Source: Sabellastarte sp. h YS-2021 (lineage: Eukaryota > Annelida > Polychaeta > Sabellida > Sabellidae). From it: DNA of 64,000 nt. Of the stretch, positions 1-64,000 are shown one piece after another (within the stretch, counting starts at the first letter, position 1; each line of letters begins with the position of its first letter). The notes under the pieces are model-generated. The model was not told the origin of the DNA and made no database searches. It saw nothing but the letters and a program-made list of their open reading frames with translations. Position numbers and translations under genes: made by a program. Where the stretch lies: contig OZ024927.1 in the NCBI GenBank assembly GCA_964017235.1, positions 45,513,293 to 45,577,292 of the forward strand. The letters run 5' to 3'.

Positions 1-115
1 TTTTATTTGAGAAAAAAGTAGCAAAACGATGAGCCAATGACTTTGAGGATTCACAAGTGGGCAGAGTAGTGCTATGAGATCTATGTAGGACTTTATGTAA
101 CTCCCGCCAGCGTTC
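1..115 (-). pseudogene. CR1/L2-like LINE fragment (EN-RT linker)
   Basis: This short fragment matches by eye the stretch at about 49426-49520, which lies in the linker between endonuclease and reverse transcriptase of the large CR1/L2 copy. Shared phrases are 'ttatttgagaaaaa', 'gatctatgtaggactt' and 'gtaactcc'. It runs off the left edge and the similarity stops near 115. Nothing longer than a broken piece of coding sequence remains. Confidence 0.7.
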
Positions 116-410
116 GCCAGTAATGCTGTCCCCCTGGCCCGTGGCCAGTAGAATTTTCTAAGGACTTGCATAGTTTCAAAGTTACTGGCCCCTTTTACCA
201 GTAGATTTCATTCAACACTTTCACCTGAGATACTGAATAAAATAGTGTGCTTTTATTTCTCATAATTAACTAGAGGATCGCTCGCAAAAAAAAAGATAAT
301 GTTTTTGCATAGCAAAAACAAAGCGTCCCGAAATGGATATAAAGGTGAGTGCTAAAGTATTAAGAAAATGCTTCGTTTCTAGCCTTATACTGTTGTGGCA
401 ACCAAAGTCA
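116..410. other. unassigned spacer
   Basis: I see no gene here. The stretch has two copies of a 'ttactggcc'/'ccagtag' motif that also occurs near 4330, and an A-run near 287. It is probably repeat-derived, of unknown class. Confidence 0.4.
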
Positions 411-679
411 GCGCAGTCTGCTCTATCTAGCACGGTTTTCAAGATATAAGCATTTTTGTGTTTTGCAAAAAATTCAAAAATTCAAAATGTCAGTTATATT
501 TGGCGAGACAAAAATATTTTGAAAATTGGCATGGGTACTCTGCAGAGATACCCAGCAGGTCAAAAATTTTGTTGAGTTCGCTCCATATAGCACGGTTTTC
601 GAGATATAAGCATTTTTGTGTTTTGCAAAAACTTTGAAAATTCAAAATGGCCACCATTTTTGGGGAGACAAAAATTTTT
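411..679. repeat. 169-bp tandem repeat array, left part
   Basis: About one and a half units of the array that resumes at 2489. Diagnostic phrases are 'ctctatctagcacggttttc', 'gagatataagcatttttgtg' and 'ctctgcagagataccc'. The array stops within a unit at about 679, where an inserted block begins. Confidence 0.85.
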
Positions 680-756
680 AGTCAAGACCACTGCCGCGGT
701 GTGTATCTCCCGCAGAGCATTAAAGGAGAAGAAATAGCTTTTCCGAGATATTCACA
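680..756. repeat. end of a TIR element (CAAGACCACTGCCGCGG family)
   Basis: The terminal motif CAAGACCACTGCCGCGGTG, followed by 'tgtatctcccgc' and 'agcattaaagg', also occurs at 29230 (same strand) and 34317 (opposite strand). Similarity to the inverted 34317 copy continues through 'gagatattcaca' to about 756, then changes abruptly to DIRS gag sequence. No matching inverted end is visible at the right side of the inserted block (about 2488), so this copy is incomplete or rearranged. Confidence 0.7.
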
Positions 757-1394
757 GTCTGCATCTCCTCTACAGCATTACCGGTGGCCTGGTCAAGGCA
801 GGGACCGGATTTCTCAACAGGCAGACTCTTTTCAACAGGCAGATTGCTGGTGGTGGCACCAGGATCAAAAAATGGCTTCTGAGTGGGAGTCACATCTGAA
901 GCTGGCTTCACAACCGGTTCAACCGGCACTGTGAAGGTCTTGGCTAGAAGCATCGCCTCAAGTCGGGAGAATCTTTCTGCCCACTTATCATCCAGCTGTT
1001 TTAAATCTTCAGCTGATGGTCTGCTTGAAGATCTCTTCTTGCTGGCAGAAGGCTTAGGAGACTCGCTACGTTTCGTCTTCTTAGAAGGGGTAGACTGCAC
1101 AGCCTTCACCTTCTCCACTTTACCCAGTACACTGACGTGTGCTGGGTCCACGAGAGTGGGAGTGGAGGAGGTCATAGTTGTAGTCGTCTTCTTCTCTTTT
1201 CTGTCTCTATAAGTTGGTGTGGCCAACTGAAGGGTCTGTTCAGGGGTAAACCTGCTACAGATATCACATTCTTTCTTCTGGACGCAGGGGTCGTCGCCTA
1301 GCCCTTTGTCCCTACAATGTGCACACTTGGAGTGGGAGTCGAACCCAGCCATAGCGTGTCCGCAGGAACCTCTTCTTTGTCCTGGAGATGACAT
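757..1394 (-). pseudogene. DIRS-type gag-like ORF1, 3'-truncated
   Basis: The ORF opens with ATG at 1394 and runs without a stop for over 200 codons. The N-terminus (about residues 10-50) has a cysteine/histidine knuckle, with CGHAMAGFDSHSKCAHC and then a further pair of cysteines in ECDIC, followed by FTPEQ. This layout is typical of DIRS retrotransposon ORF1. A basic, Ser/Lys-rich middle and a region containing KWAERFSRLEAML follow. At about 757 the reading passes into unrelated TIR-element sequence, so the C-terminus and all downstream DIRS genes (RT, RNase H, methyltransferase, recombinase) are missing. It differs from the second DIRS element at 9.5-12.4 kb. The gag assignment is from family layout, not a search. 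Confidence 0.7.
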
Positions 1395-1690
1395 AGTTGT
1401 AGATAATACTTCTAAACTACTTTAAAGATGAATCGAAAGTGTCTTCACTCTTCGTCTTCACTCTCCGCGCGCCAAACGAAAAAGATGCTATGACATCACG
1501 TTGTCTAGACAGGAAGAGGAAGTACGATGCGCCACCTGGCGAATGCGCTCTCCTGACCGGTCCTGCCGGTATTATATACAGGAAGTCTTTTTCTGGCATT
1601 TGGCGGGACCGGTCGCGCCGACCGGTAAAGCAATTGTCCATTGGATAGGATGTATTAACGCAATAAAATTTCATTTTCGTGTGTGAAAGC
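1395..1690 (-). promoter_or_regulatory. probable DIRS terminal repeat/leader
   Basis: This GC-richer block lies directly upstream of the DIRS gag ORF, where the left inverted terminal repeat and promoter of a DIRS element should be. On the minus strand it holds a CCAAT-like motif and 'gtatataata' before the gag start, plus several 'gaccggt' palindromic motifs. Its distal end (near 1685) abuts the 135-bp array. The second terminal repeat is absent, so the assignment rests on position. Confidence 0.5.
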
Positions 1691-2488
1691 TCTTCCAAAA
1701 GTAGGTGAATGAGTTATTTGAGAAAAATTGGCTATCTGCAATACTATTAAGAGATAATTCACATTTACTCATTTTGAGTAGGTGAATAATTAGCTATGGG
1801 TCTGAAACTTCAGGGAGTGAAAGCTCTCCCAAAAGTAGGTGAATGAGTTATTTGAGAAAAATTGGCTATCTGCAATACTTTTAGAGATAATTCGCATTTA
1901 CTCATTTTGAGTAGGTGAGTAATTATCTACGGGTCTGAAACTTCACCATGTGAAAGCTCTTCCAATAGATGAATGAGTTACTTGAGAAAAATTGGCTATC
2001 TGCAATACTTTTAAGAGATAATTCGCATTTACTCATTTTGAGTAGGTGAGTAATGATCTACGGGTCTGAAACTTCACCATGTGAAAGCTCTCCCAAAAGT
2101 AGATGAATGAGTTATTTGAGAAAAATTGGCTATCTGCAATACTTTTAGAGATAATTCGCATTTACTCATTTTGAGTAGGTGAGTAATTATCTACGGGTCT
2201 GAAACTTCACCATGTGAAAGCTCTTCCAATAGATGAATGAGTTACTTGAGAAAAATTGGCTATCTGCAATACTTTTAAGAGATAATTCGCATTTACTCAT
2301 TTTGAGTAGGTGAGTAATGATCTACGGGTCTGAAACTTCACCATGTGAAAGCTCTCCCAAAAGTAGATGAATGAGTTATTTGAGAAAAATTGGGTATCCG
2401 CAATAGTTTTAGAGATAATTAGCATTTACTCATTTTGAGTAGGTGAATAATTAGCTACGGGTCTGAAACTTCACCGAGTGAAAGCTCT
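1682..2488. repeat. 135-bp tandem array with dimeric higher-order structure
   Basis: Six units start near 1683, 1818, 1949, 2080, 2213 and 2344, each opening with 'gtgaaagctct'. Units 3+4 and 5+6 are almost identical as pairs (period about 264 bp): the 'cttccaatagatgaatgag' variant alternates with 'cccaaaagtagatgaatg'. Related units occur at 29740-30270 and, inverted, at 32660-33960. No ORF is supported. Confidence 0.85.
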
Positions 2489-3610
2489 TTGGGATAGCTG
2501 CTCTGCAGAGATACCCTGAAGATAAAAAATTTCGTCGAAATCGCTCTATGTAGCACGGTTTTCGAGATATTAGCATTTTTGTGTTTTACAATTTTTGCGC
2601 AAAAATTCGAAATGGCCGCCATTTTTGGCAAGATAAAATTTTTTTGAAAATTGGCAAGGCTACTCTGCAGAGATACCCTGCGGGTGAAACATTTCGTTGA
2701 AATCGCTCTATCTAGCACGGTTTTCGAGATATAAGCATTTTTATGTTTTGCAATTTTGCGAAAAATTCAAAAATTCAAAATGGCCGCCATTTTTTGCGAG
2801 AAATTTTTTTTGGGGAAATTGGCATGGATACTCTGCAGAGATACCCTGCGGGTCAAAAATTTCGTCGAAATCGCTCTATCTAGCAGGGTTTTCGAGATAT
2901 AAGCATTTTTATGTTTTGCAATTTTTGCGAAAAATTCGAAAATTCAAAATGGCCGCCATTTTTGGAGAGACAAATTTTTTTTGGAAATTGGCATGGCTAC
3001 TCTGCAGAGATACCCTGTGGGTCAAAAATTTCGTCGAAATCGCTCTATCTAGCAGGGTTTTCGAGATATAAGCATTTTTATGTTTTGCAATTTTTGCGAA
3101 AAATTCGAAAATTCAAAATGGCCGCCATTTTTGGCGAGACAAAATTTTTTTGAAAATTGGCATGGCTACTCTGCCGAGATACCCTGTGGGTCAAAAATTT
3201 CGTCGAAATCGCTCTATCTAGTACGGTTTTCGAGATATAAGCATTTTTATGTTTTGCAATTTTTGCGAAAAATTCGAAAATTCAAAATGGCCGCCATTTT
3301 TGGGGAGACAAAAAATTTTTCAAAATTGGGATAACTACTCTGCAGAGATACCCTGTGGGTCAAAAATTTCGTCAAAATCGCTCTATCTAGCATGGTTTTC
3401 GAGATATAAGCATTTTTATGTTTTGCAATTTTTGCGAAAAATTCGAAAATTCAAAATGGCCGCCATTTTTGGCGAGACAAAAAATTTTTCAAAATTGGGA
3501 TAACTACTCTGCAGAGATACCCTGTGGGTCAAAAATTTCATCAAAATTGCTCTATCTAGCACGGTTTTCGAGATATAAGCATTTTTGTGTTTTCCTTATT
3601 TGGAAAATTC
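2489..3610. repeat. 169-bp tandem repeat array, right part
   Basis: About seven head-to-tail units of 169 bp, marked by 'ctctgcagagataccc' near 2502, 2664, 2832, 3000, 3169 (variant), 3338 and 3507. Each contains 'aaaatggccgccatttttgg'. The short ORFs read from it (repeated MFCNFCEKFENSKWPPF) shift frame every unit because 169 is not a multiple of three, so they are not genes. Confidence 0.9.
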
Positions 3611-3621
3611 ATAATGATTAA

Positions 3622-3916
3622 CCTCTTCACCACCAAGGGAGCAGTATTCTACTATACTGAAGGAAAATCCGGGATGAAGAGCTGACAGACAGTTTAGGTT
3701 GCTAAAACACACACCACAAGTGATTTACGTTGTCCATAACGTCCTCGTACATAATATTTTAAATAGCGTATATCAGTATACCAAGACGTTTAATTCTACA
3801 GTGCTGAAAGAAAGCTGGCATATCATATGGGGGTGTCGACTGCTAGCCGACAGACATGGTACTGTAGAATACACATTGCTGTCGACTGCTAGTCGACAGA
3901 TAAGGTCTTTAAGGGG
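3622..3916. mobile_element. TTAA-flanked MITE
   Basis: TTAA occurs at 3618-3621 and 3917-3920. Just inside, the ends are CCTCTTCA on the left and CCCCTTAA on the reverse complement of the right end, a short imperfect TIR. TTAA duplication with CCY ends suggests a piggyBac- or Kolobok-related non-autonomous element. Inside are two tandem copies of a 'gtcgactgctag(c/t)cgacag' palindrome (near 3833 and 3883). Confidence 0.5.
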
Positions 3917-3920
3917 TTAA

Positions 3921-4371
3921 TTAATCATTAATTACTCGGCCATTTCTTAACCAATCAATGCCAAAATCTAATGATTTCCAGATTTTAATAAAATGAATAT
4001 ATATGCCAAGTTTCAGGTGAATTGATAAAATTCCTTTCAAGTTATCATCCGGACAAGCTTCCCCATCGAAAAAAAAACATTTTTGGTCATGTGACCTCTC
4101 TGATTGGTTGAAATGTCACTGCAGCATATTCAAAAAAATTCCCCAAGGCTACTGCCTAAACCTGCCAAATTTGAAAAGAATCCGCCTAACGGTTACAGAG
4201 TTATAAGGAAAACAAAATGCGGAGCCGCCAGAGCTGGCGGAGCCTACAGGTCTCCCATACACAAACAAGCGTCCCGCAAGGGACGCTTAATGACCACCAC
4301 AAAATCTAAAGGACCAGTACATATTGAGAGTTACTGGCCCTATGGTCCAGCATACATTTCTTGTTAGTGTC
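3921..4371. repeat. hairpin-containing repeat, non-coding
   Basis: No gene is supported. Two compact inverted repeats stand out: GCGTCCC-GCAA-GGGACGC at 4269-4286, and a 'gccgccagagctggcgg' palindrome near 4223. It reads like a non-autonomous interspersed repeat of unknown class placed between the MITE and a CR1 fragment. Confidence 0.4.
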
Positions 4372-5085
4372 GAACACTGACTCCTGCCATAATTTCTTCG
4401 AATCATGGCTATTGTCGGAGATTAGTTTCCTGTAATAGACAGTTTTGTCAATGTTTGCAAGACGATTACACCAGGCAATTTGACGTCGAAGACGACTCCT
4501 GTTGTATTGACTTTTATCTTTACGCCAAGCTCGTTCAAATTGATGTCTAAGTGACTTAGCAAGGCGATAGGTCTCTGACAACCAGTCAGCACTCTGTTTC
4601 GTCTTCAAACTGGACACAAGAGGAGCATGCCTATCAAGGATACAACTCAAATCTTGTACATACTGATCATAAAGCTGTGAGACAGAATTTGCTGGACATT
4701 TCACAAAAGGCATTTCTTTAAGGTCAGACCGAAAGTCGGACATATTGATACGATGGTACCTCCTATAGGTAATTCTTGTTTGACAGGTAGCAGGAGAGGA
4801 AGGAACGTTGATAGCACAATTACTGACTGCATGATGAGATATGAATTCACAGATGTCAACATGTACACATATATTTTGATCACTGGGGGAAAGAATGAGA
4901 TCAAGGATATGACTGTGCAAGTGAGTAGTATCGTTAACTGTGTTAGATTACATGATTCTAAAAGGGCTTTCAATTTGTGACTATCAGTACAAGGTACATC
5001 TATGTGTATATTGAAACCACCACATATGAAATAATTGCAATCAACAGAAGACAGAAAACAAACAAAGGACATAAATTCATCTAAA
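4372..5085 (-). pseudogene. CR1/L2-like LINE, 3' half of endonuclease plus linker
   Basis: Two overlapping frames (about 5085-4701 and 4920-4372) together resemble the large CR1/L2 copy. The endonuclease part has DEFMSFVCFLSSVDCNYF and CGGFNIHID, where the usual GDFN catalytic motif reads GGFN. The linker part has ILDRHAPLVSSLKTKQSADW, FERAWRKDKSQYNRSRLRRQ and NRLANIDKTVYYRKLISDNS. A frameshift separates the two. The reverse transcriptase is missing; similarity ends near 4372. The 5' part continues at 5873 after an inserted repeat. Confidence 0.85.
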
Positions 5086-5872
5086 ACAAGAGGGTCAAAG
5101 ATGCCCCAAAAGGCGGGTTGCGCAGGCAGCAATAAAGTTAGCGACTGCTGTAATTACATTTAGAAACAAAGAAAGAAATGTTAGGTCACCCAGTTAAGGT
5201 GAATGTGTTAGGCGTGCTAAGAAATGTAAAACTTGTAATCTAGATTACATAATTGTATCTATGCTATAAACGGACAAACGAAAGGACGGAATTACACCAA
5301 TTTCGAAAGCAACTCAGCTATGATGGTGATGTATCTCCCTGTCAAGTTTGAATTCGATTGGACAAAGCGTTTTCGAGTTAGAGTGCGGAAATGGAAATGT
5401 TGACGAACAAACAAACGGACAGAATTACATCAAGTTCGAAAGGAACCTAGCTATGATGGTGATCTATCTCCCTGTCAAGATTGAATTTGATTGGACACAG
5501 CGTTTTCAAGTTGAACAGACAAACGGACAAAAAATGGACAAACGAACAGACGGAATTACACCAATTTCGAAAGGAACCTAGCTATGATGGTGATCTATGT
5601 CCCTGTCAAGTTTGAATTTGATTGGACAAGCCATTTTCGAGTTAGAGTCCGGAAATAAAAATGTGGATGGACAGACAAACGGACAAACAAACAGACGGAA
5701 TTACACCAATTTCTAAAGGAACCTAGCTATGATGGTGATCTATCTCCCTGTCAAGTTTGAATTCAATTGGTCAAACTGTTTTCGAGTTAGAGTCCGGAAA
5801 CAAAAAATATGGACAGACAAACGGACGTCGGACACATCAATCTAATAGGCGGGTTGGTTACACGCAACCCGC
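5086..5872. mobile_element. inserted repeat with GGCGGGTTGCG inverted ends
   Basis: This block splits the CR1 endonuclease. AGGCGGGTTGCG at about 5110 has an inverted partner CGCAACCCGCCT ending near 5872. The CR1 frame resumes outside, at about 5085. The interior (5280-5800) is an imperfect tandem array of about 125-140 bp units carrying 'ctagctatgatggtgat', 'ctccctgtcaagtttgaat' and 'cgttttcgagttagag'. The left boundary could be at 'acaagagggtcaaagatg' (5086) or at the TIR (5109). No transposase is encoded. Confidence 0.6.
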
Positions 5873-6535
5873 CTGAAAATGGAAGAACACGGTCCAAGAG
5901 GGCGGTAGATAGAGGCTAGGAGCAAAGTTCGGCACGAAACTGAGACTGATATGACCACATTTTCAAAGGAGCTATAATTAGGGGTATCCACCTTGCGATA
6001 TTTGTATGAATCACGAATGAAGAAACCAACACCACCATCAATACCAGATGAACGGGGCCTATGTATCAAAAAGAATCCATCCAGGGTGATTGAACGAAGG
6101 AAATTATCCGAATCAGTAGTACAAATACGTGTTTCAGTGAGACAGAGGAAATCAAAGGTGTGAGATTCTGTTGTGTCAGCGAGGAGAGGGCCCTTATTCC
6201 GGATTGACCTTGCATTTACTAAGCCAAGCATAACCGGTCCAGGATTCATGGCAACATACTGCACATCAGACTCAATAGCATAAGCCCACTCTGTTTTACG
6301 GTAGGGGGGAAAACATGGCAGGTGGAGCTATAGGAGTAATTTTTAGTAATCCTTAACATGGATGGAATGAGGAATCCACTTCCAATAAAATTATGTGAGA
6401 CACTCCTGAGATGAGTAGCAGCCATCAATATGGTGCAGAAGAGTAAAATGCGCATGGCAAACATCTTAGTTGGGTTGGTTAGGGGATAAATGCCCTAGGA
6501 TCAAAAATCATCTGTGGGTGGCCTAAACCTTTATG
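5873..6535 (-). pseudogene. CR1/L2-like LINE, 5' part with start of endonuclease
   Basis: Two minus-strand frames (6464-6246 and 6264-5873) cover a leader with hydrophobic stretches, a degenerate NPGP motif, then VNARSIRNKGPLL, CLTETRI and GGVGFFIRDSYKYRK, typical of the APE-like endonuclease of CR1/L2 elements. It is collinear with the better copy at 56755-55686. A frameshift lies at about 6250, next to NPGP. The upstream edge near 6535 shares 'cctttatgg' with the other copy and then changes to the L1-like relic. Confidence 0.85.
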
Positions 6536-6565
6536 GTGGGATAAAGAGTCTGGAACTGCAATGTG

Positions 6566-8770
6566 TTAAGAACTATTACTACCAATGGGGATTATTTCTG
6601 TTTTGTCAAGATTAATTTGTAATCCGGAAAATTTTCCGAAGTATTCAAATTCCCTAATAGTTAGTTCTGTTGATTTCATATCCTTTAGTATGAGACTTGT
6701 GCCATCTGCTGACAATTTAATTTTAAATATATTTCCATTGACAATAAACCCTTTAATATTGTTATTTTCTCTCAAACTTATTGCAATTATTTCAGCTACT
6801 ATAAGAAATAGAAGGGCTGAAATTGGGCAGCCTGGTCTGATACCTCTTGTCAAGTTAAAATAACCAGAATAAAAACCATTGTTTCCTACACATGAAGATA
6901 TGTCAGTGTATAGTATTTTGATCCTCCCATTTTATTTGGAAACCCCCATTCTATTGTGTCAAAGGCCTTTCTAAAGTCGACCAGCACAATATATCCTGGA
7001 ATTTTGTTTTTACTGGTATAGGTCATAATGTCCTCCAGCGTTCTTGTATTTTCACCTATATATCTACCAGGTATATACCCAACTTGGTCTGAGTTAATGA
7101 TATTAGGTAACACTTTTTGTAACCGTATTGCTAAGCATTTGGTCAAAATTTTACAATTCGTTTGCAAGAGACTAACTGGTCTCCAATTTGATAGATGTCG
7201 AAGGTCTTTCCCAACTTTTGGAATAGGGTTGAGAACCCCTCTTCTCTGTTCTTGGCTTAATATTCTGTTTTCAAACGAATACTTAAAGCTTTGAAACAGT
7301 AGATCAATCCAGAAAAATTTGTAAAAATTTGTACTAAAACCATCAGACCCAGATGACTTATTATTTTTTTAAATTTTTAGTGCATTCTTCTATTGTTAAT
7401 GGTTTATTACATAATGCCTTATTTAACTCGTTAAGCTGTGGAATATCTAATTTATTAAACAAGTTTTCCATACCTTCTTTTAAGAGTTGCTAGTGCTTGT
7501 ATATAAGGTTTTGTAAAATAACTTTTCTTCTTCAATTAGATCTTATAAGTTTGTAAGTTCTCTATTGTCCCCTGATATCAATTTCTTTCTTTATTTATTA
7601 TTGTAATTTCTCTTTTCTAGATTTAAGAAAAACTTAGAATTTTTTTCACCCTCTTCTACCCATTTTGCTTTAGATCTTAATATTATTGCCTCAGTTTTCT
7701 TTTTAATTAAGGATTCCCATTCTTGATTTAAGGCAGCGTACATATGTGCTATCATCCGGATTATTTGACAAGTTTTTCTCCAAAAGGGTTAATCTATTGG
7801 ATAATTCTATTTCTTGTTTTTTAATTTGCTTTGCTTTTTTGTAGAATAAATTATAGTTTGACGTCTAAATTCACATTTTACATAGTCCCAAAGTGTATTT
7901 TTGTTTTCAAAATTAACGTTATCCTTTATGTTACCAATTGTGTCTTTTATTAACTGTACATACATAGGGTCAGTTAAAAGATCATTGTTGAATTTCCACA
8001 GCCCTTTTCCGCTTTTGTGACTTTCCACTAGTTCAAGTTCTAGAGATATAATACTGTTGTCAGAGCTTTTGCAAGGTGCAATTTTGACACATTTTACATG
8101 ATACTCAAGCTGAACTGAAATTAGCCAAAAATCAAGCCTAGACTGCACAAGTCAAGTTTTGTTCTTTGTCTTCGTGTGAATCCGGGATTATTTTCATGCC
8201 TTATCCTCCAAATGTCTGTGAGCGACATTTCATGGCAAAAGTCTTGTAATAATTGACTGTATTCTGATTGTTACTCTGATGTACCTCCTTTTTTGACAAT
8301 AGAAACGTTCAAATATGTGTTAAAGTCACCCCCAATTATTACTGCGTTATCAGAGCATATATCTAATAGGTTTTGAAGATTCTTCAGAAATAGCAACTGT
8401 TCCTGGGGCTTATCTTTGGTACGAGCATAAACATTAACTATTATAAAACTTTGACTTTCTATTTTACACTCAATCATTAATATACGTCCATGCAAGTTTC
8501 TTTGAATTGATATTATTTCGAAGTTAGTATCGATATCTTTAGGCAGAAGAATTGCACCCCCTCGAATGTTAGCTCAACCATGCGAATACAGTATTTTCCC
8601 ATCCCAGTCTTTCTTCTAAATTTGTTCATTAGTTGACGAGTGAGTTTCTTGCAAAAGTATAATGCTACAATGGTAAGACTTTAGCCATGCAAAAATTTGA
8701 TTTTGTTTATTCTTTTCACGTAGACCTCTGCAACTAAAGGATTTAAAGCTTTTTTTCCATGATCTGGTTA
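6566..8770 (-). pseudogene. L1/Tx1-like LINE relic (endonuclease + RT, 3'-truncated)
   Basis: A decayed ORF2 in many frames. Endonuclease remnants: LLQETHSSTNEQ near 8640, then FIIVNVYARTKDKP and VIIGGDFNTYL (8495-8271). Linker: KSGKGLWKFNNDLL (8148-7807). RT: VGYIPGRYIGENTR, IVLVDFRKAFDTIEW (7167-6886), then RPGCPISALLFLIVAEI and FSGLQINLDKTEIIPIGS (6853-6566). The catalytic box reads SADG instead of [FY]ADD, so the second aspartate is lost. Sequence 7170-7800 is frameshifted. The thumb and C-terminus are missing, because a CR1 fragment begins at about 6535. It belongs to a different lineage from the three plus-strand L1-like copies. Confidence 0.85.
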
Positions 8771-8983
8771 TACAGTGAATATTGTATTCAATACACTGAG
8801 TGGTGTCCTTCCAAAAATGTCAACAGAATAAGTGTATAACTGATATGATTTTCCCCAGGACTGACGCAACGCTTTGAGTCTATTAAAATTCTTAAACATC
8901 CTTGACACATGAACATATAACATATTAATAACGTATATCACATATACACATAAACATATACCTTTTAAGTATAGAGACATTTT
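8771..8983. other. unassigned AT-rich spacer
   Basis: No gene recognised. The minus-strand reading frame here has no family features and is compositionally simple. Confidence 0.4.
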
Positions 8984-9476
8984 GTGTCATATAGGCAGGT
9001 TAGATTTTTTAATATTGCTAGGAAACCCCATAGACTTCTGTCTTCTCACGTTTTTTTAATTTGCATATTTTATTTTATAATAGATCTAGGAAACCCCCAT
9101 GGAATTCCCATGACTTCACATTTTCTAATTTGCCTATTTTATTTCATAATATTGCTAGGAAACCCACGTGGAAGTATTTGAAGTATTTCATGGAAGAATT
9201 TGAAGTATTTAATGTTTAACTAAACAGACTTCAAACAAGGTTTTAATATAAAATATTAGAAATTTGGTTATAATATTTTATTTTATAATAGATCTTGGAG
9301 ACCCCCATGGAATTCCATGACTTCACATTTTCTAATTTGCCTATTTTATTTCATAATATTGCTAGGAAACCCACATGGAAGTATTTGAAGTATTTCAAGG
9401 AGGAATTTGAAGTATTTAATCTTTAACCAAACAGACTTCAAACAAGATTTTAATATAAAATATTAGAAATTTGGTT
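8984..9476. repeat. ~212-bp tandem duplication
   Basis: Two near-identical units (about 9074-9285 and 9286-9476) share 'atagatct(a/t)gga(a/g)accccc', 'ttcacattttctaatttgcc' and 'tatttgaagtattt'. A third, degenerate partial unit lies at 9005-9073. The second unit is interrupted at 'aaatttggtta' by the DIRS element, which marks that element's edge. Confidence 0.8.
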
Positions 9477-9660
9477 AATTTTATTGTAATTGGAATTTTT
9501 ATAAACAAAAATACTTACATAATCCCAACAAATGCTTACGTTACCTACTGTTCGGTCAAGGACACAGGCAATGTGTCTCGGCATTTTTTATTTTACACAC
9601 GTAAACCCCAGCGGGCACCTGCTGGAGGTTATAGATCCTCTGTAAGTTGCCATTCTTAAA
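9477..9660. repeat. DIRS terminal inverted repeat (3' end of element)
   Basis: The run from 'acataatcccaacaaatgct' through 'tgttcggtcaaggacac', 'cgtaaaccccagcgggcacc' and 'gatcctctgtaagttgcc' is repeated in reverse complement at 12245-12420. The outermost 40 bp differs between the two ends and is represented separately in the internal complementary region. Confidence 0.9.
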
Positions 9661-9713
9661 ATTTTGACCCTAACCCCCAGAAGATGGTAGAGGGGAGGAG
9701 AGTGGGACTCTCC

Positions 9714-9826
9714 TTGTTGGGATTATGTAAGTATTTTTATTTATAAAAATTCCAATTACAATAAAATTAACCAATTTTATTGCATAAAAATGTACTTACA
9801 TAATCCCAACAAATGCTTGAATGCAG
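9714..9826. repeat. DIRS internal complementary region
   Basis: The first half (9714-9772) is the reverse complement of the outer left end at 9474-9535 ('ttgttgggattatgtaagta', then 'aaaattccaattac'). The second half (9773-9826), 'ttattgcataaaaatg', matches the reverse complement of the outer right end near 12380-12418. A fusion of the complements of both ends is the hallmark of a DIRS ICR, thought to guide closure of the circular intermediate. Confidence 0.85.
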
Positions 9827-10292
9827 CCCTGAGGTCCATGGTGGGTAGACTTCTGAGGACTGTCAAGTGCTATAGGAGAGTTCTTAAGGTTATACAGATA
9901 CAAAATGCATTGAAACAATATGTTATACTACAAAAACTGTAATATATTACATATAACTAAAATATGTTAATCTACAAGTACTGGTGAAGTCATGAAGTAG
10001 TTGTAGTAAAGTAACTGACAAGTACTCACCCACTAATGAAAGCAGCATGCTGTACCATACATAAACATGATATATATATCAATCCCATCACCCTGTCTGT
10101 ACAGTTGTGCAGGGGTCAAAGGTCTGTTGCGCCCAGTTGAATACAACTCCAACAGTCAGAGTGCAGCTGTCCCTCAAGCCATCCGTATGAACTTTGCAGT
10201 CATATCCAAATCATGTCCAAAATCATAGTCTTAATCCAGTCCAGTCAAACTCCACACATCCTAAAAATAAAAGTTGAACCTATTATTAAGTC

Positions 10293-10991
10293 TCAATTGT
10301 TCACTACATGTTGTGCCAATACAATGGGACCTAACTTAAAGATATTATCATTCTCCCAGCAAATGTCCTTCAAATAAAAATTTGTAAAGGTATTGTGGGA
10401 CCTCCAGTAACAGGAGCTCAAGACCTGCTCTAAGGAGATACCTCCTTTGAATGCAAGTGATGCAGCCATAGCTCTAACATCATGAGCTCTAACCTGAGTG
10501 ACCTGTTGATCAGTCATATCTGAAGACTGGTAGCAAGTATGAATGGTCTGTTTGATCCACTGGGAAATGGTTATTCTAGTGATATCCTTAGAATAACCCT
10601 CCCTAAGTGATATAAAGAGAAGGGCCTTGCCCTTTCTCATGGATTTGGTCTTGTCTAAGTAGACTTTGAGGGCCCTAACTGGACAAAGTGACTTGTCCTC
10701 CACCAGTGAACTGTCCAACATGGTAGTAAGAGCTGGTATCACTACTGGTTTAATGGATTCAGGGCCATCCGAAGCCAATTGGTTTTTGGCCAGGAATGCT
10801 GGAGAAGGAGAAACAGTGACCTCTGACCAATTTATCCTTGAAGAGACAGAAGAGTGAGTCCAAGCATGTATCTCACTCCTTCTTTTCCCTGAGGCTAAAG
10901 CCAACAGGAAAACTGTCTTGAAAGTTAGCCACTTTAAAGGAGCTTCAGATAAAGGCTCAAACGGAGGTTTTGTCAAACCTAGAAGGACCAA
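10293..10991 (-). CDS. DIRS tyrosine recombinase
   Basis: A 232-codon open stretch with no stop. Conserved tyrosine-recombinase residues are visible: the first arginine in SGKRRSEIHAW (about residue 37), a HxxR pair in RAHDVRAMAAS (about residue 169), and the nucleophile region CYWRSHNTFTNFYLKD (about residue 195, candidate Tyr in NFYLKD). Such enzymes integrate circular DIRS cDNA. The frame is open upstream to about 11031 (TWDLSLVLLG), so the listed start is only the first alternative start codon; the true N-terminus was lost in the deletion joining it to gag. The reading frame is intact, so activity in trans is conceivable. Confidence 0.85.
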   Translation of the reverse strand: MVLLGLTKPPFEPLSEAPLKWLTFKTVFLLALASGKRRSEIHAWTHSSVSSRINWSEVTVSPSPAFLAKNQLASDGPESIKPVVIPALTTMLDSSLVEDKSLCPVRALKVYLDKTKSMRKGKALLFISLREGYSKDITRITISQWIKQTIHTCYQSSDMTDQQVTQVRAHDVRAMAASLAFKGGISLEQVLSSCYWRSHNTFTNFYLKDICWENDNIFKLGPIVLAQHVVNN

Positions 10992-11016
10992 GGAGAGGTC
11001 CCATGTAGGTATGGAC

Positions 11017-12204
11017 CTATTTGTTACAAGCCAAAGTCATAGTTTGCTTCAACACTGTGTCTAAGGCAATTTCCAAAGAAGAGGTGACTGAAGCTTGGAG
11101 CTGAGAATACTTGACAATCAAATCTGCAGACTCCTTCACAGTATCCAGGTCACCTGAGCTCCTAATTTCAGTGGCCAACTCCTGAATCCTGTTATTCAGC
11201 TCTTCAATAGCCATTTTAAACTATACCACATGTCCAAGAATCTGCACATTTTCTCTGCAGACAGTTTCCTGAATAATATGTTGTTTTGAAGGAACAGATA
11301 TGAAGGCTTATAAAGTTTTCACTCTGGAAATATTGAAGTAAGAATCAGGCAACTTTGGAGCTTTCAAAGACGTGTCTTGAGGGGAAGTTGTATAATAAAT
11401 CATGTCTGGCCTCTCAAAGGCAAGAAAGTGACCTTAGGACAAGGATTCTGAGCTGGCCTTGTCCTTCAAGGTTGTACCAGAAGCTTTCCTGAATCTGTAA
11501 TCCCACATGGTTTGAATGTCCTGTACAGGGGGTAAGGCCAAATTCTGTTTTCTTACAACCTGCTTAGGAGGCTTCTTAGAAAAGGCAGAAGGAGCCACAA
11601 GGCACTCTACTTGTGGGACTTCAAGGTCAAGGAGACCTCTGATGGCATTTAACATTTCTACATATGAGGGGTCCAACTCCTGCTGATTTGAATCTCCCTC
11701 CCCCTGAGGAGATCTAGATCTGCGACGCTTCCTAGAAGGCAAGGAATCCTCATCTGAAAGTTCCCCTTCTGAGGCTTCAGGTCTTGATTGGGAGGCAGGG
11801 GCACACATACCCTGCTCCTGTGAAAAAACTGAATCTTTTTGAGATGAGGAAAGTTTATCTTTTCATTTGAATTCCTCATACTGGGAAGTCAGAGATGCCA
11901 ACTAGGAACTCATGTTCTTAATGAGATCCTGAAGAGAGGTATCAGGAGTGGAAGGATTGGATTGTGATGATTTGGAAGGAGTAGGTTCATCTAATAATGA
12001 ATCATCAAACTTCTCAGAAGACTTAGATTTCTTCTTATGAGGTACCTTCAAACTCCCAGCACAAATGGGACAATCTGCTTCCTTACCAGAAACGCATTTG
12101 TCTTTCCCTTTCTTCTCACCTCTGTATTTTATACACGCTTGGTGGTTATCCCAAGGCAGCATATCAGTTAAACACACCGAGCATTTTCTTTGTTTTTCAG
12201 CCAT
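11017..12204 (-). pseudogene. DIRS gag-like ORF1 with in-frame stops
   Basis: From the ATG at 12204 (MAEKQRKCSVC) one frame can be followed to 11017 through several stops (near 11902, 11860, 11434, 11300 and 11226). The N-terminus holds a Cys/His cluster, CSVCLTDMLPWDNHQAC, and then DCPIC, as in the gag fragment at 757-1394. The middle is acidic and basic by turns (SDEDSLPSRKRRRSRSP). A later part has VQDIQTMWDYRFRKASG and a helical tail (MAIEELNNRIQELATEI). All pieces share one frame, so the decay is by point mutation. The frame meets the recombinase at the deletion joint. Confidence 0.75.
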
Positions 12205-12244
12205 GATAAACTGTGAAGCGCCAAAAGAACGTGTGTGCACTTGG

Positions 12245-12420
12245 CGGTCAAAATAAGAATGGCAACTTACAGAGGATCTATAACCTCCAGCAGGTGCCCG
12301 CTGGGGTTTACATGTGTAAAATAAAAAATGGCAAGACACATTGTCTGTGTCCTTGACCGAACGGTAGGTCACGTAAGCATTTGTTGAGACTATGTAAGTA
12401 TGTTTTTATGCAATAAAAAC
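12245..12420. repeat. DIRS terminal inverted repeat (5' end of element)
   Basis: Inverted partner of 9477-9660, running from 'ggcaacttacagaggatc' to 'cttgaccgaacggtaggtc' and 'gcatttgttga'. It lies just upstream of the gag start, so it should hold the element's promoter. Confidence 0.9.
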
Positions 12421-14560
12421 TTCAAATTCACGCACTTGTACAACTCATTAATATTCATGTATGCATATTAACTATAATGATAATTAAGGTCAGGGATTTC
12501 CAAGGGGTTTCTTGACAATAGAAATGCTGCTTGAAGATGAAGTACGTACATTACATAAAACGTCAATTTAGCTGAAGATCAAATACCCCAACAGAGAAAT
12601 ATATGGAGCGAAACCTCCCACATAATGGAGTGAAACCTCCTGAATTCATTAAGTCAATCACCCAGTACCACAACTTATATTGGGATCAACAATATGAAAG
12701 ATTTGTTACAAGATGATCAATTTCATCTATCGAACCAAAATTTGTACACATAATTTATATTAGTTGTACTTTTATAAACTGGATGGTTTATTTCTGTATT
12801 GACTCTATTGAGGTAATATTTTAGTGTTTATTTCAGAAAATGTGAAAATATATCTACATGGAACATATTGCACGAGTGTTTTTGTGGAATATATTCAAGA
12901 AAAGGGTGTATGTTTATTTGCAAATTCAAATGAAGATTGCTATGCGCAGTAAAGCTGTCAAAGCTGACCGATCGACTCAATGAGCATATTGAGTCATTGA
13001 CATTACGATTATCTACTATACAGTATGTATGGTGATCCATGGGGTTTTCATGCTATTAACCTGGCTGATTTCCGTAAGTACTCTCACGAACTAATTTCAA
13101 ATATATAACGTATTTAACAAATAGAAATTGGTATATATTTTGAAGCTGCAGAACAGAAACAAATAGTTTTAGTTTTAAAACATATTTTAAAGCCAAAAGT
13201 ATTATGAGAATAATTGAGAGATAAAAATATTACCTGTGGAGTTTTCGTGTTACATGTTAGTTAATTTACAGGTCCTCGAGCTGGATTGTATCATTCAAAA
13301 ATATTGCTCATCAAAATGTAATTTATATAAATTAATATACTATCCGAATGGCATATGGAATCATGTGACAACAGCAATAATACAATTTTCTTATTTAAGT
13401 TGAAATGAAATTCAATGTGTCAATTTAAGCAGCACTAAAAAATCGTTTTGTTTTTTTTCGTTGACACATGTCAACAGCAATAATACAATTTTCTTATTTA
13501 AGTTGAAATGATTTCAGAATATTACAGTATAATTTATATTCAAACCCACAGAAAACGAGATGCATGAAAACACCATTGACACGAAAATACAACTGACCAT
13601 TTTAAGTAGACCGATTAATCTGTCTCTCAGCCAATTTTTAAAAGATTGATGTATTGGCGAGAGACAGATGGCATTAGTATGCAAAAAACATAAACGTCAT
13701 GAAGGGCAACAAGTGGCACACATCCTGACATTAAACATGTACTAGGCTACCACCTTGAGTAACAAGGATGTGCCCCGCATTAAAAGAAATAAACTTTTTG
13801 CATAGTTAATGGATATATTTACCAAAATATATTTCACTTGACAAATTTTATCATTGTTTATACAAACAGGAAGTGCAGAAAAAGTGTCTATATTGCTGCA
13901 AACACAGAAAATTGTGTTCCTGCATATAAATGCTTTCTACTGTTAATACATATAAGTGCATATTTTAAAGTTTAAAGGGACGGTAATTTTCAGATATTGA
14001 AGTTTTTTGTGTAGCGAGGAACTCTGTCCCAAAATGCCATCCATCAGTTTTAAAAAGGCATATTTTGGGACAGAAAACTCGGTCTAATTTTAAGGGCTTT
14101 TAATAAACTGAGAAATAAGTTGGGAAATAACAAGTTAAAAGCTATACTGTAGGGTTTTGAAAAACTTAGACTATTATTTCTTTCAAAAGTGTACCAAATG
14201 TGTAATGTTATGGACGCAAACCGCTTACTTTCGTATCTCCTTGAGCAGTTGCTGTTGCTAAATATTTCGGCAAGGGAGCAGCCATTTTTAAACAAATGAA
14301 GTTACAACGAAGTCCGCAAGATGGAGTACGTGCACGTAAACATGCTTGGTCTGGATCCCCAAATATTTCAATTTCGGTCTTCACATTAAATACGTTTGTA
14401 AAATTTTTGGCAATATCTTCAGGCTTATGTTAGAGATACGTAAACCAAATAATTCGTTAAGATTTTGAAAAAAAATGACAGAATGGTCGAACAGTTCTTT
14501 CTTTTCTTTTAACTGCCACTAATGTCTATTGGGTAATACCCTACTAATAAAGGTACACAA
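12421..14560. other. gene-free AT-rich region
   Basis: No coding sequence with family features was found. A 40-bp direct repeat ('caacagcaataatacaattt', continuing to 'agttgaaatga') occurs at about 13371 and 13473, separated by 102 bp. The ORF near 14050-14295 on the minus strand has no recognisable domain. Confidence 0.5.
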
Positions 14561-14569
14561 GAGGGCCTC

Positions 14570-14760
14570 AGTGGCTTAGTAAGTTTGGCATCTAATCACA
14601 TGCAAAGTTAGGGCTTTACTTCCCATTCAACAACCAGGGTCATATTGGGACAGGTCTTCAGCATTGCCACATGTGGAAGTCAAACCCACACAAAGGTGAC
14701 TGTCTGTGGTTAGATGCCAAACTTGCTAACCGCTATGACCATTCAGGACCTTGCCAAACC
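14570..14760. repeat. inverted pair of tRNA-like SINE heads
   Basis: On the plus strand, 'tggcttagtaag' (near 14572) fits a pol III A box. On the minus strand, 'tagcggttagcaag' (near 14745) and 'gggtttgacttcc' (near 14690) fit A and B boxes. The two heads share 'agtttggcatctaa' in opposite orientation, making a 190-bp imperfect palindrome. Neither folds as a complete tRNA. Confidence 0.45.
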
Positions 14761-15058
14761 ATGTCTGTACACAGCTCAGAAGTGTAGAATGGTCATGATC
14801 AATGGTGTCAAAGCTGCTAAATAAACCAGAAGAACCAGTGGCGAAGCTTCTCCGTTAGATAAAGAAACATGCATCTCATTCTTTAGACATTAGCATGGTT
14901 TGAGTTACTAGTCTTGTAGGCAGATTGATTCTTATTATCTAGTCCATTTGAAATTGTGATCAATTACCTTAGATGCAACAACTCTTTCAACTAGTAAAAC
15001 AGAAGGGAAGGGTGGTATTCCAGGAGTGTGAATAAAAAGACCAAAATATGCATAATTT
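14761..15058. other. unassigned spacer
   Basis: No gene or clear repeat seen; it separates the SINE-like palindrome from the Penelope fragment. Confidence 0.35.
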
Positions 15059-15346
15059 TCAAATAAATTGATTTATGCCTATTGGGTGGATTGCTCCAAT
15101 ATTCCACATCCACCACTGCTCACGCCTCCTTCTGTGGGCTGTAGATGGAGTGTTATATTTGGGAGTGCACCATTCTAATATAGAAAACTGCATATCCTTA
15201 GCTGAGTGCCCTTTTCCAGTAAAATATTTGGTAAAAGGAGTCACTCTACTATCCTTTGGTTTATTTACTATGAGTTTGTGTTCATAGATTCGTGCTCTGA
15301 ACGCCCTTCCTGTCTCACCTACATAATATTTACATGTGATGTTCAC
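15059..15346 (-). pseudogene. Penelope-like element GIY-YIG endonuclease fragment
   Basis: A 95-codon frame fits the C-terminal GIY-YIG nuclease of Penelope-like elements: YYVGETGRAFRARIYEH (catalytic Tyr/Arg region near residues 7-23), then FTGKGHSAKDMQFSILEW, then RRRREQWWMWNIGAIHPIGIN (the Glu-containing helix and the terminal hydrophobic/Pro-Gly-Ile-Asn motif). The telomerase-like RT that should precede it (towards higher coordinates) is absent; unrelated sequence starts at 15347. It is a 5'-truncated copy or an isolated nuclease relic. The catalytic-looking residues are kept. Confidence 0.8.
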
Positions 15347-16050
15347 TTAAGCACCGGATATAGTTGCCTCACATGTCCTAAGACATATAAGTGCAGAGAA
15401 GACATGATAAAACATAGCAAGAAATGCCTGAAAGATAAGCTGAATGAAGGATGTGAAGAAAATCAGCCCCCCTTGGACCACCCCCCTACTAGTAGAGGTC
15501 CCCCATAACACCCCATCGAATGCAATCACTGATGTTATACAGGATTTGACAGTCAGTGATAGTGAAGATGAAGAAATTCCATTCTATTGGAAATACAGTG
15601 TCTAGGCAAACCAACACAGATATTAGTAACATCAGCACTTGTGATAAATCCACAAATACTGAGCCTCTTATAGCTATATTCCCTGATGAGATTATAGAGT
15701 TAGGAGAAAAATTGTCACTTTTAACTTTTGACAAAACTTTAAACATATTTGTGGACACACTTAATAGTGACCAACATCAGTTACTCCACATGTCGTGTTT
15801 GGACTTTCATTCAACTCTGGAAGACCCACAGCCATCCACATCCACAAACAGCCATCACAGCAGTGCAGTGTCCACTATGTAAACTACATCAGCCCCCACA
15901 CTAAATGTAGACATCAAGGAAGCTGCCACATCAGAGGAGTTCACCTTAGAACAGATGTGTAGTCGTAAACCCACACACCCAAACCTCTTTGTGCCACCAC
16001 AAAAAAGGCAGATAATAGGTTCACATCTCCTCAAAATATGGAAAGACTGC
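15347..16050 (+). pseudogene. decayed ORF with C2HC zinc finger and acidic region
   Basis: Plus-strand pieces in shifting frames. The first (to 15505) has YSCLTCPKTYKCREDMIKHS followed by KKC, a C-x2-C...H-x3-C zinc finger. Next come an acidic run (VSDSEDEEIPFYW, about 15550-15590) and a frame from 15556 to 15882 with STNTEPLIAIFPDEIIELG and STLEDPQPSTSTNSHH. A further piece has EEFTLEQMCSRKPTHPNLF (to about 16050). I do not recognise the family. It directly abuts the Penelope nuclease in opposite orientation and could be a mobile-element accessory gene or a decayed host gene. Confidence 0.4.
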
Positions 16051-16583
16051 TAAAAATATAGTTAACAAAATGAATCATTAATTTTATTTTTTACTAATAT
16101 TATATATTTTCACTAATTATTTATTATCAGAAAGGGAAAAAAATAATGGCACCACAACTTATATAACACTATTATTCACATCTCAACGTAAATACACACA
16201 TATTTAGTCACATTTATTCACACTGGTACTAACTACATCACAAGTTTTGCATCAGTATTTATTGAATGTAAAAATAGTATCACATCCATATAAAAGATAA
16301 ATTTATAAATAAAAAAGCAATAGTATAAATAAATAAAACTATTTCTTAAATAATTTGTCTTTTTATATATGTCTTTACTATAACTGCCTTATATATTGGT
16401 TTGTGTGACTACTTCATTTATAATTATTGACACTTTATTTACTAAAGTTTATCATTAAAGTATGTATACCAAATATACATTGAACTTTTGTATCTTTTCC
16501 TATCATAAGCATAAACTCCACATACGGTGTAATTTAAATATCTATCAGTCCACATTTAGGATCATACAACATGAATAAGATAC
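16051..16583. other. AT-rich spacer
   Basis: Very AT-rich, without ORFs of interest. Its end at 16571-16583 (ATGAATAAGATAC) matches 25635-25647 and is the candidate target-site duplication of the adjacent L1-like element. Confidence 0.4.
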
Positions 16584-18099
16584 ATGGTGTGACCTAAATG
16601 TCATCTAAATGTCATGGTGTGACCTAAATTTGACCTTTAACTTCGCTGTAGTGACCTTGACCAAAAAAAATCTCTTCTGAGCTATTTATCTGAATCCGGG
16701 CCCTGGTTTTTTGCCTTTGGCCTTGCTCTGGTGACCTTGACCATTGAAATCTTTTCCAGACAATATCTCAGAAAGCGTAAAGTGTAGGTAGTTGACACTT
16801 TGTAGAGACTTGTTTTGGGGGTTGTATTGTGCAACATCTTGGTGTGATCTTGATTTGATATGTCAAAATGACCATGAAAATCTTGTCCGAGCCATGTCTT
16901 CGATTCCATAAAATGTAGATTGAATGCTGAATTTATTAATCTTGTATACTGTCAATACATGCTTGTACTATTTTTGTAAATGTTTACTCTTCTGTTTATT
17001 TGTTTATATGACACTTGGTATGGACATTGGTTGGGGTTTGTAAGTGTACATCATCATGGTGTGACCTATAAATTTTGCTCTGCCAAAGTTTGTTCATCTT
17101 CCATGCTAGAGACATGTTTTCTCTCATGGCGGAGATGTGTGGATTGCTGTAATTGATTATTGTATGTATTTTTGTATATGTGTGCTATTTCTGTTGACAG
17201 CTACTACAGCTTCATAGTTTTAGTTTTACTTATTGGTGCTGTCATCTTGCTGATGAATTATCTTGTTTTAATACTTTATTATTACATACATTTTCTTTCT
17301 TTGGGGTGTTGTTTTCTCTACTTGGATAATATTTGGACCTTTATAAAAGTGACATTGCATTGGGAGTGTCCCGGTCATTGTTCTATTTTCACTATTTCTA
17401 TATCTCATGATGTTGAAAAGTATTTCCTCAGGTTGTGTAATTTGGTCATCTCCTATGTTATTTTTTTAATAATGTACAAAGATACAGAATTGTGTATATT
17501 TTGCGAGCCCTCACATGAAGAGCTTTGCTTTCATGTTACATAATGTTCTGCAATTAGAAATGTGTTTAATGGCAAGTGTTTTGTGTTTAATCAGTTAGTT
17601 ATTTAAATGATAAATGGAAGGAATGAGATGGATCATTAGTCTTTTAACTTCTGAAGTACAATGAGATATTGCACTAGCTGAGCATAAATATACAATACTA
17701 TAAAGTAACTTAGGCAATTTTTTTTCTAAAACTTATTTTCTTTGGATATCTAGATTTAGAAAGTAATTGTTGTCCTGTGGAATAATATAGTTAAGTGATT
17801 GGATGCTGAATTTATTAATCTTGTATACTCTCAATTCATGCTTGTACTATTTTCATAAATGTTTACTGTTCTGTTTATTTGGTTTTATGTTTTCTATTTT
17901 GAGCTGAAAATAGCCATTCTGTTCATGAAATCTCTGTCTTTACTCTTTAATTGTACTTTAATACAAAATTCTGAAGAATTGTGTCAATGCAAGGGAAAAT
18001 ATTTGAGTACTCCTAGTAGTCCATATGATGCAATTAGACACCAAAAATCAGCCAATCTATCAATGGGAAACTGCCAGCAGGGATTGTTAAAAGGAATAC
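16584..18099 (+). repeat. repeat-rich leader of the L1-like copy
   Basis: The first 330 bp carry degenerate 'gaccttgacca' units related to 35230-36240. The stretch 17205-17460 resembles 36620-36860 ('ttgttttaatacttta', 'tattttctctactt', 'ctatatctcatg'). A direct repeat of about 80 bp ('gctgaatttattaatcttgt', then 'catgcttgtactatttt') occurs near 16925 and 17805. No ORF1 is found. Confidence 0.55.
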
Positions 18100-18775
18100 A
18101 TGACTGGTATATTAACTAATATAAAGGTGTTATCCGCTAACTGTTGGGGACTTCGAACATACGAGAAGAGAGTCAACATTTTGACATATTTAAAGGAAAC
18201 TAATGCATCTATCATTTGTCTCCAAGACACTCATTTAATGGAAAATGATTTACCATCTGTTAAACAAATTTGGCATGAATGCTACCTTCATGGTTATTCA
18301 AATAACTCTCGTGGAGTTTCAATTCTTCTAATAATAATTTTGAATATGAGGTGCTTGAGATAAACAGAGAGGGTAATATGTTCCATTTATTGATATCTTG
18401 CAGTTCAGTAAAAATCAATATTATAAATATTTATGCACCAAATCCAGACAGCCCTGAATTTTTTAATGAAATACAAAAGATAACTCAAAATAACAAGGCA
18501 GACTACAATATTATTTGCGTTGATTTTACTTTGGTTCTTGATCCCACTAAAGATTGCAAAAACTATACCAGTGTGAACAATCCAAGAGCTCGTAATAAAG
18601 TTATAGAAATGATTGATGAATGCAATCTTGTCGATGCCTATTGATATTTTAATCCAGAAAGTATACGTTTTTCATAGAGAAATAGAAATCCCATCAAGCA
18701 GGCACGACTAGATTATTTCTTAATAAGTGATTCAATGACAGACATTATTGACAGGTATGAGATACGAAGTAGCTA
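18100..18775 (+). pseudogene. L1-like endonuclease, 5' part of ORF2
   Basis: Two frames joined by a frameshift near 18350. The first has VLSANCWGLRTYEKRV and IICLQDTHLMEND (residues of the APE-like nuclease active site). The second has INIINIYAPNPDSPEFF, DYNIICVDFTLVLDPT (the usual GDFN reads VDFT) and CKNYTSVNNPRARNKVIEM. A stop near 18642 is followed by NPIKQARLDYFLISDS in the same region. Sequence identity with the copy at 45069 is obvious by eye. The domain is interrupted at 18775 by a MITE and resumes at 19537 with YRSDHSIVEI. Confidence 0.85.
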
Positions 18776-19536
18776 CCCAGGAAACATTTTAAATGTTTAT
18801 AAACATTTATAAACCCACAAGGGAAACGTTTAGATAAGGTTTAAATAAGGTTTAAAATGAAATACTTGCAAACATTTATATAAACACTTTTAAACATTTC
18901 TAAACCATATGTCTAAAGGTTTATCAATGTTTATAAACGTTTAAAAACCCATTAGAGAAAGGTTTAGATAAGGTTGAAATAAGGTTTAAAATGAAATACT
19001 TACAAAGGTTTATGTCTAAATGTTTATCAATGTTTATAAATGTTTTACAAACATTTCATGTTTACAAATGTTAATAAACGTTTTAAAACCCCAAAAAGTA
19101 CGATAATACATTCATGGATAAAACATAGATAGTCTTTTTAATTAAGATAAATCTGACATAAAAACAAAATACTCTTTATCAAATATCAGTTCCTTTAAAG
19201 CTATAACATAACCTCATACTAAAATAGTAGTGCATTCTGACAGATTGATCACATAAAGTGAGATATAAAAGGATATACTTACCAAAGATGTCTCCTCAAT
19301 TCAAAAATAAAATGGCGTTATGGCTATGATGACATCAGCATCCAAATTCAAAACGAGGTCAGTTTACAACTAAACCTTTAAAAACATTTACTAAATGTTT
19401 ATAAATGGTTTATATTGCCGACAAACGCCATCTAAACCACTAAACCAAAAATTGATGAAAAATTTAGTTTATTTCAGGTTTACAAAATGTTTTTAAGGTT
19501 TATAAACATTTTTAAACATTTAGAATGTTTGCTGGG
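18776..19536. mobile_element. 761-bp MITE with TA duplication and CCCAGCAAAC ends
   Basis: TA at 18774-18775 and 19537-19538 flanks the insertion. Ends are CCCAGGAAACATTTTAAATG and, on the reverse complement, CCCAGCAAACATTCTAAATG. Removing the insert and one TA restores 'agctatagatcgg', encoding the conserved SYRSDH of the L1 endonuclease, so the boundaries are exact. The interior is full of 'tttataaac' palindromic units. No transposase. A TA duplication fits a Tc1/mariner-type transposase in trans. Confidence 0.85.
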
Positions 19537-21577
19537 TATAGATCGGATCACTCAATTGTTGAAATACATATTGTAATAAGTAAGTTTAAAATTGGAAAGG
19601 GGATATGGAAATTCAATAAGAGTCTGCTCAAAGATTATTTAGAATTAGTTAATAAAATAATTCAAGAAGAAAAAAGTAAGTATGCACTACCAGTATATTT
19701 AGCTGAATATGTAAAAAATGAAAATGAAAACATTAAATTTAATATAGATGATGATGACTTTTTGGAGATGATCTTCCTTTGAATTAGAGGTGAAACAATT
19801 TGAAAAAGGAAACCCATATGGAAGAAAAATCTTTGGTAGTTGACATTGAAAATCTTGAAAGTTTGTCAGATAAGCAAAATTACACTAGTATACTAGAGGA
19901 CAAGAAGTTGGAATTGGAAAATTTAAGAAAAAATAAGATTAAAGGCCACATAACAAGATTGTGAATTCAGTGGTTGAAGGATGGTGAAAAACCAACCTCT
20001 TTTTTTGTAATTTGGAAAATAAGAATTGTGTTGAAAAAACAGTAAGAAAATTGGAATTAAATAATGGTTCACAGATTACAAATCAGAAAGATATTTTAAG
20101 AAATGGGTAACTTTTATAATTCGCTATTTAAAAATAGGGATCAATATACACAAAAATATCAGTTAAACAATTTTTTGAATAACTCTAAGGAGAAAAGAAT
20201 TTGTGACTCTCAATTAGGAAATAAAATTACAGCTGATGAATTAAGTAGTCCACTTAAAATATGAAAAACAATAAGTCACCTGGAATTGATGGGATTTCTG
20301 CTGAATTTTTGGAAGTATTTTGTGGTCAGTTAAAATTTTTTGTCCAGAATGCTATAAACTGCAGCTATGAAAAAGATCAGCTGTCAGTCTCACTCAGAAA
20401 GAGCATCATAACCTGTTTGCCAAAAGGTAATAAGGATAGAAAATTTATCAAAAATTGGCATCCAATTTCTCTTTTTTTTGTGTGGTATACAAGTTGGACT
20501 CTTCAGTAATTGCTGCTAGACTAAAACCCCATTTGGAACATATCATTTCTTCAAGTCAGTCACGCTTTCTAAAGGGCAGACACATGGGTGAATGTACAAG
20601 ACTTATATATGATATTATGTATCACACAGAAAAAAGAATATTCCTGGTCTACTCATGTTAATTGATTTCAAGACTCTGTATCATGGAAATGTCTGTATAA
20701 AACTTTGAACTACTTTGGCTTTGATGAAAAATTTATCAGTTGGATACAGTTGTTCAATACAAATGTAAATGCTTATGTACTTCAATCTGGCTTTTTGTCA
20801 AATCCAATTGCAATACAAAGAGGATGTAGGCAAGGGGATCCTATAGCACCTTATCTGTTTCTAATTGTAGTTGAGATACTAACCCTATTTATTGAAAATG
20901 AGCCAAAAATTAAGGGATTCAAATTGGAAAGACTATGTTAAAGTTAACCCAGTATGCGGATGACACCACTATTAAACTGGATGGAACCACAAGCTCCCTG
21001 CAGGCAACCTTAAATATATTAGAAATCTTCGGAAGTTTATCAGGTTTGAATGTAAATTGTGACAAATCAAAACTCATATGGATTGGAAGTAAAAAAGACT
21101 CCAAAGAAAAACTAAATGTGACATCTAAGCTGCACTGGGGGGACTCTCAGTTTACACTATTGGAATTAGAAATTTCAACCAATTTATCAAATATTCCACA
21201 AATAAATTATAGTAAAGCAATTTAAAAGGCTAAACATGTTCTAAACTCCTGGAGATTTAGATATTTGACACCATTTGGATAAATAACAATCCTGAAAACA
21301 TTAATTTTGTCACAATTTAATCATCTGTTTACATCAGTTGTTATTGAAAAAAAAATTCTGGTAGAAATTAACAAGATATTTTATGAATACCTTTGGAATG
21401 GTAAACCAGATAAAATAAGTAGAAATGATGTCTGTCATAGCTACCATGCAGGTGAACTGAAAATGATCAATATTTACAACTTTGAGAAATGCTTAAAACT
21501 ATCTTGGTTGAAATATATATCAAATGAAACTAAACCCTGGATTCAGTTACTTAAGCACACAGTAGGAAATCTAAGTA
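19537..21577 (+). pseudogene. L1-like reverse transcriptase, multiply broken
   Basis: End of endonuclease YRSDHSIVEI (19540), linker GKGIWKFNKSLL, then RT pieces: NNKSPGIDGISAEFLEVF (20261), RKSIITCLPKGNKDRKF, SQSRFLKGRHMGECTRLIYD (20455-20661), a deletion in the region that should hold the first catalytic aspartate (DFEKAFD), then AIQRGCRQGDPIAPYLFLI (20705-20941), LTQYADDTTIKLDGTT (20941, the catalytic ADD box kept), GLNVNCDKSKLIWIGS, and thumb YEYLWNGKPDKISRNDV (21307-21577). At least six frameshifts or stops. The frame is cut at 21577 by an insertion. Confidence 0.85.
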
Positions 21578-24423
21578 CACTGTAAAAAAAGTCCAACTCT
21601 TTTTACTTAAAAAAATTAAGTGTAATTTGTTGCATAGCCTGGACTCAAAAATATAAGTTTTTTGGATTAAAACTTTTGAACCTTGGCAATTCAAAATATT
21701 CAAGTTAACTGTTTTACTTTATGTGTTTGAGTTGTGCTTACTCACTTTTTTCTAGTCATTGTGACTAACCTTTTTTAAGTCCTGGCTATGCAACAAAATT
21801 ACACTTGATATTTATGATTGTTTGTAACTAACTTCTTTTGAGTTACTTTAGGTCTTGAGAAGTACTTGTACAATTTAAGTTGTCTAAAGAGATTTTGAAA
21901 CTCAAAAAATTTTGTTCAAGGTATCCACAAACTATAGCGAGACGTCATACATGTGAATGTAACAATTTGCCAGCTTTTAAAATTTGGCTCCTTGGGACTG
22001 TGGTTTCTAAATTGCTACTAAAATGGTTTAAATGATTAAAAAATCCATAAATGTAAGCTTTTTCACATCTATCTATTTTTAAATACAAGTAATCAGTGTC
22101 ATAAATTATATATAAATTAGTTCTGTGAAGAATATAGTTTGTGTGAGATATTTGTGGCAGTTTTAACATAAATCCCATATTTTTGCCCTGTTGTATAGCT
22201 TAATACAAATTCATCAATAAGGCCTCATTTTCTTCGATATTTCCAAAAATATTTAACTTTAAAATATGTTATGTACATTATTGGAAAGGTATTTCAGAAA
22301 GCTTCTGCCCAATTTATTGCATTAAACCCACGGAGAAATTCAGAAGGAAACAGAAATTATTTTTTTATTATTTTTTTAAAATTTTTTTCATAACTTTATC
22401 CCAATTTTTTTCCATTTTTTATTAGTGGACTTATTTTACTTATTATTTAAACAAACTGGTGGATAATATATAAAGAACTCAATCAATTGTTTCATATATT
22501 TACAGAGTTATTTCCTTATTTCCTAATATTTTTGTATATTTTGTACTATTTTCCTATTATTCTTTTTTCAGCCTCATTTATTAGCTTTATTATGCATATT
22601 AATCTTTAAGTTCATTATTGACCTTTAGTTCCTTTTTTAATTTTAAGATTAAGAACATATTAATTTATGACAAGCTGCACTGATAATAAATGTCAAAATA
22701 AGATTAATTATTTCGCTTTTAAGGAGTTGTAATTCCTATTTTTAATTATTTGTCCAATTTTTTAAGAAAATGGATCATGCATGTACACAAGTACCCATCT
22801 TTTGCCCACAATTTTTTTATATTTTATTAACACACACCCCAACATTGGTTCTCCTCATGTTCATTCCATTAAAATCTCCCTATAAATAAAAAATAATAAA
22901 ATTATTGAAACTAAATTTTTTTTCAACTACATATCTCTAGTGAGCACAACATTTTATCAAAAATTTTAAGCAAATATGTACACAACTATTTTCAAGTAAT
23001 TAACATATGCAACTGTTGGTGTTCTCAACAATTTTCCAAATTTAGTCAATACTTTACTTCACATAAAAAAATATCTGAAACCACAATAATTTTAAAAACA
23101 TATGTTCATAATTTAAATGATCAATAAAATCATCTCCAAAAATAACTGTACAGGTTAAGACACCCCATTCCCCCCCCCACCTTAGAAGAATAAAAACAAA
23201 ATTTTAAAGTACCTTTTCTTGACAAAAAATGCTATTCTGTAGATCTATATGTAGATTTTTATTTAAAAAAATTAAGCTCAGTGTGTGTAGTATATATATT
23301 ATTTTATCTAAAATTTTCTGAAAATTTTTGCTGATTTTTTGGGAAAATACACAAGTATTTTCAACTAACTAACATGTAGGTACCAATTGCTGGTGTTTTC
23401 AACCATTTTCCAAATTTATGAGCCAATATTTTAACATTTATTTAAAAAAAAAAGATATCTGAAACAAAAATAGTCTTTTAGCATATACATTTCATTTAAA
23501 TAATCAATGAAAAATCATCTTCAGTAATATCTGTACATGTTAATAAACCCTATTTTCGCTCATCTTAGAAGACTAAAAACTATATTTTAAAATATTGTTT
23601 CCTTGTGACAAATCTTTGCTTTATAGATCATTATGTATATTTTTTATAAAAAATAAGCTTTATGTGTTTTATGCAAGAAATAATGTATTATTTACTCTTT
23701 TTTCATGTAAAATATCACTTCCTGGTTCAGATCTACGTAGATTGTTTATCCCGAAACGGAAGTCGGGACAATTACTTCACGCATGCGTACTCGAAATGCT
23801 GATCAGGCTTATAGACTATATAATCCAGCAAATATTTACATCTATTTTGTTATTTTGTTTGTGCGATTTTGCTATTTACACTATTTAATTTGGAAAACTT
23901 TGAAGACCGTTTATCTATGTGACCGTTTATCTTAATAACCACCCGTGTACAACATTGTGAACATAAATATTTTGTTTAAACATACTGCATTCAACCTTTT
24001 CAACATGTGCCACGTGGGTAATACTAAACTCTCAATACTGACAAATATTAATTGGTGACAATTTGAGAGAACAATTCTGGGAGGTTTCCAAGCAATATTT
24101 CATAAACATTAAATAGTACAAACTACCCCATTACTAATGCATAATCATTGATAATAGTTTAACAAAGATACTTTAAGATTTTAAAAGAGTCTAAACTTTC
24201 TTACCACTAGGCATGGGATGCCATTTCTGAAAGGAAACACAGATATGAGGAATTATGGGAAATTTATTAAGATATCTAAACTTAAATATTTTGAGTTGCA
24301 TATACTCAATTCCAATCCATTTTATATATGCTCAAAAAGAACAAGTAAGAATAACTTAAAATTTTTTTGAAGTACACACAGCTTAAAATAATTGAGTTTT
24401 CAAAACTATTCTTTTTTACAGTG
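21578..24423. mobile_element. 2846-bp non-autonomous element with CACTGTAAAAAA ends
   Basis: Flanked by TA (21576-21577 and 24424-24425). Both ends are CACTGTAAAAAA in inverted orientation. Excision with one TA restores 'aagtagaattcc', continuous with the L1 thumb region. The interior is AT-rich, with no transposase. It contains a diverged tandem duplication of about 380 bp (22930-23170 against 23310-23560; shared 'cattttccaaattta', 'atatctgaaac', 'aaataatcaat'). Confidence 0.8.
22930..23560. repeat. diverged ~380-bp duplication
   Basis: Two aligned copies start near 22930 and 23310 and share a series of phrases in the same order, ending in 'taactgtacaggtta' and 'tatctgtacatgtta'. A short poly-C run (23170) separates them. 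Confidence 0.6.
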
Positions 24424-25450
24424 TAGAATTCCAATAGTTGGAGGTGACTGGCATTGTTGCACAAGGAAAGAATTGGATTCATTCTGGAAAACTGTATTTG
24501 AATATTGCAGTCAGTTCTGTGTTAGTCAACATGTGAAAACAAATGAAAATATAATGTCTTAATTCCAGCATTTGGTTCAATCCTAATATTTCAAAACACA
24601 ATTTATTTTTTCCAGATTGTTGTAAAAATGGTATTTATGTTATAGCAGATATTATAGATGAAGAAGGTAATGTGTGCAGCTTGAACAAATTAAGGCGAAG
24701 ATATGATTTTCATATTAACTTTCTTAAGTATATCACTGTAAGGAAGTCTGTTAAAAATTTATTGGGGATAATAAGATTGACAATAACTTCCAATTGATAC
24801 GGCCATACGTACCTTTTCATATGAAAGCACTCTTAACTTCAAACAAAATTAGTAAAAGTTTGTACACAAAATTTGCCAAAATTAACACCAGTCATATAAA
24901 AATAGAAACAAAGTGGAGTTTGGAACTGAATCTAGAATGCACTACTGCTATGTGGAAATTAATTTGTAAGAGCTGTTTTCAGTCAATCAATGACAATACC
25001 TTTTAATGGTTCCAGTGTAGAATCATACATAGGATAATGGTACAAAGAAATATTTAAAAAAGTGATTGTGACCAGTGTAGACTTTGTGGGGAGTGTGAAG
25101 AAACTTCCTTACATTTATTTTCTGAATACTACAAAGTACAAAACCTTTGGCAAAACATTAATAATTGGATTGAATCAAAAATTGGATTAAAAATCATTCT
25201 CAATAACACTGTGAAAACCTTAGGTTATTATATTCTAAATGAACATTTCTGGCCAGTAAATTTTGTATTGCTGATAACATGGCATTACATTTTCATCTGT
25301 GCCTTGAATGGTCATATTTCACTATTTACCAGCTTCAGAAAATAATTAAATCAAAATATGAAGAGCAAAAGATGTTACAAACAATAGAAAATTGTGGCAA
25401 AAACTTTGAAAGAAAGTGGTTAGTATGGCAAATGATTTATGATGGCATTT
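24424..25450 (+). pseudogene. L1-like ORF2 C-terminal part
   Basis: Continues the ORF2 interrupted at 21577. Recognisable pieces: IPIVGGDWHCCTRKELDSFW (24430), NPNISKHNLFFPDCCKNGIY (about 24580), a frame 24794-25006 with IKIETKWSLELNLEC and SCFQSINDNTF, and a C-terminal zinc-knuckle-like CDQCRLCGECEETSLHLF with a downstream Cys replaced (about 25065-25130). These parallel LWFNPSISRYKLFLPNW and CRLCQQSEESIEHLFVTC in the copy at 49.8-55.7 kb. Many frameshifts. A 3' tail of T-runs and 'aataaataaataaaa' follows. Confidence 0.75.
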
Positions 25451-25647
25451 GAAGATGTTTTTTTTTCTTTTCCTTTTTTGTCTTTTCCCACTGTAATATT
25501 TCAGTTATGTTTTGTTGTTGAAATGAAAAATAGTTTCACAAAAATGTAGACTGTATTATGTAACACAATGAGTTGGATGTATCTGTATTATTTAGTTGAA
25601 TAAATAAATAAAATATGAAATATGAAAAAAAAATATGAATAAGATAC

Positions 25648-26029
25648 CACCTTTCAGGGCAATCTTAAGTGGACACATTAAAACCACCTCTTATATTTAT
25701 CATAACATTTAAGCCAAAGCCTAATATATAGCCTATTTATTTATAAGAGACTATTATATCCCTAAAATATTTAATATTACTTAATAAATAATTAAATATG
25801 ACCTACCTGATAATACTTACCATTTCCACCCTAAGAAGGAGCAATGGTGCAATGCACCGGTTACAGTATACCGATACACCGGTGCAAATAACAGATTCAT
25901 TTGCACTTTTCCAAAAGTACTTCAGGGGGGATACTAACCCTTCTTCTCCAGCCTCTGATGAGAAAATTCATCTTACATAAACTTTCGAACCACAAAACAC
26001 AAGTAGAAGATAGCAGAGAAGCTGCGAAT
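25648..26029. other. unassigned spacer
   Basis: No gene seen. A 'caccggt' motif is repeated around 25855-25885. The region separates the L1-like tail from the CR1/L2 3' end. Confidence 0.4.
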
Positions 26030-27487
26030 TCTAATTCTACTTTTATAGCGCTTAATCTGCACTGAGTAGCGGACTCTAAGGCGCAAGAAAACAAGAGCAA
26101 TATGCAAATTCAAAGTCCAGGGACAGAAATACGTCAGCACCACGGAGAAGCCATAAAGGAAAATGAGCTAAGGAGGATAAGCCTTTGCGTAGAGATAGGT
26201 TTTGAGCTTCTTTCTAAAAGAGGCAATAGTGGGTGATGCACGGATGTCTTCAGGAAGTGAATTCCAAACAGTGGGAGCATCAAAGGCGAAGCTGAAACTA
26301 AACTGCTTAGTGGACTTGTGGATTTTAGGTTAAAATTTTGGTACATTAAGGAAATTGGCAACACTCTGACTACATCTAATATTGTAAGTATTATGGTATG
26401 TGGATAGATATGGAGCAAAATATTTAGGGAAGCCAGTATGAATAAACTTGTACACCAGGGTAGCCAGTTTGAACTCTGAGCGAAACTGAATAGGGAGCCA
26501 ATGGATTTTCCTGAGTACCGGAGTTATCCGAGTGTATTTACTCGAATTTGTTACAATCATAGCTGCACTATTTTGGATAGACTGTAATCTGTGAAGATTG
26601 AATTTGGAGAGACTCCTGAAAAGTGAGTTACAGTAGTCCAATTGACTACTAACAAAAGCATCAGAGTCAAACCACACACCCAGGTTCCTGACTGACTTGG
26701 TGGGGTAAAGGGGGGTTACCTAAGATGTCAATTGGGAAACATACATTTAACCTTTCTCTCTGTTTCTTGGAGCCAAAACGTATAAACTCAGTTTTATCTG
26801 GATTGAGTTTAAGTTTGCTAGCCAACATCCATTCCTTAACATCTTGAAGGCATCTGTTCAACTTATCAAAAGCAGCTGAGGCATTCATGTGCGACAGATG
26901 GACATAAAGTTGTGAATCCTCGGCATAGAAATGAAATTTTACGCCTTTGTGTTTACCAATTAGAGTACTAAGGGGAGATGTGTAAAGAGAGAATAGCAGA
27001 GGACCCAGAACAGAACCCTGAGGCACACCGAACAGCAATTTTTGTAAATCAGACAAAGTAGAACCAATCTTGACAGATTGAAAGCGTTCCGTCAAATAGG
27101 AAGAGAACCATTTGAGAGCGGATCCACCAACACCGAACCAATCCAGGAGACAACTGAGGAGAGTGGAATGATCAATAGTATCAAAGGCGGCCAAGAGATC
27201 CAGAAGTACTAAGGCAGTAGCTTCACCCTGAGATAGTGACAAATGAATATCATTTTTGATGGAAAGCAGAGCCGTTTCCGTTGAGTGACCTGGCTTATAT
27301 GCTGACTGGTATGAGTTATCCAAACCATGTCGATGAATATGGTCAACCAGCTGTTTAGCAACTACATGTTCCACCAGTTTGGAAATAAAGCTAAGTCCAG
27401 ATACTGGGCGGTAGTTTTTCAAATCCTCAACAGGAAGCGAGGCCTTCTTTATGAGTAGAGTGACTACAGCTTTTTTGAACCCATCTG
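26030..27487 (-). pseudogene. CR1/L2-like LINE, reverse transcriptase and 3' end
   Basis: The RT frame (27487-26667) reads DGFKKAVVTLLIKKASLP, LKNYRPVSGLSFISKLVE, ALVLLDLLAAFDTIDHS, GVPQGSVLGPLLFSLYTSPL and FHFYAEDSQLYVHL. The catalytic box is YAED rather than YADD, a first-Asp to Glu change. A frameshift near 26670 leads to SQLDYCNSLFRSL, LQSIQNSAAMIVTNS and ITPVLRKIHWLPI, the CR1/L2 C-terminal domain. The 3' end near 26030 has 'agcgctataaaagtag', the sort of tail seen in L2-like elements. The frame is cut exactly at 27487 by the CACTG element; the upstream part resumes at 39228 and 49170. Confidence 0.9.
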
Positions 27488-28640
27488 CACTGAAAACCGC
27501 GGTCGAATTAACGTTTGTAATTTATTTGTCTCTCGAATTGTGACTGATTAATGTTTGTCACTATTTTGTTTTTAGTATTACCCACATGGCATGGTTGAAG
27601 AAGTTAACAGAAGGGAGTTTATGAAGTAGGTATGTTTTAAACAAAATATCTGCATATACAGTAAAGTAATAGCTAATATTAATTGCTACTTGATGTATAG
27701 GTTGAATTGAAATGAATATTCGAAGCTGAAATTGAGAAATAGGCACTTTACAGACAGTTGTAAATGTGAGTTGGATAGAATCCTCTATTGCCACCCATCA
27801 TAATAAAGTGACTTGCTGCTGATTGTTTTCCAAAAATTTGGAAAGAAATAGATGCATAGACTTATTTGGAATGGGTAGCATATTAATTTTTATCTTCTTT
27901 ATGCTATATGTTTCAACTGTTAGTTTAATTTAGTGTTACTTTTGTAGTTGACCATGTATGTATTTTAGTTGTCACAAATTAGTCACGAAATAGAGCAAAG
28001 TTTGTCAATTGAATAACTTCCTGTGTCATTGTCATTCTACAGTCAAATCAATTTTTGTCAGAGATTTGTCATACTGTTAAAGGTTTGTCAGGTGACAAAT
28101 TTCATTAAAATTATTGCCTTGGAAACATAATCAGTGGCTAATGGGTGCACACAGTGTAGGTACCACACACCTATTGTAGTTGACCTACTTACAGTTACCT
28201 GCACTGAAAACCACAGACAAAGTATTTATCATAGTTTGTTTTTGTTTTTCTCTCAGTCAATTCCTGAATGTTTGGTGATCACCTGATGCACGCAGGTAAG
28301 TCGGGAAGTTCATGAAGTCGGCTGCAGGTTTTCAAGTAAAGATTTGGACAGAATTTACCCAAAAGTTTACCCAGAATGGGTAAGATAACAATATATATCT
28401 TCTTTATATTATTTATTTCAATTGTCAGTTCAATTTGGGGCAATTGTTGTAGTTGATTAGGCCACATGAATTTTAGTTGTCACAACTTAGTCACGGAAAA
28501 GACCAAAGTTTGTTAACTGACTATACCTTCCCCTGCCATTGTCAATCTGTGTCAAATTAAGGTTTGTCAGATGTTTGTTATACTAGGCAAGGTTTGTCAG
28601 TTGACAAATTTCAATGAACTTATTGCTTTAAAATTATAAT
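27488..28640. repeat. left subterminal region, duplicated
   Basis: The terminus CACTGAAAACC occurs at 27488 and again at 28202. Downstream blocks match: 'gtcacaaattagtcacg' (27970) against 'gtcacaacttagtcacg' (28478), and 'ggtttgtcaggtgacaaatt' (28081) against 'ggtttgtcagttgacaaatt' (28590). The left end was therefore duplicated, or a related element inserted next to it. Confidence 0.7.
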
Positions 28641-29229
28641 CAGCCATAAGCCAATTCACGGTCTCGCGAGAAAACTGCCTCTGTGAGAAATTTGGGATGA
28701 AAAGAAACAATATTTCCATTCACAGAAACGTAAATTTTATTGCGCTACAATAGCTTACCATGTGGAACTGAATGCTTACTCGGGAGGCCGCAGGCATTCG
28801 GCCAACGTCCAAGAAAAATGGACCAATAATAGTGGTGAGATGCCTTGGAATCCAAGTGACCCCAGTAGTGATGTAACCATCCACTTCCTCTTTTTGAGTT
28901 GGCTGCAAATAATGGAATAGGTGCCTTTTATTACAAGGAAAGAAAATTATTATTTCTGTGGATATACTTGTCATTGGATACTGAAACTACATCAGTTTCT
29001 TTATTTTATAGCATAGAATCTTATTTTGTGACAATTCACAGATCAGACGAGTATTTTTATCATATTTTACAACTTTAAGTCCACTTCTGGGTTCACGTTG
29101 TAAAGAATTAAGGACTCGTGCTGTAGCTTATATACCATACAGGACATTGGCCTGTCAAAATAAAATATTTAACCCATATCTGCTTCCATATTTGACCATT
29201 TTAAGGGTTAAAAATATAAATTAAAGCAC
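28641..29229. other. unassigned interior sequence
   Basis: No gene recognised. The minus-strand frame 28974-28720 has no family signature. Confidence 0.35.
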
Positions 29230-29269
29230 AACAAGACCACTGCCGCGGTGTGTATCTCCCGCCGAGCAT

Positions 29270-30620
29270 GAAATAGCCAAGAGAAGATTTTATAGGTCAA
29301 GGTCACTACGGCCAGGTCAAGGGTCAAATCAGACCATGACGTTGCACACCTACATCCCCTAACCAATGTTCCTACCAAGTATCAACTTCCTACACCTTAC
29401 GGTTGCCGAGATATAGCTTGAACAAGATCTATTACTCACTTAGCTATGGAGATACACTTCCAAACTACTGGCCATGTTGTAGCTGTGGAGAAAGTAGTTG
29501 AACAACATATTGGAACAAAATACTCCAAATGCAATAGTTTGAGAGTTATAAGCCATATAATTATATTAGGTAAAAGTGCTATTACTCAGTCAAAAGTAGG
29601 CCAAAGTTCACCAAACCCAACAGCATAGGATACCGTTGTACTACCCTGTGGCTCAAAAATTCGCTCTAAATTGCTCTATCTCTTATGGTTTGTGAGATAT
29701 TTGTGATTTTCACATTTTCACTAAACGTAGCATATATAATTAGCTACAGGTCTGAAACTTCACCAAGTGAAAGCTCTCCCAAAAGTAGGTGAATGAGTTA
29801 TTTGAGAAAAATTGGCTATGTGCAATACTTTTAAGAGATAATTCGCATTTACTCATTTTGAGTAGGTGAGTAATTAACTACGGGCCTGAAACTTCACCAA
29901 GCGAAAGCTCTCCCAAAAGTAGATGAATGAGTTATTTGAGAAAAATTGGGTCTCCGCAATAGTTTTAGAGATAATTAGCATTTATCCATTTTGAGTAGGT
30001 GAGTAATTATCTACGGGTCTGAAACTTCACCAAGCGAAAGCTCTCCCAAAAGTAGATGAATGAGTTATTTGAGAAAAATTGGGTCTCCGCAATAGTTTTA
30101 GAGATAATTTGCATTTACTCATTTTCAGTAGGTGAGTAATTATCTACCGGTCTGAAACTTCACCATGTGAAAGCTCTTCCAAAAGTAGATGAATGAGTTA
30201 TTTGAGAAAAACTGGGTATCCGCAATACTTTTACAGATAATTAGCATTTACTCATTTTGCTCTTATGGTTTGTGAGATATTTGTGATTTTTCACATTTTC
30301 ACTAAAAGTAGCAATAAAGTAGCCATTACTCACTTGTAGATTGAGCAACAGTTGTGAAACTTCAATATGTTACACGTTCACAAAAAAGTAGATGAACAAC
30401 ATATTTGAGAGAAATTGTGTAGCTGCAATACTTTTGAAGATATAAGCCATTTACTCATTATGGTTATCATTAAAAATTGACAAAGTAGCTATTACTCACT
30501 TAACTATGGAGATACACTTCCAAACTACTGACCATGTTGTAGCTGTGGAGAAAGTAGCTGAACAACATATTGCAACAAAATACTGTAAATGCAATAGTTT
30601 GAGACTTATAATTGCTTGCT
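29270..30620. repeat. array block A (135-bp and related units)
   Basis: Contains about four 'gtgaaagctctcccaaaag' units of about 135 bp (29765-30260) and flanking unique parts. The blocks 29450-29760 and 30290-30600 are reverse complements of 34320-34625 and 34540-34830 respectively (for example 'cactaaacgtagcatatata'). Confidence 0.75.
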
Positions 30621-31560
30621 ATGATTTCCTATGGGTTGGTTTACCATCCCAAACCTCTTGGACCAGTAATAAGCAAGTTATAAGCACTTTTAAGCTAGGC
30701 TATCCTTGTTTGACCTTGACTAAGGGGCTCAAGGTCAAATCAGACCACACCAAAAGATTCCTAGCCCATGATTTCCTATAGGTTGGTTTACCATCCCAAA
30801 CCTCTAGGACCAATGATAAGCGAGTTATTAGCACTTTTAAGTTTGGCTATCCTCATTTGACCTTGAAGGAGAGGTCCAAGGTCAAATCCGACCACACCAG
30901 AAGATTCCCAGCCCATGATTTCCTATATGTTGGTTTACCATCCCAAACCTCTAGGACCAATAATAAGCGAGTAATAAACAGTTTCAGGTTTGGCTATCCT
31001 TGTTTGACCTTGAAGGAGGGGCCCAAGGTCAAATCTGACCACAAGAAAAGAATCCCAGCCCATGATTTCCAATATGTTGGTTTACCATCCCAAACCTGTA
31101 GGACCAAGAATAAGGAAGTTATAAGCACTTGTAAGTTTGGCAATCCTCGTTTTACCTTGAAGGAGAGCCCAAGGTCAAATCTGTCCACACCCAAAGATTC
31201 CTAGCTCATGATTTCCTATAGGTTTTTTTACCATCCCAAACCTTTAGGACCAATAATAAGCGAGTTATAAGCACTTTTAAGTTTAGCTGTCCTCATTTGA
31301 CCTTGAAAGAGGTGTCCAAGGTCAAATCCGACCACATCAGAAGATTCCCAGCCCATGATTTCCTATATGTTGGTTTACCATCCCAAACCTCTAGGACCAA
31401 TAATAAGCGAGTTATAAGCACTTTTTAGGTTGGCTATCCTCGTTTGACCTTGAAGGAGGGGTCCAAGGTCAAATCTGACCACATCAGAAGATTCGCAGCA
31501 CATGATTTCCTATAGGTTGGTTTCACATTGCAAACCTGTGCAACCAATAATATGGGAGAT
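30590..31560. repeat. ~147-bp tandem array, about 6.5 units
   Basis: Units share 'ggttggtttaccatcccaaa', 'gcgagttataagcacttttaa' in shortened forms, and paired 'ccaaggtcaaat' motifs. The reverse complement array is at 36950-37970. ORFs here are repeat by-products. Confidence 0.85.
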
Positions 31561-32660
31561 ATAGACATTTTTAAAGTCCACCATGTGGGGTACTTTGGCA
31601 CTCTGTGGATGACCTTGAATTTAGAACTCCAAGGTCAAATGTCTGCAAGGTTGTAGAGGACATGTATATCTGTTATAAATATCACCTATGAAGAGATTCA
31701 ACCTTCTACCTATGAGAACCAGCCAGTAGAAAAATGTAGATAATTTTCAAAGTAATGCCCGCGGCGGCCATCTTGTTTTTCAGAATGAGGCTAATTTCAG
31801 TCTCAGAGAAGTTTACCCCCAATGAAGATGTCCTGCAAATTTGGTGAACTTAGCTGGTGTAGTTTTTCTCTGAGAGCGTTAACGCCGAAAATCTCCACGC
31901 GCTGCGGCGGCGGCGTAGCGAATGCTAAACCAAAGTATCCACCGGATGCCTCCTGTGGATACAATTATCCGTTATTTGAGACATATTGCTCAAAGACAAA
32001 TTTTTTTTAAAAGTCATGTCTGAATATTATTTTGTCATTCTTGTAACAAAAAATTGGACTGGGAGGCCTGGGTTTGATTCCCAGTGTTGTGGAACGAGAC
32101 ATCATAGCTCAGTGACAGAGCACTCAGTCTGTTATTATCTCCCGCTGGCCGATAGGCCCGGTACGAGAGATTATAAAATGCCCTCTGTCCGTGCGTCCGT
32201 CCGTCCGTGCATCCGTCCGTTCATCACGTTTTTACAAACGCCTTTCTATCTCTTAAAATATTATAGCTAGAGCTTCCAAATTTACAGGATAAATTCATCA
32301 TTGGAAAAACTTGCCTGGGAATCTTTTTCGGCTGATTCGGAAAAACAAGATGGCCGCCATGGGTGTTAACAAGATGGCTGCCATGGTTTCTTTTTCAGGT
32401 GTTCTGCCATGGGTTTTTTTTCATTGATTTAGATGGCTGCCATAAGTGTGTAGTTGCACTTTTAAACAGCCTAAAAATAGCCTGCTTGGTATTGATTTTG
32501 GGCCTATTTTGAAAAACAACATGGCCGCCAGAGCCTTTCCAAATCTCTGCAAATAGCAGAATGTAAGGCCTAAAGGTCTGTCCAAAGAAAAGTGCTGCAG
32601 GTATCCTCACCAGTTTCTACTTGGCCTTTTCAATGTTTTATGACCTTATTGCTTATGTCT
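31561..32660. repeat. mixed repeats: GTCCGTCC tract, tRNA-like pieces
   Basis: No gene. At 32066-32080 'ggtttgattcc' resembles a B box, and at 32105-32116 'tagctcagtgac' an A box; the order is wrong for one tRNA, so these are joined SINE-like pieces. A 'cgtccgtccgt' microsatellite follows at about 32195. Several 'aagatggc(t/c)gccat' motifs occur at 32345-32525. Confidence 0.5.
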
Positions 32661-33960
32661 TTTCATTTGGTGCTGTTTTTTTCGGATCTAGGTCCATAGC
32701 TAAGTGAGTAATAGAAATGGTGGCTACTTTCAGTAAATTACTCATAACTCCAAAACGACTGCATTTAGAGCATTTCTGTAAAATATGTTGTTCAGCAAAT
32801 TTCTCCATGCCTACAAGATGGCACCATTTTTAGGGGTCTATCTTGATAGCTAAGTGAGTAATAGCTATTTTCTGTTTTTAACAATGGCCAAAATGAGTAA
32901 ATTGCTTTTATCTTTGTAACTGTTACTTACAATATTGGTCTCAAATATGTTGTTGAACAACTACTTCATGTACTATATCATGGTGAGGTTCCCAAGGTGT
33001 AGCACCATAGCTAGCTGAGTAATAGCTACACAACATTTGACCATTCAGCAAGTCGCTTATAACTCAAAAACTATTGAATATAGAGGATTTTTGTCAAATA
33101 TGTTGTTTATTTACTTTTTGATGTACTGTGTCGTGGTGAATTTTCAGAGCTGTAAGTCCATAGGTAACTGAGTAATAGCTACTTTGAAATTTCTTAATTT
33201 CAACATTGAATAAATCACTTATACCTCCAAAACTTTTGAATTTAGGGAATTATTGTCAAATATGTTAATCAGTTACTTTTTAATGTTCTGTGTCGTGGAA
33301 AAGTTTCAGAGCTGTATTTCCATAGCTAACTAAGTAATGGCTACTTTGAATTTCAACAATGAGTAAATCACTTATAACTCCAAAACTATTAAATTTAGAG
33401 AATTATTGTCAAATATGTTGTTCACCTACTATTTGATGTACTGTGTCATGGGAAATTTTAGCTGTATCTCCATAGCTACCTGAGTAATAGCTACTTTAAT
33501 GGTTCTCCATTGAGTAAATCACTTATAACAGCAAAACTGTTGAATTTAAAGGATTTTTCTCAGATATGTTGTTTAGCTACTTTTTTATGTACTGTGTAAT
33601 GGCAAATTTTGAGACCTGTAAGTCTATAACTAACTGAGTAATAGCACTTTGATGGTTCTCCATTGAGTAAATCACTTATAACAGCAAAACTATTAAATTT
33701 ACAGGATTTTTGTCAAATATGTTGTTCATGTACTTTTAATGTTCTGTGTCATGGCAAAGTTTCAGAGCTGTAGGTCCATAGCTAACTGAGTAATAGCTAC
33801 TTTCATGGTTTTCCATTGAGTAAATTACTTATCACATCAAAACTGTTGAATTTAAAGGATTTTTGTCAAATATGTTGTTCACCTACTTTTTGATGTATTG
33901 TGTAATGGCAAATTTTGAGACCTGTAGGCTAACTGAGTAATAGCTACTTTGATTTTTGCG
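32661..33960. repeat. ~140-bp tandem array, about 9 units
   Basis: Units alternate 'agctaactgagtaatagcta', 'gagtaaatcacttata', 'caaatatgttgttca' and 'tgatgtactgtgtc'. It is a diverged reverse-complement relative of the 135-bp units at 1682-2488 and 29765-30260. Confidence 0.8.
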
Positions 33961-34317
33961 GAAAAAGTCTTAATATCTCGAAAACCGTAAGAGATAGAGC
34001 GATTTTGAGTGAATTTTTGACCTGCAGGGTAGTACATGAGAATACTATGCAAAAGGGAAAAAATTCAATTTTCGCCACTTTTGGTGGCTATCTTAGATTT
34101 TAGAAAATAAACATTGAAAATATCTTCGAAATGGTAACAGACAGAGCGATTTCGAGCGAATTTTTGACACACAGGGTAGTACAATAGTATTCTGTGACTA
34201 GGGGAAATATGTCATACTGGATTTTAGCGGAAAATGAAAAATTGTGAATATCTCAGAAAAGGTATTTCCTCCCCTTTAATGCTCGGCGAGAGATACACAC
34301 CGCGGCAGTGGTCTTGT

Positions 34318-35200
34318 TATATATGCTACGTTTAGTGAAAATGTGAAAAATCACAAATATCTCAAAAACCATAAGAGATAGAGCAATTTAGAGCGAATTT
34401 TGGAGCCACTGGGTAGTACAACGGTATCCTATGCTGTTGGGTTTGTTGAACTTTGGCCTACTTTTGACGGAGTAATAGCACTTTTACCTAATATAACTAA
34501 TTGGCTTATAACTCTCAAACTATTGCATTTAGAGTATTTTGTTCCAATATGTTGTTCAACTACTTTCTCCACAGCTACAACATGGTCAGTAGTTTGGAAG
34601 TGTATCTCCATAGCTAAGGGAGTAAAAGCTACTTTGTCAATTTTTAATGATAACTGTAATGAGTAAATGGCTTGTATCTTCAAAAGTATTGCAGCTACAC
34701 AATTTCTCTCAAATATGTTTTTCATCTACTTTTTTGTGAACTGTAACATATTTAAATTTCACAACTGTTGCCCAGTGTACAAGTGAGTAATGGCTACTTT
34801 ATTGCTACTTTTAGTGAAAATGTGGAAAATCACAAATATCTCGCAAACTGCAATTTCGAGCGAATTTTTGACCCACAGGGCAGTACAAGAGTATCCTATT
34901 GTACTGGATTTGGTGACCTTTGGCCTACATTTGAGTAATAGCACTTTGCCTAATATAATTATATGGCTTATAACTTCCAGACTATTACATTTAGAGTATT
35001 TTGTTCCAATATGTTGTGCAGCTACTTTCTCCACAGCTACAACATGGTCAGTAGTTTGTAAGTGTATCTCCATAGCTGAGTGAGTAATAGATACTTTGTC
35101 AATTTTTAATGATAACTGTAATGGGTAAATGGCTTATATCTTCAAAAGTATTGCAGCTACACAATTTCTCTCAAATATGTTGGTCATCTATTTTTTACCC
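34318..35200. repeat. inverted copy of array block A
   Basis: Reverse complement of parts of 29450-30600, present in two tandem versions (34320-34740 and 34780-35190), each with 'tttctccacagctacaacat'. Confidence 0.75.
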
Positions 35201-35229
35201 GACAGCCCATGGTGTCTGGATTGGCGGGC

Positions 35230-36240
35230 GGGCGGGCGGGCAGGAGGCGGGAAAAAGTTTGTCCAGACTGTATCTCACAAACCGTAAGGTGTAGGGAGTT
35301 GGTACTTGGTAGGGACATTTGTTAGGATGTGTAGGTGTGCAGCGTCATGGTCTGACCCTGATTTGACCTTTGACCTTGCCGCAAAGACCTTGAGTTTGAA
35401 GATCTTGTCCAAGCTATATCTCGGAAACCGTAAGGTGTAGGAAGTTGATACTTGAAAGGGACATTGGTTAGGGGGTGTAGGTGTGCAACGTTTTGGTCTG
35501 ACCTTGATTTGACCTTTGAACTTGCCGTAGTGACCTTGAGTTTGAAAATTTTGTCCGGGCTATATCTCAGAAACTGTAAGGTGTAGGAAGTTAATACTTG
35601 GAAGGGATATTGGTTAGGGGGTGTAGGGGTGCAACATCATGCTGTGACCTTCATTTGACCTTGCCATAGTGACCTATAAAATCTTGTCGGGACTATATCT
35701 CGGAAACCGTACAGTGTAGGAGTTGGTACTTAATACAGACATTGGTTGGGGGTGTAGGTGTGGTGTGGCCTTGATTTGACCTTTGACCTTGCTGGAGTGA
35801 CCTTGACCTATAAAATCTTGTCCGGGCTATATCTTAGCAACCATAAGTTTTCGGAAGTTGATACGTGGTAGGGCCATTGATTAGGCGGTGTAGGTGTGCA
35901 ACATCATGGCGTAACCTTGATTTGACCTTTGACCTTGCCATAGTGACCTTGACCTATAAAATCCTGTCTGGGGTATATTTCAGAAACCGTAAGGTGCAGG
36001 AAGTTGATACTGGATATCGACATTGGCTATGGTGTGTAGATGTAAAATATCATGGTGTGACCTAAATTTGACCTTTGACCTTGCCATAGTGACCTTGACC
36101 TATAAAATCTTGTCCGGGCCATATCTCGGAAACTGTATGGTGTAGGAAGTTGATACTTGGTAGGGACATTGATCGGGGTTATATGTTTACAACGTCATGG
36201 TGTGACCTGGATTTGACCTTTGATCTTGCACATCTGATGC
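35230..36240. repeat. ~140-bp 'gaccttgacc' tandem array, about 7 units
   Basis: Each unit carries 'ctatatctcggaaaccgtaa', 'gtgtaggaagttgatacttg', 'acattggttagggggtgtag' and 'tttgacctttgaccttgcc'. A GGCGGGCG tract sits at the start (35225). One inverted unit lies at 29280-29430, and a degenerate relative at 16590-16900. Confidence 0.9.
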
Positions 36241-36949
36241 TATTTATCTATCTATGGGGATATGTGATACTATTTTATCTCTCTTATATCTCTCTTATAT
36301 CTTTTTACTTGAATCTTGGTTGTTGCAACTTGGGGGTCTCTTGATAAAGATTAAGCACTGTTAAAGGTCAAAGTTGGGGTTTTACGTCCTGTTCAACAGC
36401 CAGTTAAGCACTGTTAAAGTCATATTAGAATTCATTAACCGTTTTACTTTTGCAACTTCCCATTGTAACGGACGGTATTGTATTAAGTGAGCCACAGGCT
36501 TTGCCCCAACTCTACATAAAAGCATGTATTGCCACATCTGTATGTATGGGTAATATTCAAAACATACAAACCATAATTCGACCATACAAATGAATATCAT
36601 AATGGCAGAAGTCTTAAAGCTTCATAATTTTTAGTTTACTTCAATTGTCTTGTTTTAATACTTAATCTTTACATGCAGTTTCTTTCAGTTAGATGTTATT
36701 TTCTCTACTTAAACATTATTTGGACGCTGACACTAATCTGAAAGTATCCCAATCTGTATACTGTTTCACTACTTCTATATCTCATGGTGTTGAAAACTAT
36801 TTCCCCAGGCTTTGGGGTACAGGCATCTCTGATGCTATTGTTAATCTTATTATTTTCACCATTATATATATGCTACCTAAACTATCTCAGGTTTTAGATG
36901 TGGTATATAAAATCTAACATATTATTATATCTACTGGAGGCATCCGGTG
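36241..36949. other. spacer shared with the L1-like leader
   Basis: No gene. The part 36620-36860 resembles 17205-17460, linking this region to the leader of the L1-like copy at 16.6 kb. Confidence 0.45.
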
Positions 36950-37970
36950 GATACTTTGGTTTTGCGCTCAATCTCTTCTTAGCTGATATGTATAACAGAT
37001 ATACATGCCTTCTACAACCTTACAGACATTTGACCTTGAAGCTCTTAATTCAAGGTCATCCATGGAGTGCCAAAGTAACCCACATAGCGGACTTTAAAAG
37101 TGTGTATATCTCGCTTATTATTGGTCCTAGAGTTTTGCAATGTGAAACCAACCTACAGGAAATCATGTGCTGCGAATTTTCTGATGTTGTCCGATTTGAC
37201 CTTGGACCCCTCCTTCCAGGTCAAACAAGGATAGCCAAACTTAAAAGTGCTTATAACTCACTTATATTGGTTCTTGAGGTTTGGGATGGTAAACAACCAA
37301 TAGGAAATCATGGGCTCGGAATATTATGGTGTGGTCAGATTTGACCTTGGGCCCCTCCTTCAAGGTCAAAAGAGAATAGTCAAACTTAAAAAGTGCGTAC
37401 AACTCACTGATTATTGGTCCTTCAGGTTTGGGATGGTAAACCAACCTACAGGAAATCATGGGCTGGAAATCATTTGGTGTGGCCAGATTTGACCTTGAGC
37501 CCCTCCTTCAAGGTCAAATGAGGATAGCCAAACTTAAAAATGGTTATAACTATCTTATTGTTGGTCCTAGAGGTTTGTAATATGAAACCAACCTACAGGA
37601 AATCATGTCCGAATTTTCCGATGTTATCATATTTGACCTTGGACCCATCCTTCAAGGTCAAACAAGGATAGCCAAACTTAAAAGTGCTTATAACTCGCTT
37701 ATATTCGTCCTAGAGGTTTGGGATGGTAAACTAACCAATGGGAAATTTTGGGCTCGGAATCTTATGGTGTGGTCAGATTTGACCTGGGGCCCCTCCTTCA
37801 AGATCAAACAAGGATAGCCAAACTTTAAAGTGCTTATAACTTGCTTATTATTGGTTCTAGAGGTTTGGGATGGTAAACCAACCTACAGGCAATCATGGGC
37901 TGGAAATCCTTTGGTGTCGACAGATTTGACCTTGGACCCCTCCTGGATGCGGCCATCATGGATTTTAGCT
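36950..37970. repeat. inverted copy of the 147-bp array
   Basis: Six or seven units, reverse complement of 30590-31690, with 'tttgggatggtaaaccaacc', 'caggaaatcatgggct' and 'cctccttcaaggtcaaa'. Confidence 0.85.
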
Positions 37971-38189
37971 TAAAATAAAATTTTAAATATCTTGGAAACC
38001 ATATATAAGAGAGCAATTTCGAGTGAATTTTTGACCTGGAGGGTAGAAGTGATGTAGCCTATACAAAAGGATAAAATTTTAATTTTTGCAAATTTTGGTG
38101 ACCATCTTGGATTTCAGCTGAAAATAAAAAATTGGAAATATCTCCGTAACAGTAAAAAGATGGAGCAATTTCGAGTGAATTAGTGAGAA

Positions 38190-39185
38190 ATTTACATACT
38201 TTGTCGTCAAATACTCACCTGACAAAATAACTTTATATTTAGCAATTTTATGACAAGCTTTTACTGTGCTAGACTACTTTTCAGATACTGACCCCTGACT
38301 GATCAGTATATTTGACTTTTATGACAACTTTTCACTCTGTCTGAAATGACTACCTTTCCTATATATTGTGTGACAACTATGTTTGCATGCATTAGTCATA
38401 AACTAGTCACTTTTGGCTAACTAAAGGCAAATATATTTGACAATTTTATGACAAACTTGTTACCGTGCCTGAAAAGACTATACCTTTTACCTATTGACAA
38501 ATGAGTGTGATATATTAATCATAAAACAGTCACCTCTGAAAAAAAACTAACAAGTGTACATCAGTCAGATGTGACTACTTTGTGACTAATGTATGACAAA
38601 CATTCATTTGTGAATAAGTAAAAGTTAGTCATTTCAGGCACGGAACAAAGTTTGTCATAAAATTGTCAAATATATTTGTCTTCAGTTTTTCAGAGGTGAC
38701 TAGTTTGTGACTAATATTTGACAAACATACAGTTGTCAATGTGGAAAAAGTAGTCATTTCAGGCACAGTAAAAAGTTTGTCATAAAATAGTCAAATATAC
38801 TGATCATTAGTTAGTCAGAGATGACTATTTTGTGACTATGTGGTGACTGATATATGACATACTATTGACTAATATGTTTGACTATCTTTGGACAAACTTT
38901 TTACTGTGCCTGAAATGACTACCTTTGGCAGAGTGACAAGTGTATGTTTCTTTTTTTTAGTCAGAAAATAGGCATCTCTGACTAACAACTAGCAAGTGTA
39001 TGCTAGTCATTAATTAGTCATTAACTTGTCATTAGTTAATCAGAGGCGACTTTTCTGACTAATATATGACAAACTAATGACTAATAAAAGTTGTTTACTG
39101 ACAAGTTTATGACTAGATATACTTGACGAGTTTTAAACGAATAAACACTAGTCATTAGGGTAGTCATCTCAGGCACAGTAATGCT
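38190..39185. repeat. right subterminal TGAC/GTCA repeats
   Basis: A core of 'tttgacaattttatgacaaa' plus 'actgtgcctgaaatgacta' appears in direct (38240-38480, 38870-38930) and inverted (38630-38800, 39150-39180) orientation. This dense, two-orientation motif field next to a transposon end resembles the subterminal transposase-binding regions of CACTA-type elements. Confidence 0.7.
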
Positions 39186-39480
39186 AACTTTTTTTGTCAC
39201 TTATTTGTCATTTCGGTTTTCAGTGTGGAACCAGTCCCTTCCGGAGCGAACAATTAACCAATTTGGTTATAGATGGTAGAAGGATATCAATGCATTCCTT
39301 AATAAGGAATGTGGGCAACTGGTCCAACATGCATGATTTGGTGGGTGATTTGCTGATTATTTTACCAATTTCATCCTGAGTGACTTGAGTAAAGACTGTT
39401 AATTTAGGAGGGTCAAAGGGGGGATGTACCATGTTACAGGACTCAGATGAGGAAAAACTCTCACAGATTTTCATAATTTT
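39186..39480. repeat. long target-site duplication, left copy
   Basis: Near-identical to 49127-49422, differing by a few substitutions. It spans the end of the CACTG element ('tttgtcacttatttgtca' to CAGTG at 39225) and 250 bp of CR1 coding sequence (minus: CSLRKGLVPH, CMLDQLPTFLIKECID, SSSESCNMVHPPFDPPKL). Left of it the CACTG element continues; right of the other copy the CR1 sequence continues. That is the layout of a target duplication made by the L1-like element between them. Confidence 0.75.
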
Positions 39481-39940
39481 GTAGAGGTGTCAGCATGCCT
39501 TGTGTGTGAAAATTTTGTGCTCATGCAGTTTTGCTAAATTACATAAGATATAGATATCTAAAGGAGAAATGAAGTGAATGAGTGTGGAACCAGTCCCTTC
39601 CGGAGCGAACAATTAACCAATTTGGTTATAGATGGTAAAAGGATATCAATGCATTCCTTAATAAGGAATGTGGGCAACTGGTCCAACATGCATAATTTGG
39701 TGGGTGATTTGCTGATTATTTTACCAATTTCATCCTGAGTGACTTGAGTAAAGACTGTTAATTTAGGAGGGTCAAAGGGGGGATGTACCATGTTACAGGA
39801 CTCAGATGAGGAAAAACTCTCACAGATTTTAATGATCTTGTAGAAGTGTCACCATGCCTTGTGTGTGAAAATTTTGTGCTCATGCAGTTTTGCTAAATTA
39901 CATAAGATATAGATATCTAAAGGAGAAATGAAGTGAATGA
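39222..39940. repeat. 359-bp tandem duplication at the L1 5' junction
   Basis: Unit 1 (39222-39581) and unit 2 (39581-39940) each join 255 bp of CR1 to about 105 bp of new sequence ('catgccttgtgtgtgaaaat', then 'gctaaattacataagatata'). The start of the unit coincides with the CACTG/CR1 junction. Units differ at about ten positions. Confidence 0.85.
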
Positions 39941-40576
39941 TAGAAATATATAATATGTTGTGACTATAGTGATATAATTTACAAGTGATAAAAGGATTTA
40001 GAACAGTTGAAAGGACATGTTTCTTTAGAGAAACCTTTGTGAAAAAAATATTTAATATTGTCACACAGAGTGGAAGTTCTGTCCTCTTAATAGAAATCAA
40101 TGACCATATTTGGATAGTCATAGTGAACATAAAACACTAAGTTCTTTGGGGCATTAGACCATACTGTATTGATAATAGAATTCTCCCATGCACTGGGGAA
40201 ACTTTTGTGACCTTTTGTGATTATTTCTGTGACTCCTGAAGTGAACTTATTGCCATTGCAACAAGTAACATTTTATGGTGGAGTGTCTTTTGCAGAGGAA
40301 TATCCTTTGACAGGGAATTTTTGAGTGTTTAATGCAGAGGAATATTCTTTGACAGGGACTTTTTGTGACTATTTCTGTGACTCCGGAAGTGAACTTTTTG
40401 CCATTGCAATAAATATCATTTTATGTTGGAGTGTCCTATGCACAGGAACATCCTTCGACAGGGAATTTTTGGTGGCTATATCTGTAATTGCTGAAGTAAA
40501 CATTTTTTGATGTTGAAAATACGCAACTTGTTTTTTTTATAACTTGTTATTATGTACCATAATAAATGAACACTTT
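39941..40576 (+). promoter_or_regulatory. L1-like 5' leader with monomer-like repeats
   Basis: Non-coding. About 2.5 units of a 110-146 bp repeat lie at 40195-40510, each with 'ttctgtgactcc(t/g)gaagtgaac', 'gttggagtgtc' and 'ttgacagggaatttt'. Tandem monomers before ORF1 recall the promoter arrays of some mammalian L1 elements; the promoter role is an inference. Confidence 0.5.
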
Positions 40577-41836
40577 ATGGCCAATCATAAACATTCTGAT
40601 GATTTCCACTGTTCAATGATAACACCTTCCTCTAGAAAACGAACAAAGTCTGAAAGTAGTTTAACACCAAGTCCTGCAAATCAACAGTGTTATAAATCGC
40701 TAAGAATGTTCTCACCAGGGGAAAAGCAGAATTCAGTAAGCCATTCAGACTTGCCGAAAGACTGGTCAAATTTATCACAGCATGAAAAACTTGATCGATT
40801 AATGGAAAAGCTTATGATAATTGATGACATAAAAGAAAAAGTTGACACCATTATCAAAGATAAAGATGAACAAGTGGGAAGTGACCTTCTCTTGTTGAAA
40901 ATATCATCTCTTGAGGGAAAAAACAGAAGGCTTGAAAGGGAAGTGGATCATCTAAACAGTAAACTAGAAGATCTTCAATGGAGAGACATGAGGGACAATT
41001 TGGTTTTTTCTAACATACAAGAATCTCAAGGTGAGGACTGTGAACTTCTGATTGTAAACTTTTTAAAAGAAGAGATGAACATTGCCCCAGCTCTCATTTA
41101 CTCCCAACAAAATGTATCCGGCGAGATTAGAATAGATGTTGCTCATCGTATTGGTAAAAGAAATGCTAACTCTTTTAAACCAAGAGCTTTGGTGGTAAAG
41201 TTTGTCACCCGCAAAGGGAAAGAATTTGTTCTTAAGCACGCATCTAACTTGAAGGGTAAACACTTTACTGTTTCTAACCAGATGCCAGCAGAGATGAGAG
41301 AACGTAGATCAGCACAAACTGATGCAATGAAAAATCTTAGAAAGGAACATCCAGATAGGGCTAGTCACAAAATCCATCTGATGAAGGACAAGCTCTTGCA
41401 CAATGGTAAAGTAGTTGAGCCGCCCTTTGAAAGAAATAAGTTGCCGGATCTAAATGTTCTACCAATCCGCTATGATGAAATGCTGCACTCACAACCGATC
41501 ATGCAACAGGGTAGTGTGTTCCAAGGGCATGCCATAAGCATTCACTCCATAAAAGATGCAGTACAGGCAAGAGATGCGCTATTCTAAGATGTTGATGTTG
41601 CTGGTGCTACTCACATCATGTATGCTTATCGTACAAGCAACGATGATGGCATTTGTAAAACAGGAAATTCAGATGATGGAGAATGTGGAGGAAGTTCTAT
41701 TCTTGTGAAACTGATGAGGGACGAAAAGGTCGAAAATATGTTTGTGGCAGTTTCTAGGATACACAGAGGGCCAAACCTAGGGAAAAGAAGATTTGAATTG
41801 ATAGAGCAGGCTTGTGCAGATGTACTGAAATTGTAA
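40577..41836 (+). CDS. L1 ORF1p with C-terminal UPF0029/IMPACT domain (one in-frame stop)
   Basis: Start at ATG 40577, the first methionine in the frame. Residues about 1-60 are basic and Ser/Thr-rich. A coiled coil lies about 65-140 (heptads through LDRLMEKLMIIDDIKEKVD and SSLEGKNRRLEREVDHLNS). An RRM starts at RDMRDNLVFSNIQES and reaches RIDVAHRIGKRNANSFKPRA. A CTD has MRERRSAQTDAMKNLRKEHP. This is the L1 ORF1p nucleic-acid chaperone layout. From about residue 310 it continues into VFQGHAISIHSIKDAVQARD, then ATHIMYAYRT, SDDGECGGSSIL, ENMFVAVSRIHRGPNLGKRR and FELIEQACADVL, which matches the IMPACT/YigZ (UPF0029) family across its length. TAA at 41585-41587 interrupts this domain, but the frame continues unchanged to 41836, so the stop looks recent. 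In other proteins the domain is linked to translation control and ribosome/GCN1 binding; its role here is unknown. Confidence 0.85.
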
Positions 41837-44800
41837 AAATATGGGTAATAAAAGAATATCTTAATCAGTTGCACAGAACTACTTCTTTAGAAATGCTATA
41901 ACACTAATGGCATATTAATTATGAGTACGTTGCTTAGATTTTAGATTACCATTTCAGTCTACAAGACATTTACTGTTAAAATATGCTGATCTGTAACAAG
42001 ATAAAGCAATGTATTTAAAAGTCATAATTGGTCAATATTACATTTACTATAAAAATATAAACTAATCTACAATGTTTTCATGTAAATGTTGAAATCTAAT
42101 CAACTTAATTGTGAATACTTCATGTAGCATTTAGAATACCTTTTCGGTGTAACATAAAACAATGTCCATAAAAGTTATGTTTAGGGAATGTTACATTTAC
42201 TGTTTAAAATACAATATGGTAAAACTACAGATTCTAGAATACTGTTTTGGTAACAGGACAAAGCAATGTCTTTGAAGGTCATAATTAGTGGATAACATAT
42301 GTACTGTTAAAATATACTAATCTGCAATGTTTTCATGTAAATACTGAATTTAAAAAATTTATTTGTGAGTACTTTCTTCAGGTATTAGAATACCTTTCAG
42401 TGTAACACAAAGCAATGTCTTTAAAAGTCACATGTAGTGAATGTTACATTTACTGATAAAATATACTATCATGGTATTCTGTCATGTTTTTCAAGTAAAT
42501 GTTGAAATTTAATCTTTCTTTATATTTCTACAAATGAACCAAAAATGCACAATTGTATTTTCAGATTTTCTAAAACCTTATATTGGAACTTGTTTATGTA
42601 TATGCAGATAATACAGTTTTGTTTTGGTGTTATAAAACTATCACATGAAACTTGAACTTTTAAATATGAATAGGATTTCATTGTATTTTAAGTAATCTCT
42701 GCACAGAGAACCATTGTGGAGTTATATACTGTTAATTAGAAAGTATATGATAAATATTGTATGTTTTAAGTAAAAGTGATATCTGTACAGAAAACCATTG
42801 TGGAATTATATACTGTTAATTAGAAAGTATAATGAAAAATATTGCCTATTTGCAGTCGCAATTCATTAAATTTAACAGACTTTATTATATAGTATCCATT
42901 CAGATAAATCATACCAGATGTTATAATGTTATGTCAGTTCAATCCAGATAATGCAGTTTGTTCTGCTATTATAAAACTATGGTATGAGAACTAGATCTTT
43001 TAAATATGAAAAGGGATTCATTGTATTTTAAGTAAAAGTAATATCTGTACAGAGAACTATTATAGAATTATATATTGTTAATTAGAATGTATATGATAAA
43101 TACTGTATATTTGCAGTCACAATTCATTTAACTTAACGGGATTTAGATATTATCCTTTCAGATAAATCATACCAGATACACTGTTATAATGATGTATCAG
43201 GTCCTTTTTGAGATTGTATTTAATTATTTTCAGTTCTACATGTGCTTTGAAATAAAAGTCGAAATAAGATCATATATCTAAAATTTCAGTATAATGTTTT
43301 GACATATTACTAGTTTTAACAAATTGCTAAATATATATACCAATAAGAAGAGTGTTGCTGTGGTAATAGTGTATAGTTACTTATAATGGTAATAGATAAT
43401 TCTATCTTATTGTGAAGCAGCATAAACATTCTTAGAACAAAGTCTTTTTATTAGAATTAAATTGCATAAACTAAAGGTCAAGATTATATATGCATTTATA
43501 TTTTTTTGGTTTTTATCATTTTGTTATTAAATAAAATGATTTTGGCAGCCCTGTATAGCAAAGTACAAGTATTGATGTTTAAAATGATAAAAATGAATTA
43601 ATTTTTTTGTCTTAATGTTGAAACTAAATCTGGTTCAATCGCCTCACTAATAATAATCCCAAGAATTGTGAATAATTCATTCACTAACATTGTTGATTGG
43701 GAAAGCTTATATTCATACTGTGGGTGTTAACAGCAAAATCAGTTATAGAAATGTTATATAATTTTGCATATCCTAATTATTACAGAATGATATATTAATA
43801 ATGTGTAAAAACTTTGGCCTTTCAGGATTATCAGGTATAGAGTCACGTGTACATTAAAATTGTTAACAGTAACATCTGACAACATGACTTTGTATTTTTT
43901 TGTTTATAATGGAACAATAAAAGATCTCACAGATACGATTATCTTAAGCACATATATCTTATAAAAGTATTAACTGGCAACGACTTTTCAGAGACAAAAT
44001 GCCTCAAAGATATACAACACATGAATGTCCCTATCTAATTATAGTTTACCACAGTGTATCTCTATCATTATAAATTTAGGATTAAATATCTCCTGGAAAA
44101 ATTTACAACCATATGAGATGGACTGAAATTGTTTTAATAACGGATCATCTAAATTTTGAGGAGGTACCCTAAACAAGTCATCCTGTTCTAATTTTGATAA
44201 TGATATACCGGATAATAATTTTAGATTTTAGAAGTTGTATTAAATATTTCGTATTTGCTTAATCTGCTAATGACACACTCGATAATAAATTTAACTTTAG
44301 ACTTTAGAGATGTAAATTTCTGGTAGCTACATAACCAAACATTGCTTCATAGATTTGAGTAACTGTTTGATTTTCTTTATTGAATAATTTACTGTTTTGT
44401 ATTTTGTGCATACTACATAGCATTTTTACACTCAAGTTATATGACCACGCTCTATCACCTAAGCTTGAGTATATATAATAAATCTTGCTGGTACAAGACT
44501 TTTTTGTTTGTGTTATGTTTTTTAAGCAAATGTGTCCCCATAGTATTTCTATATTTTTGTGTTAATCTGTCTTAAACATATGCTAATTATATGTGTGGAA
44601 ATCCTGTCTCCATTCTGTCTTAATAAGTGTGTGCTAAATTATGTGAGGAAGTCCTGTCTCCAAAGTCTGTGCAGCAGATTTTCATAATTTTTCTAATCTG
44701 TATGTGTTATATGTATGTTAATAGTTTACTTCACTGATAGTGATTTGTATTTTGTGCATACTGCAGAGCACTTTTACATCCAGGCTGTATGACATTGCTC

Positions 44801-45068
44801 TTTAACAATCACCTTAATTTGAGTATATATAATACCTTAATTTGTATAAACTTGTTAGTACTAGACTACTTTGTTTGTATTATATCTTTACACAAATGTG
44901 TGTTCACAGTATTTCTATATTTTGTGTCAGTCTGTCTTAAGCATATGCTAATTGTCTACGGAAGTCCTGTCTCTAAAGTCTACTTAGTTGATTTTCATAA
45001 TTATTCTAATGTTTATCATAAGAATAAATCTGATTTTCAGGGTGTAAGGAGTGCTAGTATAGATAGTT
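41837..45068 (+). repeat. 3.2-kb inter-ORF spacer of degenerate tandem repeats
   Basis: No ORF of note. Three repeat groups are visible. At 41980-42500, units of about 120-140 bp have 'aatgttacatttactgt', 'aatgttttcatgtaaat' and 'aaagcaatgtcttt'. At 42690-43140, units have 'gtacagagaaccattgtgga'-like and 'tatactgttaattagaa' phrases. At 44350-44980 there is an approximately 400-bp duplication ('ttgtattttgtgcatact', 'gagtatatataat', 'catatgctaatt'). Typical L1 inter-ORF gaps are far shorter. Confidence 0.7.
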
Positions 45069-48000
45069 ATGAGTCATATAGGAAATAGTATAAATGTGTT
45101 ATCCGCAAATTGTCAAGGTTTAAGAAATGCTGAAAAAAGAATGGATGTGATTTCCTATTTCAAAGAAACTAATGCAAATATCATATGTTTACAGGATACA
45201 CACTTAATTGAGGAAGATATGATGAATGTCAAAGGGATATGGAACAATGACATTTTTATAAATGGAGGTAAAACAAATTCACGTGGGGTGGCAATTTTCC
45301 TGAATAATAACTTTGAATATGAGGTATTATCATGCAAAAAGGATAAAAATGGAAATTATCTCAATTTATTACTAAAATTAAGCTCTATGACCATAAATTT
45401 GATAACTCTGTATGGGCCTAATAATGATTTTCCATCCTTTTTTGAAGAAATTCAAACACTATTAGAAAATGTAAGTGCTGATTATAATATCTTATGTGGA
45501 GACTTTAATGTAGCTCTAAACCCAGACCTGGATACCTGCAATTACAGACATATAAACAACCCCAAAGCTAGACAAGCTGTTTTAGACATCATGAGAGAAA
45601 ATGATTTGTCTGATATATACAGGGAACTGCATCCTAATACAAAACGATACACATGGAGAAGAAGGAATCCTGTAAAGCATGCTAGACTTGACCTCTTCCT
45701 TGCTTCTTCTAATATATTGGATATAACAAATAATTGTGAAATTAGAATTAGTTATAGGTCTGATCATTCTGTAATTGAACTTGATCTGATGTTAAATCAA
45801 TTTTCACGTGGTAAAGGCCTCTGGAAGTTTAATAATAGTCTATTAGAATGTCCTGATTATCTCAACCTTATAAATAATGTAATTGAAGAGGAGAAACTGA
45901 AATATGCAGTTCCTGTATATGATCTTAGCTACTTGGAAAATAATTGTGCCAAATTTGAAATGACAATAGGACATGACTTGTTCTTAGAAACATTGCTTCT
46001 TCGAATACGAGGGGAAACAATCAAATTTGCCTCAGTACAAAAGAAAAATATTTCTCAATTTGAAAAACAGTTATTATTTGATATTGAAAATCTTGAAGCA
46101 AAAGACCCATTTTGCACTTTAAACTCTACATTACTGTTGGATAAGAAGGCAGAATTAGAAAGTATAAGGGGTAAAAAAATGAAAGGTCAATTTGTTAGAT
46201 CACGACTACAGTGGTTGCAAGATGGAGAAAGACCCTCAAGTATCTTTCTGGCCTTGAAAATAAGAACTTTATTGAAAAAACGATAAAGAAAGTTAAACTC
46301 GATAATGGAGATGTTATAACTGAGCAGGACGAAGTGCTTCACCAAGTTCAAAAATACTATGTTAATCTTTTTGAAAATCGAGATGACAAATTGCAAGAAA
46401 TAAATTTCGAAGAGTTAGGTATTAAATCCGATATAAAAGTACCAGACGAAGATATTGGTTTACCTTTCACTGTAGAAGAATTGGGCCAAGTTTTGAAAAA
46501 AATGAAGTCAAATAAAACACCTGGCATTGATGGAATTACAACCGAATTCCTCAAAGTCTTCTGGCAAAAATTAAAATACATTATCACAAATGCATTAAAT
46601 TGTGGCTTTTCAAAAGGATGTTTATCAACGTCACTCCGCCAGTGTGTTATAACATGTCTCCCTAAGGCCAATAAAGATAGAGCACTTGTCAAAAATTGGC
46701 GCCCTATTTCTCTGCTAAGTGTCATTTATAAACTGGCATCAAGTGCAATAGCAGAAAGACTTAAAAAAACTTTGAACCCAATTATTTCAAACTGTCAAAC
46801 GGGTTTCATTAAAGGGAGGTTTATAAGCGACTCTACAAGATTGGTTTATGACCTTCTACATGCAACAGAAACTAAAAACATAGCAGGACTTCTCATGCTC
46901 ATAGATTTTGAGAAAGCCTTCGATTCTCTTTCATGGAAATTTTTATATAATGTTCTGGAGTTTTTTGGATACAGTAAAAACTTTATTAAATGGATCAAAC
47001 TTTTTAACACTGATATAACGGCATATGTCATACAGTGTGGTTTCTTGTCAAAACCGATAAATGTTAGGAGGGGTTGTCGGCAAGGTGACCCAATTTCAGC
47101 ATACTTGTTTCTAATCGGGGCTGAGATTTTCTCTAGGCTCATTCAAATTAACCCAAATATAATTGGAATAAAAGTTGAAAACATGGAATTTAAACTAACA
47201 CAATTTGCGGATGACACAACATTAATACTTGATGGCAGCCAGCACTCCTTACAATCAGCCTTAAATACTTTAGAAATATACGGAAATATATCAGGTCTCA
47301 AAATGAATAAAGAAAAGACTAAGGTAATTTGGATTGGTCGGAAAAAATTTTCAAAGGATAAACTTAATGTCTCTGTGGATTTGGAATGGGGATGTACAGA
47401 TTTTACACTACTGGGTATAGAATTTTCAACAAATTTACCTAAAATAATGGAACACAACTATGCAAAAGCTTTGGAAAAAATAAAGAAATTGGTTAAAATG
47501 TGGAATAGTAGATATTTGACACCTTTTGGCAAGATAACTGTCATTAAGACAAATGTCTTATCACAGTGTGTTCACCTGTTATCCTCGGTACAAAGGTCTG
47601 ATTCATTTCTTAAAGCAGCGAACAATATTTTATATAAATTTTTATGGAATGGAAAACCTGATAAAATTAGAAGAACCACCGTTTGTTCAAATTGCATGCA
47701 AGGGGGTTTGAAAATGATAAATATAGATAATTTTGAGAAAGCACTTAAAGTAAGCTGGGTTAAGAAATTAATTACTCAACCAAATTCTCAATGGTATAAA
47801 CTTTTGGAGGCAATGTATGGTAATATTGACCAAATTGTAACATTTGGAGATAAATGGTACAGTAAAATTCTCCCGAAAATACACAATCAATTTTGGCAAA
47901 ATATATTGAAGGACTGGAATGTCCTAGTCAAAATACAAAAACCCAAGAATAATTCAGAAATATTTAGAAATTGTCTTTGGTACAATTCTTATATTTCAGG

Positions 48001-48897
48001 AACCATGCCATTTTTTCCAGACTGGTACAAAAAAGGTATTTACTTGGTTGGGGATATCATTTCTCCAGACGGTAACATTCTGACTATTAAAGAAATTAAG
48101 TACAAATTTAACTTTAATCCAAACATTTTAAATTACTATTCAATTAAAGTTAAAATACAGGATTTTATGTCAAGCGTAAACTTTCAGGTTATTGGACTCT
48201 TGAAAAACCTACATATCCCTTCCATTTAGATGTGCTTTTTAGATCCAAAAAGGGATGCAAGAAATTTTATGATATTTATAATGATTTGGGAACACAAAAT
48301 GATAATCCAATTTGTGAAACCATGTGGTCTAAACTTGTTTCTAATGAGAACTTAGAAATTACTTTAAAAGAAAGATGGGAATCAATTTACAAAATTTGTT
48401 TTTACTCTGTACTTGACAATAACTTAATTTGGTTTCAATACAGAGTGTTATTTAAAATCTTAGGAACCAAAGATTACTTAAAAAAATTAAAACTAAACAT
48501 GAATAGTCAATGTTTGTTTTGTAAGCAATATGAGGAAGATTTGGAACATTTGTTTTGTAAATGTGGAGAAGTAATAAAATTGTGGGAAAATGTCAGGCAG
48601 TGGATCTCTAATAAACTTGGATTTAACCTCATTATAACCAAACTCATGAAAATACTTGGTTATTTAACAAATGATGAAAACTTTTGGGCATTAAATTTAA
48701 TACTAATGGTTACTCGAAAATATATATTTTGGTGTTCAAAAAATGGCTTTATGCTAAATATTTATTTTCTCCAAAAGGAAATTAAAAAAACATTTTTGGA
48801 ACAAGAGACGTTAAGTCAGGTAAATTTGCGTTTTGACCAATTTAACCGAAGATGGAATTTTTGGAAAAACTTTTTTGAAGGAATTGAGATACAGTGA
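45069..48897 (+). pseudogene. L1-like ORF2 (endonuclease, RT, zinc knuckle), two frameshifts
   Basis: Three frames join into one ORF2. Frame 1 (45069 to about 46240): APE endonuclease with VLSANCQGLRNAEKRM, IICLQDTHLIEED, DYNILCGDFNVALNPD and SYRSDHSVIELDL, then a linker to RLQWLQDGERPSS. A one-base deletion near 46240 moves to frame 2 (to about 48229): RT with PGIDGITTEFLKVFW, KNWRPISLLSVIYKLASS, LLMLIDFEKAFDSLSW, RRGCRQGDPISAYLFLIGAE, LTQFADDTTLILDG (catalytic box intact), GLKMNKEKTKVIWIG, then thumb FLWNGKPDKIRRTTV. A second shift around 48190-48230 gives frame 3 (to 48897) with the C-terminal knuckle CLFCKQYEEDLEHLFCKC. All catalytic motifs survive. It nicks target DNA and reverse-transcribes the element's RNA. 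Confidence 0.92.
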
Positions 48898-49126
48898 TGT
48901 TTTGATAGTATTTTCTACTTTGTTTTCAGTCAGGACTTGCATATCTCCCAAATACTTTTTCATTGGTAATTTTCTAGTTAGAAATTCGGATACTTAAACC
49001 TTTCGAGGTTATTAATTAAAATATTTCTGGACTGTGAAAATAAGTTTGTTTTGTTTTCCACAAGATTTTGTATGGATTGTTAAAGAACTGTATTTTATTT
49101 GTTAAAAAGAAATTTAAAAAAAACAA
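48898..49126 (+). other. L1-like 3' UTR and A-rich tail
   Basis: Non-coding, ending 'aaatttaaaaaaaacaaaa' directly before the right copy of the long duplication. Confidence 0.6.
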
Positions 49127-49422
49127 AACTTTTTTTTGTCACTTATTTGTCAATTCGGTTTTCAGTGTGGAACCAGTCCCTTCCGGAGCGAACAATTAAC
49201 CAATTTGGTTATAGATGGTAGAAGGATATCAATGCATTCCTTAATAAGGAATGTGGGCAACTGGTCCAACATGCATGATTTGGTGGGTGATTTGCTGATT
49301 ATTTTACCAATTTCACCCTGAGTGACTTGAGTAAAGACTGTTAATTTAGGAGGGTCAAAGGGGGGATGTACCATGTTACAGGACTCAGATGAGGAAAAAC
49401 TCTTACAGATTTTCATGATTTT
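49127..49422. repeat. long target-site duplication, right copy
   Basis: Partner of 39186-39480. It carries the same CACTG element end (CAGTG ending 49167) and CR1 sequence, then runs without a break into the upstream CR1 linker at 49423. Confidence 0.75.
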
Positions 49423-49784
49423 ATTTGAGAAAAATGTAGCGAAACGATCAGCCAGTGACTTTATTTACAAGTGGGCAAAGTAGTGCTGTAGGATCTATGT
49501 AGGACTTTGTGTAACTCCTGCCATAGTTTCTTGGAATCATGGCTGTTGTCAGAGATAAGTTTCCTGTAATACACAGTCTTGTCCCTATTGGCAAGACAAT
49601 TACACCAGGCAATTTGACACCAAAGACGACTCCTGTTGTATTGACTTTTATCTTTTCGCCAAGCACGTTCAAATTGACGTCTGAGTGACTTTGCAAAGCG
49701 ATAGCTCTCTGACAGCCAGTCAGCATGCTGTTTCGTCTTCAAACAGGACACCAGAGGAGCATGCCTATCAAGGATATAACTCAA
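49170..49784 (-). pseudogene. CR1/L2-like LINE, linker and RT N-terminal part
   Basis: Minus frames 49784-49461 and 49416-49170 read SYILDRHAPLVSCLKTKQHA, FERAWRKDKSQYNRSRLWCQ and VYYRKLISDNSHDSKKLWQE, then KICKSFSSSESCNMVHPP, CMLDQLPTFLIKECIDILLP and KLVNCSLRKGLVPH. The last residues join directly to the RT at 27487 once the CACTG insert is removed. A frameshift lies near 49450. The upstream part continues at 55686 beyond the L1-like insertion. Confidence 0.9.
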
Positions 49785-49793
49785 AAAAACTGA

Positions 49794-50303
49794 TTGACTC
49801 CCCCAAAACTGATTCAGTTTCTGAAAGCAAATCCCACATCAATAGCGGGGTATAAAATAATCATTGTCCATACAGGTACAAATTGGTTAAGTGGAAAAGA
49901 GGAATGGGGCTTCTACATAAAGCTTGTGAATTCGGTAATCACAAAAGAAATGTATGAAGCCAAACTGAAAAGTCTAAACCCCCCACCAGCTGTAGGCACG
50001 GCACAAAAACTCAAAGAAACATTTCAGGAGTTGTTAGACCTAATAAAGACCATCAACAAAGAAGTGACAATCTTAGTGTCATCTATAATACCTGAAATGT
50101 GGGACCATGATTGGCGCCATTTAGTACGAATTAGTTACAACCAAATCTTGAGAGGTTTCAATGGCCAGTCAATTATATTTTTTATACCATCCTACAAGCC
50201 CGTTTTCGACAAAAACCTAAAAACAGACCTTTTCGACCAAGATGGCTTGCACTTCTCAAACAAAGGCGCTGTGGTCTTGAGAACCTTTTTTTGTGAAAAA
50301 TAG
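49794..50303 (+). CDS. SGNH/GDSL hydrolase-like ORF1 domain, 5'-truncated
   Basis: An open frame of 169 codons without an ATG at its start. It begins within the first bases of the insertion, so the N-terminus was lost by 5' truncation. KIIIVHTGTNWLSG matches the GxxN block of SGNH hydrolases, VTILVSSIIPEMWDHDW the following strand, and LFDQDGLHFSNKGAVVL the C-terminal DxxH block with its catalytic Asp/His. The nucleophile GDS block would lie in the missing part. Esterase domains of this kind occur in ORF1 proteins of some CR1-type LINEs and other retroelements. It precedes an L1-like ORF2 inside one target-duplication-bounded insertion. The upstream partner domains are unknown. Confidence 0.75.
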   Translation: MTPPKLIQFLKANPTSIAGYKIIIVHTGTNWLSGKEEWGFYIKLVNSVITKEMYEAKLKSLNPPPAVGTAQKLKETFQELLDLIKTINKEVTILVSSIIPEMWDHDWRHLVRISYNQILRGFNGQSIIFFIPSYKPVFDKNLKTDLFDQDGLHFSNKGAVVLRTFFCEK

Positions 50304-51716
50304 ACAAATGTTTCGAGGGAATGTTAAAATAATTTTCACAAGGAAACTGTTCAAAATCAGATCCAGTAAAATTCATAAAAATCAAAGTGTCACTCGTATG
50401 TTGTATGTAATGAGCCAAGATAAATATATACTAGTGCAAAAATATAAGAAGACGAAACTAGAGGTTCAAACTTTCTGTCAAACTGAATATGGGATTAAAA
50501 CCCCTTTTCTATAGTAATCTAGAAAAAGTCTATGCCTGGTTGCTGCGTGTCCGCCAAAATAGGGCAATTAAAATGGAAATCATAGTACTGTCACTGAAGG
50601 AATGTTAATTTGTAGTGTTTTAAATGACTAGATACGGTTATATGAGATTACCGAGAATAATCATCAATTGTACTATATTAAGTTAAGGCAGTGTTTCACA
50701 AATGTTGTAAGTAGTATGACGTATGTTGTAACATTTGTTTAAATGACTAGACAAGGTTATATGAGGCTACTGAGATTAATCATAAATTGTATTATATCAG
50801 TTAATCCAATATTCTTAATTATTGCACGCAGTACCTAACCACTGGTCGATTATTTATGATTTATTTTGTGTTAACTACTTCTCTTGTCTAGTAACTGAGT
50901 CCTGTCACTGAAGTAGTGATAACTTGCAGTGGGATCCAAAAATGATCGTATTATATGAAGTATGTCTGTAACATGTGTTTAAATGTCTAGACACGGTTAT
51001 ACAAGACCACTGAAATTAATCATAAATGGTGTTGTAGCAGTTAATCCAATATTCACAATTTTTGTACACAGTAGCAAACCACTGGTTGATTACTTATGAT
51101 TTATTTGGTGCTAACTACTTTCTTGTCTAGTAACAGGGTCCTGTCACTGAAGTAATGATAACTTGCAGTGGGATCCAAAAATGATCAGGAAAGGGGTAAA
51201 AGTATAATAAAAGGTATATCAGAAGAGAATCTTGACACTGAAGTAGTGATAACTTGCAGTGGGATTCACAGCAGCAAAACTTTTAATAAGTATGTCCATG
51301 ACATAACTTGTAGCATGTGTTTAACCAACTGGATAAGGTTATTGAGACTACTGTGATTAAGTATAAATTGCATTTTATCAGTTAGGCCAGCATACAATAA
51401 TGTTAGATGCATATCCAATATACTAAAGAACCACAAAGGAAACCACAAAGTGAGATGGAGCTGTAGGGTTATAAATCAATATCTACTATTCTCTCCAGGT
51501 CTCTTCCAAGATGGTCACTACTTCTTTTGTATTTACCATATTATTATATTGTACATGTGTTTCTGTTTTGTTGTTCAGTTACTTCACTTTATCAAAGTAA
51601 CATATACACACTATTGATGATTCAGTCCAAACCAATCGCAGCTAAGGTAGGGAGACAACAATGTTTCTTTTGTCTCCAGAGTTAAAGAGGGGTGAGCCAC
51701 CTAAAACAAAACCAAT
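50304..51716 (+). repeat. 1.4-kb inter-ORF spacer with ~242-bp repeats
   Basis: At least two full and two partial units: 'gttatatgag(a/g)(t/c)tac', 'taatcataaattgtattata', 'cagttaatccaatattc', 'ggtcctgtcactgaagta' and 'gataacttgcagtgggat' recur near 50640, 50750, 50980 and 51240. No ORF is supported. It parallels the spacer at 41837-45068 in position, not in obvious sequence. Confidence 0.7.
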
Positions 51717-54700
51717 ATGGAAAATTTAATTAAAGTGTTGTCAGCAAATTGTCAAGGCTTACGATATATTGCAAAAAGGACTGATGTACTAAACTATTTA
51801 CGAAGTATGGGTGGCAATATTCTATGTTTGCAAGAAACTCATTGGTTGGAAAGCGATTGGTAGCCTTAAAAACATTTGGAAAGGAGATTGTTTTATAAAT
51901 GGCTCTAAAACCAACTCAAGAGGGGTTGCAATACTGATTAGTCCAACATTTGAATATACTGTATCCAACATACTTGCAAATAATGAGGGAAACCTGTTAT
52001 CAGTTGACTTAAAATTAAACGATACAAGTATACGAATAATAAACGCATATGCGCCGAACATTGATAGCCTGCAATACTTAAAAAATATAGAGAGTCATAT
52101 ATTATCAACTGAAATAGAATACATATTACTAGGAGGCGACCTAAATCTTATACTAGACCCTAAACTAGACTGTGACAATTACAAACAATATTAATAATCC
52201 AGTAGCACGGAAGGAATTATTAGAAATAATAGAAAAAAAATCATTTATGTGATATTTGTAGAAAACTAAACCCTTTAAAAAAAACGCTATACTTGGAGAA
52301 GGAAAAACCCTGTGAAACAAGCACGTTTAGACTACTTCATCGCCTCATCCCCATCTAGATATCATAAGCAGCTGCAACATCAATCCAGGATATAGGTCAG
52401 ACCACTCTATTCTAGAACTAAATATAACACTTTGTAATTTTAAAAGAGGAAAAGGAGTATGGAAATTCAACTGTTCTCTTCTAAAACACAAAGAATATTT
52501 AATACAAATGAATAATGTAATAGATGAAGAAACGGTTAGATATAAAATGGAGTTTAAAAACTGCGATATGAGCTGCAGTGGTAATATTGACTATAGCCTC
52601 TTCCTAGATGTATTATGATTAAGATTAAGAGGAGAAACAATTAAATACTCGGCGACTAAAAATAAGAAGCAGTCAAAAAGGGAAGAACAATTAATTAAAG
52701 AAATTGAAGAAATAGAAGCAAACAATATTATCGATTCTAACCTTGAAAACAAAAAAAAGAACTAGGGAAATATTCTTAGGGAAAATAAAATGAACGGCAT
52801 TGGAATAAGATCAAGGGAAAATTGGTTAAAAGATGGAGAAAAGGCATCAAAATTCTTCTGCAATCTAGAAAAACATAATTACACAGAAAAAAGTATAAAA
52901 AAATTAAAAGACAATGATGAAAATAACATCTATAATCAAAAATCAATCCTAACAGAAATCAAAAATTTTTATGAAAAAGTATTTGCTGAACAGAAAAGTG
53001 AAAATGAAAAACTAGACTTGAAAGCCTTAATGAAAAACTACAATTTACCATGATTAAATAAAAACAATGTGAAAAATTTAGAGGGAAAGTTGACTCTAAT
53101 AGAAATAAGCGAAGCTTTAAAACATATGAAGAATGAAAAATCCCCTGGTATAGACGGCTTCCCTGCAGAGTTCTATAAGATTTTGTGGAAAAAATTAACA
53201 CATATTATACTAAATGCAAAAACTGGCGACCAATAGCACTACTATCCGTGATGTACAAAATTGCATCGGCAGCAATAGTGAATAGATTAAAAAACATTTT
53301 GGAAAATATAATACCAAATAATCAAAGAGGATTTCTAAAAGGCAGAAATGTTAGTGATTGCACACGCTTAGTCTACGATACTATGCATGTAGAGGAACAA
53401 AATATACCAGGGCTACTTCTTTTAGTCAATTTCGAAAAGGCATTTGATTCAATATCGTGGAGCTTCCTAAATGAATGCCTAAAAGTTTTAGGCTTCAGAA
53501 ATGGCTTTATTCGATGGATTAGCACTTTTAACACTGAAATCTACGCATCTATCCTCCAATGCGGCTATCTCTCCAACCCAATACATGTAGGCAGAGGATG
53601 CAGACAAGGTGACCCAATAGTTCCTTACTGTTTTATCATTTGCTCTTTTTTTCTTACAGCTATGGTCAATCAAGATAAACTAGTTAAAGGAATAAAATTG
53701 GACAAAGAGGAAGTAAAGATAATACAATTTGCTGATGACACTACTATTTTTCTAGATGGTACAGAAGGCTCACTCCAAAAAAACACTTAATATAATAGAA
53801 ACTTTTGGAACCTATTCTGGTTTGAAAATGAATAAAGATAAGTCAGAACTAATATGGCTTGGTAGGAAAAAACACACAAAAGAAATTTTATGTAAAAACT
53901 CGACTTTCTCTTGGGGAAAGACAGATTTTAAACTACTAGGTATTACCTTTTCAACAAATTTGGAAGAAATACCCACAAAAAATTATGATCCCCTTCTCAA
54001 GAAGGTATCTCAGTTTAAAAATTTATGGAAGAAAAGAATCCTAACTCCAATAGGAAAAATAACAGTATTGAAAACTATTATTCTGTCAAAGTTTATCCAC
54101 CTGTTTCAGTCTTTACCTCCACTCCCAGATCACCTAATTAAACAAATCACAAAAATAATGTTTAACTTTATATGGGATGGTAAACCAGATAAAATTAGTA
54201 GAACAACACTAGTACAAGATAAAGAAAATGGAGGTATGGAAATGCTAGATCTAGTGAGTTTCATAAAGGTACAAATAAACTAGGTCAGGAGACTACTAAG
54301 AACCATAACCCAATGTGGAAAAAGGCCAACACAAACAGCATACCATCAACAGAGAAACTACTGTGCTTTGGAGCCCAATGGCGAATGAAAATTGCAGGTC
54401 AAACAAAAAATCCTTTCTGGAAAGGTATTTGGAATACATGGGCTGAATATCTGAATAAGTACAATTCAAATCTCATGCCAGAGAACATAGAATCAGCCCC
54501 TTTGTGGTTTAACCCAAGTATTTCCAGATACAAACTTTTTTTACCAAATTGGTCCAAAATTGGACGCTTTGTATTAGATGTCATAAACCAAAACGGAGAC
54601 TTAATGTCAAAAATGGAAATAGAGACAACTTATAACATTAAAACCAATTTTTTAAAATATATGCGAGTCCACAAAAGCGTTAAAAAATTTAAGGGGGCTG

Positions 54701-55314
54701 CAAGTAAAACTAAATATGGGCCTATATACCCATCAAATGCTCTAGCCATAGGGACACACTTAAAAGGTACAAAAAAATTTCGAAAAGTCCTCACAGATGT
54801 AAATAAGGACCTAAATGAAAGTCTGTCAAAAAAGTGGGATCAGAAACTTAATGTGGTGATAACAGGAAAAGATTGGTCAAAAATATTCAAAAACTGTTTC
54901 AATACAATACAAGATAACAACCTGATTCGGTTCCAGTATAGAACTATATTTAGAATTCTAGGAACACAATCACTAAGGAAAAAATGGGTAAATGTGCTAG
55001 CAACATATGTAGACTTTGTCAGCAATCAGAAGAAAGTATCGAACATCTGTTTGTTACCTGTGAACATTGAAAAAAAACTATGGGCGGATATAAAGCATTT
55101 CAGCTCTATTAACCAAATTGGAGAACTTAGCATAAAACCAGAAAATATTTTATTGGGAGAATGGAACGAAAAAGAAGCTTCAAGTTATATAATTTATTTA
55201 ATCACAAAGCATTACAGTTTTGACTGTACAAAGAAAAAATCGATTCCAAACTTTCATAGACTGCAGCTATACATAAAAAAATATACACTGAACAGGAGTT
55301 CTTACATAAAATAA
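51717..55314 (+). pseudogene. L1-like ORF2, multiply frameshifted with RT deletion
   Basis: Starts with ATG at 51717 (LIKVLSANCQGLRYIAKRT, ILCLQETHWLESDW then stop). Later pieces: GGDLNLILDPKLDCDNYKQY (endonuclease, GDLN instead of GDFN), RYTWRRKNPVKQARLDYF, LKDGEKASKFFCNLEKHN (52790), KSPGIDGFPAEFYKIFW. About 110 bp are then missing before KNWRPIALLSVMYKIASA (53215). RT core: LLLVNFEKAFDSISW (first catalytic Asp replaced by Asn), VGRGCRQGDPIVPYC, IQFADDTTIFLDG. Thumb: FIWDGKPDKISRTTLV. The C-terminal frame is 54313-55314; the knuckle CRLCQQSEESIEHLFVTC lies in another frame at about 55005-55060. Confidence 0.88.
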
Positions 55315-55670
55315 CATTCAAAGAAGATTGCTTTCATAAACAATGGCAGTCAATCAAGATCTGCACAATCAATAATAAATGGTAACAATGCATCAGCCTC
55401 AAGAGAGATAGAAATACCTTATGGTTATGTCAGTGATGACAGTCGTAAAGTTGTGTGTGTGTTATAGGTTATATACGATATACTAAAACGTTGTATATTA
55501 TCTGTAATGTTCCATTTTGTTATACTCTCTCTCCTTGTTGTGATATAGCTATTTTATACATTTTTTTGTAGAAATAAGACCTGATGGAGGGTTTGCTACC
55601 CTCGCCCTCCCGGGATCTATAAAAATGTTTGTTGAAAAAAGGGTAAATAAAAGTATTTTCAAGTGAAAAA
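55315..55670 (+). other. L1-like 3' UTR and tail
   Basis: Non-coding. It has a short GC-rich palindrome 'ctcgccctcccggga' and several A-runs, ending 'aagtgaaaaaa' before the target duplication. Confidence 0.5.
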
Positions 55671-55685
55671 AAGGATATGACTCAA

Positions 55686-56755
55686 GTCATGTACGTACTG
55701 ATCATAGAGCAGTGAGACAGAATTTGCTGGACATTTGACAAAAGGCATATCTTTAAGGTCAGACCTAAAGTTGGACATATTTATACGATGATACCTCCTA
55801 TAGGAAACTGTTGTTTGGCAGTTAGCAAGAGAGGAAGGAAAGTCAATAGCACATTTAATGGCTGCATGGTCAGCTATGAATTCACAGATGTCAGCATGTA
55901 TGCACATACCTTGATCACTGGGGAAAAGAATGAGATCAAGGATATGACCATGCAAATGAGTGGTATTGTTAACTGACTGTGTTAGATTACATGATTCTAA
56001 CAGGGATTCCAATTTGTAACTATCAGTACAAGGTACATCAACATGTATATCGAAATCACTGCAGATGAAATAATTGTAATCAACAGAAGACAGAAAACAA
56101 AGGACATAAGTTCATCTAAAAAAATGGAAGAACACGGCCCAGGAGGACGATAGATGGAAGCTGAGAGAAAAGTTCGGCCCAAAACTGAAATTGATATGAC
56201 AATATTTTCAAAGGAACTATAATTTGGGGTATCCACCTTTCGATATTTGTATGATTCACGAATGAAGAAACCAACACCACCACCAATACCTGTTGAACAT
56301 GGCCTATGTATCAATGAGAACCCATCAGGGGTGAGGGAACGAAGGAAACTATCAGAATCAGTGGTACGAATATGTGTTTCTGTGAGACAGAGGAAATAAA
56401 AGGCGTGAGATGCAATTGTATCAGAGAGGAGAGGGCCCTTATTACGGATTGACCTCGCATTCACTAAGCCAAGCATAACCGGTCCAGGATTTATGGCAAC
56501 ATCACCACACGTAAGAAGCAATAGCATAAGCCCACTCTGTTTTACAGTAGGAGGAAAAACATGGAAGGAGCAGCTAGAAGAGTAATTTTTAGCAATCCTC
56601 AACATGGATGGAATGAGGAATCCACTTCCAGTGAAATTTTGGGAGACACTCCTGAGATGAGCGGCAGCCATCAACATGGTGCAGAATAGAAAAATGCATA
56701 TGGCAATCATCTCTGTTGGGTTGGTTGAATGACAATGCCCTAGGATCAAAATCAC
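55686..56755 (-). pseudogene. CR1/L2-like LINE, ORF start and endonuclease with 2A-like motif
   Basis: The frame starts at ATG 56755 with a hydrophobic, Cys-containing leader. It passes through LLLLTCGDVAINPGP (56480-56520) and enters the APE-like endonuclease: LVNARSIRNKGPLLSD, CLTETHIRTTDSD, FSLIHRPCSTGIGGGVGFFI and YRPPGPCSSIFLDELMSF. A frameshift near 56040 leads to LLESCNLTQSVNNTTHLHGH, ILDLILFPSD, YRRYHRINMSNFRSDLKDMP and LLYDQYVHDLSHIL. At 55686 it is interrupted by the L1-like insertion and resumes at 49784. With 49170-49784 and 26030-27487 it makes one element of roughly 3.1 kb of LINE sequence. Confidence 0.92.
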
Positions 56756-58264
56756 CTGTGGGTGGCCTAACCTTTATGGTCTTAAGGACTAACCCTTGAA
56801 ACTTCATCCCGGGGGCGACTCACGGGCACCCTAGCAACCCACACTAAAGCCCACCTTATGAACTCAAAACCAACCACAACCCAAAGAGTATTTTTATACT
56901 GAAATACAAGAGAAACTGACAAATGAAGCTACAATGCAATAATAAACCATCTATGAGAGTAATGAACCAATTTAAAATTACACACAATTAGCAAGAATAT
57001 ACAATGGCCATGATAAAATTGAAAACAGTTACCGGTAATTCCCGGCTAGGTGGGCGATAATACCTGAAATATTGTAAAATCACAACAAGAGTTATAGGGG
57101 ATAAAAAATCAAATTAATGTCAGGTAGATAATAAGATAAACCTAAAATATTGGATAAAAAATGTACTGTATATTTGCTGTAAGATGTTATTTTTACAACA
57201 GTTTTAGAAAACACACATTCTCCGTGGTGCGTACTAAAGCCTCGACAATGTTGCAAATGTTTCAGAAACGATCCTCATAAAAAAATGCAACATAATTAAT
57301 CAATACGGGAGAAAGCCATAAGGGGGATTTTTTTGTTTGCAAACAAGGTTAGAGAAAACATTTCATGGTTGGGGGTTATTCCAGGCACACACCAAGCTCC
57401 TGTTGCAATCCTTCACCCAAAAGTGTTTTTTTTGGTATAACGGGAGAAATGAGGTTTGTCCACGGTAACCACAGGGACCTTAAGTGTGATACGGCAGCCA
57501 CAGTAAGCTGAAGTTAGGCCAAAAACAAAAATTTTGAATGTTCAAAATTTTAACCATTTCTTACCGTAGCCCCCCAACGGTTACCACTCTAAGGAAACAG
57601 GATGTGTGGTGCTAGCCAATGTTGAGCAATGTATAGGACGTTATGAAATGTAATGCAAAGTTTCTGCAGGTAGTGGCAATAAATGAACATTCCCTTATGT
57701 ATAACAACCTTTTCATTGCGTCACAATATGCTTGGAAACAGATCTTAACGTTGCCTTCTCTCCCCTTTTGTTTACTTATGTGCCCGTAGCTCAAAACTGA
57801 GTCCCGTTGTATACCTTGACAAATGCAAGATTTAATTTCGCAAAACTTCTTGTTACTGTGGCCAACGTTGTTGACCATTTTTGAGCATTTTCATCCATGG
57901 TTTCCCATTGACAAACCTCACCAAATAGTTCATCCCATCTGTTTCCCGAGTGAAACTTTGTTTACTGCATTCAGGTTGCCAGGGGACAGTGACGTAGAAT
58001 GACATAGTATGACATTTCAAACGGTTTGAAACATTCAGGCTTGGCAGTGTAAATTTGGAGTTGGTGAAGTTAACATCGTTTTTATGAAATCTCTGCAACT
58101 TTGGATATTTTATATAATATTGTGAACTTTGATGAATTGTGTTGGATTAATAGTAAAGGACAACAATAATTCTTCTGGATACTTCTCTTGTGAACTGCAA
58201 TTTTGTAAGTGTGACTGTGACTTGTTTTTGCTTGTTTTTTAACTGAAATATTTGTGGACTTAAA
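56756..58264. other. CR1 5' leader, then gene-free sequence
   Basis: The first 50-150 bp are probably the CR1 5' UTR ('ggtggcctaacctttatgg' is shared with 6517-6535). The rest has no recognisable gene; the minus-strand frames at 57612-58098 show no family features. The Harbinger left terminus may lie here, but I could not find its inverted repeat. Confidence 0.4.
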
Positions 58265-60870
58265 ATGTTAAGGGAATTGAAAGGCAAGGGGAAACGTTCC
58301 AGGCCTGCTGGGAAGTCACCCTCCACAGAAATCCCCCAAGAAGCACGCCCAGGTGAAGAATAATCCAGACCCAGCCAAGAATCATCCCCAAAGGCCACCC
58401 AAGAAGCAGAAGGTGAGTCCATTGATCCGTCACAGTCACTGTCACAAGATACACAGTGCACCCAGCCCCCACCTAAGAGAAGGAAAAGAAAGAAGGACCC
58501 AAGTTACCACCCATTGAATTCCCTGATTATGTTCTGGACGAATTTTTCAATTTCATGGAAAAAACAAGATACTGTGGTCCAACGACAAAGAGTATGCTTT
58601 CAACAAAAAGCAGAGGAGGGAGGAGGCTTGGAAAGAGCTGCAGGCTTTCCTGATCCGGACTTTCCCACAGCATAATCTTGACATGTTCACATGTGAGTAA
58701 AAAATATTTGTATAATTTTAAAAGAAAATGTAAAAAAAGTTAAAAAAAAGTTAAAAAAATTTTTTTTTAAAAATTACTTGACATATTTAAGCCATTTATA
58801 GGTCAGTACTAATGTATAAGTAAGAAATGAAAATTGAAAAAAAATGAGTAAAGATAAATTGACAGTTTAAAACCAGTCAAAAACAGTCAATTCAAACATT
58901 CAGATAAAAACAATCACTTTATTATAGAATACCTTTTTAGATTTTAAAGAATTCAGTAGATAGATTAATCATCTGTTAGAAGGGTCAATAATACAGTTCA
59001 TACTGTTTTGGACTGGGTCAATAATATTGTTCATACTGTTTTGATATTGTGGTATGTAGCAGTCAGTTTGTAAGAGAAAAGTGCATGTTATCAAAATGTT
59101 AATTTATATTCATTTTCTTGTTGCTTTAAATTATATATTTAGTTTACATGATAGTATGCATTAACCAGTGTTAATAATATAATATGGACGTTTACTGGTT
59201 CTACATAAGCAGAGACTACAGTATAGCAATACTGGTGTATTTACCTATTGTTATGTACTTTTGTTTTTGCAGTACATCAGCTGCTGCAGTTCTGGCAGTC
59301 TTGAAGGGACAAGATTGCAAAGGCCAAGAAACCAAACCCTAGTGGATCTGCTGCTCCTGTCAACCCAACCCCGAAGACCCAAGACATTATAAGGAGTATG
59401 GATTTCATGAAGGAGCACATCATCCACAAAGCAGCTTCCAAGACCAGCAGGCTCTTTTGTAAGTCACAGCCAGATGACCATCCAAGTCTCACAAGGACCT
59501 TTACACCACCAGCAACCACCTGCACAAACACCTCATCTTTCGTCAAGCCCATCACATCCTACATGAGACCCATTCAGGCATTCTCTGCAGATGACAATGA
59601 TGATGACCAGGCAGATGGACCTTTGGGACGATCTTGTCAGGACCCAAGAAGGGACAAGAGGAAAAGGGCCAGTGACACTTCACAAAGTCTCCTGCTGATG
59701 TCACAGCTTGGGGAGAAAATGATGGAACCAACCCAGACTAGCACCAGAATCCCAGAACGAAATGCATTTGGCTGAGTGTGCCTATAACACTTTTTTAATC
59801 CAAGGGAAAACAGTAGAACCTCTATTATCCAACCTTTTAATATCCCAATTTTTAATTATCCGACCTCAAACCCACTCTCCCAACTGCATTTAAACCTATT
59901 ATTTTAGCCCTTGTAATATCAGACCCTTCTATTATCTGCACCAACTGTTCCTCCCAAGGGTTTGATAATAGAAGTTCTACTGTATATTTACATAACTATA
60001 TCTACATGTACTTTACTTTTTTATGGACAGCTGGTAGCCAAAATAAGAGAGAACTGTAATTTTTACATTTACCTATGTGAAATGTATGTTATTTTGTCAA
60101 TTGTTTAACTTGTTTGGTCATAATGTGAGAAATGTTAAATCTGTTTGATGAATGTGCAGTAATATACAGACCATTAAACCTACATTTCACTTCTCTGTAT
60201 TTACAGAAAAAGAAGTAAAGAGCTTATAGAGAAGGCAAAGATGGAGGAGCTTAGCCAGTCAGTTACACTGATCATCCCTCAAGTCTGAACCACCATCACA
60301 AGTGCTACCACCTCTGTCTCAGCCACTCAGAAAGAGAGCCAAACAGTACATCCAGGCACAACCACATACTCGGCTGATTCAGTTGCAACCGTCCGCACAG
60401 CCAGCCACAATGATCAGTCATCCAGAGACAATCACTATCCAGATCAGTGAACCAGCTGAAATAGAGACCCACATGTGCAACGTTCTTCTACAGAACTTTT
60501 AAGTGTCGAGCAAGAGAACATAGATAACAGTTACATGGACACACTTGACTTAGAACCAGTTACACCTATGTGCATGGAAAATCCTGGTGATATCAGTCTT
60601 AATTCTTAATTAAAAATGGAAAGGGAAGAGAAAAGCCAGTTGTACAGTAACTAGTGACAAGTATGAATGCATAGCAGATGATGGGACAAATCAGGTATTT
60701 AAAAAAGTCGCATCAATTTCACAAGTTCCAATATGTTCAGTCATGAAAGAGCCAACAAGTACAGAAACTACTGAGGCATCAGCAGGTGAGGCCACAGTGA
60801 CAGATACTACTACCTCCCAAACAGTAACAACTATAGCTGAGGACACAATTTGAAATCTCCTTAAAGTGTT
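58265..60870 (+). pseudogene. MADF-domain DNA-binding gene, three exons, decayed (Harbinger accessory?)
   Basis: Exon 1 (58265-58692): ATG, a basic/Pro-rich start, then MADF pieces in shifted frames, LPPIEFPDYVLDEFFNFMEK and ILWSNDKEYAFNKKQRREEA plus WKELQAFLIRTFPQHNLDMF. The shift at about 58560 equals one lost A in an A-run. A donor GTGAGT (58693) and an acceptor 'gtttttgcag' (59263-59272) join in phase to LHQLLQFWQS, TGA (59302), RDKIAKAKKPNPSGSA and the long frame to 59775 with PRRDKRKRASDTSQSLLLMS. A later exon-like part starts after 'tatttacag' (60207) with SKELIEKAKMEELSQS. Further downstream are EQENIDNSYMDTLDLEPV and SQVPICSVMKEPTSTETTEA to about 60853. MADF/trihelix proteins accompany transposases in Harbinger elements, and a HARBI1-type transposase lies nearby in convergent orientation. 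Confidence 0.65.
59811..59982. mobile_element. 172-bp pogo/Tigger-like MITE
   Basis: Inverted ends CAGTAGAACCTCTATTATCC and CAGTAGAACTTCTATTATC (reverse complement of the right end at 59964-59982) are characteristic of pogo/Tigger elements. The right flank begins TA; the left flank reads AA, so the duplication has decayed. It lies in the presumed second intron or 3' region of the MADF gene. Confidence 0.8.
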
Positions 60871-61972
60871 AATTTAGTATTTACTTCTTCATTGTTAAAG
60901 AAGTTGTTGTATGTTATTGATTCATGAAACAAATTTGCTTCTTTTCTTTAATTCAAGTCATTCTGACTTGTTGTAAATATGTCCATAAGTGACCTTACAC
61001 ATACAGCTAAGGTTTGTGCAGTGGTTTGTCATAGTAAGTTTTTGGTCTTTGTTCTGGTACATTGTATAAATCACTTTGTAATTTGACTGTATGTCAGGTC
61101 AGCATGCAAGTACCATTTTTAATGTAAATAAGTTTGAGTATTTCACTGATACCTCAGAAACTGAGTATCCTACAATTACGTAATACATGTTGCTTTATAA
61201 CGCATACATGCATGTTTCTTACATGAAAGTCAATGCAGAAATCATTTGTTAAGTAATTGATTACATCGCTGCCCATTTTGTCTGGTAGCCTGTTACATTG
61301 GGTCATGCAATAGTCATTTTTGTAATGCCTAAATGATACAAACTGGTGGTTAATAAAAGTTAAACTTCCGTAATGACATATGCAGGAAAAAGTATCACTC
61401 AGGCAGATTTACAATCTGATAGTCTTGCTACGTACTCTTGCAATATTCTTATGTACATACTTGTTTCTATTTTTTCTGTATATGTCATAACGGAAGTTTT
61501 CCTGTTGTTCACATGTTTATGACTTTCAGTTACAGATATTTATCAATTGATTCAAACCCGCACTTAATCTGGAAAGAATTTTATACAGTGTGACGTCTCT
61601 GTATTACTTCTGTGGCCAAGTTTTGGAATGCATTTCCACCTGATTATCTTTACATGCTGCTTTAATGTAAAGGTGTTTCCTTTGTGCAGGGGTTCAGGTC
61701 TTCTCTTTCATGAAAAATAAAAAATGTGTTAGTGTGGATCTGTTTCATGAATGACTTTTTTTATAAATTTCTTTATTTTACATGTACTGGACTGTTATGT
61801 TTAACTATGGCAATAAAGATTTTTTGTTGGTGTTAATCCATGTGTCTGCAGAACATCTCAAGGCCTTCAGCCATTTCTAGTAGCCTTTGTATATGTCAGA
61901 TCTTATATGAATACATACAAATTTGATCTTGTACCAAAGAAGATGATTAGAGTGCTTTAAATGTAAAATAGG
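60871..61972. other. gene-free AT-rich spacer
   Basis: No gene seen. 'aataaa' motifs near 61690-61810 might serve as polyadenylation signals for the plus-strand gene. Confidence 0.35.
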
Positions 61973-62050
61973 ATCCATGCTGGCATAGTGGTAACACACT
62001 TGTCTCATACCTCTAAGGTGGGCGGTTAAAACCCTGGACTCTATTTGCCT
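61973..62050 (+). repeat. tRNA-derived SINE-like fragment
   Basis: 'tggcatagtggtaac' (61980) fits a pol III A box and 'ggttaaaaccc' (62024) a degenerate B box at normal spacing. A tRNA cloverleaf cannot be completed, so this is a SINE head or tRNA pseudogene. Confidence 0.5.
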
Positions 62051-62489
62051 TGAAAGCAAAATATAATTGCTCTTTGGAAATTTTTGATATTTGGATTCAC
62101 AGATTTGACTAATTTATAGAGACCTATGTCTGTATTTCTCAGTTTGGTTAACTTATGACCTAATAGGAAACTTTGTATTTCTTCTCATGAATGTATAATT
62201 AGCAGCAAACATCACCATTGATGTATTTAATCTCATAGCTGCAGAAATAGGCCTGGGGGTGATCATTCATAACCCCTTGTTTTCTTTATCTGGCAGGAAG
62301 GATAACACCCTAGATCAGAGGACCACCATTTCAAGTGGTATTGTAAACCAGAAAAATGATTGGTGGCCTATTGGTTGACCATTTGGGTTTGAATTTAGGC
62401 ATAATTCACAATCATTGACACATGGGGGCCTTAGGAGCAGTTCAAATTTCATTAGGGCCTCCATTTCAGCTTGTCAAGATTGCAAGTAT

Positions 62490-62580
62490 TTATATGCCAG
62501 CATCTGGAATTGAACCCAAGGGGTAAACATCAAGAGCCAGTGTTTTCCTCACAAAACCACTGTGCCTTGAGTTTAGATTT
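62490..62580 (-). repeat. tRNA-derived SINE-like fragment
   Basis: On the minus strand 'ggcacagtggttttg' (near 62570) and 'gggttcaattccag' (near 62515) match A and B boxes. The acceptor stem does not pair well, so it is unlikely to be a working tRNA. Confidence 0.5.
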
Positions 62581-63010
62581 CTGGTTATCAAAAGTATAGC
62601 AATTTGACAAATTTATTGAGTCTGAATGTACTATCCAAAGGAATAGATCTGTATGTTGACCTTGAGTGAGATAAATAGCAGATTAAATATTATTTTTTAA
62701 GGTATTAGGTAGTGCTGAGCAGCCAGGGTCATATCGTTATTTCACCGGTGGAGGAACCAGCGCATAATAGCTGGTCAATATTATGCACTGCTAACCACTG
62801 GTACTTTGCAAGTAACTACCAACTTTCAAAAATAACTTGCCCGTGATATAAAAAAAACAATTCAGAATAATATTCTAATTTAATCTGTCATGCATTGTGG
62901 ATGTGTGTAATACATTTTATAATACTTTTTAGATATTTTATCATAAGTAAAAGCAGTCAAGGCAAGCACAAAGCATAATAATCTTTACAAAAAATGTTCA
63001 CAGTTCTATA
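62581..63010. other. spacer
   Basis: No gene seen between the SINE-like fragment and the transposase 3' end. Confidence 0.35.
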
Positions 63011-64000
63011 TTATATCATATGATCTTGCCATGGCACAGAGCCAATATCACTATAATACAGTTTCAGTAAATCCCTCTGTCCTTTTGCTCTCTTCTTGCT
63101 AGTATTCCCACTGAGGTTCCAGTTAATAACATGCATCTCATAGCCAGTACTCCATGCCCCTGGAATTAAGTTATGATCTTGGTCTTCTCTGTCAAACATT
63201 GGTACCTGCATCAATGGATATCTGTCTCTCATGATATTATGAAGCACACAGCAAGTAATGGTCACAAGTGTCACTGCTTCAGGACTGTGCCGTTGGGTTG
63301 TGGTTAGCACCCGGAACCTCAAGGCATTATCCCAAATGCATTTTCCACAACCCGCCTATAGCACGTGAGAGTCTGTAGTTAAAAATTCTTTCCTCCCTTG
63401 TGAGATTTTTGTGGCTGTAAGGTTTCATCAGAAATTCCTCTAAACCAAAAGTAATAGGGAATGTCTGTTGTGTCATGGGGTAGTGGTTCTGGCTGAGGAA
63501 TAGGCAAAGTGTTATTAACCAAGGCATGCTTCAATGCACTCTCATTCCAAATTTGAGCATCACCAGCAGCACCTCTGGTGCCTATATTCAACCACAGAAA
63601 CTTGTAATTCGTATCCACAACACCTAGAATGATAATAGAATTGAATTTCTTGTAGTTCCAGTAATCCGACCCAGCATGGGGTGGCTTCTGAATGGGGACA
63701 TGCTTTCCATCTATGGAGCCAAGTGTATGGTGGAAATTCCACCTCCTTTGAAATTCATCAGCAACTGCACACCATTCTGCCTTATTTTGTGGTGTCCGTA
63801 TGAACTCATCCCAAAACTCATGCACTATCGCTTGGCACACTTCCCTCACTGATTCTGATATTGAACTAGTTGCCATTCTAAAGCCATACTGCATGTCACT
63901 GTAGAAATTCCCAGAGGCCAAATATCTTAATGTCACAGCTAGCACAAGTCTTGGTTCTAATGGTGCCCCAGGTCTACCAGGTGGTCTGTAGTCGTTCAGT
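63011..64000 (-). pseudogene. PIF/Harbinger transposase (HARBI1-type), frameshifted and cut by window edge
   Basis: The frame is open from the right edge (YRPPGRPGAPLEPRLVLAVT) through LRYLASGNFYSDMQYGFRM and FQRRWNFHHTLGSIDGKHV (first catalytic Asp of the DDE nuclease), YWNYKKFNSIIILGVVD, then GTRGAAGDAQIWNESAL (second Asp). A one-base shift near 63450 moves to GLEEFLMKPYSHKNLTREER and IFNYRLSRA. Further shifts near 63330 place the catalytic Glu region (RRVVENAFG) in another frame, and the last piece (63322-63011) has LRFRVLTTTQRHSPEAV and CVLHNIMRDRYPLM. The order matches HARBI1-like transposases, which act with a separate DNA-binding partner. The N-terminus lies beyond the window. All three acidic residues are present, but the frame is broken. 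Confidence 0.88.

Follow-up and report, generated by a model that had tools for sequence, protein, structure and literature searches.

A LINE ORF1 of L1 type fused in frame to a UPF0029 domain

The ORF1-UPF0029 reading frame

The 64,000-nt stretch of Sabellastarte sp. DNA analysed here (the window) contains one decayed copy of a LINE family of the L1 superfamily, in which ORF1 reads in frame into a UPF0029 domain, and we are nearly certain both of this anatomy and of selection acting on it. What the domain does is proposed more tentatively, at somewhat short of even confidence: UPF0029 may serve ORF1 as an RNA- or ribosome-contacting module of the ribonucleoprotein (RNP).

The frame occupies 40577-41836 on the plus strand and is broken only once, by a TAA at 41585-41587. 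Re-reading of this interval confirmed the frame, the motifs and the lone TAA that the earlier note had described from the letters. The frame encodes an N-terminal tail and coiled coil (residues 1-136, 40577-40984, plus strand, assigned by profile similarity), an RRM and CTD of L1 type II (residues 137-296, 40985-41464, plus strand, assigned by the RRM-CTD profile and the profile of plain relatives described below) and the UPF0029 (IMPACT/YigZ) domain as an in-frame fusion (residues 312-419, 41510-41833, plus strand, assigned by PF01205 and the motif residues). The earlier note had proposed comparison of the translation with Pfam UPF0029, and PF01205 indeed matched 41588-41833 with E = 1.1e-13 and 51.6 bits against a cut-off of 27, covering positions 31-107 of the 107-position profile. 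Scanned alone against Pfam, the stretch of 28 residues ahead of the stop (41501-41584) did not reach E = 1. Intact relatives match profile positions 2-107, as P0004 does at residues 313-418 (E = 4.8e-16, 59.1 bits), and UPF0029 therefore spans the stop of the window copy. Of 16 relatives scanned, 15 had PF01205, and the one without it was the window's own protein truncated at the TAA; PF01205 scored 98.7 bits in P0024 and 91.6 bits in the genomic copy L029.

The TAA (41585-41587, plus strand) is common to the window copy and L010, in which it is one of three stops in UPF0029, whereas 10 of 11 further copies contain no stop across the aligned UPF0029 stretch (L011 contributing 93 residues only to this count). 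L009 is nearer to the window copy than L010 is (98% vs 91%), yet lacks this TAA. Such a distribution could arise if the same change occurred twice, or if the source copy did not have the whole UPF0029; in the latter case the domain can be lost.

Assignment of the ORF1 part to LINE-1 ORF1p

The label of L1 ORF1p given in the earlier note proved correct by the RRM-CTD profile of relatives, but the window sequence alone gave it no Pfam family: the 336-residue ORF1 part had no hit at E <= 1, and PF02994 (Transposase_22) was not among the matches listed (25 of 50) for 22 relatives, nor for the genomic copies L021 and L029. The profile that carries the assignment (A6) was built from 11 sequences without the coiled coil, of which six were plain and five belonged to the fused lineage. 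Its four best matches in PDB were the four LINE-1 ORF1p entries, 2ykp (E = 2.5e-6), 2yko (3e-6), 2ldy (5e-6) and 2w7a (5.1e-5), and the next best match stood at E = 0.18. In addition, a profile made from 16 plain relatives, with no fused protein in it, matched the window's ORF1 with E = 2e-38.

Other profiles were less telling. The profile of fused proteins alone (A2) reached LINE-1 ORF1p at E = 0.15 and 0.4, and a profile of plain relatives (A5) listed nothing but coiled coils at E <= 1e-4. Profile A4 matched 2ykp with E = 2.8e-9, partly through the coiled coil, and 548 chains passed E = 0.5 with it; its match to the window ORF1 (2.9e-78) was discarded as L1 evidence, because A4 contains the window's own protein and the comparison is circular. 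The predicted coiled coil 5' of the RRM is indicated by profile matches to coiled-coil chains, such as 5apu (E = 6.4e-4), and by many such chains with A4. Compared with LINE-1 type II ORF1p (2ykp), the window protein is alike in RRM and CTD homology and in the coiled coil before the RRM, but has about 108 extra residues, which are UPF0029 and place it outside ORF1 types I-V as set out in the available part of PMC4120745. No other ORF1 of this type was found within the window.

The LINE insertion

The whole LINE, consisting of a 5' UTR, ORF1-UPF0029, a spacer, ORF2 and an A-rich 3' end, lies at 39481-49130 on the plus strand, as delimited by flanking repeats and by copy L010. The flanking repeats are 292 bp long, direct and 98.6% identical, the left copy at 39189-39480 and the right at 49131-49422, starting after the A-rich end. 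They resemble a target-site duplication, but 292 bp is long for a target-site duplication of a LINE, and the pair could instead be another kind of local duplication. Two tandem 359-bp units at 39222-39940 each consist of 259 bp of the target repeat and about 100 bp of the element's 5' end; as the unit holds both the target repeat and the first 100 bp of the element, it was probably doubled by a local duplication after insertion.

Downstream of ORF1-UPF0029, the inter-ORF spacer (41837-45068, plus strand) contains diverged tandem repeats, whose order is the same in L009 and L010. It is followed, all on the plus strand, by the N-terminal part of ORF2 with an L1-type endonuclease (45069-46286; PF03372, E = 2.9e-8; LINE-1 ORF2p 8uw3, E = 2.3e-34), the reverse transcriptase (46211-48229; PF00078, E = 2.6e-32), which is frame-shifted relative to the endonuclease part, and a C-terminal zinc-binding part in the third frame (48154-48897; PF13966 zf-RVT, E = 3.2e-8), so that the window's ORF2 has two frame changes. 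Endonuclease and reverse transcriptase are thus contained in one inserted unit with an A-rich 3' end and flanking repeats, as in a LINE. L010 aligns with the window over 40452-49127, with gaps, and its flank diverges past the A-rich end; L011 aligns to the 5' part of the element from 39499/39858. The flanking repeats, L010 and 9 of the 11 copies described below ruled out that ORF1 and ORF2 belong to separate elements. Rfam and tRNA scans gave no match.

In the L009 copy the spacer is interrupted by a 3.26-kb insert (L009:5778-9042, on contig C8), which lies where the window has 43218-43226 and is accompanied by a short target duplication. Near its ends lies an inverted pair, ATATCCCCAGAC / GTCTGGGGATAT, and the insert is perhaps a DNA transposon.

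Copies in the genome

A DNA search of the 1.79-Gb genome with the domain (307 bases) returned 11 places including the window, the other ten being 65-98% identical, and a further copy with a more divergent fused ORF1 was met inside L013, giving 11 near copies beside the window. ORF1 and UPF0029 occur together in all 11. An ORF2 or part of one follows on the same strand, 0.9-6.6 kb from the domain, in nine of the 11 (L009 with L012, L010, and L013-L019), where L013, L015 and L016 reach the end of the sequence compared inside ORF2 and L010 is without the endonuclease part; in the adjoining DNA examined, L011 and L020 had no ORF2 of their own. L018 and L019 retain one open frame through ORF1 and UPF0029, of 408 and 421 codons. 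The divergent fused ORF1 at L013:1325-2365 has a UPF0029 with a KYGG loop nearer to that of cellular proteins, and its ORF2 lies 0.9 kb downstream.

A genome search with PF01205 gave 481 candidates, of which 150 were scored and all 150 were above the cut-off. Among the 30 best (L021-L050), the ORF1 core was found on the same strand in 25 and in the same open frame in 20, and no ORF1 core was found within the 3.3 kb examined at L025, L030, L037, L043 and L047; these genome counts, with the best 30 of the 150 scored places inspected, are lower bounds. The places belong to a second lineage. P0024 is its nearest relative (33-37% identical among those compared), and the UPF0029 of this lineage lies nearer to that of cellular proteins (91.6 and 94.7 bits in two full copies of 545-546 residues). 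A 545-codon ORF1-UPF0029 frame is identical over 1635 bases at six loci (L029, L031, L032, L033, L035 and L036), which sit on contigs C3, C5, C6, C7, C14 and C18; L028 differs by one base, and L021, L022 and L024 are identical in core and domain. Copies identical across contigs indicate that the second lineage moved recently. ORF2 was present in both second-lineage copies traced downstream: at L028 an endonuclease lies 1.9 kb downstream of the fused frame, and at L046 a whole but interrupted ORF2, its main pieces 36-47% identical to the window's, lies 1.4 kb downstream. The ORF2 of the L028 copy stops after the endonuclease and is followed by open frames of 268 and 652 codons (L051:3179-5998), which look like another inserted element.

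One rival explanation, in favour of which stands the stop in the UPF0029 of the window copy, is that the fusion is a chance event confined to this copy, by insertion or by joining to a host gene, or that it arose in assembly. The earlier note had named copies without the domain as the sign of such a one-off event. The eleven near copies, the 25 of 30 best UPF0029 places and the 17 of 41 proteins with the fusion (see below) refute this explanation, and its probability is negligible. As all these genomic copies were found through UPF0029 itself, they do not tell how many ORF1s lack the domain.

Related proteins

The fusion extends to protein records. A search with the window ORF1, with X at the stop, found 17 proteins including the window's own, and 15 of them carried a precomputed PF01205; the two others are P0002, which is the window's protein cut at the stop, and P0013, whose letters show it leaving the common frame ahead of the domain. 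When the ORF1 part alone served as the profile query, 32 proteins were found. When both searches were combined, 41 proteins were obtained, of which 17 carry UPF0029, two NADAR (PF08719), one PF13125, and 21 no precomputed domain, some of these 21 being short pieces. The search for ORF1 proteins joined to UPF0029 that the earlier note had suggested thus brought up the fusion in 17 of 41 proteins. The plain relatives with a species name come from bivalves (Pinctada imbricata, Tegillarca granosa, Ostrea edulis, Saccostrea echinata and S. cucullata). The UPF0029 of P0010 is the same as that of copy L020, and P0010 therefore comes from the window's genome or a near one. A search by the UPF0029 domain alone gave two protein matches among 37 candidates, and a scan of viral contigs gave 49 pattern matches and no relatives.

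In the two NADAR proteins, P0037 and P0042, the NADAR domain (E = 7.5e-23 and 8.8e-28) is C-terminal to the CTD, in the place of UPF0029, and follows the same ORF1 core, which matches the core profile with E = 1.1e-33 and 1.5e-32. Because NADAR fills the same slot in relatives, a serious rival to the RNA- or ribosome-contacting module is that UPF0029 is a counter-defence or RNA/protein-repair module, the ORF1 C-terminus being a slot for domains that block or undo a host response. We know of no enzymatic activity of UPF0029. The NADAR rows have long branches and no firm place in the trees, however, and no host response was identified; we regard this rival as rather unlikely. NADAR has also been reported in ORF1s of several Crassostrea gigas Tx1 LINEs, found by querying Repbase, in the part of PMC12477816 available to us. 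Those ORF1s are like the window's in the kind of element, in the core (as judged by P0037 and P0042) and in having an extra C-terminal domain, which there, according to the same part of that paper, is NADAR (YbiA family) and here is UPF0029. The NADAR relatives and the C. gigas report suggest that the window LINE may belong to the Tx1 clade.

Selection on the UPF0029 domain

The earlier note had proposed dN/dS across element copies as a check, and the comparisons indicate purifying selection. Between the window copy and L014, pS was 0.882, and pN was 0.213 in UPF0029 and 0.27 in the ORF1 core; the UPF0029 differences fell on the three codon positions in numbers of 26, 20 and 68, highest at the third. 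Across comparisons of the window copy and L009 with L014-L020, pS was 0.875-0.904, and pN was 0.210-0.239 for UPF0029 and 0.261-0.290 for the core (L010 was left out of the pN/pS count, and L011 of its core part). L009-L011, which is not saturated, gave a dN/dS of 0.31. In the second lineage (L021, L029, L039 and L046), pN of UPF0029 (0.178-0.263) was lower than that of the core (0.269-0.392) in all six distinct pairs, with pS of 0.74-0.85. Low pN against high pS therefore indicates purifying selection on UPF0029. As a counter-result, in comparisons with L013, which is the most diverged copy, pN of UPF0029 was 0.44-0.49, no lower than the core in every pair (0.468 for UPF0029 vs 0.450 for the core in L020-L013, for example). 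Young pairs were noisy or near neutral (L014-L019, 1.64; L015-L018, 0.13), as expected because copies decay after insertion.

UPF0029 was also the best conserved part of the protein, with a mean pairwise identity of 0.520, against 0.459 for the RRM-CTD and 0.391 for the N-terminal part (the latter from 66 of 120 pairs). Identities of UPF0029 track those of the core (Mantel r = 0.86; none of 2000 permutations as high), both comparisons being made on 16 of 17 rows, with P0013 dropped. The correlated identities and the low pN indicate that UPF0029 has been inherited with ORF1 and selected at the protein level. The fusion is found in several subfamilies of the LINE, where it passes on as a unit with the ORF1 core and ORF2.

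The motif residues shared by eukaryotic and bacterial UPF0029 (H, A, DDxE, R...G...G) are present. All 17 fused domains, from which P0024 was counted apart, retain seven motif positions, and 16 of the 17 retain R100; each of these residues is also present in three cellular proteins. Most main-lineage domains have lost the first G of the RxxGGxxLG loop, which L021, L029, L039, L046, L042 and L050 retain; P0024, P0018, L013 and the second lineage have a GG loop as cellular proteins do. These patterns bear on a further explanation, that UPF0029 is mainly a stable structural cap, making the ORF1p trimer larger or more soluble or giving it further oligomer contacts. Its place at the extreme C-terminus and the fact that ORF1p works as a trimer would suit a cap, but the most conserved residues are the motif residues common to bacterial and eukaryotic UPF0029, which points to a preserved binding face, and we judge a mainly structural role unlikely.

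Origin of the domain

The best solved relative of the domain is 6bqi ('Protein IMPACT homolog'), matched with E = 1.5e-4 by the window piece alone and with E = 1.1e-16 by a profile built from 16 relatives. The two remain homologous for about 15 residues ahead of the conserved FQGH, beyond the N-terminal limit of the Pfam domain, which fits an IMPACT-like donor; we infer that the domain was captured from an IMPACT-like cellular protein together with the stretch preceding it and without RWD. The window family thus shares with IMPACT/Yih1 the UPF0029 (ancient) domain and the stretch just before it, but no RWD was found and the domain is fused to ORF1p instead. RWD was not found in the window ORF1 at E <= 1, nor in the 16 relatives (several lacking the N-terminus) or the two full copies at E <= 0.1. 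An RWD search of the genome gave six places, none within 1 Mb of a listed UPF0029 place (the nearest being about 1.4 Mb away, on C1), and a host IMPACT gene was not found among the 150 scored of the 481 UPF0029 candidates. The domain has its motif residues in common with YigZ and TTHA1053 as well, but TIGR00257 (YigZ) scored 27.7 bits for the window and 21.8, 35.1 and 49.4 bits for others, against a cut-off of 167.95.

In ORF1-core trees, the main carriers of UPF0029 form one side of a branch with support of 100/97 and 96/99, and all carriers lie on one side of another branch (85/92 and 82/94). The core tree was made without nine duplicate, short or odd rows (P0002, P0020-P0023, P0036 and P0039-P0041), and a later one also without P0028. 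The placement of all carriers on one side in the core trees favours a single capture of UPF0029. In domain trees, 6bqi falls among the P0024-like domains, and P0024 groups with 6bqi with support of 97/92, 88/79 and 97/83, or 50/58 with six further copies added; a single clade of all fused domains was not rejected against the domain trees (p = 0.265, 0.158, 0.138 and 0.189).

The relation to IMPACT raises the explanation that UPF0029 dampens the integrated stress response through GCN1/GCN2 and thereby favours translation of the LINE, a link to stress signalling which the earlier note had also drawn. The domain is related to the IMPACT homologue 6bqi (E given above), and Yih1 and IMPACT associate with ribosomes and Gcn1 in the account given in part of PMC4503747. 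The available parts of PMC7140605 and PMC4503747 further describe that Yih1 competes with Gcn2 for Gcn1, that the Yih1 RWD overexpressed alone impairs growth under amino-acid starvation, and that substitutions in RWD helix H3 reduce Gcn1 binding. However, the RWD, whose helix H3 thus matters for Gcn1 binding, was not found in the window ORF1, the 16 relatives or the two full copies, and the same parts of these papers describe a region of Yih1 that suffices to bind Gcn1, actin and ribosomes and that overlaps a determinant which includes the linker joining the RWD to the ancient domain. GCN1/GCN2 was accordingly dropped as the default function for lack of RWD, and we consider this explanation improbable. 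Evasion of stress signalling by the fused domain is at best conceivable.

A candidate role in the ORF1p RNP

LINE-1 ORF1p forms trimers that bind RNA and coat the element's own RNA. The UPF0029 fold is grouped with the ribosomal protein S5 domain 2-like proteins, among which contact with RNA is common. As an RNA- or ribosome-contacting module, UPF0029 would act as follows. ORF1p would coat the LINE RNA through its coiled coil, RRM and CTD, and the resulting RNP would display several copies of UPF0029, whose conserved face may contact a conserved RNA-linked partner (the ribosome, tRNA or the LINE RNA, the partner being a guess); such contact might help the RNP to be translated or assembled. We favour a contact linked to RNA or the ribosome because relatives with the S5 domain 2-like fold often touch RNA and because the face is conserved. 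The function of UPF0029, there the ancient domain, is called unknown in the available parts of PMC7140605 and PMC4503747, and the latter locates its invariant features to loops that share one side of the domain and proposes conserved molecules as binding partners.

The earlier note knew of no described L1 ORF1 with this domain, and none was found in the papers searched, most of them open-access; a note confined to Repbase is possible. The part of PMC4120745 available to us does not mention UPF0029. That part does provide a precedent for a cellular domain in a LINE ORF1, in the esterase-bearing (type IV) and PHD-bearing ORF1 of CR1/L2 LINEs, although those domains and clades differ from those of the window LINE. 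ORF1s with accessory domains were therefore already known, and what is new here, by the papers searched, is UPF0029 as an accessory domain of a LINE ORF1.

UPF0029 and NADAR suggest that LINEs collect cellular functions at the ORF1 C-terminus. It is conceivable, if doubtful, that this C-terminus is a recurrent docking slot for such domains, through which a recently active LINE lineage acts on translation or on RNA-directed defence of the host. If so, UPF0029 would have been selected for a defined process, the function of a retrotransposon RNP, and this would offer a handle on a domain that has no assigned function from bacteria to animals. A selfish element has taken in UPF0029, kept it under selection and spread recently, which ties the domain to retrotransposition, a measurable process, and its retention suggests that it helps the LINE copy itself.

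Other elements in the window

A GDSL/SGNH-hydrolase-like ORF at 49794-50303 (PF13472, E = 2.5e-5, under the curated cut-off), possibly another type of ORF1 with an esterase-like domain, is followed 1.4 kb downstream by a second, related LINE ORF2 (51711-55302; its pieces 26-54% identical). A third ORF2 of the same group, interrupted, occupies 18100-25318. The window also contains a 147-bp satellite array at 37094-37944 and, about 5.4 kb away, an inverted array of the same unit at 30621-31668.
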